Under the pieces are notes generated by a model. It was given only the letters and a program-made list of their open reading frames with translations. It did no database searches and was not told the DNA's origin. The position numbers were made by a program, and so were the translations under genes. A DNA stretch of 57,285 nucleotides, taken from assembly GCA_030444405.1 (NCBI GenBank), contig JARFPM010000016.1, forward strand, positions 1-57,285, given 5' to 3'. This document shows positions 1 through 57,285 of the stretch, one piece after another. Every line of letters starts with the position of its first letter. Within the stretch, counting starts at the first letter, position 1. The stretch comes from Nitrospira sp. (GTDB lineage: Bacteria > Nitrospirota > Nitrospiria > Nitrospirales > Nitrospiraceae).

Positions 1-163
1 CCCTGGTCTCCGCCGCTTGTGCGCCGCATGTTCCTCGAATGACCGTTGTCGACGTCCTGTGTCCAAGAACGATGGCTGCTTGGGGTGGCAGAGGTGCCCT
101 CCGCACAGGAGTGGAACTGAGGTCGGTCAACCACGCCAGTCAATGCAGAAAAGGAGCAACACC
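1..163. other. left-edge non-coding leader
   Basis: No complete gene lies here. One frame is open from the window edge to a TGA at 40-42 and could be the last 13 codons of an upstream gene, but that is too short to identify. A purine-rich ribosome-binding site (AAGGAG, 151-156) sits eight bases before the ATG at 164 and fixes the start of the next gene. Confidence 0.4.
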
Positions 164-484
164 ATGATTACTATCACACCGACGGCAGAAGAAAAGATCC
201 GAGAACTCATGCAGGAGGAGAAAGACACGGTCGGCCTGCGCGTCTTCGTCAAAGGCGGAGGGTGCCACGGCTACCAGTACGGGATGAGCTTCGAGTCCTC
301 CATGAGTGAAGATGACACGGTGATCGAAAAAGGCGACGTCAAGGTCATCATGGACTCCCAGAGCGCCCCGCTGCTGGCCGGCTGCGAAGTCGACTACATG
401 GACAGCGTGCAAGGCTCCGGCTTTGCGATCAAGAACCCACAAGCCAAAACGACCTGTGGGTGCGGCAGTTCATTCAGCGCATAA
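164..484 (+). CDS. A-type iron-sulfur cluster carrier (HesB/IscA/ErpA family)
   Basis: A 106-residue protein of the A-type scaffold/carrier family, which receives Fe-S clusters and hands them to apo-enzymes in the cytoplasm. Seen: the family core with three conserved cysteines, one in the GGGCHGYQY segment and a CGCG pair close to the C-terminus (TTCGCGSSFS), and the usual length of about 105-115 residues. The ATG at 164 is preferred over upstream in-frame codons because AAGGAG lies at the right distance and homology begins there. The gene stands directly before the alpha subunit of a 2-oxoacid:ferredoxin oxidoreductase, whose complex needs [4Fe-4S] clusters, so a role in maturing that enzyme is a reasonable inference. 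IscA, ErpA and SufA subtypes cannot be separated by eye. Confidence 0.93.
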   Translation: MITITPTAEEKIRELMQEEKDTVGLRVFVKGGGCHGYQYGMSFESSMSEDDTVIEKGDVKVIMDSQSAPLLAGCEVDYMDSVQGSGFAIKNPQAKTTCGCGSSFSA

Positions 485-543
485 CGTCATCACACGGTCC
501 GCCGGATCGCTGGCCACCGCCGTTCGATAGAAAGGGACTAGCC

Positions 544-1752
544 ATGGACAGTACAGCCATCATCGGAACCACGAATAAGAAGGGGCAAGTCATCACCGAT
601 CCACGCGTGATGATGAACGACGCGCCTCGCACTCCGTCGTTTTTTACCGGCAGCGAAGTCATTAAGGAGGCCGTCAGGCGCGCGAACGTCGATGTGATGG
701 TGGCCTATCCGATTACACCTCAGAGCGAGGCAGCCGCCCTATGCGGGGAGCTCTTTGCCGAGGGCTATATCGGCGATTACTTCCGTGGGGAGAGCGAATT
801 TGCGGTCATGTCACAGTGCGCCGGCGCCGCCTTCGGCGGGGCCCGTGTCTTCACGACGACCGCCGGGCCTGGGACCATGCGGGCCATGGAAAACTTTCCG
901 ATGTGGGCCGGAGCCCGATTGCCGATCCAATGTATCGTGACCTGCCGCGGCATCAATTCCCCCCTGTCGATCCAGCCGGATACCATCGAAATCGCCTATC
1001 TCATGAATACGGGAATGCTCGTGTGGCATGCAGAAACCGCACAGGATTTCTACGACTGGATCCTCAAAGGCTACATGGTGTCGGAAGAGCCGGACGTGCA
1101 TTTGCCCTTGGCCCTCTGTTGCGACGGCTTCTTCGTGACCCATACGAAAGACGTCGTCGACCTGACGCCTGTCGACATGTGCCTGCCACCCTATGATCCC
1201 TATCGCTCGCCCGTCCCCTGCATGGATATGGAATGTCCCCCGGTCCGGATGATGCGCGATCCCTTCGTGATGAAGAGCAACTACATCAGCTACGCCACGC
1301 ATGCGAGCTGGCAACAGGAAGTCTGGGCCGCTGCGGAACGGTCGCGCAAGCACACCATTGCCTGGCTGGATGGCCTAATCGATATCGAAGACGGCGATGC
1401 CGACATCCTCATCATCTCCTCGGGAACCGCCGTCTCGCAGGGGCGGGAAGCCATCCGCCTGCTGGCCGATGAAGGGCTTCGCGTCGGACTGGTAAAAATC
1501 AAAACCCTGCGCCCATGGCCGGAAGAAGAGCTTCGCGAGGCGACCAAGCATGCCTCGCACATTATCGTGCCCGAGTTCAATGTCATCGGATGGATGGCCA
1601 AAGAACTCAAAGCCACCATCCCCAATAGCAACCGAGTCGTCGCCGGACCGCGCGTCTGCGGTGGCATGACCTTGCCACCGGAAGTGATTGTGGAGGAAGT
1701 CAAGAAGGCGATCGGCATGCGATCCGGAGTGCTGGCGGGACGTGGAGGATGA
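544..1752 (+). CDS. porA: 2-oxoacid:ferredoxin oxidoreductase, alpha subunit
   Basis: Alpha subunit (402 residues) of a pyruvate/2-oxoglutarate:ferredoxin oxidoreductase, which interconverts 2-oxoacid plus CoA with acyl-CoA, CO2 and reduced ferredoxin. It would act in the cytoplasm in the reductive TCA cycle or in pyruvate metabolism. Seen: the N-terminal pyrimidine-binding domain with the YPITPQSE motif, the FTTTAGPGTMRAMEN stretch, and a C-terminal transketolase-like domain (ISSGTAVSQGREAIRLL, IKTLRPWPEEEL). The ATG at 544 follows an AGAAAGGGA ribosome-binding site; an open frame further upstream overlaps the Fe-S carrier and shows no homology. The beta subunit follows 165 bases downstream. 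Pyruvate versus 2-oxoglutarate specificity cannot be told from this sequence, so the symbol is tentative. Confidence 0.9.
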   Translation: MDSTAIIGTTNKKGQVITDPRVMMNDAPRTPSFFTGSEVIKEAVRRANVDVMVAYPITPQSEAAALCGELFAEGYIGDYFRGESEFAVMSQCAGAAFGGARVFTTTAGPGTMRAMENFPMWAGARLPIQCIVTCRGINSPLSIQPDTIEIAYLMNTGMLVWHAETAQDFYDWILKGYMVSEEPDVHLPLALCCDGFFVTHTKDVVDLTPVDMCLPPYDPYRSPVPCMDMECPPVRMMRDPFVMKSNYISYATHASWQQEVWAAAERSRKHTIAWLDGLIDIEDGDADILIISSGTAVSQGREAIRLLADEGLRVGLVKIKTLRPWPEEELREATKHASHIIVPEFNVIGWMAKELKATIPNSNRVVAGPRVCGGMTLPPEVIVEEVKKAIGMRSGVLAGRGG

Positions 1753-1917
1753 ACCTAACACACGGGCGAAACGGGGCACGACCGCACCCAGAAACCGGGC
1801 GACGCGGAGCCACCATTGCCGCCCAGAAGACAGAAGGCGACGGCAAAGCAGTTGACTGCGTAAGAGATGTAAACGCCACCACCGCAACTGCGGACAACAG
1901 CGAAAGCGAGGTGTCAG
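1753..1917. other. gap between alpha and beta subunit genes
   Basis: A 165-base gap between two subunit genes of one enzyme. No convincing small gene or terminator is visible. An open frame runs through it on the plus strand but continues out of frame into the beta-subunit gene and has no recognisable product. Confidence 0.4.
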
Positions 1918-2808
1918 ATGAGTCTCGATTATGTAAAGTTCACGCCAGGATTCGATACCTTCATGCCGAAAGAATATCGGGACATGGTGGAGCATGGGCC
2001 CTTCGGGAAGAAGACGACTGTGTCGCAGATGGGTAGCTTCAAAGAAATCCTCGAAGAGCATCCTATGTGCGCCGGCTGTGCGATGACCCTGTTCATTCGG
2101 CTTGCGATCATCGCGTTCCCGAATCCCGAAGACACGATTACAGTCGGGACCGCAGGCTGCGGCCGGCTGGCGATTTCACAAGCGGCGATTCCATTCGTAT
2201 ACGGAAACTATGGGGATCAGAACGGCGTCGCCAGTGGATTATCGCGCGGATTGCGGATTCGTTTCGGCGACAAGCCCAAGGATGTCGTCGTGATGGCTGG
2301 GGACGGCGGCACCGCCGACATCGGATTCCAGCAAGTCCTCCATTCCTGGTTCAGGAAGGAACGGTTCACGACGATCATGCTGGATAATGAAGTGTACGGG
2401 AATACGGGTGGACAGGAAAGTGGCATGACGACCAGAGGGGCGGTGCTGAAGATGGCGCCGCTCGGCAAGAAATTCGAGAAAATGGACATGGTGAGCATGG
2501 CCAAGATCGCCGGCTGCGCCTACATTGCCACCGTCGTGCCGAATAATCCGCGGCGGGTGGAAAGTTGCATTAAGAAGGCCGTGCTGATCGCTCGCGAGGT
2601 CGGTCCGACCTATATTCAGGCCTATACGTCCTGCAATATCGAGTACGCGATCCCGACCGACAAGGTCATGGAAGATGCCAAAACCGTCGAGGACGATCGA
2701 TACAAATTTACCGAGTACGTCAGCGAGGACGCCAAGGCCTATTTAGCCGAGCGATATGGGTACAAAGAGTTCACCCAGAAGCCCGTGGCGGCAATCACAA
2801 ACGCGTAA
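1918..2808 (+). CDS. porB: 2-oxoacid:ferredoxin oxidoreductase, beta (TPP-binding) subunit
   Basis: Beta subunit (296 residues), which binds thiamine pyrophosphate and the proximal [4Fe-4S] cluster. Seen: the MCAGCAMTL motif near residue 50 (two of the cluster cysteines), a further GTAGCGR cysteine, and the TPP/Mg motif MAGDGGTADIGFQQ followed by LDNEVYGNTGGQ. Length matches the roughly 290-residue beta subunits of the multi-subunit enzymes. The C-terminal third contains the ARE(V)GPTYIQAYTSCN segment typical of the family. It pairs with the alpha subunit upstream. Gamma and delta subunits are not in the window and are presumably encoded to its left. Confidence 0.92.
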   Translation: MSLDYVKFTPGFDTFMPKEYRDMVEHGPFGKKTTVSQMGSFKEILEEHPMCAGCAMTLFIRLAIIAFPNPEDTITVGTAGCGRLAISQAAIPFVYGNYGDQNGVASGLSRGLRIRFGDKPKDVVVMAGDGGTADIGFQQVLHSWFRKERFTTIMLDNEVYGNTGGQESGMTTRGAVLKMAPLGKKFEKMDMVSMAKIAGCAYIATVVPNNPRRVESCIKKAVLIAREVGPTYIQAYTSCNIEYAIPTDKVMEDAKTVEDDRYKFTEYVSEDAKAYLAERYGYKEFTQKPVAAITNA

Positions 2809-2908
2809 TCACATGGGTGGAGGATTCCAGAAATGGCCCATACGACCCGCTCGAATCTTCCACCCGTCGGCCGATACGATCTGTCGACGATCGAACAGGA
2901 GAGGAATC

Positions 2909-3166
2909 ATGATGGACATGCCATCAACTGACACAAGTACGAAGCCCCGCTATGCACTGAGCTATGGCCTACGGCTGGACAAAGGCACGGCCAGCGAGCT
3001 CACTCACCCGCGTGTGCCCATTCTCCTGCCCGATGGCTCGGTCGGCAACATGACACTGCACGTCATGAACGGCACAGCGGATGAAATCAAGTCGCAGCTA
3101 CTCGACAGCATCGACGCGTTCTTCGATATCTATGCCGATGTGTATGACCAAACTATCCGGGACTGA
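2909..3166 (+). CDS. small unknown protein behind the oxidoreductase genes
   Basis: An 85-residue acidic protein with no motif I recognise. A strong ribosome-binding site (AGGAGAGG, 2897-2904) precedes the ATG at 2909; longer in-frame starts overlap the beta subunit and are unlikely. It has a predicted beta-rich middle (VPILLPDGSVGNMTLHVMNG) and a helical tail (IKSQLLDSIDAFFDIYADVYD). Five-subunit 2-oxoacid:ferredoxin oxidoreductases of Hydrogenobacter-type autotrophs have a small extra epsilon subunit, and the position just after alpha and beta would suit such a role. That is inference from context only. Confidence 0.72.
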   Translation: MMDMPSTDTSTKPRYALSYGLRLDKGTASELTHPRVPILLPDGSVGNMTLHVMNGTADEIKSQLLDSIDAFFDIYADVYDQTIRD

Positions 3167-3220
3167 GGCATCGCCATCATGCAAAGTCTTTCCGATGCCG
3201 CAGGTAGGAGGCCAGCGATC

Positions 3221-3637
3221 ATGCAAACACTCGATATCCATCGCCCCGAGATGCCGGATCTTCAATTTGTCTTGTTGGTGACCGCACTCTGCACGTCTCG
3301 TCTCACCGCGCTGAATATTCCCGTAACCCTCCGCGCCACGATATTCAACCGATGCTGGACACTCATTCATGAAAACCCTCCTCCCCAAAGACCGGAAGAG
3401 CGGGTCTTAGACCTACGACCCTGGACCGAACTCACTGTGGAAGCGATGGGAGAGACCATCCGAGTGGCGCTCATGGACGCAGGAATCAAAATCTTGGCCT
3501 GGGACCATGCGCCCAGCGAGCCGACACGTATCAGCACGCCCGAAGCCAAGCCCCTGATCGAACGATTCGCACAATTGTATCCTCAGCCACCCGAGGAAAC
3601 CGACAGCGGCCATACAGTAGACACTGTCCCACACTGA
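3221..3637 (+). CDS. hypothetical protein, last gene of the oxidoreductase cluster
   Basis: A 138-residue protein of unknown function. The ATG at 3221 is chosen because TAGGAGG lies at 3204-3211; an earlier in-frame ATG at 3179 has no such site. There is a hydrophobic N-terminal third (FVLLVTALCTSRLTALNI) but no clear signal peptide, and the C-terminus is Pro/Glu-rich. It is probably co-transcribed with the oxidoreductase genes (54 bases after the preceding gene). No family assignment is possible by eye. Confidence 0.6.
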   Translation: MQTLDIHRPEMPDLQFVLLVTALCTSRLTALNIPVTLRATIFNRCWTLIHENPPPQRPEERVLDLRPWTELTVEAMGETIRVALMDAGIKILAWDHAPSEPTRISTPEAKPLIERFAQLYPQPPEETDSGHTVDTVPH

Positions 3638-3821
3638 CAGGCCACGACTCGCAGAATCCCTCACACGGTCTACGAACTCGTCGGCTCCGTGTCACACCGT
3701 GGGTAGATCGTTGCAGTGCGTTCTGTCCGGACGAACGCTCAGAGCGTTCACAAGATGGACATGTGAAGTGATATAGTTCCGAGGCTCACATTCTTGCAGT
3801 GTGCTTTCAATTGACCCACTG
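3638..3821. other. convergent intergenic region with a short dyad
   Basis: Separates the plus-strand oxidoreductase cluster from the minus-strand aldo/keto reductase. It contains a perfect 8-base inverted repeat around one base (GAACGCTC/GAGCGTTC, 3733-3749). There is no U-run after it on either strand, so it is at best a weak terminator; it could also be a protein-binding site. Confidence 0.4.
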
Positions 3822-4793
3822 TTACCAGGCATAGGCTTCCGGCGCGGCACCACCAGGGCCTGGGAAAATCTCATCCAGTTGTTTCAAGATGTCGCTGCTG
3901 AGAGAAAGACTCAATGCCCGCATGGAGCCATTCAGCTGCTCCATGGTGCGCGGACCGATAATGGGTGAAGTAACTGCTCGTTGGCGCAGCAGCCAGGCAA
4001 GGGCGACATCTGCCGGTCTTTCACCGATCCGTGCGCACAACCCCTCGTAAGCTTCCACTTTGGGACGAGACTTGCTCACCTCTTGTTTCAAGTCCGCGTC
4101 CGCGCGCCGACCAATGTTGTCGGACTGCAGGACACCAGCCAACAGTCCCCGACCGAGCGGACTCCACGGGATCAGACCGATGCCATAGGCCTCACAGGCA
4201 GGAATGACTTCCAGTTCAATGGTACGTTCGTTGAGGTTATAGAGACTTTGTTCCGACACCAGCCCGAAAAAGTTACGGCTGCGCGCGGCTTCCTGAGCCT
4301 GGGCTAAGTGCCAACCGGCGAAATTGCTGCTACCCACATACACGACTTTGCCTTCTCTCACTAACTGCTCCATCGCTTGCCAAATTTCTTCCCACGGCGT
4401 TTCCCGATCGACATGATGCATTTGATACACATCTATCCAGTCTGTCCTCAACCGTCTAAGACTGTCCTCGCAAGCTCGCTTGATGTGTACGGCCGAGAGG
4501 CGCGACTGATTCGGCCATTCGCCCATGCGACCGTACACCTTCGTAGCCAGCACCACCTTATCCCGACGGCCGCCCCCTTGTGCGAACCAACGGCCGATGA
4601 TCTGCTCTGTCCAGCCTTCACCGAACTTCCAGCCGTACACGTTCGCCGTATCAAAAAAATTGATGCCGAGCTCCAAGGCTCGATCCATCAGGGTGAAGCT
4701 GTCCGGCTCCGTCGTCTGCGGCCCGAAATTCATCGTGCCGAGGCAGAGCCGACTGACTTTCACTCCAGACCGACCAAGGTGTGTATATTCCAT
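3822..4793 (-). CDS. aldo/keto reductase
   Basis: A 323-residue NADPH-dependent oxidoreductase of the aldo/keto reductase superfamily, (alpha/beta)8 barrel, cytoplasmic. The catalytic tetrad is visible: Asp48 (FFDTANVYG), Tyr53, Lys85 (VLATKV) and His126 (YQMHHVD). The C-terminal cofactor-binding segment (SPIIGPRTMEQL) is also typical. Sequence style is that of the YajO/YghZ-like subgroup, often active on methylglyoxal and other small aldehydes, but the substrate is unknown. It is the last gene of the long minus-strand train, 12 bases after a small secreted protein. Confidence 0.93.
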   Translation of the reverse strand: MEYTHLGRSGVKVSRLCLGTMNFGPQTTEPDSFTLMDRALELGINFFDTANVYGWKFGEGWTEQIIGRWFAQGGGRRDKVVLATKVYGRMGEWPNQSRLSAVHIKRACEDSLRRLRTDWIDVYQMHHVDRETPWEEIWQAMEQLVREGKVVYVGSSNFAGWHLAQAQEAARSRNFFGLVSEQSLYNLNERTIELEVIPACEAYGIGLIPWSPLGRGLLAGVLQSDNIGRRADADLKQEVSKSRPKVEAYEGLCARIGERPADVALAWLLRQRAVTSPIIGPRTMEQLNGSMRALSLSLSSDILKQLDEIFPGPGGAAPEAYAW

Positions 4794-4805
4794 AGGGCAC
4801 CGGCT

Positions 4806-5213
4806 CTAATACCCCCGCCCTGTACTCCCACCGCGCCCCATTCGATCGAGTGGAAGCGCATCGTAACGTTGTTTGAGGTCCGGATGCTCGTCGAGATAGC
4901 GCTTGACCGCCGCATCATCCGCAAACACCTCAGGGCTGCGTTTGCGATACTCATCGAGCGTCAGATCGTGCTTGGCGAGAAGCGCCGTAAGCTTGGCATT
5001 GATGTCTGCTCCCATTTGTCGCATTTGCTCCTGGGACGGGCGCTGGCCCTCTCCATAGCCTTGGCCACCTTTGAAATAGTTCGTCATCATCTCACCGATC
5101 TCGATTCGAGCGTTGACGAACTTTTCCACTTCTGCCGGTTCAGCGGCATACACGACTCCCGCAAGGAGAACGACGCACCACGAGATAATGATGGCTTGGC
5201 GCCAAACATTCAT
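4806..5213 (-). CDS. small secreted protein of unknown function
   Basis: A 135-residue protein with a clear N-terminal signal peptide (hydrophobic IIISWCVVLLAGVVYA, probable cleavage after VYA), so probably periplasmic. The mature part is helical and charged, has a Gly/Gln-rich stretch around residues 50-65 and ends in a Gly/Arg-rich tail. No family is recognised. It lies 78 bases after the sigma-54 response-regulator gene and 12 bases before the aldo/keto reductase, so it could belong to the regulon of the neighbouring two-component system. Confidence 0.75.
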   Translation of the reverse strand: MNVWRQAIIISWCVVLLAGVVYAAEPAEVEKFVNARIEIGEMMTNYFKGGQGYGEGQRPSQEQMRQMGADINAKLTALLAKHDLTLDEYRKRSPEVFADDAAVKRYLDEHPDLKQRYDALPLDRMGRGGSTGRGY

Positions 5214-5291
5214 GATCTCAATTCCTCCACTAAATAAGTGACATCCTTTAACACGACGACCCTCCTTCCTTTACGACCGTGCGAGCGGCCT

Positions 5292-6737
5292 TCAGCTTTC
5301 ATCCTCAGCGTCGCTGTGAGCCGAGGGAATGCCGTAGCGTTTGCACTTTTCCCAAAGGGCCTTTCTGGACAACCCCAAGATTCTGGAGGCGGACGTGCGG
5401 CTCCCATCGACACGTTCCAATACCGAGACGATGTAGTCCTTCTCAAAACTTTCTCGCGCGGCGGCGAGCGAGGTGAGGGTCATATCTTTCTTCTTTTTCC
5501 CGCCGGTCAAACCTTCACTACAGAAGCCGCAGGATTCCTGCGGGGCGCCCCCCAGGTAAGGACAGGTTTGAAACCCACAGAGATCGGCGGGTTGAACCGC
5601 GGCCCGATCTCGCCCGAGCGCCACCGCCCGCTCGACCATGTTCTCCAACTCCCGCACATTCCCAGGATACGAATAGCGGAGCAACAATTCACGCGCCTGC
5701 TGGGAAAATCCGCGGAGGTGCTTGTTCAGTTTCAACGAGCATGTTTCGAGGACATGATCGGCGATCACCATAATGTCTTCTTGCCGTTGCCTGAGGGGTG
5801 GAACGACGATGGGTACGACGTTGAGTCGGTAAAAGAGGTCTTCGCGGAACCGGCCCTGAGCCACTTCTTTGCGTAAGTCTTTCTGTGTGGCGCACACGAG
5901 TCGCACATCCGTTTCGATCGGCTCATTGCTTCCGACCCGTTCGAAGGTACGCTCCTGCAGGACACGCAAGAGTTTCACCTGCACCACGGGCGAGATTTCG
6001 CCGATTTCGTCAAGGAACAAGGTCCCTCGATTCGCCATTTCAAATCGCCCCCGGCGCTGGCGTAGGGCGCCCGTAAACGCGCCTTTCTCGTGGCCGAAGA
6101 GTTCCGCTTCCAGCAGCGTCTCCGGCAACGCGGCGCAGCTGACTTTGATCAGCGGATACCCTTTCCGCGAGCTGTTCTGATGCAGCGCATTGGCGACCAG
6201 CTCCTTGCCTGTTCCGCTCTCCCCGACGATCAGGACGGTGGAATCGGTTTCAGCCACAAGCTTGATCTTGTCCAGCACGGCGCGCATCTGACTGTTCGCC
6301 CCTAAAATGCCGTTGAAGCAGAACTTGTCTTCGAGCTGGTGTTTGAGATCCTGATTCTCCCGACGGAGTGTGATCATGCCGTTGACCCGCTCAACGATCA
6401 GCAGCAATTCATCCATCCGGAACGGCTTCGTGATGTAATCAAACGCCCCCAGTTTCATGGCCTCCACAGCCGTTTCCACCGATCCATGTGCGGTAATCAC
6501 GAGCACCTCGGTCTGAGGTTCCTTGCCTTTGGCTGTCTGGAGCACCGTCAGCCCATCCACACCCGGCAACCGGAGATCGGTGATCACCAAATCAAATGTC
6601 TTCTCTCGAATCGCGTCGATCCCTTCCGTACCGGTAGGTACCGCGCGGACATCGCAGCCGACAGCCTCCAATGCGTCCATCATGGAAAGGCGCATCAAGG
6701 GCTCATCGTCGACCAGCAGAACGGTCAACCCTTTCAT
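5292..6737 (-). CDS. NtrC-family sigma-54-dependent response regulator
   Basis: A 481-residue transcription activator with three domains. The receiver (1-120) has acidic residues Asp10/Asp11, phosphoacceptor Asp54 (VITDLRLPG) and Lys104. The AAA+ domain (about 143-375) has Walker A GESGTGKE (172-179), the sigma-54 contact loop GAFTGA (219-224) and Walker B GTLFLDEIGE. A C-terminal Fis-type helix-turn-helix lies at about 428-470. Unusual: between AAA+ and HTH there are four cysteines (C387-x4-C392-x10-C403-x2-C406), a possible metal or redox site. It overlaps the histidine-kinase gene by four bases (ATGA), so the two are translationally coupled partners. Target promoters are unknown. Confidence 0.96.
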   Translation of the reverse strand: MKGLTVLLVDDEPLMRLSMMDALEAVGCDVRAVPTGTEGIDAIREKTFDLVITDLRLPGVDGLTVLQTAKGKEPQTEVLVITAHGSVETAVEAMKLGAFDYITKPFRMDELLLIVERVNGMITLRRENQDLKHQLEDKFCFNGILGANSQMRAVLDKIKLVAETDSTVLIVGESGTGKELVANALHQNSSRKGYPLIKVSCAALPETLLEAELFGHEKGAFTGALRQRRGRFEMANRGTLFLDEIGEISPVVQVKLLRVLQERTFERVGSNEPIETDVRLVCATQKDLRKEVAQGRFREDLFYRLNVVPIVVPPLRQRQEDIMVIADHVLETCSLKLNKHLRGFSQQARELLLRYSYPGNVRELENMVERAVALGRDRAAVQPADLCGFQTCPYLGGAPQESCGFCSEGLTGGKKKKDMTLTSLAAARESFEKDYIVSVLERVDGSRTSASRILGLSRKALWEKCKRYGIPSAHSDAEDES

Positions 6738-9700
6738 GCTCCCTTCTCCGCAAAGGAACGTTCTCGTGACACGGGCAAACAGAGCGTGAAGGTCGTTCCT
6801 TTTCCGACCTCGCTCTCGACCAAAATTTTCCCTCCATGACGTTCCACGATGCCGAGATTGACCGAGAGACCCAACCCCGTTCCCTCCCCTTCCCCTTTGG
6901 TTGTGAAGAAGGGATCAAAGACCCGTGGGAGGACTGAGGCAGGAATGCCGGCCCCCGTATCGCTCACCTCGACCCGGCAGATGCCTTCGGACACGGATGT
7001 CCTGATCGTCAGCACTCCGCCGCTTTTCATGGCTTGCACGGCGTTCAAGATCAAGTTCATCAAGACCTGTTCGATCATATGCCGGTCGATCATCACATTG
7101 GACAAGCCATTGCCGAGGAATGTTTCCAAGTGAATCCGATTGGGAACAAAGAGATGGGTGGTCAGCCCCAGTACCTGGTCGACGATTCGATTGATATCGG
7201 CCGGGCTGAATGCCGGTTCATGCTGCTGTGAAAAATCGAGCAATTGCCGAACGATTTTTTGAACACGTCGCACGCCATGTTCCATGGAAGTCCAGTATTC
7301 CTCTTGTCGTGCCGGGGAGAGGGTCCCCTTTCGAAGGTTGTAGAGGCAATTGAGGATCCCCCCGAGAGGATTGTTGATTTCATGGGCTACCCCCGCAGCC
7401 AATTGGCCGATTGAGGCCAGTTTTTCCGCATTCCGAATCTGCCGCTCCAGCTTCTTGGTCTCCGTCATGTCGCGCGCGATGCCGAGCACTCCAAGGATCT
7501 CCCCATCGGCCCCTTGAAGGGGAGAGACACTGACCATGACGGCACGCACTTCACCCAGCCGAGTCACGACTTCGACCTCGTACACCTGCTTGGCACCGAT
7601 ATCCAACGTACTCTTGAGACGCCGCCCACGATGACGCCGTGAAAGGAGCGAGAGGTAGGGCCGGCCGATCAAATCGTCTTTGCGATACCCCCAGGCATTG
7701 ACCTTGCTGTTGACATAGGTGAACTGTTGATCCAGATCCAGCGTATAAATGACGTCGTTGGCGTTCTCGAGCAAATTTTCCAGGTACTGCTTGGTCTCTT
7801 CGATTTCTCTGGTGCGCTCCCGGACTTTCAGCTCCAGATCTTCTCGGTATGATTGCAGTTGGCGCTCGAGCTTCTTCCGATCGGTAATATCGCGAAGCTG
7901 CACCATCACAAGCACTTGTTCGGGCCCACCCACGCGTATCAGGTCCATTTCCACAGGAATCTCATGGCGATCGGCGTGGCACACGGTCATTTCCTGAGTG
8001 GCGACCTGCCGTTGTTCCGTACTGACATCGCACAACCAGCCCGTGAAGGCTTGGTGGTGCGCTTCCGGTACGATGTCGAGGAAGTTTCTCCCGACAATCT
8101 CCGACTCGGCATAGCCCAGTACTTGTTGTTCCCGCTCATTGACTGCCACAACGGACCCCGTTGCACTCACCATAAAAACAGAATCGGCCACGAAGTCAAA
8201 CAAGGCCTTGTAGCGGGCTTGAGAGACCGTGAGCTGCTGCGTACGCTCCGACACCGCCTGTTCCAATCCAACGGTATACCGTTGGATCTCCTGCTCTAAC
8301 CGACGCCGTTCGGTCACATCTCGAACGAAAGCGCGCGAGTGAATCAGCCCTCCCCGCTCTTGATCGATCAGTGCCGTCCCATGAACCTCCACATCCATCA
8401 ACCGGCCATCCTTGGCCAACAACACTGTTTCCATCGAGCTTTGCCCCTGTGACACGAGCCGTTCCAGAAAGTGCAATACGTTCACTTCCTGCCCGTTACG
8501 AACAAAACCCCATAGCGTCATGCCTAACATCTCGTCGGAGGTATAGCCGAGTTTGTCGAGGCCGGTCTTATTGACGTGCACCAGTCGCCCCCCCCGATCG
8601 AGTTGACAAATCATTTCCGGCGCATGTTCGATCAGATCTCGATACTTTTCCTCCAACTGCCGGACCTCTGTCATCCGTTGTTCCAGCTGTCCGAACGAAC
8701 GTTGCAGATTGGACGCCATCTGATTGAAGGCCTGGGCAAGCCCTTCGATTTCATCGCCGGTCTTCAACTCCACCCGCTGCTCCAAGCGACCGCTCCCGAT
8801 CTGCTGCACTCCTTCGTGCAACAGCCGGATCGGCCTCGCGATCCGGCGGGCGACGATGACTCCGATTCCCCCCAGCCCCATCAATACCACCGAGCCGAAC
8901 GCCAACATCTTGGTCATCAGCTCACCCAGCGGAGCGAACGTTTCCGCCGCATCCTGACGCACCAGGGTAATCCACCGCTTTCCTCCGAGACTGCCTGCTG
9001 CGAGTTGATCGGCCAACCGCACCGGCGCAAATCCGATCAGGGCGTGCTTGTTTCCATGGGAATCGTCGGCGGCCACCGCCCATCCTGGTTTCGGAGCCCC
9101 CAGCGTACTGAGCAATTCGGCATCGATCGAGTGGGCCTCGGGTGCAAGGACCGGGCAGATCACCACACTCCCGTCTGAGGCGAACAGCATGGCATGGCCT
9201 GTCACGCCGAAGGACCCCTCGGCGATGGACTGGAACAAGGTGTCACGCCGAAGCAGGATCGTCACGGCTCCAATCACAGTTCGCCGTTGATCATCCAGGA
9301 TCGGAGCCGCCACGACAACCACGTGAGTCCCGAAAGATGGGTCGAAAGCAATGTCGCTCACGTAAGGTTGCTGACTGCCGCCTTTTACCACTGCCTGCCA
9401 CCAAAGAGTCTTGGCATAGGAATACTCCACTTGGGGAATTGAACTGACGACCAAGGCTCCCTGTCCGTCGGTGACCAAAATGCCGACATAGTCAGATTTT
9501 CGAATCTCGTGCCATCGAATCAAGTAGTTGGTCACGATCCGGTTGACGAAGAGCGGAAATTCGCTTCGCTTGTCGCGCTGCCCCCACCGCTGTTGCCAAT
9601 CCTTGATGATTTCAGAAATACTCTGAGCATCTTTACCCTCGTACGTTCGGTTGGCCTCCGAAACGGCGGTGCGAAGGAAGGGGGCTGTCGCGAGTTGTTG

Positions 9701-9994
9701 GGCTTCGTTCATACTTCGTGTAATGTGTATTTCAATCCGACGGGCGGCTTCGACGGCCACTTCTTTGAAATTCGCCCCCGTCGACTCTCGTAAGGCACGT
9801 CGCTCTTCTATATAGATGAGGGCGAGCAGGAGGGTAAGCGGCAGGAGACCGACCAACACAATCGCTGCGATGATCTTCTGCTGGAGGCTGTGAGACCGGC
9901 TCCAGAGTACCATGGCTACACCACAGAGACGTAAGATCGGTATTGCCTCACGAGAAAGCGTTCGCCTTGTAAGCCGACGATGGGCGGACTCCAT
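6734..9994 (-). CDS. membrane sensor histidine kinase with dCache and three PAS domains
   Basis: A hybrid-free histidine kinase of up to 1086 residues, partner of the NtrC-type regulator it overlaps. Order: a transmembrane helix (about 40-62), a large extracytoplasmic double-Cache-like sensor region (about 65-360), a second helix (about 363-383), HAMP (to about 435), three PAS domains (about 450-565, 595-705, 735-850), a HisKA H-box with His871 (VAHEINNP), and a HATPase domain ending in TGLGLSVNLGIVERHGG. The first 27 residues may not be translated: an internal ATG at 9913 starts directly before the first hydrophobic segment, but neither start has a clear ribosome-binding site. The periplasmic sensor suggests detection of a small external molecule. 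Confidence 0.94.
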   Translation of the reverse strand: MESAHRRLTRRTLSREAIPILRLCGVAMVLWSRSHSLQQKIIAAIVLVGLLPLTLLLALIYIEERRALRESTGANFKEVAVEAARRIEIHITRSMNEAQQLATAPFLRTAVSEANRTYEGKDAQSISEIIKDWQQRWGQRDKRSEFPLFVNRIVTNYLIRWHEIRKSDYVGILVTDGQGALVVSSIPQVEYSYAKTLWWQAVVKGGSQQPYVSDIAFDPSFGTHVVVVAAPILDDQRRTVIGAVTILLRRDTLFQSIAEGSFGVTGHAMLFASDGSVVICPVLAPEAHSIDAELLSTLGAPKPGWAVAADDSHGNKHALIGFAPVRLADQLAAGSLGGKRWITLVRQDAAETFAPLGELMTKMLAFGSVVLMGLGGIGVIVARRIARPIRLLHEGVQQIGSGRLEQRVELKTGDEIEGLAQAFNQMASNLQRSFGQLEQRMTEVRQLEEKYRDLIEHAPEMICQLDRGGRLVHVNKTGLDKLGYTSDEMLGMTLWGFVRNGQEVNVLHFLERLVSQGQSSMETVLLAKDGRLMDVEVHGTALIDQERGGLIHSRAFVRDVTERRRLEQEIQRYTVGLEQAVSERTQQLTVSQARYKALFDFVADSVFMVSATGSVVAVNEREQQVLGYAESEIVGRNFLDIVPEAHHQAFTGWLCDVSTEQRQVATQEMTVCHADRHEIPVEMDLIRVGGPEQVLVMVQLRDITDRKKLERQLQSYREDLELKVRERTREIEETKQYLENLLENANDVIYTLDLDQQFTYVNSKVNAWGYRKDDLIGRPYLSLLSRRHRGRRLKSTLDIGAKQVYEVEVVTRLGEVRAVMVSVSPLQGADGEILGVLGIARDMTETKKLERQIRNAEKLASIGQLAAGVAHEINNPLGGILNCLYNLRKGTLSPARQEEYWTSMEHGVRRVQKIVRQLLDFSQQHEPAFSPADINRIVDQVLGLTTHLFVPNRIHLETFLGNGLSNVMIDRHMIEQVLMNLILNAVQAMKSGGVLTIRTSVSEGICRVEVSDTGAGIPASVLPRVFDPFFTTKGEGEGTGLGLSVNLGIVERHGGKILVESEVGKGTTFTLCLPVSRERSFAEKGA

Positions 9995-10058
9995 GCCCCA
10001 CTCACCATCGACCGCACGGGACGGAAAGCGATTCGCGACGCTCTATTCCACCATTCGC

Positions 10059-10976
10059 TCAGCCGCGTTTCAAGAGTCGACCCGGCGCTCCCGGCCACAA
10101 GAGCAGGAGTGGGCTGGCAACGAAGACCGATGAATAGGTACCGAAAATGACACCCCAAAGCAATGCAAGTGAGAAATCGTGCAGAACTTCTCCTCCTGCC
10201 ATGGTCAATGGGATCAGGACGAGCACGACGGTCAAACTGGTGACGATCGTACGGCTCAACACTTGATTGATGGCGGCGTTGATCGTCGCTTCTTCGCTCT
10301 CTCGACGCCGCAACTTCAGATTTTCTCTGATCCGATCGAACACAACGACCGTGTCGGTCAAGGAATATCCGGCCAGCGTCAAGAGTGCCGTCACGATCAG
10401 AAGAGTAATTTCTTTGTCTAGGATATAGAAGGCCCCGATCACGGCCAAGACGTCATGAAACGTCGCCAATGCGGCGGCAATGCCGAATCGGAGCTCGAAT
10501 CGTGCCGCGATGTACAGGATAATACCCGCAAATGAGATGACGATCGCGACGAGCGCATCTTCCTGAAGTTTCTTACCGATGGTCGGTCCGATCTCAGTGG
10601 TTGAGTCGACCACGAATTTGTTGGCAGGGAACTCTTTCGCGAAGATACCCACCACACGTTCCGCGACCTTCTCTTCGATCGTCGTAGAAGCTTTTACCCG
10701 GATGAGGAGTTTGTTATCTTGTCCGAATTCCTGCAGCTCCACATCATTCAGGCCGTTGATCTCCAGGGCCTTGCGGGCCTCGTCGATCCGGACCGGCTGC
10801 TCGAACTTGAGCTGGACGGCTGTCCCGCCGGCGAAGTCGATGCCCAAGTTTGCCGCCCCTCGCGCAATCTGAACGAGAGCGATGAGCCCGAGCAAGACCA
10901 TGATCCCTGAAAAAAGAAAGGAGAACTTGCGCTTGCCCATGAAGTCAATGTTGGTCTTTCCGAGAATCTCTAACAT
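10059..10976 (-). CDS. secF: protein translocase subunit SecF
   Basis: SecF, 305 residues, which with SecD forms the proton-driven RND-type factor that pulls preproteins out of the SecYEG channel on the periplasmic side. Seen: six predicted membrane helices, the first periplasmic domain with GIDFAGGTAVQLKF, and the SecF signature GYSLTDTVVVFDRIREN. The start at 10976 is chosen because AAGGGAG lies six bases upstream; the longer frame to 11036 adds an N-terminus without homology. It is the third gene of yajC-secD-secF. Confidence 0.97.
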   Translation of the reverse strand: MLEILGKTNIDFMGKRKFSFLFSGIMVLLGLIALVQIARGAANLGIDFAGGTAVQLKFEQPVRIDEARKALEINGLNDVELQEFGQDNKLLIRVKASTTIEEKVAERVVGIFAKEFPANKFVVDSTTEIGPTIGKKLQEDALVAIVISFAGIILYIAARFELRFGIAAALATFHDVLAVIGAFYILDKEITLLIVTALLTLAGYSLTDTVVVFDRIRENLKLRRRESEEATINAAINQVLSRTIVTSLTVVLVLIPLTMAGGEVLHDFSLALLWGVIFGTYSSVFVASPLLLLWPGAPGRLLKRG

Positions 10977-11038
10977 GCGCGCTCCCTTTTGATAACCCTG
11001 AGCCTCTCCCTGAAGGCTGATCGCTGACGGTTTCATGA

Positions 11039-12673
11039 TTAGATGCTCAACGCCTCGACTTTTTGTCGATGATACAACAGATCAAAAATCACTTTTGTCC
11101 CGACCAACGCCGTGAAGAGGTTGATGGCAATACCCAGACACAGGGTCACGGCAAAACCCTTGATGGGCCCGGTCCCAAAGAGAAACAGGGCGACTCCGGT
11201 GATCAGCGTCGTGACGTGTGAATCGATAATCGTCAATAATGCCTTGTCGTAACCTGCATCGATGGCGGATCGCGGCGCCTTTCCGCCACGCAGCTCTTCG
11301 CGAATACGCTCAAAAATCAAGACGTTCGAGTCAACGCCCATTCCGATCGTCAGCACGATACCGGCGATTCCAGGAAGGGTCAACGTGGCGGTCAAGGCGG
11401 ACAGGGCACCCATCAGACACACCAGATTCAATACCAAGGCAAAGTCCGCAATCACTCCGGACAGACGGTAATACACGATCATGAAGATCACCACCATCGC
11501 CCCGGCGATGAGGGTAGCCCTAATCCCCTTATCGATCGAATCTTGGCCGAGGGACGGACCGACGGTCAGATCCTGCACGATTTTCAGCGGCGCCGGCAGA
11601 GCTCCGGCCCGCAGAACGATCGCCAGATCATTGGCCTCCTGCGTGGTGAAGGTCCCCGTAATCTGCGCACGCCCCCCTGAAATGCGTTCTTGGATGACCG
11701 GCGCCGAGTAGATGGTGTTGTCAAGGACCACGGCCATACGTTTCTTGACGTTCTCGCCCGTAATCCGTTCGAATTCCTGCCCTCCTTTGGAGTCAAACGT
11801 GATGGACACATATGGATCGTTGAATTGACCGATGGCGACACGCGCGTCGCTCAGCACATCACCGGTCAACATGACCCGCTTTTTAACGACATAGGGAATG
11901 CGAAACTCAACACCGGTGTCCTTGTCGACCATGCGCTCGAATAAAATCTGGTCGCCCTCCGGCATTTTGCCGGCAAACTGCAGGAGCACGTCGGCTTCTT
12001 TGTCTTTCGGCACACGCGCTGGTAGATCGAGATGGATGTCCTCGTCTAACATTTTGAATTCGAGCAGCGCCGTCTCCTTGATCAAGTCCTTGGCACGTTT
12101 CGGATCCTTGACACCAGGCAGCTGCACGACGATCTGCTTCAACCCCTGGCGCTGAACGATCGGCTCCGCGACGCCGAACTGATCAATCCGGTTCCGTATG
12201 GTTTCCAACGCCTGGTTGATGGCCGAATCCTTGATCCGCTTGGTTTCCGCCTCACGAAGCTCCCACACCACGGCATTCATCGATCCAAGATCCTTCTCGA
12301 CAAAAATGGGGAAGTCGTCGATCAGTTTTTGCACTGCGGCTTTGGCGTCGGCATTCTGCGGCTGAATCGTGATTTGATCATGGCCGGTTCGCTTGACCGA
12401 GTCGACCGCGACTTTTTTCTCGGCGACGAGATCCTGCAGCGCCGTGATGGAACGGTCCACTGCGATCTCCACGGCGCGATCCTCGTCCACCTCCAGCACC
12501 ATATGGATGCCGCCCTGCAAATCCAACCCCAACGTAATTCCTTTGTTCGGGAGGACTCCCTTCATCCAGCCCGGCAAAATTTGATACATCGTCTGATAAG
12601 ACGGGAGAACGGCCACTACCGATACCAGGATGACCAGCGTTAATAACCAGAGCCGCCCACTTACCTTTTTCAT
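11039..12673 (-). CDS. secD: protein translocase subunit SecD
   Basis: SecD, 544 residues, partner of SecF in the auxiliary translocon. There is one N-terminal membrane helix, a long periplasmic region with the P1 segment (GITLGLDLQGGIHMVLEV) and the GALPAPLKIV motif that precedes the C-terminal membrane part, then five helices including the RND motif GMGVDSNVLIFERIREE. Length is normal. The order yajC-secD-secF is the widely conserved one. Confidence 0.97.
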   Translation of the reverse strand: MKKVSGRLWLLTLVILVSVVAVLPSYQTMYQILPGWMKGVLPNKGITLGLDLQGGIHMVLEVDEDRAVEIAVDRSITALQDLVAEKKVAVDSVKRTGHDQITIQPQNADAKAAVQKLIDDFPIFVEKDLGSMNAVVWELREAETKRIKDSAINQALETIRNRIDQFGVAEPIVQRQGLKQIVVQLPGVKDPKRAKDLIKETALLEFKMLDEDIHLDLPARVPKDKEADVLLQFAGKMPEGDQILFERMVDKDTGVEFRIPYVVKKRVMLTGDVLSDARVAIGQFNDPYVSITFDSKGGQEFERITGENVKKRMAVVLDNTIYSAPVIQERISGGRAQITGTFTTQEANDLAIVLRAGALPAPLKIVQDLTVGPSLGQDSIDKGIRATLIAGAMVVIFMIVYYRLSGVIADFALVLNLVCLMGALSALTATLTLPGIAGIVLTIGMGVDSNVLIFERIREELRGGKAPRSAIDAGYDKALLTIIDSHVTTLITGVALFLFGTGPIKGFAVTLCLGIAINLFTALVGTKVIFDLLYHRQKVEALSI

Positions 12674-12702
12674 ATTGTCCGTGACCCCTTGTCCCGTTTG
12701 AA

Positions 12703-13053
12703 CTACGCGTCTTTGTCCTTGTCTTCCTCTTCGCCACGCACTCGCGCAATATTCTCGCGCTGCATTTTGACCTTGGTATTATCGGCAATCTGCAGTGTCA
12801 CCGTCTCTTTCCCTATATTGGTGATCTGGCCCCAGATTCCTGACGTCGTGACCACCTTGTCGCCCTTCTTCAATGCGTCCAACAACGACTGCTGTTGCTT
12901 TTGTTTCTTCTGTTGGGGGCGGATCAGAAGAAAATAAAAAATGATAAAGATCAAGACGAACGGAAGCAGCGAGAGGAACCCGCCCGCCCCTCCGCCGACT
13001 GGTGACCCGCCTCCGCCCGTCCCTTCGGCCCATGCGATCGATTCCATCAACAT
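12703..13053 (-). CDS. yajC: preprotein translocase subunit YajC
   Basis: YajC, 116 residues, a single-pass inner-membrane accessory of SecDF. Seen: one membrane helix (LLPFVLIFIIFYFLLIRP) followed by the family signature QQKKQKQQQ...LKKGDKVVTTSGIWGQI. AAGGGG stands nine bases before the chosen ATG. It has a Gly-rich N-terminal stretch and a charged GEEEDKDKD tail. Confidence 0.96.
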   Translation of the reverse strand: MLMESIAWAEGTGGGGSPVGGGAGGFLSLLPFVLIFIIFYFLLIRPQQKKQKQQQSLLDALKKGDKVVTTSGIWGQITNIGKETVTLQIADNTKVKMQRENIARVRGEEEDKDKDA

Positions 13054-13071
13054 CGAGCAAATCCCCTTCTT

Positions 13072-14247
<1,176 letters not shown>

Positions 14248-14264
14248 CTATGAGGTCTGATCCG

Positions 14265-15989
14265 CTACATTTGCTCAGGCGCTGAGATGCCGAGCACCTC
14301 GAGCCCATTTCTGAGAACCTGCTGGACCGCCCCCATCAAGACCAGGCGCGCCGCAGTCCGTTTTGGCGTGAGCACTTCGCCGGGGCCCGACTCATTATTC
14401 TCTTGTTCGATTTCAGGAGGCAACACACGGTGTTTGTTATAAAACGTATGGAGCAACGCTGCTAATTGTTGAAGATAATAGGTCACGCGGTGCGGTTCAA
14501 AGGCCAGGGCACTAGCCTGAATGACTTCAGGGTAGGAGGACAGTTTCTTGATCAGCCCCAATTCATCCGGATCCGTCAACACCGAAAGGTCGGTCCCCCC
14601 TGCGGACGGCCGGGAGATCCCTCTGGCGGACGCCACACGCCACAGGCTGCAAATTCTCGCGTGAGCGTATTGAACATAGTACACCGGATTGTCCGCGGAC
14701 CGTTGCTTCGCCAACTCCAGATCGAATTCCAGATGAGTCTTGGAATCCCGCATTAAGAAATAGAACTTCGCGGCGTCGGCTCCGACCTCATCGATGACTT
14801 CCCGCATCGTAATGAATTCCCCGGTCCGCTTGGACATCTTCACTTCGACTCCATCCCGCAACAGCTTCACCAACTGGACCAGCACGACATGTAAACGATC
14901 TTTTGGATGTCCATAGGCTTGCATGACAGCGTGCATGCGCGGGATATACCCATGGTGGTCGGCGCCGAAGACATCGATCAGCAAATCGTAGCCACGTCTC
15001 AGCTTGTCATGGTGGTAGGCGATATCGGACGCCAAGTACGTATACTCACCGTCCTGCTTCCTGACGACACGGTCCTTTTCGTCACCATACATGGACGCCC
15101 GAAACCACCACGCCCCTTCCTGTTGGAACAGGAGTTCGCGGGCTTTCAATTCATCTAGGGCCCGCTCGATGGCTCTAGACTCTAGAAGCGATGCTTCGCT
15201 GAACCAGGATTGGATCTCGATACCAAATGACTGAAGGTCATCACGGATAAGTCCTAGCAGTTTCTGATAAGCAAGAGATCGGCAGCGAGTCTCAAGGTCG
15301 ACAGGAGTCAGTTCAGCAGCTACAAGGTCGAGTTGCTCCTTGAGTTGTTGTGCCACGGCTGTGATGTACGAGCCATGATAGCCATCCTCAGGAAATTCGA
15401 CGGTCCGCCCTGACAACTCTTGATAACGAGCATAGACCGACGCGCCCAGCAATTTCATCTGTCGTCCTGCGTCGTTGATATAGTACTCGCCCACGGCATC
15501 GTATCCGATCGCATTCAGTAACCGCACGACTGCGTAGCCGACCGCCGCCCCCCTACCATGGCCGACATGCAATGGACCGGTCGGATTGGCGCTCACGTAT
15601 TCAACCAACACTCGACGACCGGTTCCGATAGCTGCCCGGCCGTAGCGATCCCCTTGCAACTCGATTTGACGCAGAACCTCCTGCCAGAGAGCCGCTTTCA
15701 CCGTAAGATTCAAGAAACCAGGATGGACGATTTCCACACGATCAAACAGCTGCTCTCTCTGAGGAAGATTTTCTACGATGATTTGGGCGATATCATGGGG
15801 TGCCTTGTGCTCCGAGGAGGCCAATGACATTGCCACCGTGGAAGCGAGATCCCCCCACTCCGGCCGTTTTGGCGCGTCAAGGCTCAGTGTGGGCCAAGCC
15901 GTTGTCTTCAACTGCCCTTTCTCCCTTGCGCCATTGAGGGCGCCGAGTAGCGCCGTTGTTACCCTCTCTTGCACGAGTCCTTGAGACAC
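14265..15989 (-). CDS. argS: arginyl-tRNA synthetase
   Basis: ArgS, 574 residues, a class I aminoacyl-tRNA synthetase that charges tRNA-Arg. Seen: the N-terminal ArgS-specific domain, the HIGH-type motif HVGHG (141-145) after EYVSANPTGPL, the KMSKR motif (VKMSKRTGEF) and a C-terminal DALR anticodon-binding domain. The start is a GTG at 15989 with AGGGG seven bases upstream. It stands at the head of the minus-strand train that continues with tgt and the sec genes. Confidence 0.97.
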   Translation of the reverse strand: MSQGLVQERVTTALLGALNGAREKGQLKTTAWPTLSLDAPKRPEWGDLASTVAMSLASSEHKAPHDIAQIIVENLPQREQLFDRVEIVHPGFLNLTVKAALWQEVLRQIELQGDRYGRAAIGTGRRVLVEYVSANPTGPLHVGHGRGAAVGYAVVRLLNAIGYDAVGEYYINDAGRQMKLLGASVYARYQELSGRTVEFPEDGYHGSYITAVAQQLKEQLDLVAAELTPVDLETRCRSLAYQKLLGLIRDDLQSFGIEIQSWFSEASLLESRAIERALDELKARELLFQQEGAWWFRASMYGDEKDRVVRKQDGEYTYLASDIAYHHDKLRRGYDLLIDVFGADHHGYIPRMHAVMQAYGHPKDRLHVVLVQLVKLLRDGVEVKMSKRTGEFITMREVIDEVGADAAKFYFLMRDSKTHLEFDLELAKQRSADNPVYYVQYAHARICSLWRVASARGISRPSAGGTDLSVLTDPDELGLIKKLSSYPEVIQASALAFEPHRVTYYLQQLAALLHTFYNKHRVLPPEIEQENNESGPGEVLTPKRTAARLVLMGAVQQVLRNGLEVLGISAPEQM

Positions 15990-16104
15990 AACAATTCCCC
16001 TACGCCTTTACCAAAGAAAGGAAATTAACGCGCCACTTTATCACAGGAGGTACGCTGAGACAAGGCGCTTCACGAGGAATTCCGAGGGTTTGCGCTGCTT
16101 CTTC

Positions 16105-17076
16105 TCACTCCAATGCGAGCAAAATCTCTTCCATCGGCACTTTAAGACAGGGCTTATCGGTGCACTCTTTAACTGTTTCCCACGTCTCACACATACAGGA
16201 GGACCCACGCAGAATCGTCACATGGCTACCAGGAGGTGCCCACCGATGGTGATCCGTAGGACCAAATACGGCAATCGTCCGTACACCCAGCAAAGCAGAC
16301 AGATGAGTCACACCCGAATCATGACCGATATAGAACGTGACTTGCGTAAGCACTCCTGCAAGCTGAGACAGATCAAGTTCTCTGAGAACAAGGGGTGGCT
16401 GCCCCACATACTGCAATGCATGGTCCACGGCATCTTGATCAGCCGGTCCCTCCAGAACTAGGGGACACATCCTCCCCTGCCTCAGCCGTTCAATCAGCAC
16501 GGCCACTCTTTTAGGGTCAAGGCACTTGTGAATACTTCCACTCCCCGGATGCACCAGAACCAGCGGTTGATCGCGCGAGATCCTCAACGCCTCAAGATAG
16601 TCTTTACCCCACTCCGAGAGATGCTGGGGAACTTGTACCATTCCCTCTGGCGGAATATCTCCGGTCGTTTCCCCCAGCGTCTCAAGAAAACGGTGACCGT
16701 GATGCCTCGCACGTAATCCTGGTGAAAATGGTGACTGAATCTGAACCCGGGCTATACCCAATTCCTGGAAAAAAGAACCAAGCGCGCCATCGTGGTCTTC
16801 CATCCAGGCCACAGCGAGATCACAGCGGTTCACGTATGAATTCAATTCTCTGGAGATTGATGAAGTTCCCGAAAACAGCCCCAGACATGCTTGCCCTTCC
16901 AATGGAAGCCAATCGCTGATAAACCCACACTCTAATAAGAGTCGACTCACGGCTGCAGAAGCTAGGAGCACGGTTTCATGTTGGGGAAACCTCCCCCCCA
17001 GACGCCTTATCGCTGGAACAGCCAGGAGGACGTCCCCAAGTGCACCGGGATGAATGATAAGGACGGTGCGTTTCAC
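16105..17076 (-). CDS. glycosyltransferase family 9 (heptosyltransferase-like)
   Basis: A 323-residue GT9 enzyme, probably adding heptose or another sugar to the lipopolysaccharide inner core at the cytoplasmic membrane face. Seen: the N-terminal VLIIHPGALGDVLLAVPAI motif and the C-terminal donor-binding motif with GHDSGVTHLSALLG and VAVFGPTD-like TIAVFGPTDHHRWAP. The start is the GTG at 17076 with GGGGAG five bases upstream; the longer open frame overlaps mobA. It lies 16 bases after mobA, so the two are probably co-transcribed, though no functional link is known. Confidence 0.87.
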   Translation of the reverse strand: MKRTVLIIHPGALGDVLLAVPAIRRLGGRFPQHETVLLASAAVSRLLLECGFISDWLPLEGQACLGLFSGTSSISRELNSYVNRCDLAVAWMEDHDGALGSFFQELGIARVQIQSPFSPGLRARHHGHRFLETLGETTGDIPPEGMVQVPQHLSEWGKDYLEALRISRDQPLVLVHPGSGSIHKCLDPKRVAVLIERLRQGRMCPLVLEGPADQDAVDHALQYVGQPPLVLRELDLSQLAGVLTQVTFYIGHDSGVTHLSALLGVRTIAVFGPTDHHRWAPPGSHVTILRGSSCMCETWETVKECTDKPCLKVPMEEILLALE

Positions 17077-17092
17077 GCGTCTCCCCAGGAGA

Positions 17093-17710
17093 TTACAACT
17101 CGGAACTCGTACTAAGATCATGCACTGATCGAGCATGTTCCAAGTCGGAGGGCGTATTGATGTTGACCATGGAACGCCCATCGTGGTCAATTTGCCTGAT
17201 CTCACTTTCCGTAATCAAACGCACCCGAAGAGCGGGATGACCGATCATGCTCTGAATCTTCCTATTATGGACAGTCATCATTTCCTCAATAACTGGCAGG
17301 CAGTCTCGACCATAGACCGCATGGGTCGGCTGCAGACGAGTCGCCCACCGACTGATGACGATATCAGCCTGGTCTTTCAGACTAACGATATACCGAATGA
17401 CATCCTGGTTCAGGAATGGCATATCACAGGCAGCGAGAAAGATGTGTCTAGTCTTGGCGAGTCGAAGCCCTGTATACAATCCGCCGAGGCTGCCGCAGTC
17501 TGGAATAAGATCGCGGATGACCGGTACTTCTGCTTGTAGAGAGGGACTGTCTTGAGCGATGACTACGCATACCTGCTCAAACAATTGACAGAGAACAGCG
17601 CAGCTCCGTTCAAAGAGGGGCTGCTCACCGACAAGCATAAATCGCTTGTCCTCTCCCATCCTCTTACTTTTTCCGCCAGCCAGCAGTACGCCCGTTACAT
17701 CAGTGATCAT
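17093..17710 (-). CDS. mobA: molybdenum cofactor guanylyltransferase
   Basis: MobA, 205 residues, which couples GTP to Mo-molybdopterin to make the bis-MGD cofactor used by DMSO-reductase-family enzymes such as nitrite oxidoreductase and nitrate reductase. Seen: the nucleotide-binding motif LLAGGKSKRMGEDK at the N-terminus, AACDMPFLN and the C-terminal VNINTPSDL. The ATG at 17710 is chosen with AGGGC upstream; a GTG six bases earlier is possible. It lies just downstream of the respiratory locus but behind a terminator. Confidence 0.93.
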   Translation of the reverse strand: MITDVTGVLLAGGKSKRMGEDKRFMLVGEQPLFERSCAVLCQLFEQVCVVIAQDSPSLQAEVPVIRDLIPDCGSLGGLYTGLRLAKTRHIFLAACDMPFLNQDVIRYIVSLKDQADIVISRWATRLQPTHAVYGRDCLPVIEEMMTVHNRKIQSMIGHPALRVRLITESEIRQIDHDGRSMVNINTPSDLEHARSVHDLSTSSEL

Positions 17711-17736
17711 GAGCACGTGCCCTGTTTGAAAAAAAA

Positions 17737-17762
17737 GAGGGGGTAGGTTGCCCCACCCCCTC
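17737..17762 (-). terminator. rho-independent terminator of the respiratory locus
   Basis: On the minus strand the 8-base stem GAGGGGGT/ACCCCCTC encloses a ten-base loop and is followed directly by eight U residues. It begins about 40 bases after the end of the cytochrome gene at 17801 and separates that transcript from mobA. Confidence 0.88.
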
Positions 17763-17800
17763 TATCTTCCTACTGCGCTGAAGCGCGTCTTGATGAAAAG

Positions 17801-19594
17801 CTACAGCGTCTTCCCCCTTTTCTTGTTGGCACGACGGGTCAGAACCCAACCCTCCAGCAGTACCACGCCGACAGCGATAACGACCGGATAGATGTACGTT
17901 TCCTGAGGAACAGGCGGGTTCATGAATGTGTAGAAAAATGCGGAGACGGCCATCTTTCGGCCCGCATCTCCATTGTGACCATCCCATGCAAAAAAGACAG
18001 TGGGAATATATTGGCCTACTTCAAAAAAGGTATCTTCATCGTAATCTTGGTCTTTTTTATTGCCAACGGGTCGTTGAATCATGACATACCATCGCCCGTT
18101 CTTCCATTCACCCTTCAAGAGCTTCATGCTCTCTTCGTAGTTATCACGTTCCTCGAAGTCCTTATCCCATCCCGTCCCTTTAAACGCCCGGAGAGATCCA
18201 TCGGCCTCCCACTTAACAATGTCAACGGGGAATTGATCATTTGTCCCGAACAAATAGCGAGGCTTAATTGGAGCTGGTAATTCCTTCCACTTCACCGCTG
18301 TCTCGATAGCAATCGCATCGTTGTATACAGTGTAATTATTTTGCTTCGCCGCAATGGACCCCTCTTCACCGGTCTTGGGGTCCTGCTCTTTCACATCTAT
18401 ATTGACCTGGGTTGGAGCCCATGGGAGCTTGCCTTCAGCCACACTCTTCGTTCGGTCATCCCATTCAAGAAGATAGACAATGTATTTATCGTTATAGAGT
18501 GACCGAACCCAGATGTCGTCGATCCGATTGACAAAGTTTCTGGGCTTATGGGTAATTTGTCCACCCATCGCCACATAGCGCTTCGGAGCCTTTTGCCAGG
18601 CTTCATGTTCAATATCGGCCGGTATTTCGCCCTCAACCAGATCGGACGGTATCACAAAGTTAATTTTTGGCTTATCGGTTAATGGATCAATGGGCAGTGG
18701 ATTACCGAGAGGATCTCTTTCACACAGCGAATTGACAAAGTTTGCAATGTCCCACCGTTCATCGACCGTTGTGTTATCGGCGAAAGAGGGCATGGGTGTT
18801 CCGTTAACACCGGTCGAAAATGTTCGAAAGATGTTGCTGACGTTATAGGGATCCTGTCGGCTACCGCGGAAGTTCCAGCACTTGTGCCAATTGGCCGGCT
18901 GAATTGAGAATCCCCAGTCGTCTTTCAAATTGAAGGCGTTCCCATCCCCTCGACCTTCCATCCCATGACATTCGACACACTTTTTTTCTACGATTAACTC
19001 GCCACCGCGCTTCTTACTCTCATCAGTGGCTGGCTTGGGTTTCAGATCGGCCAACTGGAGGATGGTTTGCGTTTCGGACTGCTTGTCTGTGAATTTTCGG
19101 TCTTTGACGAGTTGGGTAGTAATAAAAGAGAGGACTTGCTGGCGCTGTTCTTCGCTCAGGATACCTTCCCACGGGGGCATTGCAGAACCGGGGAGCCCGT
19201 GCGTCACCGTTTCAAAGAGATCGTTCTGACCAGGAATTGGCTTTTTAGCGTCAAACAATGGGAGTTCACCGCTCGCTGTATGGCGAATTTTAAACGTCCC
19301 TTGATTAAAATTTCTCGGCCGAGGCCAGAGGCGATCGGCACCAGGCCCATCACCGGCGCCATCCACTCCGTGGCACCACACGCACTTGGTGAAATAGACT
19401 CGTTTCCCTGCTTCAATCATTTCTGCCGACGGTTCAGCTGCGAGATCACCCTTTTTGAACCCCTCGGGAAGCCCTTGAGCTGAAACGGACGAATATCCCG
19501 CACTCGACACTAGAACCACTCCGAAGGCAGCAACCGCGATGATTCCGGCCTTCTGAGTTATACTGTCCATCATGTTTGGCCTCATAATCTTCAT
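17801..19594 (-). CDS. diheme cytochrome c fused to an ethylbenzene-dehydrogenase-type heme-b domain (NxrC-like)
   Basis: A 597-residue exported protein with a signal peptide (about 15-40), two cytochrome c domains with CVWCH (71-75) and CVECH (206-210), a domain of about 325-560 resembling the gamma subunits of ethylbenzene, chlorate and DMS dehydrogenases and of nitrite oxidoreductase, and a C-terminal membrane helix (about 567-585) with a basic cytoplasmic tail. Known for that family: the domain binds heme b with Lys/Met axial ligands. No NxrA or NxrB gene lies in the window, so it may instead pass electrons to the bd-like oxidase encoded just upstream. A start at the internal ATG at 19573 (GAGG six bases upstream) is a good alternative. 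Confidence 0.85.
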   Translation of the reverse strand: MKIMRPNMMDSITQKAGIIAVAAFGVVLVSSAGYSSVSAQGLPEGFKKGDLAAEPSAEMIEAGKRVYFTKCVWCHGVDGAGDGPGADRLWPRPRNFNQGTFKIRHTASGELPLFDAKKPIPGQNDLFETVTHGLPGSAMPPWEGILSEEQRQQVLSFITTQLVKDRKFTDKQSETQTILQLADLKPKPATDESKKRGGELIVEKKCVECHGMEGRGDGNAFNLKDDWGFSIQPANWHKCWNFRGSRQDPYNVSNIFRTFSTGVNGTPMPSFADNTTVDERWDIANFVNSLCERDPLGNPLPIDPLTDKPKINFVIPSDLVEGEIPADIEHEAWQKAPKRYVAMGGQITHKPRNFVNRIDDIWVRSLYNDKYIVYLLEWDDRTKSVAEGKLPWAPTQVNIDVKEQDPKTGEEGSIAAKQNNYTVYNDAIAIETAVKWKELPAPIKPRYLFGTNDQFPVDIVKWEADGSLRAFKGTGWDKDFEERDNYEESMKLLKGEWKNGRWYVMIQRPVGNKKDQDYDEDTFFEVGQYIPTVFFAWDGHNGDAGRKMAVSAFFYTFMNPPVPQETYIYPVVIAVGVVLLEGWVLTRRANKKRGKTL

Positions 19595-19628
19595 TATGTC
19601 TGGTTTGGCATTCTAAGGAATATGGCGA

Positions 19629-20666
19629 CTAATCCCAGGTTCGTGGGTAGTAGCCTGTGTGCCAATATTCAAACAAAACCACTTTCCAAATTTCATCCAC
19701 TGTCAGGTGTTGCTCCCAGGGGGGCATGACTGATGCCCAAGGGAACCCTTCGTTGGGTAACCCGATCCCACCCTTCGCAACACGCCAGAAGATAAAGGTT
19801 TCTTGAAGTTGGGCAATTGTGCCTGGATCGGTGAAATTTGCCGGAATTGGATTAAAGGCGAAGGCGTGGAGTCCTCGACCATTCAAATTATCACCATGGC
19901 AGAAATGGCAGTTCTGAAAGAATATCTCGCCACCCTCTCGCACATACTTGAGGTAACCCTGATTCTTATCATCCCATGGGTTGGCATTCGGCTTCATCAA
20001 ACGACCCATACCCTGCTCAACAATATTGGCGTTCGAGAACTCTTGATCATATTTCCCTTCCGGATTCACGCGGTAAGGGTTCTGCGAGGTCTGCAATGTA
20101 TAGGTCTTCCCATGAACCTTGGTGCTCGCCGGTGGCGCTGGATGAACGGTTCGTAACTCGATCGGTTCCTCTGACTTGGGCATCATGGCGTTAAAAGAAA
20201 ATCCACCGACAAGAATTGGAATGGCAACAAGGTACGCGTAGCGGAGGAGCCTCTTCATTCCGGTCTGCGCATCGAGTACGTTCATGATGGGCTGCTTGAA
20301 TTTGTTCCAGTCTTCTTCATTAGCAGATACCCACATAAACACTGTAACAAGGCCCACCGTTCCATACATAGCACGGACGCTGAAGGGGATGGGAGGATAG
20401 ACACGAAACTTAAGATAGAGCATCAAGAAGACCCAAAAGCCGATCCCTTGCCAAAAACGCGGGATGGCCATCCCCATAGCACCCATGATATAGCTCAACC
20501 CGGTAAACCCGATCACATAACATGCTACTTCGAGCAGCATCTGAATCGGCATATACCCCTCGACCAACCGTATCGTGGTTGAAGGAACTACATCAAAAAC
20601 CATCCCGCCCAGAAGGAGAAGTCCAGCCACTCCGATCAGGGCACCGAGAGACATCAACGCTTTCAT
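19629..20666 (-). CDS. membrane-anchored monoheme cytochrome c
   Basis: A 345-residue protein with about four hydrophobic helices in the first 115 residues, another at about 146-160, and a periplasmic cytochrome c domain with one CHFCH heme site (253-257) and a candidate Met ligand in SVMPPWEQHLT. The start is the ATG at 20666 with AAAGGGAG seven bases upstream; a TTG two codons earlier is less likely. It lies 34 bases before the diheme/EB_dh cytochrome gene and 45 after the next cytochrome, clearly one operon. The helices before the heme domain suggest a subunit of a larger integral complex. No named family is recognised. Confidence 0.85.
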   Translation of the reverse strand: MKALMSLGALIGVAGLLLLGGMVFDVVPSTTIRLVEGYMPIQMLLEVACYVIGFTGLSYIMGAMGMAIPRFWQGIGFWVFLMLYLKFRVYPPIPFSVRAMYGTVGLVTVFMWVSANEEDWNKFKQPIMNVLDAQTGMKRLLRYAYLVAIPILVGGFSFNAMMPKSEEPIELRTVHPAPPASTKVHGKTYTLQTSQNPYRVNPEGKYDQEFSNANIVEQGMGRLMKPNANPWDDKNQGYLKYVREGGEIFFQNCHFCHGDNLNGRGLHAFAFNPIPANFTDPGTIAQLQETFIFWRVAKGGIGLPNEGFPWASVMPPWEQHLTVDEIWKVVLFEYWHTGYYPRTWD

Positions 20667-20711
20667 CGGCAAACTCCCTTTACTCTCCGCATGACAGGCA
20701 CCCGGAGGCTA

Positions 20712-22016
20712 CTATATTTTTGGTGGAGGCGCTCCTGTCTTTACCTGTGATAAATAATCGACAATCTTCTTCAAGGCACCAGCGCTCAGTTTTTGTCCGA
20801 AGACTTTTGGCATGGTGTTATCAGGGAAGGGCTTGACCACAAAGGCACTGGGATCTACGATAGACTCCATAATGTATTCAGTGGGTGATTTGGCGGTTCC
20901 TTTATAGGTTGGGTCCTTAATACGTTGTGAAGCGGTTGTCCCCTCTTCCAGCTTAGGTCCGATGGTTCCCACCGCCCCCGGGATCCCTGGAATCGTATGG
21001 CAGGAAATACATTGACCCTTGGCAAAAATCTGATCTACCGGCTCCGATCCATCAGCCATCAGGGAAGTGGCTCCAGCAGGCTTTTCATCCGCCTGCTTAG
21101 GACGATCAGCTTCCGGGATAAACTTCTCGTACGACTTCACTAGGTCCTCGAACGAAGGAGGATCTATCCCTTCGCGTAGATACATCCAAGCATCCACAGC
21201 TGCAAGCTCTGGAAGACTAAGCGAAATAGGTGGTTTATGAATAGCGGGCATCGGACTCTGCTTGTCATTCGTTCCCTTGACTCCATACCCAGCCACGACA
21301 TAGCAACTGGGACAGGCATGCGATTCCGCAATATACTCTTGGGCGGTTTCTGCGGTCCCCGATCCCGGGAAAGCCTCTTTGACTTCGTATTCCCGCTTTG
21401 ACGGATTACCTTTAGAATACTTTGGATCGTCCAACCGTTCATTTCCACGCGTTGGAAGACCCAATAAGTTTGGAGCTCGCTCACCCAGCATGCCAGCATG
21501 AAACGCATGACAGAGGGGACATTGCCCCTTGCCGATTGCGCCTTGCTCTTTATTCTTCCCGACACCTCCAAAGATAATCTTTTCACCTTCATCCGCCAGT
21601 TGTTGCGGGGTCATCGAATCCCACGTTTTCTTTTCCTCTACTGGCGGGAAACCACCCTCGACTTGCGGAAGCCAGTTTCCATAACCGGAAAGAAATGCGG
21701 CGACAAAGAACATCATCCCACCGATCTTCAGTAAGGCACCAAGATTGGTGAAGTACAGAGCCATGATGAAAGTCGTCACCGTGATCATCACGAGGGATAC
21801 GGGTAGCAAGCGGCTTTCGCCATAAAAATTCGTCTTGTAATTGGCGATCGCCATAAACAAAAGGAAGCAGGAGATAATCCCAATAAACGTCTTGAACACC
21901 GCGCGCTTCTTTGCGGCAGGATCACCGATAGATACTTGAAAATAAACCAGCAGACCCGCAAGGATGGCCAGAGCCATCCATCCCATGGAGAACGCTTCAG
22001 AAATCAGATTACCCAA
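20712..22016 (-). CDS. membrane-anchored diheme cytochrome c
   Basis: A 434-residue protein: four hydrophobic helices (about 10-28, 40-58, 70-90, 97-113), then two periplasmic cytochrome c domains with CPLCH (166-170) and CISCH (336-340), separated by a Pro-rich linker near residue 285-325. A third CxxC motif, CPSCY (235-239), lacks the heme-ligand histidine. The start is an unusual TTG at 22016, supported by AGGAGG eight bases upstream. It follows the bd-like oxidase gene after 76 bases and probably passes electrons to it. No closer family is recognised. Confidence 0.85.
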   Translation of the reverse strand: MGNLISEAFSMGWMALAILAGLLVYFQVSIGDPAAKKRAVFKTFIGIISCFLLFMAIANYKTNFYGESRLLPVSLVMITVTTFIMALYFTNLGALLKIGGMMFFVAAFLSGYGNWLPQVEGGFPPVEEKKTWDSMTPQQLADEGEKIIFGGVGKNKEQGAIGKGQCPLCHAFHAGMLGERAPNLLGLPTRGNERLDDPKYSKGNPSKREYEVKEAFPGSGTAETAQEYIAESHACPSCYVVAGYGVKGTNDKQSPMPAIHKPPISLSLPELAAVDAWMYLREGIDPPSFEDLVKSYEKFIPEADRPKQADEKPAGATSLMADGSEPVDQIFAKGQCISCHTIPGIPGAVGTIGPKLEEGTTASQRIKDPTYKGTAKSPTEYIMESIVDPSAFVVKPFPDNTMPKVFGQKLSAGALKKIVDYLSQVKTGAPPPKI

Positions 22017-22092
22017 GATCTTGACCTCCTGCGGCTAGTGCGAGGTGAAATACATCTCTCGCTGTCGCGCCAACCGCGAATAAGAACGTCGA

Positions 22093-24009
22093 TTAGTGAC
22101 TAGCAGCTGGCTGCGGCACACTTCCCGGGATTCCAGCTCTTGACTCCACCGGGACCTTCTTCGCGGTCAGGCTGCCGAGCCAGAAGACAAAGAGAATGCT
22201 AATCCAGAAAAATAACACGTTGGCCGAAATCATGTTTGCCGCAAATCCCACCGTATGGGTATATGCCCAGGGCGAGTTATCCCTCATGATTTCGTTGACA
22301 TGCCAGAACAGCCGGACCGATGAGCGAATATAGCCCATCAAACCCATCATCCAGGTAAAGGCAGTGGCCAACATAATGAGCGCATACTGTGAACGGGCGG
22401 AAATTTTTCCCCATTCAATCGGCCCCATCTGTTTGGCCCCCTTCATCATGACGCTGTTAAGGGCGAACATGAAGAAGAGGCACGACAACGTGGTCGCCAC
22501 CTGCGGGACAGACAAACCAACGCGTACGTTTGCCGGAATGTAATACCCGTACACGGCGAGGAAGATAATATTGAAATACGCACAGGCAAAGAACACACCC
22601 ATAAAAATATTGCCGAACTTTGCCCATGAGACGGTTGATACTTTATTACCCCTCATGTACCAGACAAAACTCAGCACCGTGGTCGTAATAATGACGTTGA
22701 TGCCACCGTTCTTCGCCGACATGACCCCATAGTTACCCAAGACAGGGTGCTGCTGACCTCCCATGGCCTTCAATTCGGCTGGCGTCATGACCATCGTGTG
22801 AGGAGTGATGAACACCATGTAGCCACAGGCAAGAATAAACACAAGATACTTAATGTATCGTTGATATTTCTCCGCACCTCGCATGCGGCCCATGGCCTGC
22901 CAGAGATAATAGTTAGTGCTCAAGAACAGTATCCCAATCATCGTAGCCTGGATGATAAACAGCCAGGCAAGCAAACCGCCCATCAACGTGATTCCCATCT
23001 GCTGGCGATACGCATACACTTCGCGCATCAGCCAATAACCAGCAAATGGCAACGGAATCAAGAAGGCCACCCCTAGCGCCATGGCAATGTAGCCCATCCA
23101 ATCATAATGAGCTCGATCTTCATCGGTCTTCGATGCCAAAAACTTGTACGCAGCATAGGCGGCGACCACACCGCCTCCGAAGGCCATGTTTCCGAGGATG
23201 CGATGGAGATTGAGGGGGTTCCACAAAGCAGTATGGATGACGTGCCAGATATTCCCAAGATACCGACCCTGCTCATCGACGCCAGCCGGTGACATCATAA
23301 AACCGATCCAGGAATTTGCGAGGAACATGAGCAGCGTACCGATGACGTTCAAGATCACCGACATGCTCAAATGAATCCACTTCAGGAATCCCTCCTTCAT
23401 CTTATCCCAGCCGTAATAGTAGATGTAGAGAGTCCCGCTCTCAGCCACAAACATCAAGGCATAGATGTGCATGACAGGACGGAAAATACCGGATAGGTAA
23501 GAGAAGAACGCCGGATATAAAGTCAGGAACGTAAAAATCAGAATACCACCAAGAATAGCCGTGAGAGAGTAGGCCGTAAGACTGATCTTAATAAAATCAT
23601 AGGCCAACTGATCGTAACGCTTGGCGAGCGCCTTATCCTTCGTCACGACACCCATGAACTCGATGATCATGCAGAAGATAGGCACAGCCAACACGAAGCT
23701 GCCATAATAGAGATGCTGCTGATTGGCGAACCAGAGCAACACACGGCTCTCGAAGTTGTACCTCGGATAGTCCTTGGGACCATCCGTTGTCTTAGGGGCG
23801 GGAGCACCAACCACAATACCTTCCGTCTTATAATAAACATCCCGGCCCTTCTCGACTTTATCGCCATCCTTCTTTGCCGCATCGCCAGCAGGAGCATCTC
23901 CACCGATTGCCGGTGAAGGCAAAGCTACGACGATCGGAAGCAGAAGGAGGCCAACCATCATGCAGAGCGCCATGATCGAAAAGACGCGCTTGCCGGCTAA
24001 AAGGCCCAT
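22093..24009 (-). CDS. cytochrome bd-like oxidase subunit I, copy 1
   Basis: A 638-residue polytopic protein distantly related to CydA. Seen: an N-terminal hydrophobic/signal segment and an extra 50-residue periplasmic stretch, then His99 (NQQHLYYGSF, in the place of the CydA heme-b595 ligand), Glu190 (FVAESGTLY, like CydA Glu107), FLANSWIGFMMSPAGV and His269 (NLHRILGNM, like CydA His186). The canonical quinol loop and GWxxxExGRQPW motif are missing; MGYIRSSVRLFWHVNE stands there instead. A CydB gene is absent. Known: bd-like proteins of this type have been proposed as terminal oxidases in Nitrospira genomes. Strong ribosome-binding site AAGGAGG. Electron donor (cytochrome c rather than quinol) and oxygen reduction are inferences. 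Confidence 0.85.
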   Translation of the reverse strand: MGLLAGKRVFSIMALCMMVGLLLLPIVVALPSPAIGGDAPAGDAAKKDGDKVEKGRDVYYKTEGIVVGAPAPKTTDGPKDYPRYNFESRVLLWFANQQHLYYGSFVLAVPIFCMIIEFMGVVTKDKALAKRYDQLAYDFIKISLTAYSLTAILGGILIFTFLTLYPAFFSYLSGIFRPVMHIYALMFVAESGTLYIYYYGWDKMKEGFLKWIHLSMSVILNVIGTLLMFLANSWIGFMMSPAGVDEQGRYLGNIWHVIHTALWNPLNLHRILGNMAFGGGVVAAYAAYKFLASKTDEDRAHYDWMGYIAMALGVAFLIPLPFAGYWLMREVYAYRQQMGITLMGGLLAWLFIIQATMIGILFLSTNYYLWQAMGRMRGAEKYQRYIKYLVFILACGYMVFITPHTMVMTPAELKAMGGQQHPVLGNYGVMSAKNGGINVIITTTVLSFVWYMRGNKVSTVSWAKFGNIFMGVFFACAYFNIIFLAVYGYYIPANVRVGLSVPQVATTLSCLFFMFALNSVMMKGAKQMGPIEWGKISARSQYALIMLATAFTWMMGLMGYIRSSVRLFWHVNEIMRDNSPWAYTHTVGFAANMISANVLFFWISILFVFWLGSLTAKKVPVESRAGIPGSVPQPAASH

Positions 24010-24081
24010 GGAATACCTCCTTGATACACTTACGTTAAAATTTACAAATTACCGGTAATATCCGATCACATCCTCGCAGGT

Positions 24082-24213
24082 TTAGTTACGGAAGAGGTAC
24101 CAGAAATCCAACCCCTGCATATCCATAAGGTAGTGATCGACAAAAACAAAATAGCCAACCGTGATAATAAGGGAGACAATCACTGCAACAACAGGATTAT
24201 TCAGCGCGCTCAT
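24082..24213 (-). CDS. 43-residue single-helix membrane protein upstream of bd-like oxidase copy 1
   Basis: A small gene: ATG at 24213, TAA at 24082-24084, 43 residues, with AGGAG about nine bases upstream. It has one hydrophobic helix (PVVAVIVSLIITVGYFVFV) and a short polar tail ending in GLDFWYLFRN. It is followed after 72 bases by the bd-like oxidase gene on the same strand. Canonical cytochrome bd enzymes have one-helix subunits (CydX, CydS, CydH/Y) of 30-45 residues; size, topology and position are the same here although the sequence is not recognisably CydX. I infer a small subunit or assembly factor of the bd-like complex. Confidence 0.75.
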   Translation of the reverse strand: MSALNNPVVAVIVSLIITVGYFVFVDHYLMDMQGLDFWYLFRN

Positions 24214-24254
24214 TTCCTCTTTCTCCTCTGCCGACCAAGTCAATCAATTGATAA

Positions 24255-24260
24255 ATTATA
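24255..24260 (-). promoter_or_regulatory. candidate -10 element of the bd-like/cytochrome operon
   Basis: On the minus strand a perfect TATAAT occurs 42 bases before the ATG of the 43-residue protein. No good -35 hexamer is seen at 16-18 bases; the nearest is TTTGTG at a short spacing. The surrounding 24214-24550 stretch is markedly AT-rich compared with the genes, as expected of a promoter region. Confidence 0.35.
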
Positions 24261-24480
24261 CGGACAGGCCCCTCACACAAAGAGAGGCGCCATCAAAACT
24301 CAACAGGGACATTGAATGCCAGCAAACCAGTAGAAAAACCATAATCCAACAGCACACGTGATGTAGAAAATCATTTTGCCGACTTTTATCTTAATTTCGC
24401 TGTCAGGGGTAGCTGTGGCCATGGTTGTTTTGACTCCCGATCAAGATAGTTGGTGGGTGGTTCAGAGTTACTGCATTTTC

Positions 24481-24509
24481 TTGACAGGCACTAGGCCCTG
24501 TGTTATCAA
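24481..24509 (+). promoter_or_regulatory. candidate sigma-70 promoter
   Basis: TTGACA (24481-24486), a 17-base spacer and TATCAA (24504-24509) on the plus strand. The predicted transcript start near 24516 would leave about 30 bases of leader before a small gene that has its own ribosome-binding site. Confidence 0.5.
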
Positions 24510-24546
24510 AATTGCGTCGCTTGTGCGCCAAGCAACAGGAGAAACT

Positions 24547-24651
24547 GTGTCGAAGAACTCAAAAGTGTTTGACATTATAGTTTTGGTCGGTATGGTTGTC
24601 AACATCATTTTGGCCGTGTTTTTGATCCTCTATTACTTTGATTTTCTGTAA
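24547..24651 (+). CDS. possible 34-residue single-helix membrane protein
   Basis: A GTG start at 24547, with AGGAG at 24537-24541, opens a 34-residue frame: a short charged N-terminus (SKNSKVFD) then an uninterrupted hydrophobic helix rich in Ile, Val and Leu, ending in YYFDFL. The frame could begin further upstream (TTG at 24376), but the added part looks non-coding. A candidate promoter lies just before it. The gene is divergent from the 43-residue membrane protein and convergent with the SUMF1-like gene. It could be another small subunit of the respiratory complex. Such short hydrophobic frames can arise by chance, so the call is moderate. Confidence 0.45.
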   Translation: MSKNSKVFDIIVLVGMVVNIILAVFLILYYFDFL

Positions 24652-24656
24652 ATTCA

Positions 24657-25553
24657 TCAGGCTTTTTTCTTTTCCTCTTCTCTCATTCCCGTCTTCGAAA
24701 TTGCGCAGCGAAATCCGATCGTCTCATCTCGAAAGTCCGGCATCATCTTGCTTCGACTGGTAATTCGAACATCACCTCCGGTCGTCGTATAGCCTCCGCC
24801 GCGAAGCACCCGATATGTACCATACTCTGGGCTCGGTGGGGCCTGCTCCGGCGAGCTCTTGTAGTATGTTTCATCGTACCAATCGTCCACCCACTCGATG
24901 ACGTTACCCGCTCCATCCATCACTCCATAAGGACTCTTGTCAGCCTGAAAACTTCCCACCGGCGCGGATACCTCAAACCCGTCCGATACTCGGGCCCAGT
25001 TGGCACCACTGGCCTGCTCTGTGTTCCCCCATGGCCAGAGCCGTCCGTCACTACCCCGCATCGCCTTTTCCCATTCCGCTTCCGTCGGAAGTCGCTTTCC
25101 CTTCCAGCGGCAATACTCCATCGCATCATCCCACGATACATAGACGACCGGTTGATTTGCGCCTTTCATCTTTCCACCGCTCTTGGCGTAACGGGCAGGC
25201 AGCCCGGGCTTCCGATGGCCGGTCGCCATGACGAACTGCTGATAGTGATGATTCGTCACTTCGTACCGATCGATAGAAAACGCATCCAAGTGGATGGTTC
25301 GCTGCGGCCGCTCATCAAACCCCCCGCTCTCAGTTCCACGAACGAACGGCCCCGCCGGAATCGTCACCATCTCATCCGGAATAGGTTCCTCTCCAGGAGC
25401 GCTATCTGCCACCGACTCAACTTCGGCGCTAGTTCCAGGCGCCGCCTTTTCATACGGCGTTACGGTAGTCCCTCGCAAAATAGCGACAACAGGCATGGCG
25501 GCACAGGCCAACACGACGAATAGGAAGACGACCTTGAACTTTGTTTCCAGCAT
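24657..25553 (-). CDS. membrane-anchored FGE/SUMF1-fold protein, catalytic cysteines absent (copy A)
   Basis: A 298-residue protein with an N-terminal membrane helix (about 7-26) and a formylglycine-generating-enzyme (SUMF1) domain from residue 60: IPAGPFVRGTESGG, DAFSIDRYEVTN, VYVSWDDAMEYCRWKGKRLPTEAEWEKAMRG, GAGNVIEWVDDWYD and RVLRGGGY, ending GFRCAI. True FGEs oxidise a cysteine of sulfatases through a copper-binding cysteine pair just after the RGGS motif; here that stretch reads TTTGGDVRITSR without cysteine. It is thus probably non-catalytic, a carbohydrate- or protein-binding or assembly factor. Its neighbour at 25560 is a paralogue. The location inside the oxidase locus suggests a job in building or holding that complex. 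Confidence 0.88.
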   Translation of the reverse strand: MLETKFKVVFLFVVLACAAMPVVAILRGTTVTPYEKAAPGTSAEVESVADSAPGEEPIPDEMVTIPAGPFVRGTESGGFDERPQRTIHLDAFSIDRYEVTNHHYQQFVMATGHRKPGLPARYAKSGGKMKGANQPVVYVSWDDAMEYCRWKGKRLPTEAEWEKAMRGSDGRLWPWGNTEQASGANWARVSDGFEVSAPVGSFQADKSPYGVMDGAGNVIEWVDDWYDETYYKSSPEQAPPSPEYGTYRVLRGGGYTTTGGDVRITSRSKMMPDFRDETIGFRCAISKTGMREEEKKKA

Positions 25554-25559
25554 ACCGGC

Positions 25560-26477
25560 CTAGGATTCAGGAACACTCCCGGTTTGGTCGAGATCGCTCG
25601 CGCAACGAATACCAATCGTCACATCCGTCCGCCAATGTTTCGCGGCAAATCGTTTTGACAGCCTCGCATTATGTTCAGTTTCCCGCCATGAGCCGCCACG
25701 CACGACTTTGAGATCGGCGCTCTCCGGTCCCTTAGGATCACGAAATGGTGATTTCTTATAGTAGTGTTCGTCGTAGGAGTCCTCAACCCATTCGGCGACA
25801 TTGCCCGTCATGTCATGGAGACCGTAGGGACCTCGTCCCGCATCGAACGACCCGGGCGGAGCCAGATATTTATACCCGTCCTCACTGCCGTCGACATTGG
25901 CGGCGTTCGTGACAAATTTATCCCCCCAGGGATATTTTCTCTTACTCTCACCACGACCGGCTTTTTCCCACTCGGCTTCCGTTGGAAGACGCTTGCCAGC
26001 CCACTTGCAGTAGGCTGCCGCGTCGTCCCAGGAGACACTCATAGCCGCAAATTCCGGCTTCAAAATCTTTGACTGATCATCGTCGAACACCTCGATCCTA
26101 GGTGTGCCACGCTTGGTCATCCTGGCGAACCGCTGATATTCATCTTGCGTGACTTCTTTTCGGTCGAGATAGAACCCCTTCAGGTAGACCTGATGCTCAG
26201 GAGCCTCGTCCGGATCACCATCATTGCTTCCCATCGTAAAAGGACCCTCCGGAATCTGGACCATTTCCCGGCCTTCATCTCCGATTTTGGTCTTGTACAT
26301 CGAGAAATCCTGAGCCGGGAGGCTGCTCGCCGTCGGTCGGGCTTCCGACTTCACGGACGCGGCAAGCTGTTTCATTTGCTTTGCCTTATAGGACTCATAG
26401 GCCAGCAAGCCGATCATAAGAAAGAACGACGCAAACACAAAAATAATGGACCCGACTAAAACACCCTTGTTTTCCAC
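25560..26477 (-). CDS. membrane-anchored FGE/SUMF1-fold protein, catalytic cysteines absent (copy B)
   Basis: A 305-residue paralogue of the next gene with the same plan: an N-terminal membrane helix (about 7-27), then the SUMF1 domain from residue 68 (IPEGPFTMGSNDGDPDEAPEH, KGFYLDRKEVTQDEYQRF, SVSWDDAAAYCKWAGKRLPTEAEWEKAGRG, DMTGNVAEWVED, RGGSWRETEHNAR, IGIRCA). The position of the FGE cysteine pair is RETEHNARLSK, so formylglycine activity is unlikely. Start is a GTG with AGAGGT upstream. The end is six bases from the start of copy A, implying translational coupling. The two copies differ enough to have separate partners. Confidence 0.88.
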   Translation of the reverse strand: MENKGVLVGSIIFVFASFFLMIGLLAYESYKAKQMKQLAASVKSEARPTASSLPAQDFSMYKTKIGDEGREMVQIPEGPFTMGSNDGDPDEAPEHQVYLKGFYLDRKEVTQDEYQRFARMTKRGTPRIEVFDDDQSKILKPEFAAMSVSWDDAAAYCKWAGKRLPTEAEWEKAGRGESKRKYPWGDKFVTNAANVDGSEDGYKYLAPPGSFDAGRGPYGLHDMTGNVAEWVEDSYDEHYYKKSPFRDPKGPESADLKVVRGGSWRETEHNARLSKRFAAKHWRTDVTIGIRCASDLDQTGSVPES

Positions 26478-26508
26478 GAAGACCTCTTTAGTCGAGAGTG
26501 CCTACCGA

Positions 26509-26868
26509 TTAGGATGGCGACGTCTCGACCTGTTCCGATGCCGCCTTCTTGGCAGCACGCACATCGAGCAACATTGAAATCTGGACACCCAGAAAGCCAC
26601 CCATAGCAGCACCCGCTCCGGCACCAACCCAGATTCGATCGACGCCGGCCATGAACCAAGCTAAGGCACCACCCAGGATGGTCCCGACAAGAATGCTGAT
26701 GAGAAATCGTCGCCCGCCGAGAAAACCGACCACAATACCGAGCGCGAGCCCAACAGCGATGGCTACAGGCATCAGCCCACCACCCATGGTCATACCGATC
26801 AGAGTCCCGACGGTACCCATCACGACTATCCCGAGCGCAATGTCAAATGCCTTGCTTCTCGCCATCAC
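26509..26868 (-). CDS. small glycine-rich membrane protein
   Basis: A 119-residue protein with three or four hydrophobic helices containing many Gly-Gly and GxxxG pairs ([45 protein letters not shown]), then a short charged tail. Such glycine-zipper helices pack tightly in membranes. No family is recognised. It lies between the DUF3047-like and SUMF1-fold genes in the oxidase locus, with 30-base gaps on either side, so it belongs to the same transcription unit. Confidence 0.8.
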
Positions 26869-26898
26869 ACCGATCCTTCATAGACCGAGCGCAGACCG

Positions 26899-27552
26899 CT
26901 ACTTAGCCGGAGCGGCAATCAGCGGGCCAAAATCAATTTCAACTCCAGGCGCCGCGATGATGGAAATCCCCCATGCCTTCTCCGCCGGCTCATGTTTATG
27001 AATCCGCTTAAAATCCTCGTACACATTCACCCGCTCCTCAAACCATTGCCCGACCTCCTTCGTTCCTGTCTGGACGACGATCTCGGAGCCGCTAAACATG
27101 CCCCCTTCCGTCAAGGTGCCATCCGGTTTCGACTCGCTCCATACATATTTCGTAAACACCGGGATAAAGAGGAGATCGGTATCAAGGGACGCGTAGACCG
27201 CAGCCAGCAGCTCGTTCCCAGCCGTTGCCTTATTGAGACGCCACCGCCAGGTCAGTATAGGATAGGCCTTGGGATCCCAATCGATTTTCTTTTTCTTGAT
27301 CCGCTGCCCAGCATCTTTCGCCGACAGAAAGTTCGCGCCGTTCTCCGACCGTACCTTGTAGGCTTCACGGCCTTTCGATTGACTCCGCTGATTTTCGTGT
27401 TCCCACAGAGAAGGAAACCCGTCCGCTTCCTTCATTTGGAAATCCTCCAGCACCAGGATCTGCCCTTGGGCAACGACGGGAACTTGCCAGGCAAACACAC
27501 CAACCAGAATGCTGAGAACGGCTGCGGCATACATCGGCGCACGGCACTCCAT
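26899..27552 (-). CDS. DUF3047-like secreted protein
   Basis: A 217-residue protein with a signal peptide (AAAVLSILVGVFAWQVPVVAQG) and a mature part like the DUF3047 family: FQMKEADGFPSLWEHE, ILTWRWRLNKA, YASLDTDLLFIPVFTKYVWSE and a C-terminal segment with EDFKRIH and an ISIIAAPGVEIDFGPLIA ending. The fold is probably a periplasmic beta-sandwich; the function of the family is unknown. The start at 27552 has AGGGA nine bases upstream; an ATG nine bases earlier is too close to that site. It follows bd-like oxidase copy 2 after 16 bases. Confidence 0.8.
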   Translation of the reverse strand: MECRAPMYAAAVLSILVGVFAWQVPVVAQGQILVLEDFQMKEADGFPSLWEHENQRSQSKGREAYKVRSENGANFLSAKDAGQRIKKKKIDWDPKAYPILTWRWRLNKATAGNELLAAVYASLDTDLLFIPVFTKYVWSESKPDGTLTEGGMFSGSEIVVQTGTKEVGQWFEERVNVYEDFKRIHKHEPAEKAWGISIIAAPGVEIDFGPLIAAPAK

Positions 27553-27568
27553 AGACTTCATTCCCTTT

Positions 27569-29443
27569 CTATGTTTCTTGCGATGGAACGGGCGAAAGCA
27601 AGGGCGCCTGTCCCTCCAGGAATTCCTCACCCATCACAGGCTGCTGCCCCCGCTCACACATCCAGAACAACGCGAGAACTGCTGCCCAAAATACCACCAT
27701 GTTCACCGTCACCATCTTGGTTGCGTATTGAAGGTCCGGGGTGAAGGCCCAGGGCGAGACGTCAGCCATCAACTCACTGATGTGCCAAGACAATCGTCCC
27801 GATGAGCGGATGTATCCCATTAACCCCATCACCCAACTAAACGACGCCGCCAACCCGAATAATCCGACCATGCCACGCAGTGGAATCTTCCCCCACTGGA
27901 TCGGACCATGCACGACCGCCCGTCTGAGCATCAAGCGATTGACGACGGCACCCGCCATGATCACCGTCAGCGTCGTGAACGCTTGCGGAGCCGAAAGACC
28001 GACGCGAATTTTCGCCGGCAAGTAAAACCCATAGATGGACAACCAGATGATGTTCAAGGCGCCGACAAGATACAGCACCGTGATTACGATATTTCCGGTC
28101 CTGGTCCACGAAATGGTCATCGTTCGATTCGCTCGACGATAGTACAAAAAGCTGAGCGCAGTGACGAGGATCAGGATGTTGACGGCCCCGTTCTTGGCCG
28201 ACATGACTCCATAGTTGCCGATCACCGGATGCTGGGCGCCTCCCATGGCCTTGATCTCACTGGCAGACGTCAGGAGTGTGTGAGGCGTCAGCCAGATGAA
28301 GAGCGCCAGCATCAACACACCCAGTAAGAGTTGGTAATAGGGCTGATAGCGCTCACCCCCCTTGATCCGCGCCATGCTCTGCCATAGATAGTAGTTGATT
28401 CCCAGAAACAGGACACCGATCAAGAGTGCCTGGACCACAAACAACCACGTCAGCAATCCACCCATCATGGTGACACCCATGGTCTGGCGAAATACGAACA
28501 CCGACTTCATCAACCAGTAGCCGGCAATCGGCATGGGAATGAGCGCACAGACTGTCACGAATAAGAAGACATATCCCACCCAATCGAAATAGGCCCGCTC
28601 TTCGTCGGTCTTGCTGGTAAAAAACCGATAGCAGGCATAGGCCAGTACCACTGCCCCGCCGGACATGATGTCTGCAAGGAAGCGATGAACGTTGAGCGGG
28701 TTCCAGAGCGCGGAATGCAGCAGATGCCAGGCATTGCCCAGAAACCGTCCCTGTGCATCCACCCCAGCGGGAGACATCATGAAGGCGGACCACGCGTTCG
28801 CCATCATCAACAACGCGGTCCCCACAATATTAGTCAGAATGCCGATTGCGGCATGGATCCACTTCATGCCTCGATCCGCCATCCGATTCCACCCGTAGTA
28901 ATAGACGATCAGGAGCAGGGACTCTCCGACGAACACGGCGGCGTAGGCCGGCATGAACCCCTTGAACGTTCCGCCCATGTACTTCATGAAACTTGGATAG
29001 AGCGTGATGAACATCGTCAGCATCACGCTGCCGATGAGCGCCGTGACCGACAGGGCCAAGACCGCCACCTTCGCGAGATCTCTCGCCAGACCATCGTAGC
29101 GAAGGGCCAAGGCCGGCTTCTTGGTGATCAAACCAAGAAACTCGAGCAACGCGCAAAATAATGGCAGAGCGAGCACAAATCCGCCGAAATAGGTATGTTG
29201 CTGTGTGACAAACCACACCAGCAGCCGACTGTCCAACGAGCCGATTTGCGGATAGATTGTTTCATGTGGAGTGGGAGCCGCCGGTCCCTGCGGAGTGCCT
29301 TCAGTGCCAAAGTACACATCCGTCGATGATTCGGCTAATGACAGGCTGAGCCCATTCCACCCATATCCAATGGCGATCGCGACAAATGCCATGCAGATTG
29401 CAACATTGATCGCAGAGCGGGTCATCATAAATCCTCGGCTCAT
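27569..29443 (-). CDS. cytochrome bd-like oxidase subunit I, copy 2
   Basis: A 624-residue paralogue of the gene at 22093. It shares QQHTYFGGF (His83), FVGESLLLIVYYYGWNRM (Glu174), MANAWSAFMMSPAGVDAQGRFLGNAWHLLHSALWNP-type segments, NVHRF (His253), MGGAQHPVIGNYGVMSAKNG and MGLMGYIRSSGRLSWHISELM. Like copy 1 it lacks the GWxxxExGRQPW motif and any CydB partner. Different from copy 1: the residue aligned with His181 of copy 1 is a proline (Pro165), and it carries a shorter N-terminal insertion. It overlaps almost head-to-tail with a polytopic protein upstream (five bases) and has no c-type cytochrome gene of its own next to it. Function as oxidase is inferred. Confidence 0.83.
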   Translation of the reverse strand: MSRGFMMTRSAINVAICMAFVAIAIGYGWNGLSLSLAESSTDVYFGTEGTPQGPAAPTPHETIYPQIGSLDSRLLVWFVTQQHTYFGGFVLALPLFCALLEFLGLITKKPALALRYDGLARDLAKVAVLALSVTALIGSVMLTMFITLYPSFMKYMGGTFKGFMPAYAAVFVGESLLLIVYYYGWNRMADRGMKWIHAAIGILTNIVGTALLMMANAWSAFMMSPAGVDAQGRFLGNAWHLLHSALWNPLNVHRFLADIMSGGAVVLAYACYRFFTSKTDEERAYFDWVGYVFLFVTVCALIPMPIAGYWLMKSVFVFRQTMGVTMMGGLLTWLFVVQALLIGVLFLGINYYLWQSMARIKGGERYQPYYQLLLGVLMLALFIWLTPHTLLTSASEIKAMGGAQHPVIGNYGVMSAKNGAVNILILVTALSFLYYRRANRTMTISWTRTGNIVITVLYLVGALNIIWLSIYGFYLPAKIRVGLSAPQAFTTLTVIMAGAVVNRLMLRRAVVHGPIQWGKIPLRGMVGLFGLAASFSWVMGLMGYIRSSGRLSWHISELMADVSPWAFTPDLQYATKMVTVNMVVFWAAVLALFWMCERGQQPVMGEEFLEGQAPLLSPVPSQET

Positions 29444-29447
29444 ACCT

Positions 29448-30515
29448 CTACCCCTTCGTTCCGGTCTTGCCGAGCGCTAACTCCCCAGCCGCACCATCAG
29501 CACCGACCGTCTTCCCAAGAATTCCCATCACAAACGGGCAACGCAACATTCCACTCGACAGCTGTGGGGCCTGTTCATCCTCCACATGACGTCGATCGCC
29601 CAGATAGTACCCATACACCGCCATCATCGCCGTGACCATCGCACCCATCACGGCCGCAGCACTCAGCGTAATCGTCGGCTGACGGACGACAAACAACAGT
29701 ACGCCCATCGTCACCAGATAGTAGGTTGAGGCAAAGGCCATCCCGGGCCACCACCAATATTTCATCAATTCACCCGGCGCAGTCTGACGGAACGTGTGCG
29801 CCCATGGGACGGACGGATAGAGCCCGCCAAAATAGGCACAGAGGGCCAGACCACCGCCGAGGACTGTCACGCTCAGCAATTGCACCAACGCGGCTCCCTG
29901 AGCATCCACCATGGCCGCCCCGGATAACGATGCCATCGCACCCAGGCCAAGACCCACCACGGCCCAGGGCCCCAGTTGCCAAGCCCTCCGCTGTACCAAG
30001 ACAAGAAGTTGTTCTCCATCGGGGAACGTGAGAAATGGTCGCCCTAACAGTGAAAGCTTGCGCACATGGCCAATCTCAAACGCATCCCGTGCGACGGACG
30101 TGCAGGAGATGATGATCGCCATCATCGCCGGTCCGTCAGGGTGCTGGAAATAACTGTAGTGCATGATCCATAAAAGGGTGAGCACCAACAGGGACAGTTG
30201 AATGCCATACACGGCTCCGATCCAACCGGCAAGCCAGCCAAGAAGACGCGCTCCATCTTGGCGCACAATGACAGACCAGGGAGCAGACCGCCCCACCCAA
30301 TAGGACAAGAGCGCCGTGACCATTGCCACCAGACTGCTGACCGCCAGCAAGACCAAGGGCTCAGTGATCGGCACAAGATGCTTCGCCAGCCGATACACCC
30401 CGAAGGCAATCAGTCCTGGCACAAACATGACAATTCGCTTTTGCCGGCGCACGGCATCTTCCGTCACCGCCAAGCTCAAGCTGGGAATTACGCGCAAGGC
30501 CATTCGATGCAACAT
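29448..30515 (-). CDS. polytopic membrane protein of unknown function
   Basis: A 355-residue protein with about eight hydrophobic helices (for example FVPGLIAFGVY, PLVLLAVSSLVAMVTALLSYWVG, LSLLVLTLLWIMHYSYF, AVVGLGLGAMASLSGAAMV, LLSVTVLGGGLALCAYFGGLY, STYYLVTMGVLLFVV, AVMGAMVTAMMAVYGYYLG). The middle shows a Yip1/DUF-like style but no sure family. It ends five bases before bd-like oxidase copy 2, so the two are translationally coupled and the protein may be the membrane partner of that oxidase in place of CydB. There are no obvious heme ligands beyond scattered histidines. Confidence 0.78.
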   Translation of the reverse strand: MLHRMALRVIPSLSLAVTEDAVRRQKRIVMFVPGLIAFGVYRLAKHLVPITEPLVLLAVSSLVAMVTALLSYWVGRSAPWSVIVRQDGARLLGWLAGWIGAVYGIQLSLLVLTLLWIMHYSYFQHPDGPAMMAIIISCTSVARDAFEIGHVRKLSLLGRPFLTFPDGEQLLVLVQRRAWQLGPWAVVGLGLGAMASLSGAAMVDAQGAALVQLLSVTVLGGGLALCAYFGGLYPSVPWAHTFRQTAPGELMKYWWWPGMAFASTYYLVTMGVLLFVVRQPTITLSAAAVMGAMVTAMMAVYGYYLGDRRHVEDEQAPQLSSGMLRCPFVMGILGKTVGADGAAGELALGKTGTKG

Positions 30516-30616
30516 ATATATCCAGGACTAAGGCTGCAGGACTGAGGACTGGGTGGGGAGGATAGTTCGTTTCATATTTTCTCTCCTTCTAAGCACTCAG
30601 TCCTCAGCACTCGTGA
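30516..30616. repeat. intergenic inverted repeat of the CTCAGCACTC type (A)
   Basis: Contains CTGAGGACTG (30542-30551) and its reverse complement CAGTCCTCAG (30598-30607), 46 bases apart, and one copy of CTCAGCACTC. The same short string recurs in the next gap (31109-31211). There is no U-run, so it is not a simple terminator. Confidence 0.55.
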
Positions 30617-31108
30617 CTATTTTGACGCGGCCATCCCGAAATACTTCGCCTTGATCTCTTCCATCAGCGATACCGTAATGCGAGACAGCCCACGATCTGC
30701 TGCGGTGCGCTCGAGTTCAATCCGCGCCATGGCACGAACCGGTGCCGGTACCCGTTCCAACCGCCGCTCCGCTTCAGGGTCCCAGTCGAGGCGCTCCCCA
30801 GTTCGGGGACGGAGTAGCGTCTCGCACGTGACCACACGCTGACCCTGGCGACGGATATCCTGCTCCACCTCGTCCCGAACCAGCACGGCTACATACGGCG
30901 GCATGCGGTCCAATCGGTGCAACGCCTCATCGGTCCAGAGCAACCGATCGACAAGTCCATATGTCTGCCCCTCCGGTACATCGACGCCGACTTTCAGACC
31001 ACAACCTCTACACTCGGAACGAATAAACCATTGAGGGGCACCACCTTCTCCAGCACGCTCTTCAATCCCTTCCGTATGCATCCATCGACCACAGCCGCAG
31101 GTCAACAT
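30617..31108 (-). CDS. zinc-ribbon protein with two PCP_red-type domains
   Basis: A 163-residue protein with a possible N-terminal zinc ribbon (C4, C6, C33, C36) and two copies of a short helical domain like the C-terminal PCP_red module of light-independent protochlorophyllide reductase (ChlB/BchB): WTDEALHRLDRMP...VTCETLLR (about 58-100) and WDPEAERRLERVP...ITVSLMEEIKAKYFG (about 109-157). In photosynthetic bacteria that module helps bind the tetrapyrrole substrate. Here there is no chlorophyll pathway in view; the domain occurs in many non-photosynthetic genomes with unknown role. It sits in the respiratory locus, so a link to heme or Fe-S proteins is possible but unproven. Confidence 0.78.
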   Translation of the reverse strand: MLTCGCGRWMHTEGIEERAGEGGAPQWFIRSECRGCGLKVGVDVPEGQTYGLVDRLLWTDEALHRLDRMPPYVAVLVRDEVEQDIRRQGQRVVTCETLLRPRTGERLDWDPEAERRLERVPAPVRAMARIELERTAADRGLSRITVSLMEEIKAKYFGMAASK

Positions 31109-31211
31109 CGCAAAGTACCAGTGCTGAGTAATGAGTGCTGAGACCTGAGCGAATGTCCAAGCAACGCCTCTTTCCGAACTCCTTTATCCATAGTACTCAG
31201 CACTCATGTCA
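31109..31211. repeat. intergenic inverted repeat of the CTCAGCACTC type (B)
   Basis: A perfect 12-base inverted repeat, ATGAGTGCTGAG (31131-31142) and CTCAGCACTCAT (31196-31207), with 53 bases between. A further copy of AGTGCTGAG stands just left of the first arm. The same string is found in the gap at 30516-30616, so this looks like a dispersed intergenic element of the genome. Confidence 0.6.
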
Positions 31212-31928
31212 TTACCCGATCTTGCCAGGATACAAGATGTACAACATCGTGTAGGTAAAGCTTCCCGTGACAAATAGGACGCAGTAAATAACCATCGTAA
31301 ATCGGCCGAGCGCGCGATGCCGCCGCGCGCCATCAGGCCAGATCCGTTGAATGGCCATCTCAATCGCGAAGACGAACGCCACCAGCGCGAGAAAGATCGC
31401 ATACACTTCCAACTTCCGCATCGAAAACCCAGCCGTGGCGACGCGCGAGAAAAATAGCCCGAGGACAACTGTGGCAATGCCACCAAAGATGAGACCCACC
31501 TTCTTCCATGTTGTTTGCAACAGCGATTCCCGAAGGGATCGCACCCCACTGATGAACTGCTGAGAGCGAAAACCGAGCACAATCATGTACACCGCCATGA
31601 TTAAGCCGATGATGACGAGAACAATGTGGAGCGTAAGCACCGGAATGAACACGTAATCATAGAGCGACTGCGAGCCACCAAACCCTTCCTTGCCCTCAAA
31701 CGCCAGGACTCCCAGCTGTCGAAACAGATAGTAGGCTATAAAGAAGCTGAGCATGGCAATCATGCCGCCCAACATCAGCCAATGGTGCGCATCGGCCTTT
31801 CGTCGGCGAGCCTGAACCCATCCCATGACAAAGAGCCCAGTAAAGAGCGTCGCCATCAGCTGACTGAGATCCGCTCCAGTCGTCGCATGTGTTCCAAAGA
31901 ACCCTGGTTCCCGTAACCAATCCATCAC
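31212..31928 (-). CDS. DUF420-like membrane protein
   Basis: A 238-residue protein with six or seven helices resembling DUF420 (YozB/CtaM): FTGLFVMGWVQARRRKADAHHWLMLGG, FFIAYYLFRQLG, YDYVFIPVLTLHIVLVIIG and, after an inserted segment (about 120-185), RRHRALGRFTMVIYCVLFVTG. Known: the Staphylococcus member CtaM is needed to mature a heme-copper oxidase, and the family has conserved His residues. Its place at the top of a bd-like oxidase locus suggests a comparable role in oxidase assembly; this is inference. The length is greater than the usual 130-180 because of the insert. Confidence 0.8.
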   Translation of the reverse strand: MMDWLREPGFFGTHATTGADLSQLMATLFTGLFVMGWVQARRRKADAHHWLMLGGMIAMLSFFIAYYLFRQLGVLAFEGKEGFGGSQSLYDYVFIPVLTLHIVLVIIGLIMAVYMIVLGFRSQQFISGVRSLRESLLQTTWKKVGLIFGGIATVVLGLFFSRVATAGFSMRKLEVYAIFLALVAFVFAIEMAIQRIWPDGARRHRALGRFTMVIYCVLFVTGSFTYTMLYILYPGKIG

Positions 31929-32039
31929 AAGATCCCATTACACACGCCCATGACTCATGAACCTATTCACTCCACTCACCTTCACTCCACTCACCAACAG
32001 ACCGATGTGCAAAACACGTCGTGACTACCCACCACCTGC
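31929..32039. repeat. gap with a 15-base tandem repeat
   Basis: Contains two perfect copies of a 15-base unit, TTCACTCCACTCACC, at 31966-31980 and 31981-31995, between the DUF420-like gene and the methyltransferase gene. No gene or terminator is seen. Confidence 0.75.
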
Positions 32040-33020
32040 TCACGGTTTCAGCCCCTGCACCACAGCCGTCTTCTCCAACTCCACAACTGAGCCAAACCCG
32101 GCAGCCTGAAGCCATTGCATGGCTTCGCTGGCCTGAAAGCAGCTGCCTTGCTGGGTGTTGACGAGGATGTGGACTGCGAACGCAGTCGTCCACGCCGGGC
32201 CGGTGCCGGTTTCATCCAAGAATCGATCTTTAATCACCAACCGCCCGCCCGATGCCAGCGATGCAAAGACTTTCTTGACCAGATCCTGATTCATCTGGAA
32301 CGTTTGATAGTGCAGGATATCGGACATCAAGACCACATCATATGGTCCTCCGAGTTGATCTCGATTGAAATCACCGGGCAGCAAGGCGATCCGAGATTCC
32401 AACCGCGCATCCTTCACCGTTAATTCTGTTAACTTCAGCGTCTCCGGGAGATCAAAAACCGTCGCGTGCAGTTCGGGATACACCTGGCAGAAGGCAATCG
32501 CGTTAGTACCGGCACCGCCGCCGAGATCGAGCATCCGCTCTGGGCCACCCAGCTTCAGCCGCTTGGCCAAATCCGGGCCGCTTTGCTGCCCGATACGATT
32601 CAGCACCGCCAAGACATGGCCGCCCAACTCAGGATCGGTCTCAAAAACATGGCGGTCGACCGTCCGCTTCCCCGTGCGAATCGTTTCTTCGAGTTTGCCC
32701 CAGTTATTCCACTCCGCATCGTGCAGGAGGAGCAAGTGGCCAACGTACTGCGGCGACTGCCGGACGAGGTATGTCAGCGCCGTCGACGAGTTGCCATACA
32801 GGTCCCCCTCCTTCGTCAGCAACTTCATTGCGACGAGGGCGTTCAAGAGAAGGCCCAGCGTGTGAGGATCGGCCTGAAGACGACCGGCAATGTCCTGAAC
32901 TGCCTTCGGTCGTTCACCGATGGCAGAAAAGACATCCAGCTTCACGGCCGTCAGGAGGATTTTGGTCTCCCAGTAGTAGCCAAGCTGGAAAACTTCTGCG
33001 AGTGAAAGCTCTCGTGACAC
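32040..33020 (-). CDS. SAM-dependent O-methyltransferase-like protein (dimerisation plus catalytic domain)
   Basis: A 326-residue protein with an N-terminal winged-helix dimerisation domain (FQLGYYWETKILLTAVKLDVFSAIG...) and a Rossmann methyltransferase domain: MLDLGGGAGTNAIAF (SAM motif I), VFDLPETLK, LLPGDFNRDQL, VVLMSDILHYQ, LASGGRLVIKDRF. This is the plan of bacterial O-methyltransferases such as hydroxyneurosporene or small-molecule methylases; the substrate is unknown. Start is a GTG with AAGGGG six bases upstream. A second protein with the same plan is encoded at 50462. Confidence 0.88.
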   Translation of the reverse strand: MSRELSLAEVFQLGYYWETKILLTAVKLDVFSAIGERPKAVQDIAGRLQADPHTLGLLLNALVAMKLLTKEGDLYGNSSTALTYLVRQSPQYVGHLLLLHDAEWNNWGKLEETIRTGKRTVDRHVFETDPELGGHVLAVLNRIGQQSGPDLAKRLKLGGPERMLDLGGGAGTNAIAFCQVYPELHATVFDLPETLKLTELTVKDARLESRIALLPGDFNRDQLGGPYDVVLMSDILHYQTFQMNQDLVKKVFASLASGGRLVIKDRFLDETGTGPAWTTAFAVHILVNTQQGSCFQASEAMQWLQAAGFGSVVELEKTAVVQGLKP

Positions 33021-33361
33021 ACCAATCCCCTTGAGCTAATCGCTTTCAAACGCAAGATCTTACCTAGATCAGAAAGTAAAAGACAAGGCGGCGAATGCCC
33101 TGTTTAGAGCCGAGAAGACCACTTCGGAGGCGTTTTGAGGACTGGCTCCGGCGAAGCCGGAGCCCGTCCCGGTTCTCACAGGCAGTGGTGGTGGGCTTGG
33201 TTAAGCAGTCCCCGTTGCCTCATGCTGAGGGCCAATAGCTCACCTCGCTGAATGGGCGAAGCGGGCGGATAGCGCATACCGTGAGAATTGCTGCCCCTAT
33301 CCCGCTCTCTCTCAACCTGCCCCTCCTTCTTACATCCCACGCGACGAGGTCAGATTTCCGT
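33021..33361. other. intergenic region with a GC-rich hairpin
   Basis: A 341-base region without a convincing gene. It holds a perfect 9-base inverted repeat (GGCTCCGGC, 33144-33152; GCCGGAGCC, 33156-33164) around GAA. No U-run follows on either strand, so it is a hairpin of unknown role rather than a typical terminator. Confidence 0.5.
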
Positions 33362-34141
33362 TCACGCTTCGTCCAGCCGGATGGTTTCCACATGAACCCT
33401 GGCAACACCCTGTTCGACAAATCCGAGTTGTTCGGCTACTCCCCGGCTGACGTCGATAATCCGCATCACTGAATCCGGGTTATGCTGACTGGGGAAGGGG
33501 CCGCGGTCATTCACTCGGACAATGATCGACTTTCCATTTTCGAGGTTGGTCACCTGGACGTGGATCGGAAGCGGCAGATACTTGTGTGCCGCCGTCAACG
33601 CGCTGGGATTGAACAGCTCGCCGTTGGCCGTCATGTGCCCTCCGGGCAGGCGCCTCGTTTCCTCCCCATACCACGAGGCCACGCCCGTCTCTTCGTAGGT
33701 CTGTGCACTGGCGAGGCTCATCGGCACATAATGCTGACCCTTGACAGTGTACGGAGCGGCTTTGACCCGCCCAAGCCTGATCGCCTCCTTAACCGGGAGC
33801 CCATCGATGGTCTGAATATCGTCCCGTATCAATGGATACTCCAACGGAGCCCGGACCACCTCAAAGGTGAACTTCCCGATGTGATAGACAAGCTTCGTGG
33901 TCTCCTTCGTCAATTCATAGGTGCCTCGCACCACCCAGATCGTACCTTTGACCGTTTTTTTGGCGATACGATAGCTGGTCTTGATGACTGAGAACGTGGT
34001 CTTGACCGCAGAGAAGGCCCCCTCGATCACTGAACAGGAGGCAAGCGTTAGGAGGATGGGGAGTAGGAGTAGTGGCAGGGCGAACCTCTTCACCCGGATG
34101 TGCTCACGAACATCCCCTACGGTTGAAGTAGGGATCGTCAT
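33362..34141 (-). CDS. RlpA-like lipoprotein (septal-ring/peptidoglycan-binding)
   Basis: A 259-residue predicted lipoprotein: signal sequence FALPLLLLPILLTLASC with lipobox Cys36, a helical stalk (about 40-130), and a C-terminal RlpA-type double-psi beta-barrel: GVASWYGEE, TANGELFNPSALTAAHKYLPLP, VRVNDRGPFPS and IDVSRGVAEQLGF. RlpA proteins cleave or bind glycan strands without stem peptides at the division site; Asp in VNDRGPF is the likely catalytic residue. The SPOR domain of longer RlpA proteins is absent. ATG with AAGGGAG seven bases upstream. Confidence 0.9.
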   Translation of the reverse strand: MTIPTSTVGDVREHIRVKRFALPLLLLPILLTLASCSVIEGAFSAVKTTFSVIKTSYRIAKKTVKGTIWVVRGTYELTKETTKLVYHIGKFTFEVVRAPLEYPLIRDDIQTIDGLPVKEAIRLGRVKAAPYTVKGQHYVPMSLASAQTYEETGVASWYGEETRRLPGGHMTANGELFNPSALTAAHKYLPLPIHVQVTNLENGKSIIVRVNDRGPFPSQHNPDSVMRIIDVSRGVAEQLGFVEQGVARVHVETIRLDEA

Positions 34142-34422
34142 GAACCTTCTCCCTTGATGGACCAGTTCAAGTCATGACCTCTTCACCCCGCCTTTGTCGA
34201 TTCCACCCCTGTGCACACTATGTATCACATCATGCACAGAGCCAGGTGGCTAGCGCAGGCTTCTCGAAGATGGGATCGGACATTCGTAGTGACTGATGGT
34301 CGCGCTTGGGTGTGCAGCACCAACTATTCGCAACCATGAACCACTGTGAAGACAATGAAACGATAACGATATGGTCGGCTAGGCAAGGCGACGAATTGGG
34401 TACGAAAACGGCTAAAAACACG
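34142..34422. other. intergenic region
   Basis: About 280 bases between the rlpA-like gene and the terminator of the cupredoxin-like gene. Short open frames exist on both strands but none has a ribosome-binding site or recognisable product. I see nothing else in it. Confidence 0.4.
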
Positions 34423-34449
34423 AAGGGCAGCGGGTGCTCCGCTGCCCTT
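34423..34449 (-). terminator. rho-independent terminator of the cupredoxin-like gene
   Basis: A perfect 11-base stem AAGGGCAGCGG/CCGCTGCCCTT around a five-base loop, followed on the minus strand by CGTGTTTTTAG. It begins 27 bases after the stop of the gene at 34477. Confidence 0.85.
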
Positions 34450-34476
34450 CTACTACGAGGACTAGCTGATCCAGGC

Positions 34477-35271
34477 TTACTTAATTTCAGCCTTGAGGTT
34501 CGCGGTGCCGCCGTCGGCCACATCCACCTCGAACTCAATCTTCTTGGCCTTGCCAGCAAACGGATGCCAGGCGATGACCTTATGCTTCCCAGCCGGCACA
34601 TCCTTGATCTCGAAGGAACCATCATCCTTCACAACCGCAAAATGTGGGTTCGACACGGGCAGGAAGAAGGATTGCATGAACTCATGCTGGTCACACTGTA
34701 ACCGGAAGTACCCTTCCTTTTCTGCACCGCCACGGAAGGTCACCGGCTTATCCAGTTTGTCGCCCTTCTTCGCAAGACCAATGTTGAAACCGGTTGCCGA
34801 GGATGCGCCCTTCACCGTGAAACTGTGTGGGTTGTGGAGCACACCGGCCACTGACTTGGGGTCATCAGGGTCTGCATCGGTATTTTCAACCTTGAATGGG
34901 CGATTATTGACGACGACACCGCTGAACGGCTGGAAATCACAAAACGCCGCCACAACTTCCGTCCCGGCATAGCCATCCATCCAGGCCTTATCTTCGATAT
35001 CTGCAACCGCAACGACCGCACCCTTCAAGCCGCCGTCCTTCCCAACTTCGATCTGTTTCAGAAACCGCTTGTCCCCATCCACCAAGCTCTTGTTTGCAAT
35101 CTTAGGGCAGAACTTTGGATTTGGGAACTTTGAAAAGAGGAACTCCTTCTGCTCGGCTTTCCCGGCAAACGTTACCTTCCCACTGATCGTTCCGCCTGCA
35201 TACGAGGTGAGCGGCGCCGCGACCAGCGCGACGGCTGCCACACCGAACATAATTGATAACGCACTCTTCAT
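34477..35271 (-). CDS. exported cupredoxin-like protein with carboxypeptidase-regulatory-type domain
   Basis: A 264-residue exported protein with a signal peptide (cleavage near SYAGG). The N-terminal half starts GTISGKVTF, and the middle carries a candidate type-1 copper site: His146 or His149 (GVLHNPHSF) with Cys193, His196 and Met199 (LQCDQHEFM). The same C-D-x-H-x-x-M arrangement occurs in methylamine-utilisation-type and plastocyanin-like proteins. The final part, NPHFAVVKDDGSFEIKDVPAGKHKVIAWHPF, resembles a carboxypeptidase regulatory-like beta-sandwich. It could be a periplasmic electron carrier. It has its own candidate promoter, a strong AAGGAGG ribosome-binding site and a terminator, so it is an independent, probably well-expressed unit. 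Confidence 0.83.
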   Translation of the reverse strand: MKSALSIMFGVAAVALVAAPLTSYAGGTISGKVTFAGKAEQKEFLFSKFPNPKFCPKIANKSLVDGDKRFLKQIEVGKDGGLKGAVVAVADIEDKAWMDGYAGTEVVAAFCDFQPFSGVVVNNRPFKVENTDADPDDPKSVAGVLHNPHSFTVKGASSATGFNIGLAKKGDKLDKPVTFRGGAEKEGYFRLQCDQHEFMQSFFLPVSNPHFAVVKDDGSFEIKDVPAGKHKVIAWHPFAGKAKKIEFEVDVADGGTANLKAEIK

Positions 35272-35416
35272 TGGACTGCCTCCTTGTGATTAACTACCAA
35301 GTTCCAGACCTACCCATTTCTCTCTTCTCTCACAACTGGAAGATTCTCAGAGTGCAACCTCAGCTCTTAAACACCCTCGATTCCCCGATTGGTGAGGCCG
35401 ATACAGATTCAGGTTA

Positions 35417-35446
35417 TGTATATGAAATCTTACCGTCCGCTGTCAA
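35417..35446 (-). promoter_or_regulatory. candidate sigma-70 promoter of the cupredoxin-like gene
   Basis: On the minus strand TTGACA (35441-35446) and TATACA (35417-35422) are separated by 18 bases. The transcript would have a leader of about 140 bases ending in AAGGAGG (35279-35285), eight bases before the ATG. Confidence 0.55.
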
Positions 35447-35596
35447 TGTCTAACAAGAGGGCTATTGTCAGTCTTTCTACAGTAGCTATTTTGTCTCTGT
35501 CCTGTTAGAGTAATTCTCGTTTCGGAGCCGGTCCCACAACCAGGATATGCCTGAGTAGGCACCACCTGCATGCTCCCTCCTGCATTAGTACACTGA
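35447..35596. other. upstream region of the desaturase gene
   Basis: Non-coding stretch between the divergent cupredoxin-like and desaturase genes. No good promoter hexamer pair was found on the plus strand. Confidence 0.35.
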
Positions 35597-36475
35597 ATGA
35601 CAGCACCAGCGGAATCCGCCATCATCCTTAAACGCACCTATCCCATCTATGTGACGGTATTGCTCTTCACCCTTATTGCTGGGAGCGGGCTGATCGCTGT
35701 TCCGTTGTTTGGCTTCGTCTACGGCTATACCTGGCTGGATTGGACTATGTTTGTAGTCCTGTACATGGTCACCGGGCTCGGCATTACGGTCGGCTATCAT
35801 CGACTCATCTCACACCGGAGCTTCATGTGCTCCGACTGGGTCAAGGCCGTCCTCCTGATCGCTGGAGGATGGGCGCTCCAGAATTCCGCCCTCAAGTGGG
35901 GAGCCGATCATATTCGCCATCATGCCGCCTGCGACCAGGATGCTGATCCCTACAACGCCAAGCTCGGGTTTTGGCACAGCCACTGCGGATGGCTCTTCGC
36001 CGACCAGCGCTATTCGGATGAGAAATATGCAACGCGACTCCGTCAAGACTCAGTCGTGATGTGGCAACATCGCTACTATGTGCCGATTGTGCTCTCAGGA
36101 TTAGCGTTGCCCTTCCTGATAGGCTTTCTGCACGGTGGTTGGCTCGGTGGTGTCGGCTGTTTCATGCTGGCCGGTGTCGGCCGCACCTTTGCCGTCCTGA
36201 ACTCGACCTTCTGCATTAATTCAGTATGCCATCTCTGGGGGAGCCAGCCGCATAGTCAGGCAGACTCCAGTCGAGACAGCTGGTTCGTCTCGCTCCTGAC
36301 ATTTGGGGAGGGGTACCACAACTATCACCACACCTACCAAAGCGACTACCGAAACGGTCCCCGTTGGTATAACTTTGACCCTTCAAAATGGTTGATTTTT
36401 ACGCTGTCGCTGCTCGGATTAGCCTGGTCGCTCCGCACCGCTTCCGCCGCTGAGGGCAAAGTTTCAAACCTCTAA
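35597..36475 (+). CDS. acyl-CoA/fatty-acid delta-9-type desaturase
   Basis: A 292-residue membrane di-iron desaturase that introduces a double bond into a fatty-acyl chain, important for membrane fluidity. The three histidine boxes are present: HRLISH (68-73), HIRHH (105-109) and HNYHH (241-245). Two pairs of membrane helices lie between them, as in stearoyl-CoA desaturase relatives. The SVCHLWGSQPH segment near residue 209 is also typical. Stand-alone gene on the plus strand; electron-transfer partners are not nearby. Confidence 0.94.
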   Translation: MTAPAESAIILKRTYPIYVTVLLFTLIAGSGLIAVPLFGFVYGYTWLDWTMFVVLYMVTGLGITVGYHRLISHRSFMCSDWVKAVLLIAGGWALQNSALKWGADHIRHHAACDQDADPYNAKLGFWHSHCGWLFADQRYSDEKYATRLRQDSVVMWQHRYYVPIVLSGLALPFLIGFLHGGWLGGVGCFMLAGVGRTFAVLNSTFCINSVCHLWGSQPHSQADSSRDSWFVSLLTFGEGYHNYHHTYQSDYRNGPRWYNFDPSKWLIFTLSLLGLAWSLRTASAAEGKVSNL

Positions 36476-36545
36476 CCGTTACTTCGAACCCTCAGCACCA
36501 CAATTCGCGGCAGGCAAACGATTGCTGTGCTTAGGGAACGTCTGA

Positions 36546-36703
36546 TCAATTCACGTTTGTCCTGAGCAATGTGTTCATGCCGACGTCCCACTGGTTCCCC
36601 TGCTTGGGCTGACGCCTCTCCGGATCGCGCGCCTTCCCACGATTCTTCGCGACCTCGGCGCGTTGATGATGGTGGCATCCACAATGGTCCCCCGGCTGAT
36701 CTG
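36546..36703 (-). pseudogene. IS5-family transposase remnant, frameshifted and truncated
   Basis: On the minus strand, 36656-36703 reads LQISRGTIVDATIINAP, a well-known IS5 DDE-transposase segment with its catalytic Asp in GTIVDAT. The next part of the transposase (KNRGKARDPERRQPKQGNQW, then DVGMN) is present but in another frame, after a one-base loss near 36650. It ends at a TGA at 36546-36548. Upstream and downstream parts of the transposase are missing. No terminal inverted repeats or target duplication could be identified. It is a relic, not an active element. Confidence 0.72.
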
Positions 36704-36811
36704 CAGGCCTTCAAGGAAGAGCTGAAAGCACTCCAGAAAAAGGTGGACGAACAGAGCGTTGAGCTCCAGCCCCTCAAGAACCCGCCACCTAAGAAAAAGC
36801 CGACCCACTAG
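36698..36811 (+). pseudogene. possible truncated C-terminus of a coiled-coil protein
   Basis: On the plus strand, immediately at the edge of the IS5 remnant, a frame encodes 37 residues with heptad-like spacing (DLQAFKEELKALQKKVDEQ...) and a Pro/Lys-rich end (NPPPKKKPTH), then a TAG. It looks like the surviving tail of a gene interrupted by the IS5 element. No start codon of its own is evident. Confidence 0.4.
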
Positions 36812-36907
36812 CCGCTCCGGCGAGCGGACGTGAAGCACTCGCCCAGGACACTGGGGGCCATGGCCGGAAAACTGACCTCCCCTCGATTTCTTATCGTTGT
36901 TCGTTGG

Positions 36908-37705
36908 CTACTGAGCGGTAGGGAGAGGATCCAACATCTCATCGAGCTGGGCAGACGTCTGGAGTTCAGCATTCACCGACTGTTCCGCACCCGTCTCGAG
37001 CGTCTCGGCCGAACCGTCCCCGGGCGGAACGTCTCCACCGTCCATCGGAAAAAGTGATTGTTCTGCCTCGCCCAGTTCCTTGAATTCCCGAAGTGGAGGT
37101 AGCTGCGAGAGATCGCTCAAGCCAAAATGTTCGAGAAAGACTTTGGTCGTCCCGTACATGATTGGACGCCCGGGGACCTCTTTGCGCCCGACGATCCGCA
37201 CCAATTTTCGTTCCAACAGCGTACGCAATACACCGGAGGTTTCCACCCCGCGAATTTCTTCGATCTCCGACCGTACCAGCGGCTGCTTGTAGGCGATGAT
37301 CGCCAACGATTCCAGGGCGGATCTGGACAGTTTTGCCGCCGTCTTGGCCTTGTCCAGCCGCTTGATCCAAGGGGCATAGTCCTGCTTCGTGACGAAACGG
37401 TATCCGCCCGCGACAACAGCCAGCCGCACCCCCCGCCCGTCTTGTTCGAACGCTTGACCGAGATTTCGTAGTGCCTCTTCCACGTCAACCTTCGGCACGT
37501 TCTCCATCACGGCCACAAGACGCGCCAACGACAGCGGTTCGGAAGAAACGAAAAGCAGTGCTTCCAGAATCGCCTGGAGCTCGCCCATGCCTTGCACCCG
37601 ATTGTCATCGAAGCTCTGATCATGAGGCGATCCATTCACCTCTCCGATATTCATCGCGTCGGCTTCCGGCACATCATGAACCACATCCACCGTCTGTGGA
37701 GTCAT
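36908..37705 (-). CDS. scpB: segregation and condensation protein B
   Basis: ScpB, 265 residues, the winged-helix partner of ScpA in the bacterial SMC condensin. Seen: two winged-helix domains with ILEALLFVSSEPLS, GYRFVTKQDYAPWI and the signature LSRSALESLAIIAYKQPLVRSEIEEIRGV, then GRPIMYGTTKVFLEHFGL. There is a long acidic N-terminus (about 40 residues) and an extended C-terminal tail of about 60 low-complexity residues. The start at 37705 is supported by GGAGG five bases upstream and by a four-base ATGA overlap with scpA. Confidence 0.95.
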   Translation of the reverse strand: MTPQTVDVVHDVPEADAMNIGEVNGSPHDQSFDDNRVQGMGELQAILEALLFVSSEPLSLARLVAVMENVPKVDVEEALRNLGQAFEQDGRGVRLAVVAGGYRFVTKQDYAPWIKRLDKAKTAAKLSRSALESLAIIAYKQPLVRSEIEEIRGVETSGVLRTLLERKLVRIVGRKEVPGRPIMYGTTKVFLEHFGLSDLSQLPPLREFKELGEAEQSLFPMDGGDVPPGDGSAETLETGAEQSVNAELQTSAQLDEMLDPLPTAQ

Positions 37706-38508
37706 GCTCCCCTCCATTCTACATCGACATCATCAAGCTCTGCCGGATCGGGCACCAAAGAGAACATCCGTGAAACCAGAATCGGTCCGAATGTTTCCGC
37801 TTGGAATACACGAGCAACCCGCAGCCGCATCAATTCAAGTAACGCCAAGAACGTCACGACGATCACCATTCGATGGCTCGATCCTTCGAACAGCGCAGCA
37901 AACGAGACCGAGTCTTTGCCTTCGAGCGTTTCCAGAATGAGATTCATCCGCTCGCGAACCGTGAGATTGTCTGGAACAATCTCCATGAGCCGGCTGCTCG
38001 GATTTCGCTCCAGCACTTCCTTGAGCGCATCAACGAGATCAAACAGCGAGACATTTTCTAACGGAAGATCCTCCTCAACCTCTTCGACCGATGGAGCTTG
38101 TTCACGCCAAAAGATCTCGCGCCACACCTTTTCCTGGTCGTCAAGCTGACGTGCCGCCTCTTTGAAAGCCTTATATTCGAGCAAGCGTCGAACGAGCTCT
38201 TCCCGAGGATCCGGCCCGTCTTCGTCGTCGTCGGCCGTCTCATCCACCGGCAGCAGCATTCTGGATTTGATATGCAATAACGTCGCTGCCATGACCAAAA
38301 AATCCCCCGCCACGTTGAGATTGAGTTCCTCCATGGCCTCCAGATACTCGAGGTATTGTTGGGCAATCATTGCGACCGGGATATCGTAGATGTTGATCTC
38401 ATTCTTCTTGATGAGATGCAGCAGCAGATCCAGTGGTCCCTCAAAATTTTCGATGCGGACCTGGTACGGAAGCTCTGTCTGTTCAAAATCTTCGGCCTGT
38501 GAGTCCAC
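37702..38508 (-). CDS. scpA: segregation and condensation protein A
   Basis: ScpA, 268 residues, the kleisin subunit bridging SMC heads. Seen: the N-terminal kleisin motif VRIENFEGPLDLLLHLIKKNEINIYDIPVA, the NVAGDFLVMAATLLHIKSRMLLP segment and a C-terminal winged helix (VVTFLALLELMRLRVARVFQAETFGPI). Start is a GTG at 38508 with AAGGA upstream. It overlaps scpB by four bases. Confidence 0.96.
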   Translation of the reverse strand: MDSQAEDFEQTELPYQVRIENFEGPLDLLLHLIKKNEINIYDIPVAMIAQQYLEYLEAMEELNLNVAGDFLVMAATLLHIKSRMLLPVDETADDDEDGPDPREELVRRLLEYKAFKEAARQLDDQEKVWREIFWREQAPSVEEVEEDLPLENVSLFDLVDALKEVLERNPSSRLMEIVPDNLTVRERMNLILETLEGKDSVSFAALFEGSSHRMVIVVTFLALLELMRLRVARVFQAETFGPILVSRMFSLVPDPAELDDVDVEWRGA

Positions 38509-38579
38509 GGTGTCCTTATATCAACTTATGGGGTAACGGGCAAGCACGATTCTATATATTGGGGATAATCAAGCGCTCT

Positions 38580-39656
38580 TCATCTGAGTCTTACTGCATA
38601 CGCCACGAGCAAGGCGGCTACAATGAGAAAGACCAAGGTGAGAGCATACTGCCTAGTCCTGGTTTGAAAAAGACCGGAAGGCTGAACTAGTTCAAGCCTC
38701 TTCGTCTGGACCAAAAGCGGTGGTTCGTCAAAGCGTGCCGTTGCAAGATCGTCTTGTTGTCTGAACTCAGCGTTTGAGAAGTCAGCTGGCCCAAGAAACT
38801 GGGCACCGGCAAACACCGCCTCGCCTTCGAAGGCCACGAACACAAAGAAGGTCTCGCGGCTGAAGATCGCTTCACGAAAGCTGATCCGACTTTTGAAACG
38901 ACTTCCGGAAAAGCCCGTTCCCAAACCAAACCTGGACTGCTCAAACGATGCCGGTTGTTCGAAATTCACTTCCAGAAACTCCGCCATACCGTCGAAGAGC
39001 GCACCGGTACAGTCCACCGAACCTTGAAATCTCGATTGATGAAATCTGGTGCTGGGGCCAAACTTGGTCTCTCGACAGTCCATCTGCCGGACGAACTGTC
39101 CCTGAACAAAATAGGCTTCTTTATCAAATGTGGCGGCTGAAAGTTCGACCGCGTCCTGGAAGACTGACCGCGAGAAATCCACCCCCTCCTTGAAATGAGA
39201 CCCATGAAAGTTAACAGGTCCTTCAAACCGAAGCGTGCCGTCCACTGCCCGATGGCGCACTGCGCCCAACACCACGGAATCTCTTAGACTCACTGTCTTG
39301 CGAACAATTCGCTGCCCCTTGCCGCCGACACGATCCCCGTGGTTCGCCCTCTCCGAGGTAGACACTGGTGAGCCTGCCGTCGTGTGTACAGCAAGGCGAT
39401 CGAAGATCAGATCCCCGCGCACAATCACACCAAGGAGATCGACAGGACGCCCCTTGGCGATCGCATCCATAACGGCTTCGCCACGCACTGCATGGGCTTC
39501 CCGCTCAGCCTGTGTACAGCTGGGCGAAAGATGGACCACAAGACCCGCTTCAATTCCAGTCGGGGACGACTCGGCAACGCAAACAGCATCGGCTTCGGGC
39601 GGACAAGTCACAATGGCGATTACAAGCACGAGAGCCACATGCCAACGAGACCACAT
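38580..39656 (-). CDS. exported pentapeptide-repeat-like protein with C-terminal membrane anchor
   Basis: A 358-residue protein with an N-terminal signal (HVALVLVIAIVTCPPEADA), a middle of degenerate pentapeptide-type repeats of the F-x-x-x-x-F class (for example FHGSHFKEGVDFSRSVFQDAVEL, then FDKEAYFVQGQF, FEQSRFGLGTGFSGSRF, FVAFEGEAVFAGAQF) that should form a right-handed quadrilateral beta-helix, and a C-terminal membrane helix (ALTLVFLIVAALLVAYAV). The start at 39656 begins at the signal peptide; an open frame of 64 further codons upstream is probably not translated. No function can be given: known members range from DNA mimics to scaffolds, but an exported membrane-anchored form suggests a cell-envelope role. 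Confidence 0.8.
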   Translation of the reverse strand: MWSRWHVALVLVIAIVTCPPEADAVCVAESSPTGIEAGLVVHLSPSCTQAEREAHAVRGEAVMDAIAKGRPVDLLGVIVRGDLIFDRLAVHTTAGSPVSTSERANHGDRVGGKGQRIVRKTVSLRDSVVLGAVRHRAVDGTLRFEGPVNFHGSHFKEGVDFSRSVFQDAVELSAATFDKEAYFVQGQFVRQMDCRETKFGPSTRFHQSRFQGSVDCTGALFDGMAEFLEVNFEQPASFEQSRFGLGTGFSGSRFKSRISFREAIFSRETFFVFVAFEGEAVFAGAQFLGPADFSNAEFRQQDDLATARFDEPPLLVQTKRLELVQPSGLFQTRTRQYALTLVFLIVAALLVAYAVRLR

Positions 39657-39899
39657 CTGCTTCCGAAAATCAGCATACGTGCTACGTGAGCAGCGGTGAG
39701 GCAAGGTTCGGTCCCTATTGCAGAGAGCAACGAAACGGTCGGGAGGTAATGAGACACCGCCGCTGGAATCAATCGGTTTCAGCGGCGGTGTGTAGAAGCG
39801 ATAAACACGGACCTGACGTCCCTTGCGTCCGCCAATGATGAGTTGCATCGACGGGACGCGGTATGGATGGAGCCGGGCCGACCACTAAAGAACGAGATA

Positions 39900-40273
39900 T
39901 CAATTGTGTCGGTAATCGTCGTCCAACAAATCTTCGGACTTCTCAATAAGTTCGTCTCCGTCGTCATCGGCGTCAAGATCCAATTCTTCTTGGACGTCGT
40001 CCTCTTCGATCTCACCCTCCATCTCCAGCTCATCGCTGGCCATCTCATCCTCATCCTCGAGATCGGCCTCGTCCGGTTCCCTGGGGGCGCGGCCTTCTTC
40101 ACAGATTTGGCAGCCGCTTTCTTGACGGTCTTTTTCTTCGAGGTCGGTTTGGACGCCTTGACAGCCGCACGCTTTTTCACTGTCTTCTTGACCGCCTTCT
40201 TCTTCGGCGACGGTGTAGCTTTTTTCGTCCGTGACGACTTTTTCGTGACGGCTTTTTTCTTCTTGTTCGCCAT
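39900..40273 (-). pseudogene. Lys-rich/acidic-tail protein interrupted by a frameshift in a C-run
   Basis: ATG at 40273 with AGGAGG upstream opens a Lys/Ala-rich histone-H1-like segment (MANKKKKAVTKKSSRTKKAT...KKAAAKSVKKAAP, about 63 residues). In the open frame the sequence then turns into Arg/Trp-rich nonsense, whereas the -1 frame continues as a highly acidic tail (EPDEADLEDEDEMASDELEM, ending in DDDYRHN) up to a TGA at 39900. The switch falls in or beside five consecutive C residues (40083-40087). Restoring one C would join the two parts. It is either a sequencing/assembly error, a true mutation, or a shifting site. The intact protein would be about 124 residues, basic at the front and acidic at the back, possibly nucleic-acid-associated. 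Confidence 0.75.
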
Positions 40274-40495
40274 TCCGATTCCTCCTCTTCGTTTCAGCGC
40301 GGCGTAACGGCCTCCATCTAGCATGAACGAACAGCCTCTTGCAACCACCCCGATCTTGATTTCCATCGATCGGCTCTTTTTCTGCTTCTTAGCGGTTCAT
40401 GGTAGACCGATCTTGGCGACCAACGAGGCGTACGGGAAAGATGCAGAGCGTTCCCAAGCAGTCCAGCTCAATCCCATGCTAGGATGCAACAATAT
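40274..40495. other. intergenic region upstream of the cupredoxin leader
   Basis: No gene with support is visible; a short plus-strand open frame here lacks a ribosome-binding site and recognisable content. The two hairpins of the cupredoxin leader begin at its right edge. Confidence 0.35.
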
Positions 40496-40559
40496 GGGAA
40501 ACGAGCCTGAATCCTCCCGCTCGTTCCCGGCTCTTACGAATAAAACGTCTCGTAAGGAG
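40496..40559 (+). promoter_or_regulatory. tandem hairpins over the ribosome-binding site of the cupredoxin gene
   Basis: Hairpin 1: GGGAAACGAGC (40496-40506) pairs with GCTCGTTCCC (40519-40528), with one bulged base. Hairpin 2: CTCTTACGA (40531-40539) pairs with TCGTAAGGAG (40550-40559), with one bulge, enclosing the AAGGAG ribosome-binding site (40554-40559) of the gene starting at 40570. Such a structure could limit translation until melted or rearranged by a factor; no known riboswitch is recognised. Confidence 0.45.
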
Positions 40560-40569
40560 TAGCGCCGAC

Positions 40570-40947
40570 GTGAACCGAGTACGCATCGTGACGATTGTCC
40601 TAGGGATCGGAGCTGCCGCGGGTGGGCCAGCCCTGGACCTTTCCCCAACCACCCAGATTCTCATGGAGAACGGATCGCCCTATTACGTTCCTGCCACCGC
40701 CACCGTGGCGAGCGGCACGCCCATTCGCTGGGAGAATCCGACGCCAACCCACCATACCGTCACCCACAGTGACTGCATGAAGGAAGAACGTCCATGCCTG
40801 TTCGATTCGGGGACGGTCGCACCGGGAGGACACTTTACCGTGCCGGGCTTACCGGCCGGCCGTTACCCCTATCACTGCGGTATCCATCCCATCATGCGAG
40901 GCCTGCTGGTCGTGACTGACGGCCCCTCAACACCGTCTCAGTTGTAA
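40570..40947 (+). CDS. plastocyanin-like cupredoxin
   Basis: A 125-residue small blue-copper-type protein, probably exported (hydrophobic N-terminus, no strong signal peptidase site). The type-1 copper ligands are visible: His61 or His62 (PTHHTVTH) with Cys103, His106 and Met109 (YHCGIHPIMRG). It would shuttle electrons in the periplasm. Start is a GTG with AAGGAG ten bases upstream, inside a hairpin. A methyltransferase gene follows after 77 bases, with no obvious functional link. Confidence 0.9.
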   Translation: MNRVRIVTIVLGIGAAAGGPALDLSPTTQILMENGSPYYVPATATVASGTPIRWENPTPTHHTVTHSDCMKEERPCLFDSGTVAPGGHFTVPGLPAGRYPYHCGIHPIMRGLLVVTDGPSTPSQL

Positions 40948-41024
40948 ACACACCGATCCTCGTCTTGCACGATTGCCAATTGCTCCTGTAGGCTGCTAGA
41001 GCTCATCACCAAGAGCTGCTCGTT

Positions 41025-42515
41025 ATGAAATCCGCTGCCGTTGTCCGTGAACCATTGAACTTGACGGGAGAAACCCTAAGCCTCCTTGCCTGGCGCATTC
41101 CTGATCTTGTTGCCTACCAACACCAATCAGACGAATGGTGGTATGCCCCGCTGGATGACAACCTGCCGCTTATCCGTTTGAACCACACCGGCTTGGACAT
41201 GCTCAAGACGATGAACGGCCATACGACTGTCGGTACGCTCGTTGAGCAATATGGCACGAAGATCTGCGGACCGGACGGGCAACCGGGGTCCTGGCACCTT
41301 GAACGATGGGCCACGCCAAACTATTGCCTCTGCTATTTCGGAACTGACCCGCCAGGAGGTCATCGACACAAAGCCAAGTGGGATATCCTCCTGCAGCAGG
41401 TCCGCGAAGGCTGGTCGGGAAAGGAAGGGTTTGAGGGCGAGGAGCACTTGGAAGAATTTCATCATCACGAGTTGGCCCAAAGCGAAGAAGATGACCGTCA
41501 TTTTGACCTGATCGAAACCACCGTCTCCCATCTCTTCCGTGAGCCAAGCGAAGCATTGAGCGGCTTGACCTACGGGCGCCTCCTCATGCGGCAACTACGT
41601 CGACTCGGCTGGTTCAATCCCAAGCCCAAGGTCCTCCTGGAAATCGGCGGCGGCCTCGGTTACGTCGCGCAGGAGCTAGGCAAGGACCTGTTGCCCTTCG
41701 AAAAGCAGGGCATCACATACCTGTCGCTCGACATCACACACCCGTTCCTCAACCTTCAAGTCACGCGAGCCAAAGCCGGTGGTTGGAATGTCGCCAGCAC
41801 CAGGGCCAATGCCGAATCGCTCCCGTTGGCCGATCACTCCATCGATCTCGTGATCGACAACGAAAACATGGCGGACATGACACCCGTGCAACTGAGTAGA
41901 AACGAGCTGACGTGCGGGGTCGGAGAGACGGGACAACACCAAGAAGCACTGGATTGGATCAGGCGGCTTCGCCTCCCGATCGAACGCGACCCGCCTGAAT
42001 CGGTGATCTTTAACTTAGGCCCAATTCGTTTTGTCGCCGAGTTGTGGCGAGTGCTCAAGCCGGGTGGCCGAGCCTTTCTTACCGAGTTCGGCATAGAGAA
42101 AGGATGGCCTGCACCCGTGAAGCTACCGGGACATACAGAATACGAGGTCCAATACAGCCACCTGCGGCAAGCGGTCCGCTGGCTCGGTTTTCAAGAGCGG
42201 TATCTTTCTCTTCCGCAATTCCTGGGACTCAAACCGGACACGAAAGTCCTCTGCACCGGCGCCACCTATACCATCCAGCGATTCTGTCAGGCCATCAACA
42301 AACCCTTCGCCGTGCGCGCCTATACCGAGAAGGAATTGCAGCAGGCCTTGGGTGATATGCTCCCAAAACTTCAAGGTCTCCACTATCACGACCTCGCCGA
42401 TCCCGCCTGGTTCGGCCTCCAAGACTTCAAAGTGCTGTTGCTGGAAAAACCCGGCGGCGCCCCGAAAGCCCAATTCACCGAGAACCAAGGCTATCGGTGG
42501 TATTTGCAGAAGTAG
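41025..42515 (+). CDS. SAM methyltransferase with N-terminal PqqD-like domain
   Basis: A 496-residue protein with two recognisable parts. Residues about 20-80 resemble a PqqD-type domain (LIRLNHTGLDMLKTMNGHTTVGTLVEQYG), the fold that serves as leader-peptide recognition element in RiPP pathways. Residues about 200-430 form a class I methyltransferase (VLLEIGGGLGYVAQEL, LSLDITHPFL, ANAESLPLADHSIDLVIDNENM, LKPGGRAFLTEFGIEKGW). Between them is a spacer with a Glu/His-rich region. No precursor peptide or radical-SAM gene is seen nearby. I infer a modification enzyme acting on a peptide or protein; the target is unknown. Confidence 0.82.
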   Translation: MKSAAVVREPLNLTGETLSLLAWRIPDLVAYQHQSDEWWYAPLDDNLPLIRLNHTGLDMLKTMNGHTTVGTLVEQYGTKICGPDGQPGSWHLERWATPNYCLCYFGTDPPGGHRHKAKWDILLQQVREGWSGKEGFEGEEHLEEFHHHELAQSEEDDRHFDLIETTVSHLFREPSEALSGLTYGRLLMRQLRRLGWFNPKPKVLLEIGGGLGYVAQELGKDLLPFEKQGITYLSLDITHPFLNLQVTRAKAGGWNVASTRANAESLPLADHSIDLVIDNENMADMTPVQLSRNELTCGVGETGQHQEALDWIRRLRLPIERDPPESVIFNLGPIRFVAELWRVLKPGGRAFLTEFGIEKGWPAPVKLPGHTEYEVQYSHLRQAVRWLGFQERYLSLPQFLGLKPDTKVLCTGATYTIQRFCQAINKPFAVRAYTEKELQQALGDMLPKLQGLHYHDLADPAWFGLQDFKVLLLEKPGGAPKAQFTENQGYRWYLQK

Positions 42516-42526
42516 GACTTTTTCTT

Positions 42527-44059
42527 TCACCGGTACTTTTGCTGAAAGATCGCTTGAAACTTCTGAACCGTTTCTAGAAACCATGCGAACCCGCTTCTGT
42601 GAAGATCCAGCTCATCATCTGAAATAGCAAGTTCGGCTGCAATCTTTGGATGCGTAATGCGATGCCTCAAATCTAGCGAGCGTCTCAACAGTGCCCAGCC
42701 TTGATTGCCGAAATCTGGAGTCCATTCAAGCTCGAACTTAGAAGTCGCAATTTTAAGCGCTTCCTTGAGATTCTCATGAGTACTCGCACGCACATCCTCC
42801 CGCTTTACACGACCGCTGTCGTCACCTAGCATTAGAACTTCGGATAGCAACTTGTGTTCGGATGAAGTAAGACTCCTTCCTCCTAACTCACAGGCACGAA
42901 GAGTAAATTGCTTCAAGCAAAAAGCCTCGCCCTCGATCAATGCCCAGCAAGCGCGCACAAACATCCGACGAAAAGGTTGGCTAGACCAGTCATCTTTGTA
43001 TGCATCCACAAGACTTTCGATGTCCCTAGATAAAAGGTTAGACACCTCGGACCACTCGTTGAGCACTTTTCCTAAATTGTGCGCATAGGCTGGTAGGCCT
43101 TGGATTGCAACATCATCCACACTGCTACTGCGCATCGTCAACTCTATCAATACTCCTTCCCTCAATCCCAAATCGCTCACCAGACATTGTTCCTCGCCCA
43201 ACGTCTCCATAATCGTTTGGATGATGAGCGCTCCGGCGGCGATAACGTCTTCGCGGTTTTTCTCCAGACCAGGCAGGCCGACTCGCTCAGCCTTTGTCCT
43301 AGTGAGCAGTGTGTACTCCAACTCTCGGATGGTTTCCAGCTTCAGCACATAGTTATGAATTCGCGCCGGCTCATAGGTCGGAAGTTTCTGGGCCATGGCC
43401 GCGAGGGATGTGATCGTGCCGGCGGTGCCGACGAACGTCGCCTGCCGATAGTCGCCCATCTTAGCAACGACTGCGTTAGTTTCTCGAGTCACCCACTCGC
43501 GCGCCTGGCGCACTTCCTCATCGGTTGGTGGGTCGTGACGCAACAGCCGCTCGCAGAGGCGGACCACTCCAATATCGATTGAGCGGGTGACAGGTTTCTG
43601 TCCCGGACGATCTAGGATGAATTCAGTACTGCCACCACCGATATCTAACGCAAGGATATCCGTCACCCCGGTAGGCAAGCCGGAACGAATGCCGAGCAAG
43701 GTCCGCCGGGCTTCTTCCTCGCCTGAGATGACCTCGACCTCAAACCCGGCTTCTCGTTTAACCCGCTCAAGAAACTCATCTCGATTCGCAGCGTCTCGGG
43801 TAGCGCTTGTCGCCACGACCGAGGTGGCTTCGACATGATAGCTATTGATGACATTCCGCCATTCTTGGAGACAGGCAATAACCCGATCCATTGCGACTGG
43901 ACCCAGTCGTTTAGTCTGATCGACGCCCTCGCCCAAGCGGAGGATGCGTCGTTCAGATCGAAGTTCTTTGAGAGGCTGTCCTGGGGCCAGATCTGCGATC
44001 AACAAACGACAGGTGAGGGTTCCGATATCGATGCCGGCCAATCGGCGCGGCTCGGTCAT
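42527..44059 (-). CDS. Ppx/GppA phosphatase with C-terminal HEPN-like extension
   Basis: A 510-residue protein. Residues 1-310 are a typical exopolyphosphatase/guanosine-pentaphosphatase ASKHA domain: GIDIGTLTCRLLIAD, VVATSATRDAANRDEF, EVISGEEEARRTLLGI, LALDIGGGSTEFI, FVGTAGTITSLAA and ERVGLPGLEKNREDVI. The usual C-terminal HD domain is missing. Instead residues about 335-505 form a helical domain of a family I know from stand-alone proteins (RRMFVRACWALIEGEAF, ENLKEALKIA, DLRHRITHPKIAAELAISDDEL), with an R-x4-H motif (Arg465-His470) as in HEPN ribonucleases. Rough base counts show lower G+C in the tail than in the front. It overlaps a small coiled-coil gene by four bases. See findings. Confidence 0.87.
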   Translation of the reverse strand: MTEPRRLAGIDIGTLTCRLLIADLAPGQPLKELRSERRILRLGEGVDQTKRLGPVAMDRVIACLQEWRNVINSYHVEATSVVATSATRDAANRDEFLERVKREAGFEVEVISGEEEARRTLLGIRSGLPTGVTDILALDIGGGSTEFILDRPGQKPVTRSIDIGVVRLCERLLRHDPPTDEEVRQAREWVTRETNAVVAKMGDYRQATFVGTAGTITSLAAMAQKLPTYEPARIHNYVLKLETIRELEYTLLTRTKAERVGLPGLEKNREDVIAAGALIIQTIMETLGEEQCLVSDLGLREGVLIELTMRSSSVDDVAIQGLPAYAHNLGKVLNEWSEVSNLLSRDIESLVDAYKDDWSSQPFRRMFVRACWALIEGEAFCLKQFTLRACELGGRSLTSSEHKLLSEVLMLGDDSGRVKREDVRASTHENLKEALKIATSKFELEWTPDFGNQGWALLRRSLDLRHRITHPKIAAELAISDDELDLHRSGFAWFLETVQKFQAIFQQKYR

Positions 44060-44379
44060 TGCTCGTTCCGAATCTCTTCCATTTCGGCTTCCAATTTCTT
44101 CTGCGACTCCTTGAGCACCTCAACCTCTTTGACGAGACGCACGATCTCGGCATCGTACACAACACGCTCTGCCGTTTCGCCCCGCTCCTTCATGTCGACG
44201 GCCCGCTCGCCGATGTCTTTGTACAGATCGGAGAGTTGCTGGTCTATTTTGCGAAGTTCCAACCTCATGCGGAGCAGCTCAGTCTCTTCCAGAGCACGCC
44301 CTGCTGCATGGACGGTCCCCAAACGCAGTGTGGCGATGCCTGCTCGCAAATCATGTTTCAATCGCTGCAACAAGCCCAT
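44056..44379 (-). CDS. small coiled-coil protein preceding the Ppx/GppA gene
   Basis: A 107-residue helical protein starting MGLLQRLKHDLRAGIATLRLG, with a long coiled coil (ALEETELLRMRLELRKIDQQLSDLY... and a C-terminal EVLKESQKKLEAEMEEIRNE). It has an N-terminal amphipathic segment that might touch membranes or DNA. The start at 44379 is chosen because AAGGAAG lies upstream; the longer frame runs into an inverted repeat. It ends in a four-base ATGA overlap with the Ppx/GppA gene, so the two are coupled. No family recognised. Confidence 0.72.
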   Translation of the reverse strand: MGLLQRLKHDLRAGIATLRLGTVHAAGRALEETELLRMRLELRKIDQQLSDLYKDIGERAVDMKERGETAERVVYDAEIVRLVKEVEVLKESQKKLEAEMEEIRNEQ

Positions 44380-44408
44380 ATCTTTCTTCTTCCTTCCACA
44401 CCCACTAT

Positions 44409-44544
44409 GGTTCAGTGAATCGACATTGTGGGTGGCACCGATCATGGGAGCCCATCCGTCCGCAGCGGGGTCTCTGCACCGGGCGGGGTGCGAGGACGGC
44501 AGAGCTGGTCGGCGACAGGACCCACAATGTCAGCTCACTGAACC
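44409..44544. repeat. 25-base inverted repeat at the recG 3' end
   Basis: The left arm (44409-44433, GGTTCAGTGA...ACATTGTGGGT) and right arm (44520-44544) are reverse complements in 22 of 25 positions, separated by 86 bases that contain a further small stem (GCACC/GGTGC). The right arm encodes the last codons and stop of recG. It may be a cruciform or an old mobile element of the MITE type. Confidence 0.7.
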
Positions 44545-47121
44545 CAACTCCAACTTTTTCTCCCACTTCCGTAGCATCGCTTCACGCAACCCTTGATGGG
44601 CAGGCTCTTTCAATCCCGGGTCCGATTTCAACAGCGAAAAGGCCTCCTGCCTGGCTTGCTGCAACAGGTCACCGTCTCGCACCAGATTCGCGACACGAAA
44701 TTCCGGCATCCCCCATTGGCGCAAGCCAAAGAACTCTCCAGGCCCTCTGATCCGCAAATCGTCCTCGGCAATCACAAATCCGTCGTTTGACCGGACAAGC
44801 GCCTCCAGCCGTTCCCTTGCCGTAGACAGGGACCCTTCACTTGTCATCGAACGTCTTCCCAACTGCGTCCTTCCCCGCCCCAGATTCTGAGCCATCAAGA
44901 GGCAATAGGATTGCTGGTTGCTCCGCCCCACCCGTCCGCGCAATTGATGCAGTTGCGCGAGGCCAAACCGCTCGGCATGTTCGATCAAGATAACGGTCGC
45001 ATTCTGCACATCAACTCCGACTTCGATCACCGTGGTCGCGACCAACACCTGGATCGTTCCGGCCTTGAAGTCGGCCATCACCGCTTCTTTTTCGGCGGCT
45101 TTCATGCGCCCGTGCAGCAGGCCGACACGGAATTCGGACAATTCCCCGCTCTGCAACTGTTCGGCTCCCTGAATCGCTGCCTGGAGATCGGTCTTTTCCG
45201 ATTCTTCCACCAACGGATAGACCACGTACGCTTGCCTGTCGGCACGCAATTCATCGCGCACAATTTGATAGGCACGCCGTCGCTGCGCGTCATGAAAAAG
45301 AAATGTTCGCACTGGCTTTCGTCCAGGTGGCAGTATATCAATCACCGATACGTCAAGGTCACCATACACCGTCATCGCCAATGTCCGGGGAATGGGCGTG
45401 GCCGTCAAAACAAGCACGTCCGGCTTGTAGCCCTTGTCGATCAGGGTCTTTCGCTGCAGGACACCGAACTTGTGCTGCTCATCAACCACCGCCAACCCCA
45501 AGTTCTTGAATCTCACCCCCTGTTGAATGAGGGAATGAGTTCCGATCGCCACTTGAACGTCACCGGATGCCAGCCGCTCAACCTGGGCCTTTTTCACCGT
45601 GGCTCTCTCTCCCCCACGCATGAGAATCGTGCGAAGTCCTAGGGCCTGCAACGTTCCGGAAAGGTTTCGATAGTGCTGCTCCGCTAGAATCTCGGTCGGC
45701 GCCATCAGGGCGGCCTGATAGCCTGAACCACAGGCCATCACCAGTGCATGCAAGGCGACTGCCGTTTTCCCTGACCCCACATCGCCTTGCACCAGACGAT
45801 TCATGGGCCGCGGCGAAATCATGTCCCGAAATATTTCGCGAACGACTCGATCCTGTGCCGTCGTGAGACGAAACGGCAAGAGAGGACCGAGCTTTTCCAA
45901 AAGAGGTGTCCGCGGGTTGAACCGCAATTCCTTCGGCTCTTCATGCACCGATCGATGCCTGGTCGCTAACGCAAGTTGGAGCAGCAGGAACTCCTCGAAG
46001 GCCAATCGTCGATGCGCCGATGTCTTCCCTCGTTCCAGGAGCTGAAGATCGGTACCGGTCTTGGGAAAATGAATATCGTGGAAGGCTTCATAAATTGGGA
46101 TCAGGCGCTGTCGCGCTCGAAGGGGCACAGGCAAATGGTCAAGGAGCTCAATCCCATGGTCCGCCAATAGATTCTTCACCAACACCCGCATCTGGCGTGA
46201 GGTCCATCCTTTGGTCTCGTGATAGATCGGAACAATTCGACCGACATGTAGCATCGATTCGGTATCTTCTCCGATGATTTCATATTGCGCCACATCCATT
46301 CCCGGGACCATCCATCCTTGTCGATCTGAGAGTACCCGCCCGCTCATCATCACGCGAGTCCCAACCGTAAGCATCTCCTCCAAATACGGTTGATTGAAAA
46401 ACACAACCTGCATTCGACCAGACTGATCTTCGACGCCGACTTCCACTACACTCAACCGCCGCTTTCTTGTCCGTTTCACCTCGCATTTTCTGACCACCCC
46501 ACAAATCGAGGCAATCATACCCGGAACGAGATTTCCGATCGGTGTCATGACCGAACGGTCCTCGTAGCGCCACGGGATGGTCCAGAGCGCATCCTCCACC
46601 GTCGCGATATGCAATCGTTGCAAGACATCGGTGCGCTTCGGCCCCACGCCTTTGACGAATCGGACCGGAAGATTCCAGAGATCGGATCTGCCGGCACTCG
46701 TCACTTCGGAGTTACAGGAGGCTTGCGTCGGCGAATCTTTCAGCCGAATGAGCTTCTGTTGATCAACGGCTCGAAGCGCCTTAATGAGCAACGCAGCCGC
46801 CTGCAATCGTCGACGTTGCTCATCGAAGGGGAGCGTCGGTTGAAAATCGATGAAGAGGTCCCGCAATGATATCAGGCGGGCTTCAATGGCCTTGGGGTAA
46901 ACATCTTGGCGAAGGGCAGACAAGACTTGTGACGAGATGAATGACCTCAGATTTGTGACGGCCCTGAGATGGGCACAATCATCTCGGCTCGCAAACTCGA
47001 TTGGTCGCGCTATTCGGTCCAACCACTCCTGAAACGGCGTGTGCGGACTCGATTCGGTGGGAGCCTGCATACGGGAATAGATCGTAGCACAGCATCCCTC
47101 GGCGCTCAATGAACCAGACAA
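44530..47121 (-). CDS. recG: ATP-dependent DNA helicase RecG
   Basis: RecG, 863 residues, which reverses stalled replication forks and processes branched DNA. Seen: an N-terminal extension of about 130 residues with low similarity, a wedge OB-fold domain (LWTIPWRYEDRSVMTPI...), and the helicase motifs MNRLVQGDVGSGKTAVAL, LMAPTEILAEQHY, VVDEQHKFGV, VLTATPIPRTLAMT, LLHGRMKAAEK, VATTVIEVGVDVQNA and QLRGRVGRS, ending in a RecG-type tail. Some length may be an N-terminal extension found in other Nitrospira-like bacteria. The stop lies inside an inverted repeat. Confidence 0.96.
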   Translation of the reverse strand: MSGSLSAEGCCATIYSRMQAPTESSPHTPFQEWLDRIARPIEFASRDDCAHLRAVTNLRSFISSQVLSALRQDVYPKAIEARLISLRDLFIDFQPTLPFDEQRRRLQAAALLIKALRAVDQQKLIRLKDSPTQASCNSEVTSAGRSDLWNLPVRFVKGVGPKRTDVLQRLHIATVEDALWTIPWRYEDRSVMTPIGNLVPGMIASICGVVRKCEVKRTRKRRLSVVEVGVEDQSGRMQVVFFNQPYLEEMLTVGTRVMMSGRVLSDRQGWMVPGMDVAQYEIIGEDTESMLHVGRIVPIYHETKGWTSRQMRVLVKNLLADHGIELLDHLPVPLRARQRLIPIYEAFHDIHFPKTGTDLQLLERGKTSAHRRLAFEEFLLLQLALATRHRSVHEEPKELRFNPRTPLLEKLGPLLPFRLTTAQDRVVREIFRDMISPRPMNRLVQGDVGSGKTAVALHALVMACGSGYQAALMAPTEILAEQHYRNLSGTLQALGLRTILMRGGERATVKKAQVERLASGDVQVAIGTHSLIQQGVRFKNLGLAVVDEQHKFGVLQRKTLIDKGYKPDVLVLTATPIPRTLAMTVYGDLDVSVIDILPPGRKPVRTFLFHDAQRRRAYQIVRDELRADRQAYVVYPLVEESEKTDLQAAIQGAEQLQSGELSEFRVGLLHGRMKAAEKEAVMADFKAGTIQVLVATTVIEVGVDVQNATVILIEHAERFGLAQLHQLRGRVGRSNQQSYCLLMAQNLGRGRTQLGRRSMTSEGSLSTARERLEALVRSNDGFVIAEDDLRIRGPGEFFGLRQWGMPEFRVANLVRDGDLLQQARQEAFSLLKSDPGLKEPAHQGLREAMLRKWEKKLELGSVS

Positions 47122-47205
47122 ACGACCTGCCAGAATCCCTCGACTGTTTTTTACCAGATTGCTTGGTCATCTTTTCTTAGGGTGCTACACTGTGCTCGAC
47201 AACTC

Positions 47206-48621
47206 ATGTATCGTCGTAACATCAGACATATTCTGATACCGCTTGCAGCCGGCCTGGCTCTGGTGATTGGATACAACCTCTTTTTGAGGCCTGTCCTGCC
47301 GCCACACATGGTGCGGCTCACAGAAACCGTCGAACCGGTCGCTCCTCCTCCCGCTCCGCCGCAGGGCAGGTGGCCAGAAAGTGAGGCGAAATCGGTTCGC
47401 GTGCTCGATCAGAGCGTGGTACCGTCTACCCCGCATGAGGGTCTGCTGGAAGCCATTCGCGATGAGATCGAAAAACATAACTTGTCGCTCGCCGAAACGA
47501 AACTGAAAGACCTCCCTCCAGCTGTCCTGTCGGACGCAAAATCCAAGCCCTTCGTCGCAACCCTGTGGAACAATCTCGGGCTGCAGCAGGAACGACTCAA
47601 TGGCACTCAGGTTTCGACCAAAGCGTACAAGCGAGCTGCGGATCTTGACGACTCGAATCCCGTGATCCTTATGAATCTGGCCCATGCCTATTGGGAGCAG
47701 CGGGACCGCGCGCTGAATGCAGAATTCCTGATGAAATTGATGAAGGTGGCCCCAGAGGAACCCTTCCCCCACTTGGCCATGGCCGACTTGTTGCACGAAC
47801 AGGATGAACTGCAGGAAGCCGTGAAGCACTTGGACCAGGCAGCGGACCGAGCAAGGCAGGACCCAGGATTGCAGTCCTACCTCACCGCCGTCACGGCGAA
47901 AGTTCGCCGCATTCAGTCGGTTGAATCCCGCATGACTGCAAGAAGCAGCACTCACTTTGTCGTGAAGTTCGACGGTGAGGAAGACCAGGGTACCTGGATC
48001 TCAGTTCTGGAGATTCTTGAAGAAGCCTATCGAGAGATTGGGCAAAAATTCGGTCATTTCCCTTCGAAACCAATCATGGTCGTTCTCCATGCCAAGGATT
48101 CGTTTCAAGGGGCGACCGGGAGCCCCGCTTGGGCCGATGGCCTCTATGACCCTGCCCTTGGACGCATTCAGATTCCCACTCAAGGGGCGACCACGGATCG
48201 GAAGTGGTTGGCCAGTGTGCTTCGTCATGAATATGTCCACGCCTTACTCCATGACCGCTTAGGAGCAAGCAGCGGGGCGCTGCCGACCTGGTTGAACGAA
48301 GGCCTGGCCATGCAATTGGCCGGAGATGCGTGGCCCGAGCTTGATCAGGCCATGAGCGGGGACATCACGGTAATTCCCTTAACTTATTTAGAAGGCTCCT
48401 GGGTTGCGCTGCCGGCTGGTGCGTCGACAGTGGCCTACTTAGAGGCTAATTCGGCAACACACTATTTGATTGAGCGATGGGGGATGGCCCGCGTCGATGA
48501 ACTGCTGAATGCTTTGCAAGCCAAGTCGTCTGTAGCCGCTGCACTTGAAAACAAGCTGTTTGTTTCCTACGAACAGTTTCACCGGCAGTGGCTCGAAAGC
48601 TTCGAACGGAGCCGGTCGTAA
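47206..48621 (+). CDS. membrane-anchored TPR/gluzincin peptidase
   Basis: A 471-residue protein: an N-terminal membrane anchor (HILIPLAAGLALVIGYNLFL), a Pro-rich linker, TPR-like helices (about 118-225, including VATLWNNLGLQQERL and PVILMNLAHAYWEQRD), then a peptidase-MA-like domain with the zinc site HEYVH (341-345) and third ligand Glu365 (WLNEGLA). It would act in the periplasm as a metallopeptidase. A GTG at 47182 is an alternative start. Divergent from recG. Confidence 0.87.
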   Translation: MYRRNIRHILIPLAAGLALVIGYNLFLRPVLPPHMVRLTETVEPVAPPPAPPQGRWPESEAKSVRVLDQSVVPSTPHEGLLEAIRDEIEKHNLSLAETKLKDLPPAVLSDAKSKPFVATLWNNLGLQQERLNGTQVSTKAYKRAADLDDSNPVILMNLAHAYWEQRDRALNAEFLMKLMKVAPEEPFPHLAMADLLHEQDELQEAVKHLDQAADRARQDPGLQSYLTAVTAKVRRIQSVESRMTARSSTHFVVKFDGEEDQGTWISVLEILEEAYREIGQKFGHFPSKPIMVVLHAKDSFQGATGSPAWADGLYDPALGRIQIPTQGATTDRKWLASVLRHEYVHALLHDRLGASSGALPTWLNEGLAMQLAGDAWPELDQAMSGDITVIPLTYLEGSWVALPAGASTVAYLEANSATHYLIERWGMARVDELLNALQAKSSVAAALENKLFVSYEQFHRQWLESFERSRS

Positions 48622-48669
48622 CTTCGCCCTGCTTCCTTACTGGTCAATTGGCCATGAATACTAACGCTG

Positions 48670-49542
48670 TCAGATCGATCCTGCTGCGGACTCTTCCTGC
48701 GGCAGACTAGGCCAGGCGGGAAGTATATCAGCCTGATCGCTGTTCGACTGCTCAGGCCCTTCGTCGGACTCCAACTGAGATAGCTGATCCTCCCACAGAA
48801 CCTTCTTTCCACTGGGATCATACATTCGAATTCTGAAGTCAAATGTGTGGGGACTCGCGAGTGGACTGTCGTCCGGTGCGATCGATCGACCTGCAATCCG
48901 CTGGGCTCGCGGAATTCGTGTGCGGACGGTCGTAAACTCATCCTCCCATACAAGTATGCCGGTCGCCGTGTCCATTGCCCGCAGCAAAAACACCGGCTGC
49001 TCCGTAGTCGCGTCAATAACCTGTCTCCTCGTAACAGTTGCTCGTCGCGGCAGTGCGGTCGATACGACCTGTCCCCCTCCCTTCCAGTCAGGCTGCACAA
49101 GATTGAGTCGCCCCTCCCATTGAAACACTCCAGTATTTGCGTCGTATACCCGCAACACGAAATTGGACAGATCTGTAGCACCAAGTCCGACGCCACCAGC
49201 AAAAATGCGCGGTCCGCGGCTTGATCTCACCCCGTCGCTTTCTTTGACGGCGAGTTCATAGACTTCATTAGACAAGATATGGCCTGATTCAGCATCATAC
49301 ACCTTTACCGCGATCGTTGAGACGGTGCCGATTTGGTACCCGAACCCTGCAGCCACAATTGCCCTCTTTTCCTCTGTGCCGATTCCCCCGCAGGCCGTAC
49401 CAATAGGGAATGAGAGACATAGGACGAGAGCGAATAGCCCGCTCAGGAGCTTCGAACAGTCATAGTATGCACTGCCCCCCGGTTGATCGGTCACATGGAC
49501 TAGGCCGAAAAGACTCGTCAACACGACCCGTCTGCGCAACAT
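48670..49542 (-). CDS. exported protein with PQQ/WD-like beta-propeller repeats
   Basis: A 290-residue protein with an N-terminal hydrophobic segment (LLSGLFALVLCLSFPIG) possibly leading to a lipid-anchored Cys (TACGG). It contains at least four repeats of the form VYDxxTGxxxWE (KVYDAESGHI, RVYDANTGVFQWEG, RAMDTATGILVWEDEF, RMYDPSGKKVLWEDQL), so probably a small beta-propeller or beta-sandwich. The start at 49542 follows GGAGGGT by six bases and lies four bases after the stop of the DCC gene. Function unknown. Confidence 0.75.
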   Translation of the reverse strand: MLRRRVVLTSLFGLVHVTDQPGGSAYYDCSKLLSGLFALVLCLSFPIGTACGGIGTEEKRAIVAAGFGYQIGTVSTIAVKVYDAESGHILSNEVYELAVKESDGVRSSRGPRIFAGGVGLGATDLSNFVLRVYDANTGVFQWEGRLNLVQPDWKGGGQVVSTALPRRATVTRRQVIDATTEQPVFLLRAMDTATGILVWEDEFTTVRTRIPRAQRIAGRSIAPDDSPLASPHTFDFRIRMYDPSGKKVLWEDQLSQLESDEGPEQSNSDQADILPAWPSLPQEESAAGSI

Positions 49543-49546
49543 ATAT

Positions 49547-50080
49547 CTACCCTCCAAAAAGCTGAGCGCATTCTGAAAGAGGGTAGGTCGTCCGTAAATT
49601 CCTCGCTGTAGGAAGAATCCCCTCGAAAGAGGGGGATCTCGAAAAAACAAGAGCCGTATACTCAGTCTTGTCGGCTAGGAGAGGTTGGCTGCCAAACCAT
49701 CGATACCGATGGCGAGCAACCATGCGATAGCCCCATTCGGCGAGCCGTCTAGCAGAAGGGAACCGTAACCACCACAGCAGAAGCTTCCCACCTGGGAGGT
49801 CGGGGAAGAAAGGAGGAAACGCTTCGAGCCCCTGGCACACTTCTCCTGAAGGTCGAAATAAGAAGGCTACATCAGGACGATTAGAACGATAGTTCGGCCC
49901 TAAGAGCCTCTTTGCTGCTTCGCTCTGATATGCAAGGAATGCCACCCCCGATTCTGCTCGTCCAACTCCCCACTCTTTGAGTTTCTGTTTTGCAGAAACA
50001 CACAATCGGCATTCTCCATCATAGACTAATAGACTGACTTGCCTGGATAACTGGCCCTCGATCTGCTCCTTGAACTCCAT
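49547..50080 (-). CDS. DCC-family thiol-disulfide oxidoreductase-like protein (DUF393)
   Basis: A 177-residue protein with the family motif YDGECRLC (20-27), a CxxC active-site-like pair in a thioredoxin-like fold, followed by AYQSEAAKRLL, the typical DVAFLFRPSGEVCQGLEA and a hydrophobic segment GGKLLLWWLRF. Known members are poorly characterised; a thiol-redox role is assumed. Together with the beta-propeller gene it forms a two-gene minus-strand unit. Confidence 0.88.
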   Translation of the reverse strand: MEFKEQIEGQLSRQVSLLVYDGECRLCVSAKQKLKEWGVGRAESGVAFLAYQSEAAKRLLGPNYRSNRPDVAFLFRPSGEVCQGLEAFPPFFPDLPGGKLLLWWLRFPSARRLAEWGYRMVARHRYRWFGSQPLLADKTEYTALVFSRSPSFEGILPTARNLRTTYPLSECAQLFGG

Positions 50081-50163
50081 GATGCAGGCAGGTTAGCACT
50101 CTGAAACGGCAGGCAACAAGACAACCATTGCCGACGTTTTCCTCCGCGGTCTATAGTCTTCAA

Positions 50164-50565
50164 ATGAAACAAACCGCATTGCTGAATCTGCTGATTGGCA
50201 CGCTTATCGTCGAGACAGGATTTTTCCTCATAGAAAACGGTGCATCAACAAAACCAGACATGGCTTGGAGATTCGGATTTTTCATCCTCATGCCTCTAAC
50301 ACTCGCGGTATTGATTTGGCTTCACCTCCGATGGGCCGCCATGGCTTGTGTGATCTACGCCACGGTTGGATTGGCACTGGACATGGCGACAATCATTCAG
50401 GTGCTGACAAAAGATTCCGAGTTGGGCGTTTCCTTGATAGCCAACGCACTCAGCGGGCTCTTCAATTTCTTCTTGATTGTGTTCGGCGGACGGTCGTTTT
50501 TGGATGTAGGCCAGGGGCCGATGCCTCTAGAATCCCGTCCTCCCAATCCTCCGTCCCCTTCTTGA
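50164..50565 (+). CDS. small polytopic membrane protein
   Basis: A 133-residue protein with four hydrophobic helices (LLNLLIGTLIVETGFFLI, FGFFILMPLTLAVLIWLHL, AMACVIYATVGLALDMATI, LSGLFNFFLIVFG) and a Pro-rich tail. The ATG at 50164 is preferred over an upstream in-frame start since it begins the first helix. It runs convergently into a methyltransferase gene and overlaps it by 104 bases. Family unknown. Confidence 0.72.
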   Translation: MKQTALLNLLIGTLIVETGFFLIENGASTKPDMAWRFGFFILMPLTLAVLIWLHLRWAAMACVIYATVGLALDMATIIQVLTKDSELGVSLIANALSGLFNFFLIVFGGRSFLDVGQGPMPLESRPPNPPSPS

Positions 50566-51517
50566 TGGGAAACGATTTGACCGCGACGAATCCGGCATCT
50601 TTCAGCCAGTTTGCCGTCTCCGAGGCTGAATAGGTGTTTCCACCTTCCGTAAACAATAACATCGACACAGCAAACAAACTTGCTTCTACTGGGTACAAAC
50701 CTTCGCGATCGTAGAGAAACGCGTCTTGGATGATGAATCGGCCGCCCGGCCTCAATGCTGCCAAAGCTCGGCGAAAAATAGCCCGATTCTCTTCGGGCGA
50801 ATAAATGTGCAGCACATTCGAATACCAGATCACATCATACGTACCAGGGATAGGTTCTTTCGAAAAATCGAGCGGGAGGTAGGAGAGTCGCCGCCTCGCA
50901 TTATGAGTGCCGGCTATTTCTTTGGCGACCTCAAGAGCCGCCTCTCGATCACAGACGGTAGCGCGAAGCGTTGGGTTCTTCGCGAGAAACGCCATGGCGT
51001 AGGTGCCGGGTCCTCCGCCGAGATCCAGCAGTGTTTTCGCACGACCGATGTGAAGTTGGGCGGCAATCGCAGGGGCAATTTCTAAGGTCCTGTGGTGCAT
51101 GGCCCACGTGAATTGTCGACGGTAGTCCGGACTGTCTGGAATATCATGGTCGACTGGCAAGCCACTCCGCACGGAGTCCAACAATCGTACCCAGTCCGCC
51201 CAATGGCGTTTGATCAGATCTAAATAGCCGCCGCGATAGGCGCGATGGTCGGCATTCAGCGCTGTTGCTCCCAGCCGGCTATTCTTGTAGCTGGCTCCGT
51301 TTTTCTGTAATACCCCCACCGCTGCGAGATTACGACAAAGGATGCTCAGCCCCCTTTCGCTCACCTTGAGCTCCTTGGCAAGGTGGGGGATCGTCCACAA
51401 TCGGTCGCCGACAGTCGTAAAGAGATCCAGTTCCAGCGCGACCAGCAACAGTCGTGGCAATCGATAGGCTGAGACAGCGTCCCGAAATTCGTCGAATGTC
51501 GCGATTCGACGAGTCAC
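50462..51517 (-). CDS. SAM-dependent O-methyltransferase-like protein
   Basis: A 351-residue protein with a winged-helix dimerisation domain (DEFRDAVSAYRLPRLLLVALELDLF...) and a methyltransferase domain: LLDLGGGPGTYAMAFL, VCDREAALEVAKE, YLPLDFSKEP, VIWYSNVLHIYSPEENRAIFRRALAALRPGGRFIIQDAF. The start is placed at the GTG at 51517, which overlaps the stop of the preceding gene by four bases (GTGA) in line with the other overlaps of this unit and with GGAAG upstream; a longer frame to 51547 is possible. It is the last of four coupled genes (53371 down to 50462). Substrate unknown. Confidence 0.87.
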   Translation of the reverse strand: MTRRIATFDEFRDAVSAYRLPRLLLVALELDLFTTVGDRLWTIPHLAKELKVSERGLSILCRNLAAVGVLQKNGASYKNSRLGATALNADHRAYRGGYLDLIKRHWADWVRLLDSVRSGLPVDHDIPDSPDYRRQFTWAMHHRTLEIAPAIAAQLHIGRAKTLLDLGGGPGTYAMAFLAKNPTLRATVCDREAALEVAKEIAGTHNARRRLSYLPLDFSKEPIPGTYDVIWYSNVLHIYSPEENRAIFRRALAALRPGGRFIIQDAFLYDREGLYPVEASLFAVSMLLFTEGGNTYSASETANWLKDAGFVAVKSFPIKKGTEDWEDGILEASAPGLHPKTTVRRTQSRRN

Positions 51518-51951
51518 GATGCGCTTCCGATTTGCCTGCAGCACCATCGGATGAGATCTTCCAGCTTGGCGCGATTCTGCAGATCCGCACCCCGTGCAAA
51601 CGTGACCGCCACAAACTCGTCGGTCATCTCGGTCTCCTCAACAAAACCCGATTGAAGGAGGATCGCCCGATATTTGGCGACAGCGGGCTGAAGAAAGTAC
51701 TTGGCCTGCTTCGCGACTTCATCGGTTCCTAAATCCTCCGGCGTTCCTTCCGACATCAGCGCAATCACCTCATCCATCGCCACCCCATACTGGCAAAGGA
51801 CCCTCCCGTCCGGCCTGACTTCCAACAGCCAGCCATCCCCACCAAGATCCATGACGAGCGGGCCGTTAGGCTCCAATTCGTAAAACTGGGGGAAAGACCG
51901 CATCAGGTCGGCACGAAGCTGAGCCCATGCTGGGGAAGGCGGGTCGGTCAT
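51514..51951 (-). CDS. hypothetical protein in an overlapping four-gene unit
   Basis: A 145-residue protein of unknown family. Start at 51951 gives the four-base ATGA overlap with the TPR gene. It has a possible two-layer alpha/beta domain: PQFYELEPNGPLVMDLGGDGWLLEVRPDGRVLCQYG and a helical part (DEVAKQAKYFLQPAVAKYRAILLQSGF). It ends in a four-base overlap with the methyltransferase gene. No motif suggests an activity. Confidence 0.72.
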   Translation of the reverse strand: MTDPPSPAWAQLRADLMRSFPQFYELEPNGPLVMDLGGDGWLLEVRPDGRVLCQYGVAMDEVIALMSEGTPEDLGTDEVAKQAKYFLQPAVAKYRAILLQSGFVEETEMTDEFVAVTFARGADLQNRAKLEDLIRWCCRQIGSAS

Positions 51952-52772
51952 GTCTGCATTCCTCGTCGAGGCCTCGACTGATATAGATCGGCGAGGTGGG
52001 CACGAAGTGTTTTTAGGCGCTGCGTGTTTTCTTCCAGTTTCGGCAGGCAATATTTACGATCCATGTGCACCACCCGTTCGAGGAGATCGGCTGCGTCCTG
52101 CAAACGTCCCATTTCCTCATAACATTGAACCAGCACGTATCGGGCGCCACCAGTACGAAGCTCGTCGCCTAACCGCTCGGCAACCGACTGGCTGGTTTGA
52201 CAACAGGCGGTGGCCTCGTCGTAGCGTTTTTGTGCCAAGAATGTGCGGCCTATCATACGCCAGACGTCCGCGACACCGCCCAGATCACCCCATCGACGCA
52301 TCAACTCCAATGACCGTTCGTAAAACTGAATTGCTTCGTCAAACTGGCCGGTTTCACGAGCCACCAAACCAAGGTCCGAGAACAGGACGGCTTGGGCCGC
52401 TTCATCATGCGTCTTGGTCATGAGGTCGAGCGCCTCCAGATAATATGCTCGTGCTCGATCCCATTCCTCGGCATCGGCCCGAAGATTGCCCAAGTTTGCC
52501 AGCGTCGTCCCGATTCCTTTCTCATCACCGAGGAGTTTTTGCAATCCCAAGACCTCCTGATAATGCGCCTGGGCAGAATCCCGCCGTCCGCTGACTGCGC
52601 AGATGTTACCCAGATTACCAAGAGTGGCGACTAGAGCCCGTTGATCACCGGTGAGCCGATCGTACTCCAACGCCCTGACGTAACAGGCATAGGCCTCCGT
52701 ATAGAATCCGCGTGAAAAATGCTCGTTGCCTTGTCGATTCAATTCTTCGGATAGGCTGTTACGCAATGTCAT
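51948..52772 (-). CDS. tetratricopeptide-repeat protein
   Basis: A 274-residue protein built of about six TPR units of the 40-residue Rapsyn/NB-ARC-type (for example GDQRALVATLGNLGNICAVSGRRDSAQAHYQEVL, KGIGTTLANLGNLRADAEEWDRARAYYLEAL, QAVLFSDLGLVARETGQFDEAIQFYERSLEL). It is likely an interaction scaffold in the cytoplasm. Overlaps both neighbours by four bases. Confidence 0.87.
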   Translation of the reverse strand: MTLRNSLSEELNRQGNEHFSRGFYTEAYACYVRALEYDRLTGDQRALVATLGNLGNICAVSGRRDSAQAHYQEVLGLQKLLGDEKGIGTTLANLGNLRADAEEWDRARAYYLEALDLMTKTHDEAAQAVLFSDLGLVARETGQFDEAIQFYERSLELMRRWGDLGGVADVWRMIGRTFLAQKRYDEATACCQTSQSVAERLGDELRTGGARYVLVQCYEEMGRLQDAADLLERVVHMDRKYCLPKLEENTQRLKTLRAHLADLYQSRPRRGMQT

Positions 52773-53371
52773 GACGTCACTGACAAAAGCTGTTCCACTT
52801 GCTGTTTCCCACCCACGAGGATAGAGGCGCCGTCTCCGACAAGAAGGCTATCGAAGTTGTACTTCAACAGTCGCCGGAGCCCATCCTTGGCCTTTTGGAC
52901 ATCGACATACTTTTCGGCAGGAAGTAAACCTACGGAACCGGGCGGTTTACCGATCAACGCATCTCCTACGATCAGCACACCTCGCCCCCGTTCGATAAAC
53001 AATGCGGACTCTCCCGGGGACTTCTGATCCTTCAGATGGATAGCCCAAATACCACCGGGTAATAGCTCACCATCCTTGTAGGTCTTCGTTGGTGCCACAT
53101 CCATCTGGGCGGCATCGGCTTCCGGCACTCGCAGCTGACACCTGAGCTCTGCCTGATAGACCGAAGCCTCTCGGAGGTGATCTCGGTTCGTGACGATGAT
53201 GTAGTCGATCGGCTCATGGCGCCGGACGACCGCTCTCGCCTCGGCCGTCATCGGGGGTGGGTCCACTAGGATCTTATGTTCACCGATCACCAGAAACAAT
53301 CCGTTGAAGTCGAGCTGCTTCTCGTCAGAAAACCACGACCATTGCCAGATGTCAGGCAAGATTAGTTTCAT
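52769..53371 (-). CDS. metallo-beta-lactamase-fold protein with a degenerate metal motif
   Basis: A 200-residue protein with the MBL order: ILVDPPPMTAEA, the loop TNRDHLREA (61-69) where active members have HxHxDH, then GIWAIHLKDQKSPGESALFIERGRGVLIVGDALIG and a C-terminal strand-turn DSLLVGDGASILVGG. Of the first metal motif only Asp64 and His65 remain, so hydrolase activity is doubtful. It heads a unit of four overlapping genes (MBL-fold, TPR, unknown, methyltransferase). Confidence 0.8.
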   Translation of the reverse strand: MKLILPDIWQWSWFSDEKQLDFNGLFLVIGEHKILVDPPPMTAEARAVVRRHEPIDYIIVTNRDHLREASVYQAELRCQLRVPEADAAQMDVAPTKTYKDGELLPGGIWAIHLKDQKSPGESALFIERGRGVLIVGDALIGKPPGSVGLLPAEKYVDVQKAKDGLRRLLKYNFDSLLVGDGASILVGGKQQVEQLLSVTS

Positions 53372-53418
53372 AAGAAGAAACGGCGGCTCATAATCCTAAA
53401 TTCATGACACCACGGACA

Positions 53419-53658
53419 TCAAAGAGCTGCGATGGCGTCCTTGATTGTCTTGGCGACTTTCGTCCGGATGCTCGCTTCGTGAGGTAAGTCGATAATGTCG
53501 TCTTCCGGCACAGTGATAAATTTACGATTTGGCCCTTTCGTCAGCGAAATCAAGAACATGCTGTTGGAGGGAGTGACAGGAATCACCACTTGGACAGACC
53601 CGTCAATTCCCTCTACTACCTCTAGAAACTTTCGTTTCCCCTCCTCCATCTCATCCAT
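53419..53658 (-). CDS. small hypothetical protein
   Basis: A 79-residue acidic/beta-rich protein: EGKRKFLEVVEGIDGSVQVVIPVTPSNSMFLISL, then TVPEDDIIDLPHEASIRTKVAKTIKDAIAAL. No family is recognised. It lies 47 bases upstream of the four-gene unit and may be its first gene. Confidence 0.6.
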   Translation of the reverse strand: MDEMEEGKRKFLEVVEGIDGSVQVVIPVTPSNSMFLISLTKGPNRKFITVPEDDIIDLPHEASIRTKVAKTIKDAIAAL

Positions 53659-53790
53659 CGTTTCTTTGTCTCCTCACCTTTTCATTCCCCCCACTCTCCA
53701 TAAGATCGATGGCCGAGGTTTCTCCCCCGCGCACATCGACCCAGCACCTACCTTACCCTTACCATTCGATTAATTCCTGCGTGCGCGGGC

Positions 53791-53813
53791 GGCGAGCCAG
53801 GAGAAAGCTCGCC
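53791..53813 (-). terminator. weak candidate terminator after the TlpA-like gene
   Basis: A perfect 7-base inverted repeat (GGCGAGC/GCTCGCC) with a nine-base loop, 10 bases after the stop at 53824. No U-run follows, so it may not be an efficient rho-independent terminator. Confidence 0.3.
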
Positions 53814-53823
53814 TGTCGATCTG

Positions 53824-54354
53824 CTACATCTTATTTCCGCCTGCCAACAGCTTCTCAATCTCTGCAACAATCACGTCGACTCCCGCTAAGTCCATATTGC
53901 CGACTCGCTGCCAACGGATGACTCCATGCTGGTCGATCACATACACATTTGGAATAAACTTTCCCCCACCGTACAGCTTATCTGTTACCTTGGCGGGATC
54001 TAAGAGATAGGGATAGGTGACCTTGACCGGGAAGCCAGACAAGAATTCGCCGACCTCTCGTTTCGCATTGCCTGACGAATTGACGCCCAGCACTGCCACG
54101 TTCTTGCCTTGTGTAGACTCATGAACCTTCTGCAAGGTGCTCCCCTGTATCATGCAAGGATCACAGATGTGAAAGAGTCCCAGCACCACAACTTTCCCTT
54201 TATAGGCCTCGAGCGACACGGTTTCACCGGTGATAGCGGTGAGGTTGAAGGATGGGGCTTTCTCTCCCACCTGGAACAATCCCGCTGCGGAAACCGGCAT
54301 TGCACAAAGTACTGGGAAGACCAGAAGCCCGAACGCCAGTACAAGCCGTTTCAT
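53824..54354 (-). CDS. TlpA-like periplasmic thioredoxin
   Basis: A 176-residue exported thioredoxin-fold protein: signal peptide (LVLAFGLLVFPVLCAMPVSA), KAPSFNLTAITGETVSLEAYKGKVVVLGLFHICDPC with the active-site pair Cys64/Cys67 (CDPC), and IPNVYVIDQHGVIRWQRVG. It could reduce apo-cytochromes c or copper-site proteins, as TlpA/ResA-type proteins do. The start at 54354 has GGGAGG five bases upstream. Confidence 0.9.
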   Translation of the reverse strand: MKRLVLAFGLLVFPVLCAMPVSAAGLFQVGEKAPSFNLTAITGETVSLEAYKGKVVVLGLFHICDPCMIQGSTLQKVHESTQGKNVAVLGVNSSGNAKREVGEFLSGFPVKVTYPYLLDPAKVTDKLYGGGKFIPNVYVIDQHGVIRWQRVGNMDLAGVDVIVAEIEKLLAGGNKM

Positions 54355-54518
54355 CACGACCTCCCTTTCAATGATCACTCATGGTCTCACCAGCGCTCGA
54401 CCATGATCCTTGTCGTCATGGCGCGACCGTGACCGCTGCTCAAACAATCATCTACTAACTATATGTTGCATCCTACCATGGCAATTTTTGGAGCGGCAAC
54501 GGCAGAACAGGTGGGAAA

Positions 54519-54872
54519 CTAATCTTCGGCAGGGACTTCACGCTGGTTCAGCATATCCTCGAGCTGTTCCTTGGTTCTGCCCTCAAATCGAACGAACTCG
54601 AGTCCAAATCGATCGCCATTCTTCCAACGGACGAGGGCGAGGGCGATGAGAATCGGAGGCCGGGCCTCCGGAGCTTGCACACGGAGGCTCAGACCGGCTC
54701 CGATGGGGAGCTGGTCATGGCTCTCGATTTCACATCCGGCAATCGTGAGATTGGTCACTGTTCCATGACCTGATCCCGCATCTCCCGTGAATAAAGCGGG
54801 ATAGTCGACCGGCACTCGAAGTCGACCCCTTGGTCGCAGCGCTTTCTTGTCGTCTTTCTCTGGAGGCGTCAT
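54519..54872 (-). CDS. PilZ-domain protein
   Basis: A 117-residue single PilZ domain, the fold that binds cyclic di-GMP. The motif RxxxR is present as RGRLR (15-19) and the second motif as NLTIAGCEI (41-49), a variant of D/NxSxxG with Thr in place of Ser. It would act as a small cytoplasmic effector of c-di-GMP. Partner unknown. Confidence 0.85.
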   Translation of the reverse strand: MTPPEKDDKKALRPRGRLRVPVDYPALFTGDAGSGHGTVTNLTIAGCEIESHDQLPIGAGLSLRVQAPEARPPILIALALVRWKNGDRFGLEFVRFEGRTKEQLEDMLNQREVPAED

Positions 54873-54892
54873 GTCTTCCGTACAGAGCGACC

Positions 54893-56323
54893 TCAGCGCG
54901 CTGATTCGAACAGGCCGAGCTGAAGCTCTTCTGCGCGGGTAAATGGGAGAGGATAGCGCTCGGTGAAACAGGCCGTACAGTATTGATCAGGCGTCCTTGG
55001 GGCGGATTTCAACATGCCGTCAAGGCTGAGATATGCCAGACTGTCCGCAGTGATGTACTTGCGGATTTCTTCCGTTGAATGATCGGAGGCAATAAGCTCT
55101 TTCTTTGTTGGCGTGTCGATTCCATAAAAGCAGGGGGAAATGATCGGCGGTGAGCTGATCCGCATGTGGACTTCTTTCGCCCCGGCCTGTCGGATCATTT
55201 TCACGATCTTGCGGCTTGTCGTACCCCGAACCAATGAATCATCGATGACGACGACCCGTTTCCCATCCAACACTTCGGGCACGGCATTCAGCTTGACTTT
55301 GACTCCGAAGTGACGAATCGACTGTTCCGGCTCAATGAACGTCCGCCCGACATAGTGGTTGCGGATCAAGCCCGTCTCAAACCGGATCCCTGCCCCTTCG
55401 GAATAGCCAAGCGCCGCCGGCACGCCGGAATCCGGGACGGGAATGACAACATCCGCAGGCACCCACGACTCGTGAGCCAACTGCCGTCCCAACGCCTTAC
55501 GCGTGGCATACACGGTGTTGGCCCCGAAGATGCGGCTGTCTGGCCTTGCAAAATAGACATACTCGAACACGCACATCGCCCGATTCTTCTTAGGAAACGG
55601 ATGGTGGCTATCGAGTCCTTGATCGCTGATCACGATCAACTCGCCCGGTTCCACCTCTCGAACATACTCGGCATCGAGCAAGTCAAACGCACAGGTTTCG
55701 GACGCCACAATCCAGCTGCTGCGCAGGCGCCCGATGCACAGCGGTCTGAGGCCGTAGGGATCACGAGCGGCGATAAGACCGTTGTCGGTCATCAACACAA
55801 CCGAGAACGCGCCTCGCACCTGGCTCAGAGCATCGACGACCCGCGCCAGAAAGGAGCCTGCTCGCGAGTGTGCAATGAGGTGGATAATGACCTCGCTGTC
55901 AGAGGCGGACTGGAAAATTGCCCCGTAGGCTTCCAATTCGTGTCGAAGCATCTGAGCATTGATGAGATTGCCGTTGTGAGCCAGGGCCAAATTGCCGAGT
56001 GCAAAATTCACGGTCAGTGGCTGCACATTCTTCAAATCGTTGCCTCCGGTGGTGGAGTAGCGATTGTGTCCGATGGCCATATGGCCTGGCAGTTTCTCCA
56101 GCACCGACTTGTGAAAAATGTCGGCGACGAGGCCCATACCTTTCTGGATCAAGAATTGGTCGCCATCTCCCGCGACAATTCCGGATGCCTCTTGACCTCG
56201 GTGCTGTAACGCGTACAACCCTAAATAGGTCAGATTAGCGGCTTCCTCGTGGCCGTAGACGCCAAAGACGGCACATTCGTCGTGGAACTTATCGGGTGAT
56301 ACGATCGGCAATTCTCTATGCAT
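54893..56323 (-). CDS. purF: amidophosphoribosyltransferase
   Basis: PurF, 476 residues, first step of purine synthesis (PRPP plus glutamine to phosphoribosylamine). Seen: N-terminal Ntn glutaminase domain with the catalytic Cys in [10 protein letters not shown] after an 11-14-residue propeptide, [20 protein letters not shown] and the PRPP loop [17 protein letters not shown]. The extra cysteines CFYG and CTACF suit the Fe-S-containing Bacillus type. The ATG at 56323 is preferred to a TTG three codons upstream. It follows purL after 21 bases. Confidence 0.97.
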
Positions 56324-56344
56324 GGTCCTCAACGGTTCACTCGA

Positions 56345-57285
56345 CTAGGTTTGGTTCAACGACCGTTCTAGAGAACACGCCCACTGATCGTGGAGCTTCG
56401 TCACAGATTGATCGATCACGCGTTCCGTCGAACCCTCATCTCCCATGGACACAATCAGCCGATCGCCGGAGACGGCTCCGATCAGTTCAACCGGGACACC
56501 GAAACGCCTCACATGATCGAGAATGAGCTGTTGATGGACCGGCTTGGCAGAGACCACCACCCTCGACTGACTTTCGCCGAAGAGAACGGCGTCTTTTCGA
56601 AACCGACCTCTAGTCAATCTTAGCACAGCACCCAGGGTCCGTTCGGGTCCCGAGATACAGCTTTCCGCCAAGGCAACGGCAAGACCACCTTCCGAACAAT
56701 CATGCGCGGACTGCAGGAGACCATCACGAATCAGCGACAGTACACAATCATGGAGAGCCTTTTCCGTATTCAGACTCAAGTAGGGCGGCGATCCCTGTTC
56801 GCGAGCATGAACGACCTTGAGATACTCTGATCCACCCAAATCCTCGCGAGAGGCGCCCAGCAACATAATATCGTCGCCTTCCTGCTTAAACCACTGAGTC
56901 ATCGACCGTTCCGCGTCATCGATCAGCCCGACCATGCCCAGCATGGGAGTTGGATAGATGGAGAGTCCATTGGTCTCGTTGTAAAAGCTGACGTTCCCGC
57001 TCACGATGGGGATTTGGAAATGCTCGCAGGCATCTTTCATCCCTTCGATGGCCATGGCGAACTGCCACATGATATCGGGTCGCTCGGGGTTGCCGAAATT
57101 GAGACAATCCGTCAAGCCGATCGGTACAGCGCCGGAACAGACGAGATTCCGCGCCGCCTCGGCCACAGCCAGCCGGGCCCCTTCATAGGGATTCAACAGG
57201 CAATAGCGGCTGTTGCAATCCACCGTCATCGCCACAGCCTTCTTCGTACCTTTGATCCGCACGACCGCCGCATCGGACCCTGGGC
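56345..57285 (-). CDS. purL: phosphoribosylformylglycinamidine synthase II, partial
   Basis: C-terminal 305-plus residues of PurL, the ATPase/amination subunit of FGAM synthase. The frame is open through the right edge (reading GSDAAVVRIKGT), so the N-terminal part, including the first ATP-grasp-like half, lies outside the window. Seen: VDCNSRYCLLNPYEGARLAVAEAARNLVCSG, ALTDCLNFGNPE-like GLTDCLNFGNPERP, IPIVSGNVSFYNET and SAHDCSEGGLAVALAES. Upstream of purF in a purine operon. Confidence 0.96.
   Translation of the reverse strand, partial: PGSDAAVVRIKGTKKAVAMTVDCNSRYCLLNPYEGARLAVAEAARNLVCSGAVPIGLTDCLNFGNPERPDIMWQFAMAIEGMKDACEHFQIPIVSGNVSFYNETNGLSIYPTPMLGMVGLIDDAERSMTQWFKQEGDDIMLLGASREDLGGSEYLKVVHAREQGSPPYLSLNTEKALHDCVLSLIRDGLLQSAHDCSEGGLAVALAESCISGPERTLGAVLRLTRGRFRKDAVLFGESQSRVVVSAKPVHQQLILDHVRRFGVPVELIGAVSGDRLIVSMGDEGSTERVIDQSVTKLHDQWACSLERSLNQT

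Follow-up and report, generated by a model that had tools for sequence, protein, structure and literature searches.

In nitrite oxidisers, the routes by which high-potential electrons from NXR reach O2 and are driven uphill to quinone are unsettled, as is the identity of the O2-reducing protein. Clusters in which bd-like proteins are encoded together with cytochromes c and an alternative NxrC have been described, and their gene set and order are published (PMC6606698; PMC3578206; PMC8026999). The alt_NxrC_2 of Nitrospira moscoviensis, for example, is a dihaem protein of 66.8 kDa (PMC6606698). In every paper found on such bd-like clusters, function is assigned from sequence or transcripts, and no published solved structure of such a complex was found in the literature.

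Here we describe a locus in a stretch of 57,285 nucleotides (the window) from Nitrospira sp. (contig JARFPM010000016.1). The minus strand carries 12 genes of useful size between positions 17801 and 31928, and they match the alt_nxrC_2/bd-like_3/bd-like_4 cluster described in Nitrospira moscoviensis and related Nitrospira gene for gene, so the locus itself is known. New in relation to the N. moscoviensis description are the operon limits, two microproteins (smTM1 and smTM2, of which no mention was found in the literature on the cluster), an opposite-strand frame and the order of the accessory block.

Gene content and transcription units

Six core genes form a conserved unit, bounded by a conserved promoter sequence (24602-24574) and a terminator sequence (17763-17736). 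The features of this part of the locus are:

24547..24651, plus strand: 34-codon membrane-peptide frame with the promoter inside its codons, intact in 12/12 loci
24574..24602, minus strand: predicted bd-like_3 operon promoter, TTGACA-17-TATAAT
24300..24422, minus strand: smTM1, conserved 40-aa single-helix microprotein ending ...FAGIQCPC
24082..24213, minus strand: smTM2, 43-aa single-helix microprotein, in 12/12 Nitrospirales loci
22093..24009, minus strand: bd-like_3, CydA-fold core subunit, 638 aa (Pfam Cyt_bd_oxida_I 72.7 bits, N-terminal half only)
20712..22016, minus strand: cytc_a, membrane dihaem cytochrome c (two CXXCH)
19629..20672, minus strand: cytc_b, membrane monohaem cytochrome c (one CXXCH)
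17801..19594, minus strand: alt_NxrC_2-type dihaem cytochrome c (two CXXCH), anchored in the membrane and carrying a haem-b domain of the DMSO-reductase type at its C-terminus
17736..17763, minus strand: strong intrinsic terminator of the bd-like_3 operon (a 12-bp stem with 8 GC pairs, a loop of 4 and a TTTTTTT tail)

Upstream of the core lie the accessory genes:

24657..25553, minus strand: SUMF1-fold protein 1 (RGGGYTTTGGDVRITSR, without a cysteine pair; FGE-sulfatase 205.6 bits)
25560..26477, minus strand: SUMF1-fold protein 2 (FGE-sulfatase 190.2 bits; RGGSWRETEHNARLSKR)
26509..26868, minus strand: small glycine-rich membrane protein conserved in Nitrospirales (no Pfam match)
26899..27630, minus strand: DUF3047 protein (domain match)
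27569..29443, minus strand: bd-like_4, CydA-fold paralogue, 624 aa (Pfam Cyt_bd_oxida_I 69.2 bits, N-terminal half only)
29448..30515, minus strand: conserved multi-helix membrane protein (no Pfam or NCBIfam match)
30617..31108, minus strand: protein with CxC/CxxC (zinc-finger-like) motifs and a PCP_red domain (82.1 bits)
31212..31928, minus strand: DUF420 (CtaM-like) membrane protein (71.3 bits)

The original prediction, made from the sequence alone, had listed two CydA-like genes without CydB, two membrane cytochromes c, a dihaem cytochrome with a haem-b domain, DUF420-like, SUMF1-fold and small membrane proteins, and a closing terminator, all on one strand. Each of these was found on the minus strand, at the coordinates given. 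A Pfam search gave two CydA-fold proteins in the window, the whole 99.6% complete genome has no match to CydB (PF02322), and the terminator lies 38 bases past the stop codon of the operon's last gene. The inventory was incomplete, as it omitted the DUF3047, PCP_red/zinc-finger, glycine-rich and multi-helix membrane proteins and both microproteins, and the single strand holds for the named genes but not for the conserved frame at 24547-24651. As had been anticipated, the genes are conserved together: their order is kept in 12/12 Nitrospirales loci examined, from three families, and the arrangement is therefore not due to chance. The core module (bd, cytc_a, cytc_b, altNxrC) is kept from the Nitrospirales through class- and phylum-level relatives to Nitrospinota and anammox bacteria, while the full accessory block (SUMF1-fold, bd-like_4 and DUF420 genes) is specific to Nitrospirales in its full form.

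The genes had been read as one closed series, but two transcription units are probable from the sequence. The promoter is the sole 12/12 consensus match within 17000-33300, lies between a SUMF1 gene and smTM1, and is kept in 12/12 Nitrospirales loci; a single 12-gene operon was rejected as the simplest reading on account of this perfect conserved match. Also against it, the cluster of class-level relatives holds the core but lacks bd-like_4. With a promoter of its own and these relatives, bd-like_3 is therefore probably not co-transcribed with bd-like_4. In the opposite-strand frame outside the promoter, position 3 varies in 16/16 codons and position 2 in 1; mere promoter conservation was rejected as an explanation of this frame, since most changes beyond the promoter affect the third base of a codon.

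The two microproteins are probably small structural subunits, and are candidates whose presence could be checked whenever a complex is purified. The C-terminal IQCPC of smTM1 is found in 12/12 Nitrospirales loci, and variants without CPC occur at three loci (L047, L053, L056). A diverged counterpart of smTM2 also precedes bd-like_3 in class-level relatives.

The three c-type cytochromes of the window carry 2+1+2 haem-c motifs, with the same counts in all 8-19 relatives counted (19/19 for the two CXXCH of cytc_a). The alt_NxrC_2-type protein (597 aa, 67.3 kDa) contains two cytochrome c domains and an EB_dh domain (Pfam, 37.6 bits), and matches TIGR03477 at 6e-16, under the cut-off.

The original prediction also spoke of assembly-type proteins. 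For the SUMF1-fold pair this is unproven: neither has a cysteine near the C-terminal RGGS motif, where the catalytic pair would lie. They were rejected as formylglycine-generating enzymes, as the cysteine pair is missing, and from their sequences are probably non-enzymatic. By analogy with Bacillus, where DUF420 (CtaM) is an assembly factor for haem-copper oxidase, the DUF420 protein is a plausible candidate, and the only one in the locus; DUF420 is also close to the bd-like_3 module at two other loci (L050, L056). PCP_red domains are also seen within NXR clusters of other phyla. The model of the multi-helix membrane protein (pLDDT 84) resembles no PDB structure in fold at E<=0.001.

Fold and signature residues of the bd-like proteins

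The AlphaFold model of bd-like_3 (pLDDT 81.5) matches CydA chain 7ose_A with a Foldseek E of 1.7e-8, and superposes with Z 34.2 over 349 residues (rmsd 3.4). The identity of the window's bd-like proteins to solved CydA chains is about 17%; canonical CydA was the closest solved chain found, matches to ba3 oxidase structures (Z about 6.5) are too weak to carry meaning, and NCBIfam names neither protein. In our own tree bd-like_1, bd-like_2 and bd-like_3/4 separate. The bd-like_3 protein evolves unusually slowly (about 90% identity between genera); bd-like_4 is 50% identical to it and faster-evolving.

Haem-ligand statements for bd-like proteins are drawn from sequence alignment. By this means E. 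coli H19, H186 and E107 correspond to H99, H269 and E190 of bd-like_3, kept in 12/12 Nitrospirales sequences; in bd-like_4 the Glu at the E107 position is lost in 3/12 relatives. The positions of E. coli M393, E445 and E99 fall on A505, L557 and a gap, although this depends on the alignment, which is poor in the C-terminal half. R375-x4-E380 of bd-like_3 aligns, weakly, to the E. coli quinol-site pair K252-x4-E257. Three helices have been described as replacing the Q-loop, with quinol-binding residues lacking (PMC3578206).

The proposal of a haem-copper-like oxidase (NIDE0901) requires the histidine set TPH, HH and HxH. Two of these histidines are missing in bd-like_3 (H404, Q420-H421, F568-W-H570), and the same two in bd-like_4 (H388, Q404-H405, S552-W-H554). 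They are also lost in anammox and proteobacterial NXR-linked relatives, while all five are present in bd-like_2, encoded elsewhere in the genome. A testable split thus exists within one genome.

Possible functions of the complex

We hold at about even confidence that the locus encodes the Nitrospira alt_nxrC_2/bd-like_3 membrane complex, working in NXR/cytochrome-c-linked electron transfer and perhaps feeding quinone. In such a complex bd-like_3 would be the CydA-fold membrane core, with cytc_a, cytc_b and the dihaem-c/haem-b protein related to the NXR gamma subunit as a periplasmic electron-entry arm. NXR or soluble cytochrome c would supply electrons, which would pass through the haem-b/c arm to the core. 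Less certainly, their destination might be the quinone pool, by reverse electron transport, and not O2, which may be reduced chiefly by the paralogous bd-like_1/bd-like_2 locus. The quinone reading is supported by the loss of oxidase-type histidines in bd-like_3/4 and NXR-linked relatives and their retention in bd-like_2, and weakly by the alignment of R375-x4-E380 with the E. coli quinol-site pair. The published gene set and order, the widely kept core module, the operon limits, the CydA fold and the paralogous module in the same genome support the main reading as a whole. The report of missing quinol-binding residues (PMC3578206) speaks against it.

The bd-like_3 type often accompanies NXR. 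In Burkholderiales and other NXR loci, a bd gene and two cytochrome c genes stand directly before nxrA, anammox genomes hold module and nxrA in the same cluster, and an extra bd-like_3 copy lies directly before nxrA at three Nitrospirales loci (L055, L180, L183); these neighbourhoods support an NXR link of the complex. Such neighbourhoods, with the NxrC-like subunit and a suggested anchor-point role (PMC6606698), would also suit a complex that is mainly a docking station, anchoring periplasmic NXR and passing its electrons to soluble cytochromes, with the CydA fold as a structural or haem-wire subunit without a catalytic site. We regard this as improbable, since 15 class-level genomes have the module and no NxrA listed at E <= 1e-150, and the slow evolution of bd-like_3 fits a catalytic core. 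Strict NXR dependence of the module is likewise unsupported by these 15 genomes, and NXR is therefore not its only partner, a point that counts against our main reading too.

The original prediction of a cytochrome-c-driven O2-reducing or electron-transfer complex retains its cytochrome c link; its O2 reductase part is not supported, given the two missing histidines, the anammox relatives and the relatives directly beside nxrA in other phyla. It is possible, though we lean against it, that a terminal oxidase driven by cytochrome c is formed by the bd-like_3 complex, either by itself or with bd-like_4 in a CydA-CydA' pair. Bd-like proteins have been treated as O2 reductases (PMC9040806; PMC12342949), and a module of this description was named TO_1 in Manganitrophus. 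The H19, H186 and E107 positions are kept. A DUF420/CtaM gene is in the cluster, and its presence also counts against the quinone reading. Neither CydB nor a COX1 match over the cut-off was found in the window's genome or in three Nitrospinota genomes (G306, G307, G309). Two further genomes (G131, G271) hold a single CydA-family protein, of bd-like_3 type, and no oxidase over the cut-off. If these two and G306/G307 are aerobes, the bd-like_3 type may reduce O2. However, G306 and G307 encode both bd-like_3- and bd-like_1-type proteins, and in Nitrospinota the latter is an equally good candidate. Anammox bacteria are anaerobes, and in their NXR clusters the relative is the genome's only CydA-family protein. 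In the window's own genome bd-like_2 retains the histidines and adjoins Rieske/cytochrome b genes. On these sequences, the window's two bd-like proteins are doubtful as the O2-reducing enzyme.

More broadly, and tentatively, we suggest a CydA-fold lineage, accompanying NXR in Nitrospirota, Nitrospinota, anammox bacteria and Proteobacteria, that has lost the oxidase-type histidines and may now be a cytochrome-c/NXR-driven quinone reductase (reverse electron transport) with microprotein subunits.

Comparison with known systems

The N. moscoviensis cluster has the same four core genes, and a second bd-like gene lies a few genes away in both (PMC6606698). Its alt_NxrC_2, likened from the published description, is of the same size as the window's, and both are dihaem. 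In anammox bacteria (Kuenenia, Brocadia, Scalindua) the NXR cluster also has bd-like, two cytochrome c and dihaem/haem-b NxrC-like genes in a row, but there nxrA follows about 12 kb on in the same cluster. The anammox bd-like protein, of about 680-725 aa, is longer and forms a separate lineage, with Y and D/N replacing the two histidines.

In the Nitrospinota cluster (PMC3578206; PMC8026999) bd-like_3 is 56-61% identical, with the same Q and F, and the cytochromes and alternative NxrC are the same, whereas no SUMF1 genes, bd-like_4 or microproteins were found in its neighbourhood. TO_1 of Candidatus Manganitrophus (PMC9040806), likened by description alone, joins a bd-like protein to a periplasmic cytochrome b; its host, unlike the window's, is a Mn(II) oxidiser.

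Within the same genome, the bd-like_1/bd-like_2 locus (NIDE0901, OR-N1/OR-N2; G000:C97) is the presumed oxidase locus. The window's core is paralogous to its bd-like_2, two cytochromes c and alt_nxrC (41, 25, 33 and 23% identity; the 33% is over the length of cytc_b, compared with the cytochrome after bd-like_2), but only the bd-like_2 locus has the full histidine set, with Rieske and cytochrome b genes alongside. With canonical cytochrome bd (CydAB), bd-like_3 has the CydA fold and the H19/H186/E107 positions in common. The absence of CydB and of E99, M393 and E445 counterparts, the low identity to CydA chains and the extra helices set the window's proteins apart, and agree with the earlier claim that they are distinct from canonical bd enzymes.

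Gene content and transcription units

The locus is most likely a cytochrome c- and nitrite oxidoreductase (NXR)-linked electron-transfer complex with a CydA-fold core, and not the main oxidase. It lies on the minus strand of the window, contig C85 of a 99.6% complete genome placed among Nitrospira-type relatives, and runs from 31928 down to 17801. The gene list of the original prediction proved accurate, the order being as follows (all minus strand).

DUF420 protein, first gene of the locus
30617-31108, PCP_red/zinc-finger protein
29448-30515, unknown membrane protein
27569-29443, bd-like_4, a CydA-fold protein
DUF3047 protein
small glycine-rich membrane protein
two SUMF1-fold proteins
24602-24574, predicted promoter
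24300-24422, smTM1, single-helix microprotein
24082-24213, smTM2, single-helix microprotein
22093-24009, bd-like_3, a CydA-fold protein
20712-22016, cytc_a, membrane cytochrome c
19629-20672, cytc_b, membrane cytochrome c
17801-19594, alt_NxrC_2, dihaem cytochrome with an EB_dh haem-b domain, last gene
17763-17736, strong terminator

Within 17000-33300 a single site, 24602-24574, matches the sigma-70 consensus at 12 of 12 positions, and it is kept in 12/12 loci; consensus match and conservation together make it a predicted promoter. The cluster would form two transcription units, this promoter opening the second, a six-gene operon from smTM1 to alt_NxrC_2 closed by the terminator. The C-terminal end of smTM1 is IQCPC in 12/12 loci. 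Diverged counterparts of both microproteins occur upstream of bd-like_3 in several class-level loci, and none was seen within 900 bases upstream of the Nitrospinota genes.

On the opposite, plus strand a reading frame of 34 codons (24547-24651), intact in 12/12 loci, encodes a single hydrophobic helix. Of its 16 codons outside the promoter, all vary at position 3, 7 at position 1 and 1 at position 2, as a genuine small protein would. Its codons include both the -35 and the -10 box of the bd-like_3 promoter, which is divergent to it, in 12/12 Nitrospirales loci checked.

As the two SUMF1-fold proteins do not have the cysteine pair of formylglycine-generating enzymes, a structural role appears likelier for them than that enzyme activity. 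DUF420 is the CtaM family, needed by Bacillus and Staphylococcus for haem-copper oxidase assembly. For the dihaem portion of alt_NxrC_2 the PDB holds a match at E 4e-40, chain 6h5l_B, which bears no other name than 'conserved hypothetical cytochrome protein'. The membrane protein at 29448-30515 is kept in 12/12 Nitrospirales loci and gives a confident model (pLDDT 84), with no match in Pfam, NCBIfam or PDB folds. An O-methyltransferase gene (32040-33020) is syntenic with the cluster in 12/12 Nitrospirales loci checked.

The CydA-fold proteins and oxygen reduction

The AlphaFold model of bd-like_3 (pLDDT 81.5, pTM 0.81) finds its best structural matches in the CydA subunits of cytochrome bd enzymes of known structure (Z 29-34), followed by alternative complex III subunits (Z ~20); the fold shared with CydA would not in itself show a function. 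The roles of E. coli CydA residues are well established. Counterparts of H19, E107 and H186 are kept in bd-like_3, and E99, M393 and E445 have none, within the limits of a weak C-terminal alignment. In bd-like_4 the E107 counterpart is lost in 3/12 sequences. R375 and E380 of bd-like_3 align with the quinol-site pair K252/E257, a hint of a quinone site.

Haem or copper binding by bd-like histidines is a published proposal. One Nitrospira bd-like variant has every haem-copper-type ligand, and in the bd-like protein of the conserved cluster Gln and Phe replace two of them (PMC8026999). Our alignment places these replacements at the likely positions Q420 and F568 of bd-like_3; bd-like_2 is a paralogue on contig C97 of the same genome.

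Aligned residues at the histidine positions
bd-like_2: H428, H444-H445, H593-W-H595
bd-like_3: H404, Q420-H421, F568-W-H570
bd-like_4: H388, Q404-H405, S552-W-H554

The Gln and Phe of bd-like_3 are present in 12/12 Nitrospirales and 3/3 Nitrospinota sequences; class-level relatives have Gln in 8/8, with Phe in five and His in three. At these two positions anammox bd-like proteins carry Y and D/N, and NXR-linked proteobacterial-type proteins F and N (14/14). The full histidine set is that of the bd-like_2 clade; two phylum-level sequences (L052, L057) basal to the bd-like_3/4 clade have it too, which suggests loss within the latter clade.

The bd-like_3 type may nevertheless reduce O2: neither CydB nor a COX1 match above the cut-off was found in the window's genome, two Nitrospinota genomes (G306, G307) are limited to the bd-like_3 and bd-like_1 types, and G131 and G271 have the bd-like_3 type alone.

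Contig C40 of the same genome encodes a 443-aa COX1-like membrane protein (L187:1894-3222). It has HxH/HH motifs and a score under the Pfam cut-off for COX1; weak COX1 matches akin to it also occur in other Nitrospirales.

Distribution and the nitrite oxidoreductase link

A phylum search found bd-like_3 relatives in 138/296 genomes, including all listed Nitrospirales. Twelve Nitrospirales loci, spread over three families, preserve the entire gene order. Class-level relatives keep SUMF1, bd-like_3, cytc_a, cytc_b and alt_NxrC, and the fetched stretch lacks bd-like_4 and the genes for DUF3047 and for the glycine-rich and unknown membrane proteins. Between genera bd-like_4 is 72% identical versus 90% for bd-like_3, and is thus the faster evolving. 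In a quick tree search, bd-like_3 and bd-like_4 group with Nitrospinota sequences (SH-aLRT 100) and, more widely, with anammox sequences (SH-aLRT 90), with bd-like_1 and bd-like_2 outside; the deep joins are tentative because some long branches meet there.

The link to NXR was followed with Kuenenia NxrA (sequence taken from a PDB alignment) as query, and 80 named loci were fetched. In Burkholderiales and several other lineages nxrA, the gene of the NxrA subunit, is immediately preceded by a bd-like gene with two cytochrome c genes. Anammox genomes have bd-cyt-cyt-altNxrC in the same cluster as nxrA, ~12 kb upstream, and in most of them no CydA-family protein other than this bd-like one was found. 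Three Nitrospirales genomes (L055, L180, L183) carry an extra bd-like_3 copy (74-78% identical) 370-420 bases upstream of nxrA, preceded in L055 by a SUMF1-fold gene. None of the 15 class-level genomes that carry the module is among the NxrA matches listed at E <= 1e-150, which counts against an exclusive NXR link.

Further extra bd-like_3 copies (L184, L185, L186) are solitary, near smpB-like and gyrase-like genes; the surrounding stretch gave neither a cytochrome nor an nxrA match. PCP_red domains, as at 30617-31108, recur in anammox and Proteobacteria NXR clusters (L081, L089, L104, L129, L141-L159), where they are the C-terminal domain of proteins that are universal-stress-like or SPASM-like.

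Relation to published clusters

Contig C97 encodes, in order, bd-like_1, a cytochrome c, a Rieske protein, cytochrome b, bd-like_2, two cytochromes c and alt_nxrC_1. From bd-like_2 on, these four genes are paralogous to the window's four core genes (41, 25, 33 and 23% identity), and the bd-like_1/bd-like_2 locus is the published candidate oxidase.

The original prediction had read the locus as a cytochrome c-driven oxygen-reducing or electron-transfer complex distinct from canonical bd enzymes; what it observed is confirmed, its interpretation is partly supported, and the cluster was already known. In N. moscoviensis a highly transcribed cluster comprises alt_nxrC_2, two membrane cytochromes c and bd-like_3, and the alt_nxrC_2 product is a dihaem protein of 66.8 kDa with a single transmembrane helix (PMC6606698). 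The second bd-like gene, bd-like_4, lies a few genes off in all Nitrospira genomes, and conservation of the cluster in Nitrospina and anammox bacteria was noted (PMC6606698). The same or related modules are treated elsewhere (PMC3578206, PMC8026999, PMC12342949), and probably under the name TO_1 (PMC9040806). The window's alt_NxrC_2 has two haem-c sites and 597 aa (67.3 kDa). Since the published cluster matches in genes and in alt_NxrC_2 size, the locus adds one more example to this known cluster.

Follow-up and report, generated by a model that had tools for sequence, protein, structure and literature searches.

A Ppx/GppA phosphatase fused in frame to a probable HEPN-type tail at a gene end that collects toxin and defence genes

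HEPN domains share the motif R-x4-6-H, in which a polar residue (N, D or H) follows the arginine (PMC3710099). The motif stands at the end of helix 3, helix 2 carries an acidic residue, and inserts occur between helices 2 and 3 (PMC3710099). The toxins of the HEPN-MNT (HepT-MntA) toxin-antitoxin systems have this fold. HEPN endoribonucleases are metal-independent and depend on the R and the H of the motif. The Ppx/GppA phosphatases come in a short form, e.g. the exopolyphosphatase 1t6d, and in a long form with a C-terminal HD domain, e.g. 1u6z. The HEPN survey (PMC3710099) does not mention a Ppx-HEPN arrangement, with no match for polyphosph or GppA. Our analysis suggests that the two are joined at the locus described here.

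The window, i.e. the whole stretch of 57,285 nucleotides that was analysed, belongs to contig 85 in the draft genome, 3.46 Mb in size, of a Nitrospira-type bacterium (G000). The minus-strand open reading frame at 42527-44059 starts with ATG and specifies 510 amino acids without an internal stop; its strand and coordinates were verified. The Pfam Ppx-GppA match covers residues 21-307 (E 1.5e-66), and the sequence has the segments DIGT, SGEEEA and LDIGGGSTE, in keeping with the phosphate-binding motifs and acidic catalytic residues of the Ppx/GppA family. In a sequence search of the PDB, the Ppx chains align only up to ~residue 320. The final residues of the Ppx module, GLREGVLI[DEN]L, are common to the relatives, and a ppx ortholog at E<=1e-60 was found in 144 of the 175 genomes of the bacterial family. 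A second Ppx paralog is encoded elsewhere in the genome as a 520-aa open frame (G000:C134). Judged by its length it is likely a long-form Ppx, and its presence may have freed the short one. The tail differs from the front in composition: hand counts in the first-pass annotation had given ~48% and ~58% G+C for the two parts, close to the measured 48.1% and 57.0%. The corresponding GC3 values are 48% and 61%, and a 300-base G+C profile drops to 48% across the tail. The features of the locus are collected in Table 1.

Table 1. Coordinates of the features in and around the fused gene
Feature	Position	Strand	Basis or remark
Small coiled-coil gene	44056..44445	-	overlaps ppx start by 4 bp
recG	44530..47121	-	upstream, co-directional; Pfam RecG wedge, DEAD, Helicase_C
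Ppx/GppA phosphatase module, residues 1-310	43130..44059	-	Pfam PF02541 E 1.5e-66; PDB exopolyphosphatases 1t6d/2j4r
Linker, residues 311-320	43100..43129	-	takes the place of the ppx stop and spacer, and of the ribosome site and start codon, seen in the sister genus (G451, G238 junctions)
HEPN-like tail, residues 321-510	42530..43099	-	AlphaFold2, Foldseek/VIA-align HEPN matches, dN/dS 0.14 vs G003
Arg365, Arg369, Glu376 of second long helix	42932..42967	-	probable active-site support
R-x4-H motif RHRITH, Arg465 to His470, predicted RNase active site	42650-42667	-	conservation; helix-end position as in HEPN RNases (PMC3710099)
Methyltransferase-like gene	41025..42515	+	convergent, bounds ppx 3' hotspot; Pfam Methyltransf_11; 11 bp from fused stop

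The tail has no match above threshold in Pfam, NCBIfam or PADLOC, and a sequence profile of it gave only chance matches against the PDB. It had been judged from the sequence not to be the HD domain usual for long Ppx proteins, and we found the same: neither an HD nor a Ppx C-terminal domain was matched in it by Pfam or by the PDB sequence search. The AlphaFold2 model of the tail (210 residues, 37-sequence alignment) has a mean pLDDT of 89.5 and a pTM of 0.82. Its elements are, in order, helices 21-53 and 61-93, a short helix, a hairpin of strands at 108-122, a further helix, and helices 153-169 and 181-209. The model shows a two-hairpin helical core with an insert between helices 2 and 3. The R-x4-H (model R165-H170) falls at the end of helix 153-169, the third core helix of the model, and at the start of a loop. 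Its sequence RHRITH has a polar residue after the arginine, and E376 (model E76) is the acidic residue of helix 2. The usual HEPN spacing Ex3[KR] in helix 2 was not seen in the tail.

Structure comparisons point the same way. The top match of Foldseek against the PDB is a HEPN toxin, with a best E of 0.1 that falls short of significance; among the best 13 rows, 6 are HEPN toxin or HEPN-MNT chains, with probability 0.77-0.97. In VIA-align, ranks 3-15 are mostly HEPN-superfamily proteins while two designed proteins rank higher; the HEPN matches have Z 7.7-8.9 and rmsd 3.4-4.4 over 122-137 residues, and such Z values are reachable by chance in helical bundles. Single members of the tail family also gave sub-threshold Pfam matches to HEPN_RiboL-PSP (5 of 37) and HEPN_Cthe2314. 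The first-pass annotation had read the gene as a Ppx fused to a HEPN-like domain. The fusion itself stands, by the reading frame and by a second genome (G003), and the tail is very probably a HEPN domain as judged from the model and the structure matches, none of which is significant.

The R-x4-H motif exceeds what chance would give, because its R and H are invariant in eight of eight homologs that were found without using the motif. The motif conservation was scored on these eight only, since the wider scans for shared stretches, R[HN]R[ILV]THP[KR] or RNRITHPK, themselves select for it. The motif had been noticed earlier in a helical context, and its place at residues 465-470, at the end of a model helix, agrees with this. 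The positions invariant across the eight sequences are R55, R59, R155, H160, P161 and W183 of the tail, i.e. R365, R369, R465, H470, P471 and W493 of the whole protein. R365 and R369 are also invariant in the 37-sequence alignment, and E376 is conserved there in at least 90%. The tail would presumably act as an RNase through R-x4-H. It could instead be a non-catalytic helical domain, HEPN-like or of another fold, that binds RNA or protein and only scaffolds the Ppx. Some HEPN domains are indeed thought to bind RNA without cutting it (PMC3710099), and the fold matches do not reach statistical significance. However, the non-cutting cases have lost the motif, while here the R, the next polar residue and the H are all retained, and we regard a non-catalytic tail as quite unlikely.

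A first scan of the genome contigs with the tail alone as the query gave no match, and the phage records searched gave none for the tail family either. Few relatives came from the single-sequence searches, namely those in G003 (80%), in G238 (54%), in three distant members of the phylum, on a Spirosoma plasmid and on a Vibrio replicon. The shared-stretch scans added five IMG/VR viral contigs and 35 loci from Bacteroidota, Proteobacteria, Acidobacteriota, one Anaerolineae bacterium and others, bringing the family to ~45 members seen here. The family is one of ~190-220-aa proteins with genes of their own elsewhere, prophages included, and those from the shared-stretch scans are mostly stand-alone with 170-250 residues. 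The Spirosoma plasmid copy adjoins a gene for the phage-exclusion protein Lit, and the member in Nitrospira sp. RSF6 (G444) is a stand-alone protein of 195 aa. A search for stand-alone homologues near defence genes had been proposed in the first-pass annotation; the stand-alone state was found, and a defence or mobile setting was seen for only some of them, i.e. those beside Lit or a SIR2-like gene or on viral contigs.

Other settings of the family were also observed. The SIR2-like gene of RSF6, recognized by eye with no Pfam match, lies directly upstream of the stand-alone member (L104 4840-6495; also L090), and the two could possibly form a two-gene defence unit. The ppx hotspot of another genome, G028, holds a gene similar to it. 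At 15 loci, mostly of Sphingomonadales, a member is convergent beside gapR (L102, L106-L108, L110-L112, L114, L115, L117, L118, L120-L122, L126), and these copies look more like a fixture of the chromosome than like a mobile toxin. One acidobacterial member (L099 5455-6600) has an extra N-terminal region of ~200 residues that appears HEAT-repeat-like by eye.

The tail family is present in six of the 175 genomes of the bacterial family, and its fusion to Ppx in two of the 131 with a readable ppx end, i.e. the source genome and G003. The G003 protein has a tail 80% identical to ours and a linker equal in length, and the presence of the fusion in this independent genome excludes an assembly error. 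According to the first-pass annotation, absence of the fusion from all relatives would have spoken against its reading; a relative does carry it, but at two of 131 genomes the fusion comes close to such absence. No member of the tail family was found near ppx in the 40 loci outside this bacterial family, within which alone the two are linked.

The junction can be read against one sister genus (G451 and G238), in which the tail gene is unfused and starts ~38 bp past the ppx stop, an AGGA lying five or six bases upstream of its ATG; the G238 copy lies close to an assembly gap and the G451 copy close to a contig end. Both fused genomes have lost the ppx stop, and the ancestral ATG has become GCA in the source genome and GTG in G003. 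The simplest reading is a single fused product, since no SD-like site at a usable spacing was found before the in-frame starts of the linker. That the tail is translated on its own, from an internal start, was considered and is unlikely, given this and the loss of the native start in the source genome.

Both halves of the fused protein are under purifying selection, with dN/dS between the two fused genomes of 0.10 for the front and 0.14 for the tail. The dS is 0.83 for the tail and 1.40 for the front, the latter being near saturation, and a tail dS below that of the front would be compatible with a transfer of the tail from one lineage to another. The two genomes belong to different subclades of the methyltransferase tree, where G003 pairs with G013, and vertical inheritance of the fusion from a sister pair is thus unsupported. 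One might suppose that the tail is only a neutral or near-neutral extension, read through from the turnover of genes at this site and without a use of its own when fused. The fusion is rare and patchy, the two carriers are non-sisters, and the contents of the site turn over rapidly, all of which would suit such an origin. Against this, a neutral extension would have decayed, whereas the tail has kept its length, its R-x4-H and its helix-2 residues, and its low dN/dS holds at a high synonymous divergence. We consider such passive read-through very unlikely.

Toxin-antitoxin and defence genes are gained and lost at the ppx 3' end, which is a hotspot for them. The convergent pair of ppx and methyltransferase genes is also found in the relatives, and the gap between the two ranges from ~0 to 6.5 kb. 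The ppx gene ends within 34 residues of GLREGVL in 126 of the 131 genomes, with last residues that differ between genomes, and has a tail of 176-386 aa in five. The first downstream genes include those for DUF2971 (nine cases), PHD-like (seven), FRG (three), RES (three), HigB (two) and CAP12/Pycsar TIR (one) proteins, and the hotspot also holds HNH, Polbeta nucleotidyltransferase, DUF4145 and pEK499-type HEPN genes. The small coiled-coil gene on the other side of ppx had been proposed to be coupled to the fusion. We found it in 30 of 30 loci of the relatives, with or without a tail on ppx, and therefore do not consider it coupled.

Copies of gene ends occur at the hotspot, those of the methyltransferase 3' end in many genomes and those of the ppx 3' end in five. 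Across L032-L071, the repeated methyltransferase 3' fragments are cut at points that cluster ~65, 95-110 or 125 nt upstream of the stop; together with the ppx fragments, they mark out a hypervariable island with toxin-antitoxin and defence genes. The ppx fragments begin at varying positions. The recurrence of such fragments led us to consider an integron-like mechanism, with site-specific insertion at the ends of the ppx and methyltransferase genes. We rejected it: a conserved junction sequence, searched for as one exact pattern of 15 bases, occurs at most once per genome, and the junction therefore looks inherited rather than like a dispersed recombination site. In homology-facilitated illegitimate recombination (PMC3240628), one side of the incoming DNA is joined by homology and the other illegitimately, and such a process would suit the pattern of gene-end fragments.

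Overall, we consider it probable, though well short of certain, that a defence-type HEPN RNase was captured by ppx at this hotspot. Ppx and HEPN would have been joined apparently because the end of the ppx gene keeps receiving toxin and defence genes. The tail family would normally be a separate HEPN gene, an ancestral copy of which settled just downstream of ppx. Loss of the ppx stop, and of the ribosome site and ATG of the HEPN gene, would then have left a single reading frame. The fused protein is predicted most likely to keep both a working Ppx phosphatase and a metal-independent R-x4-H HEPN RNase. The latter would cleave RNA when the cell is stressed or attacked by phage, and Ppx would be at least its carrier and expression partner. 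We infer such a defence or stress role of the tail, and defence is favoured because of the Lit gene in Spirosoma, the SIR2-like gene in RSF6 and the copies on viral contigs.

Several points count against this capture of a defence RNase. It does not explain how an always-active RNase is tolerated without an antitoxin partner: none was seen for the tail, and no MNT nucleotidyltransferase lies beside it, the neighbours being the convergent methyltransferase gene downstream and the coiled-coil gene and recG upstream. The non-significant fold matches, the failure of every Pfam HEPN model to pass its cut-off on the tail, the finding of only two fused genomes and the stable copies beside gapR also weigh against it.

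Ppx and HEPN seem to have been joined more than once. In a related genus, the Ppx of a single-contig assembly (G194:C1:939928-942900, L167) has a tail that matches the Pfam HEPN family PF05168 with E 5e-5, above the cut-off. Another Ppx tail (G017:C18:20568-29491, L056) resembles the AbiU2 HEPN with E 0.003, below the cut-off, and has the motif RNTVVGH. A further Ppx (G018:C5:364897-373967, L040) continues in frame into an ATP-grasp domain of the sugar-transfer kind (PF14397), which possibly has its own start. HEPN is thus found in two or three of the four independent Ppx tails, compared with ~3 of 71 first unfused downstream genes (Fisher p 0.001 with G017 or 0.02 without), in a test that is post hoc, has small counts and sought HEPN harder in the fused tails than in the unfused neighbours. 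We treat the enrichment as a lead only, because of this late choice of test and unequal search effort.

The lead bears on the idea that the two halves are functionally coupled, i.e. that the HEPN RNase is switched by the Ppx part as this senses or consumes pppGpp or polyphosphate, the fusion being selected as a gated effector. The three separate HEPN-type tails (this family, G194 and, below the cut-off, G017), their excess over the unfused neighbours and the purifying selection on both front and tail would speak for it. On the other hand, the excess is subject to the limits just given, the ATP-grasp fusion indicates that non-HEPN genes are captured as well, no member of the tail family lies near ppx in the loci from outside the bacterial family, and our literature search found no Ppx-HEPN link. 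The first-pass annotation had inferred an alarmone-linked RNase of this sort, possibly a stress or anti-phage effector. We regard such coupling as unlikely. The broader claim, that HEPN tails are repeatedly joined and interchangeable on one conserved Ppx whose phosphatase gates the RNase, making them unreported stress or anti-phage effectors under the control of an alarmone or polyphosphate, is slightly less likely still. If the recurrent fusions do reflect coupling, the metabolism of polyphosphate or (p)ppGpp would be tied directly to RNA cleavage.

With capture at the hotspot as the preferred reading, our data add an unnamed family to the probable HEPN domains and a domain architecture without a description in the literature searched. 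They also suggest that the 3' end of a housekeeping gene can be a place where defence domains are captured.

Compared with the known systems, the front of the protein is closest to the short Ppx/GppA phosphatases: residues 5-309 align with nearly the whole chain of the 315-aa 1t6d, and the protein continues for another ~200 residues where such proteins stop. It resembles the long form (1u6z, 513 aa) in total length and in the N-terminal half, while the C-terminal half is unrelated. The tail shares the HEPN fold, by its model, with the toxins of HepT-MntA, which are its closest solved structures, and differs from these systems in having no nucleotidyltransferase partner beside it within the window. 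Against the HEPN superfamily as surveyed by Anantharaman et al. 2013 (PMC3710099), the tail family differs in having no above-threshold model in Pfam, NCBIfam or PADLOC and in standing here C-terminal to a Ppx. It resembles that superfamily in the helical fold with an insert between helices 2 and 3, in the R-x4-H with its polar residue at the end of helix 3 and the acidic residue of helix 2, and in its small stand-alone genes, some of them in mobile or defence settings.
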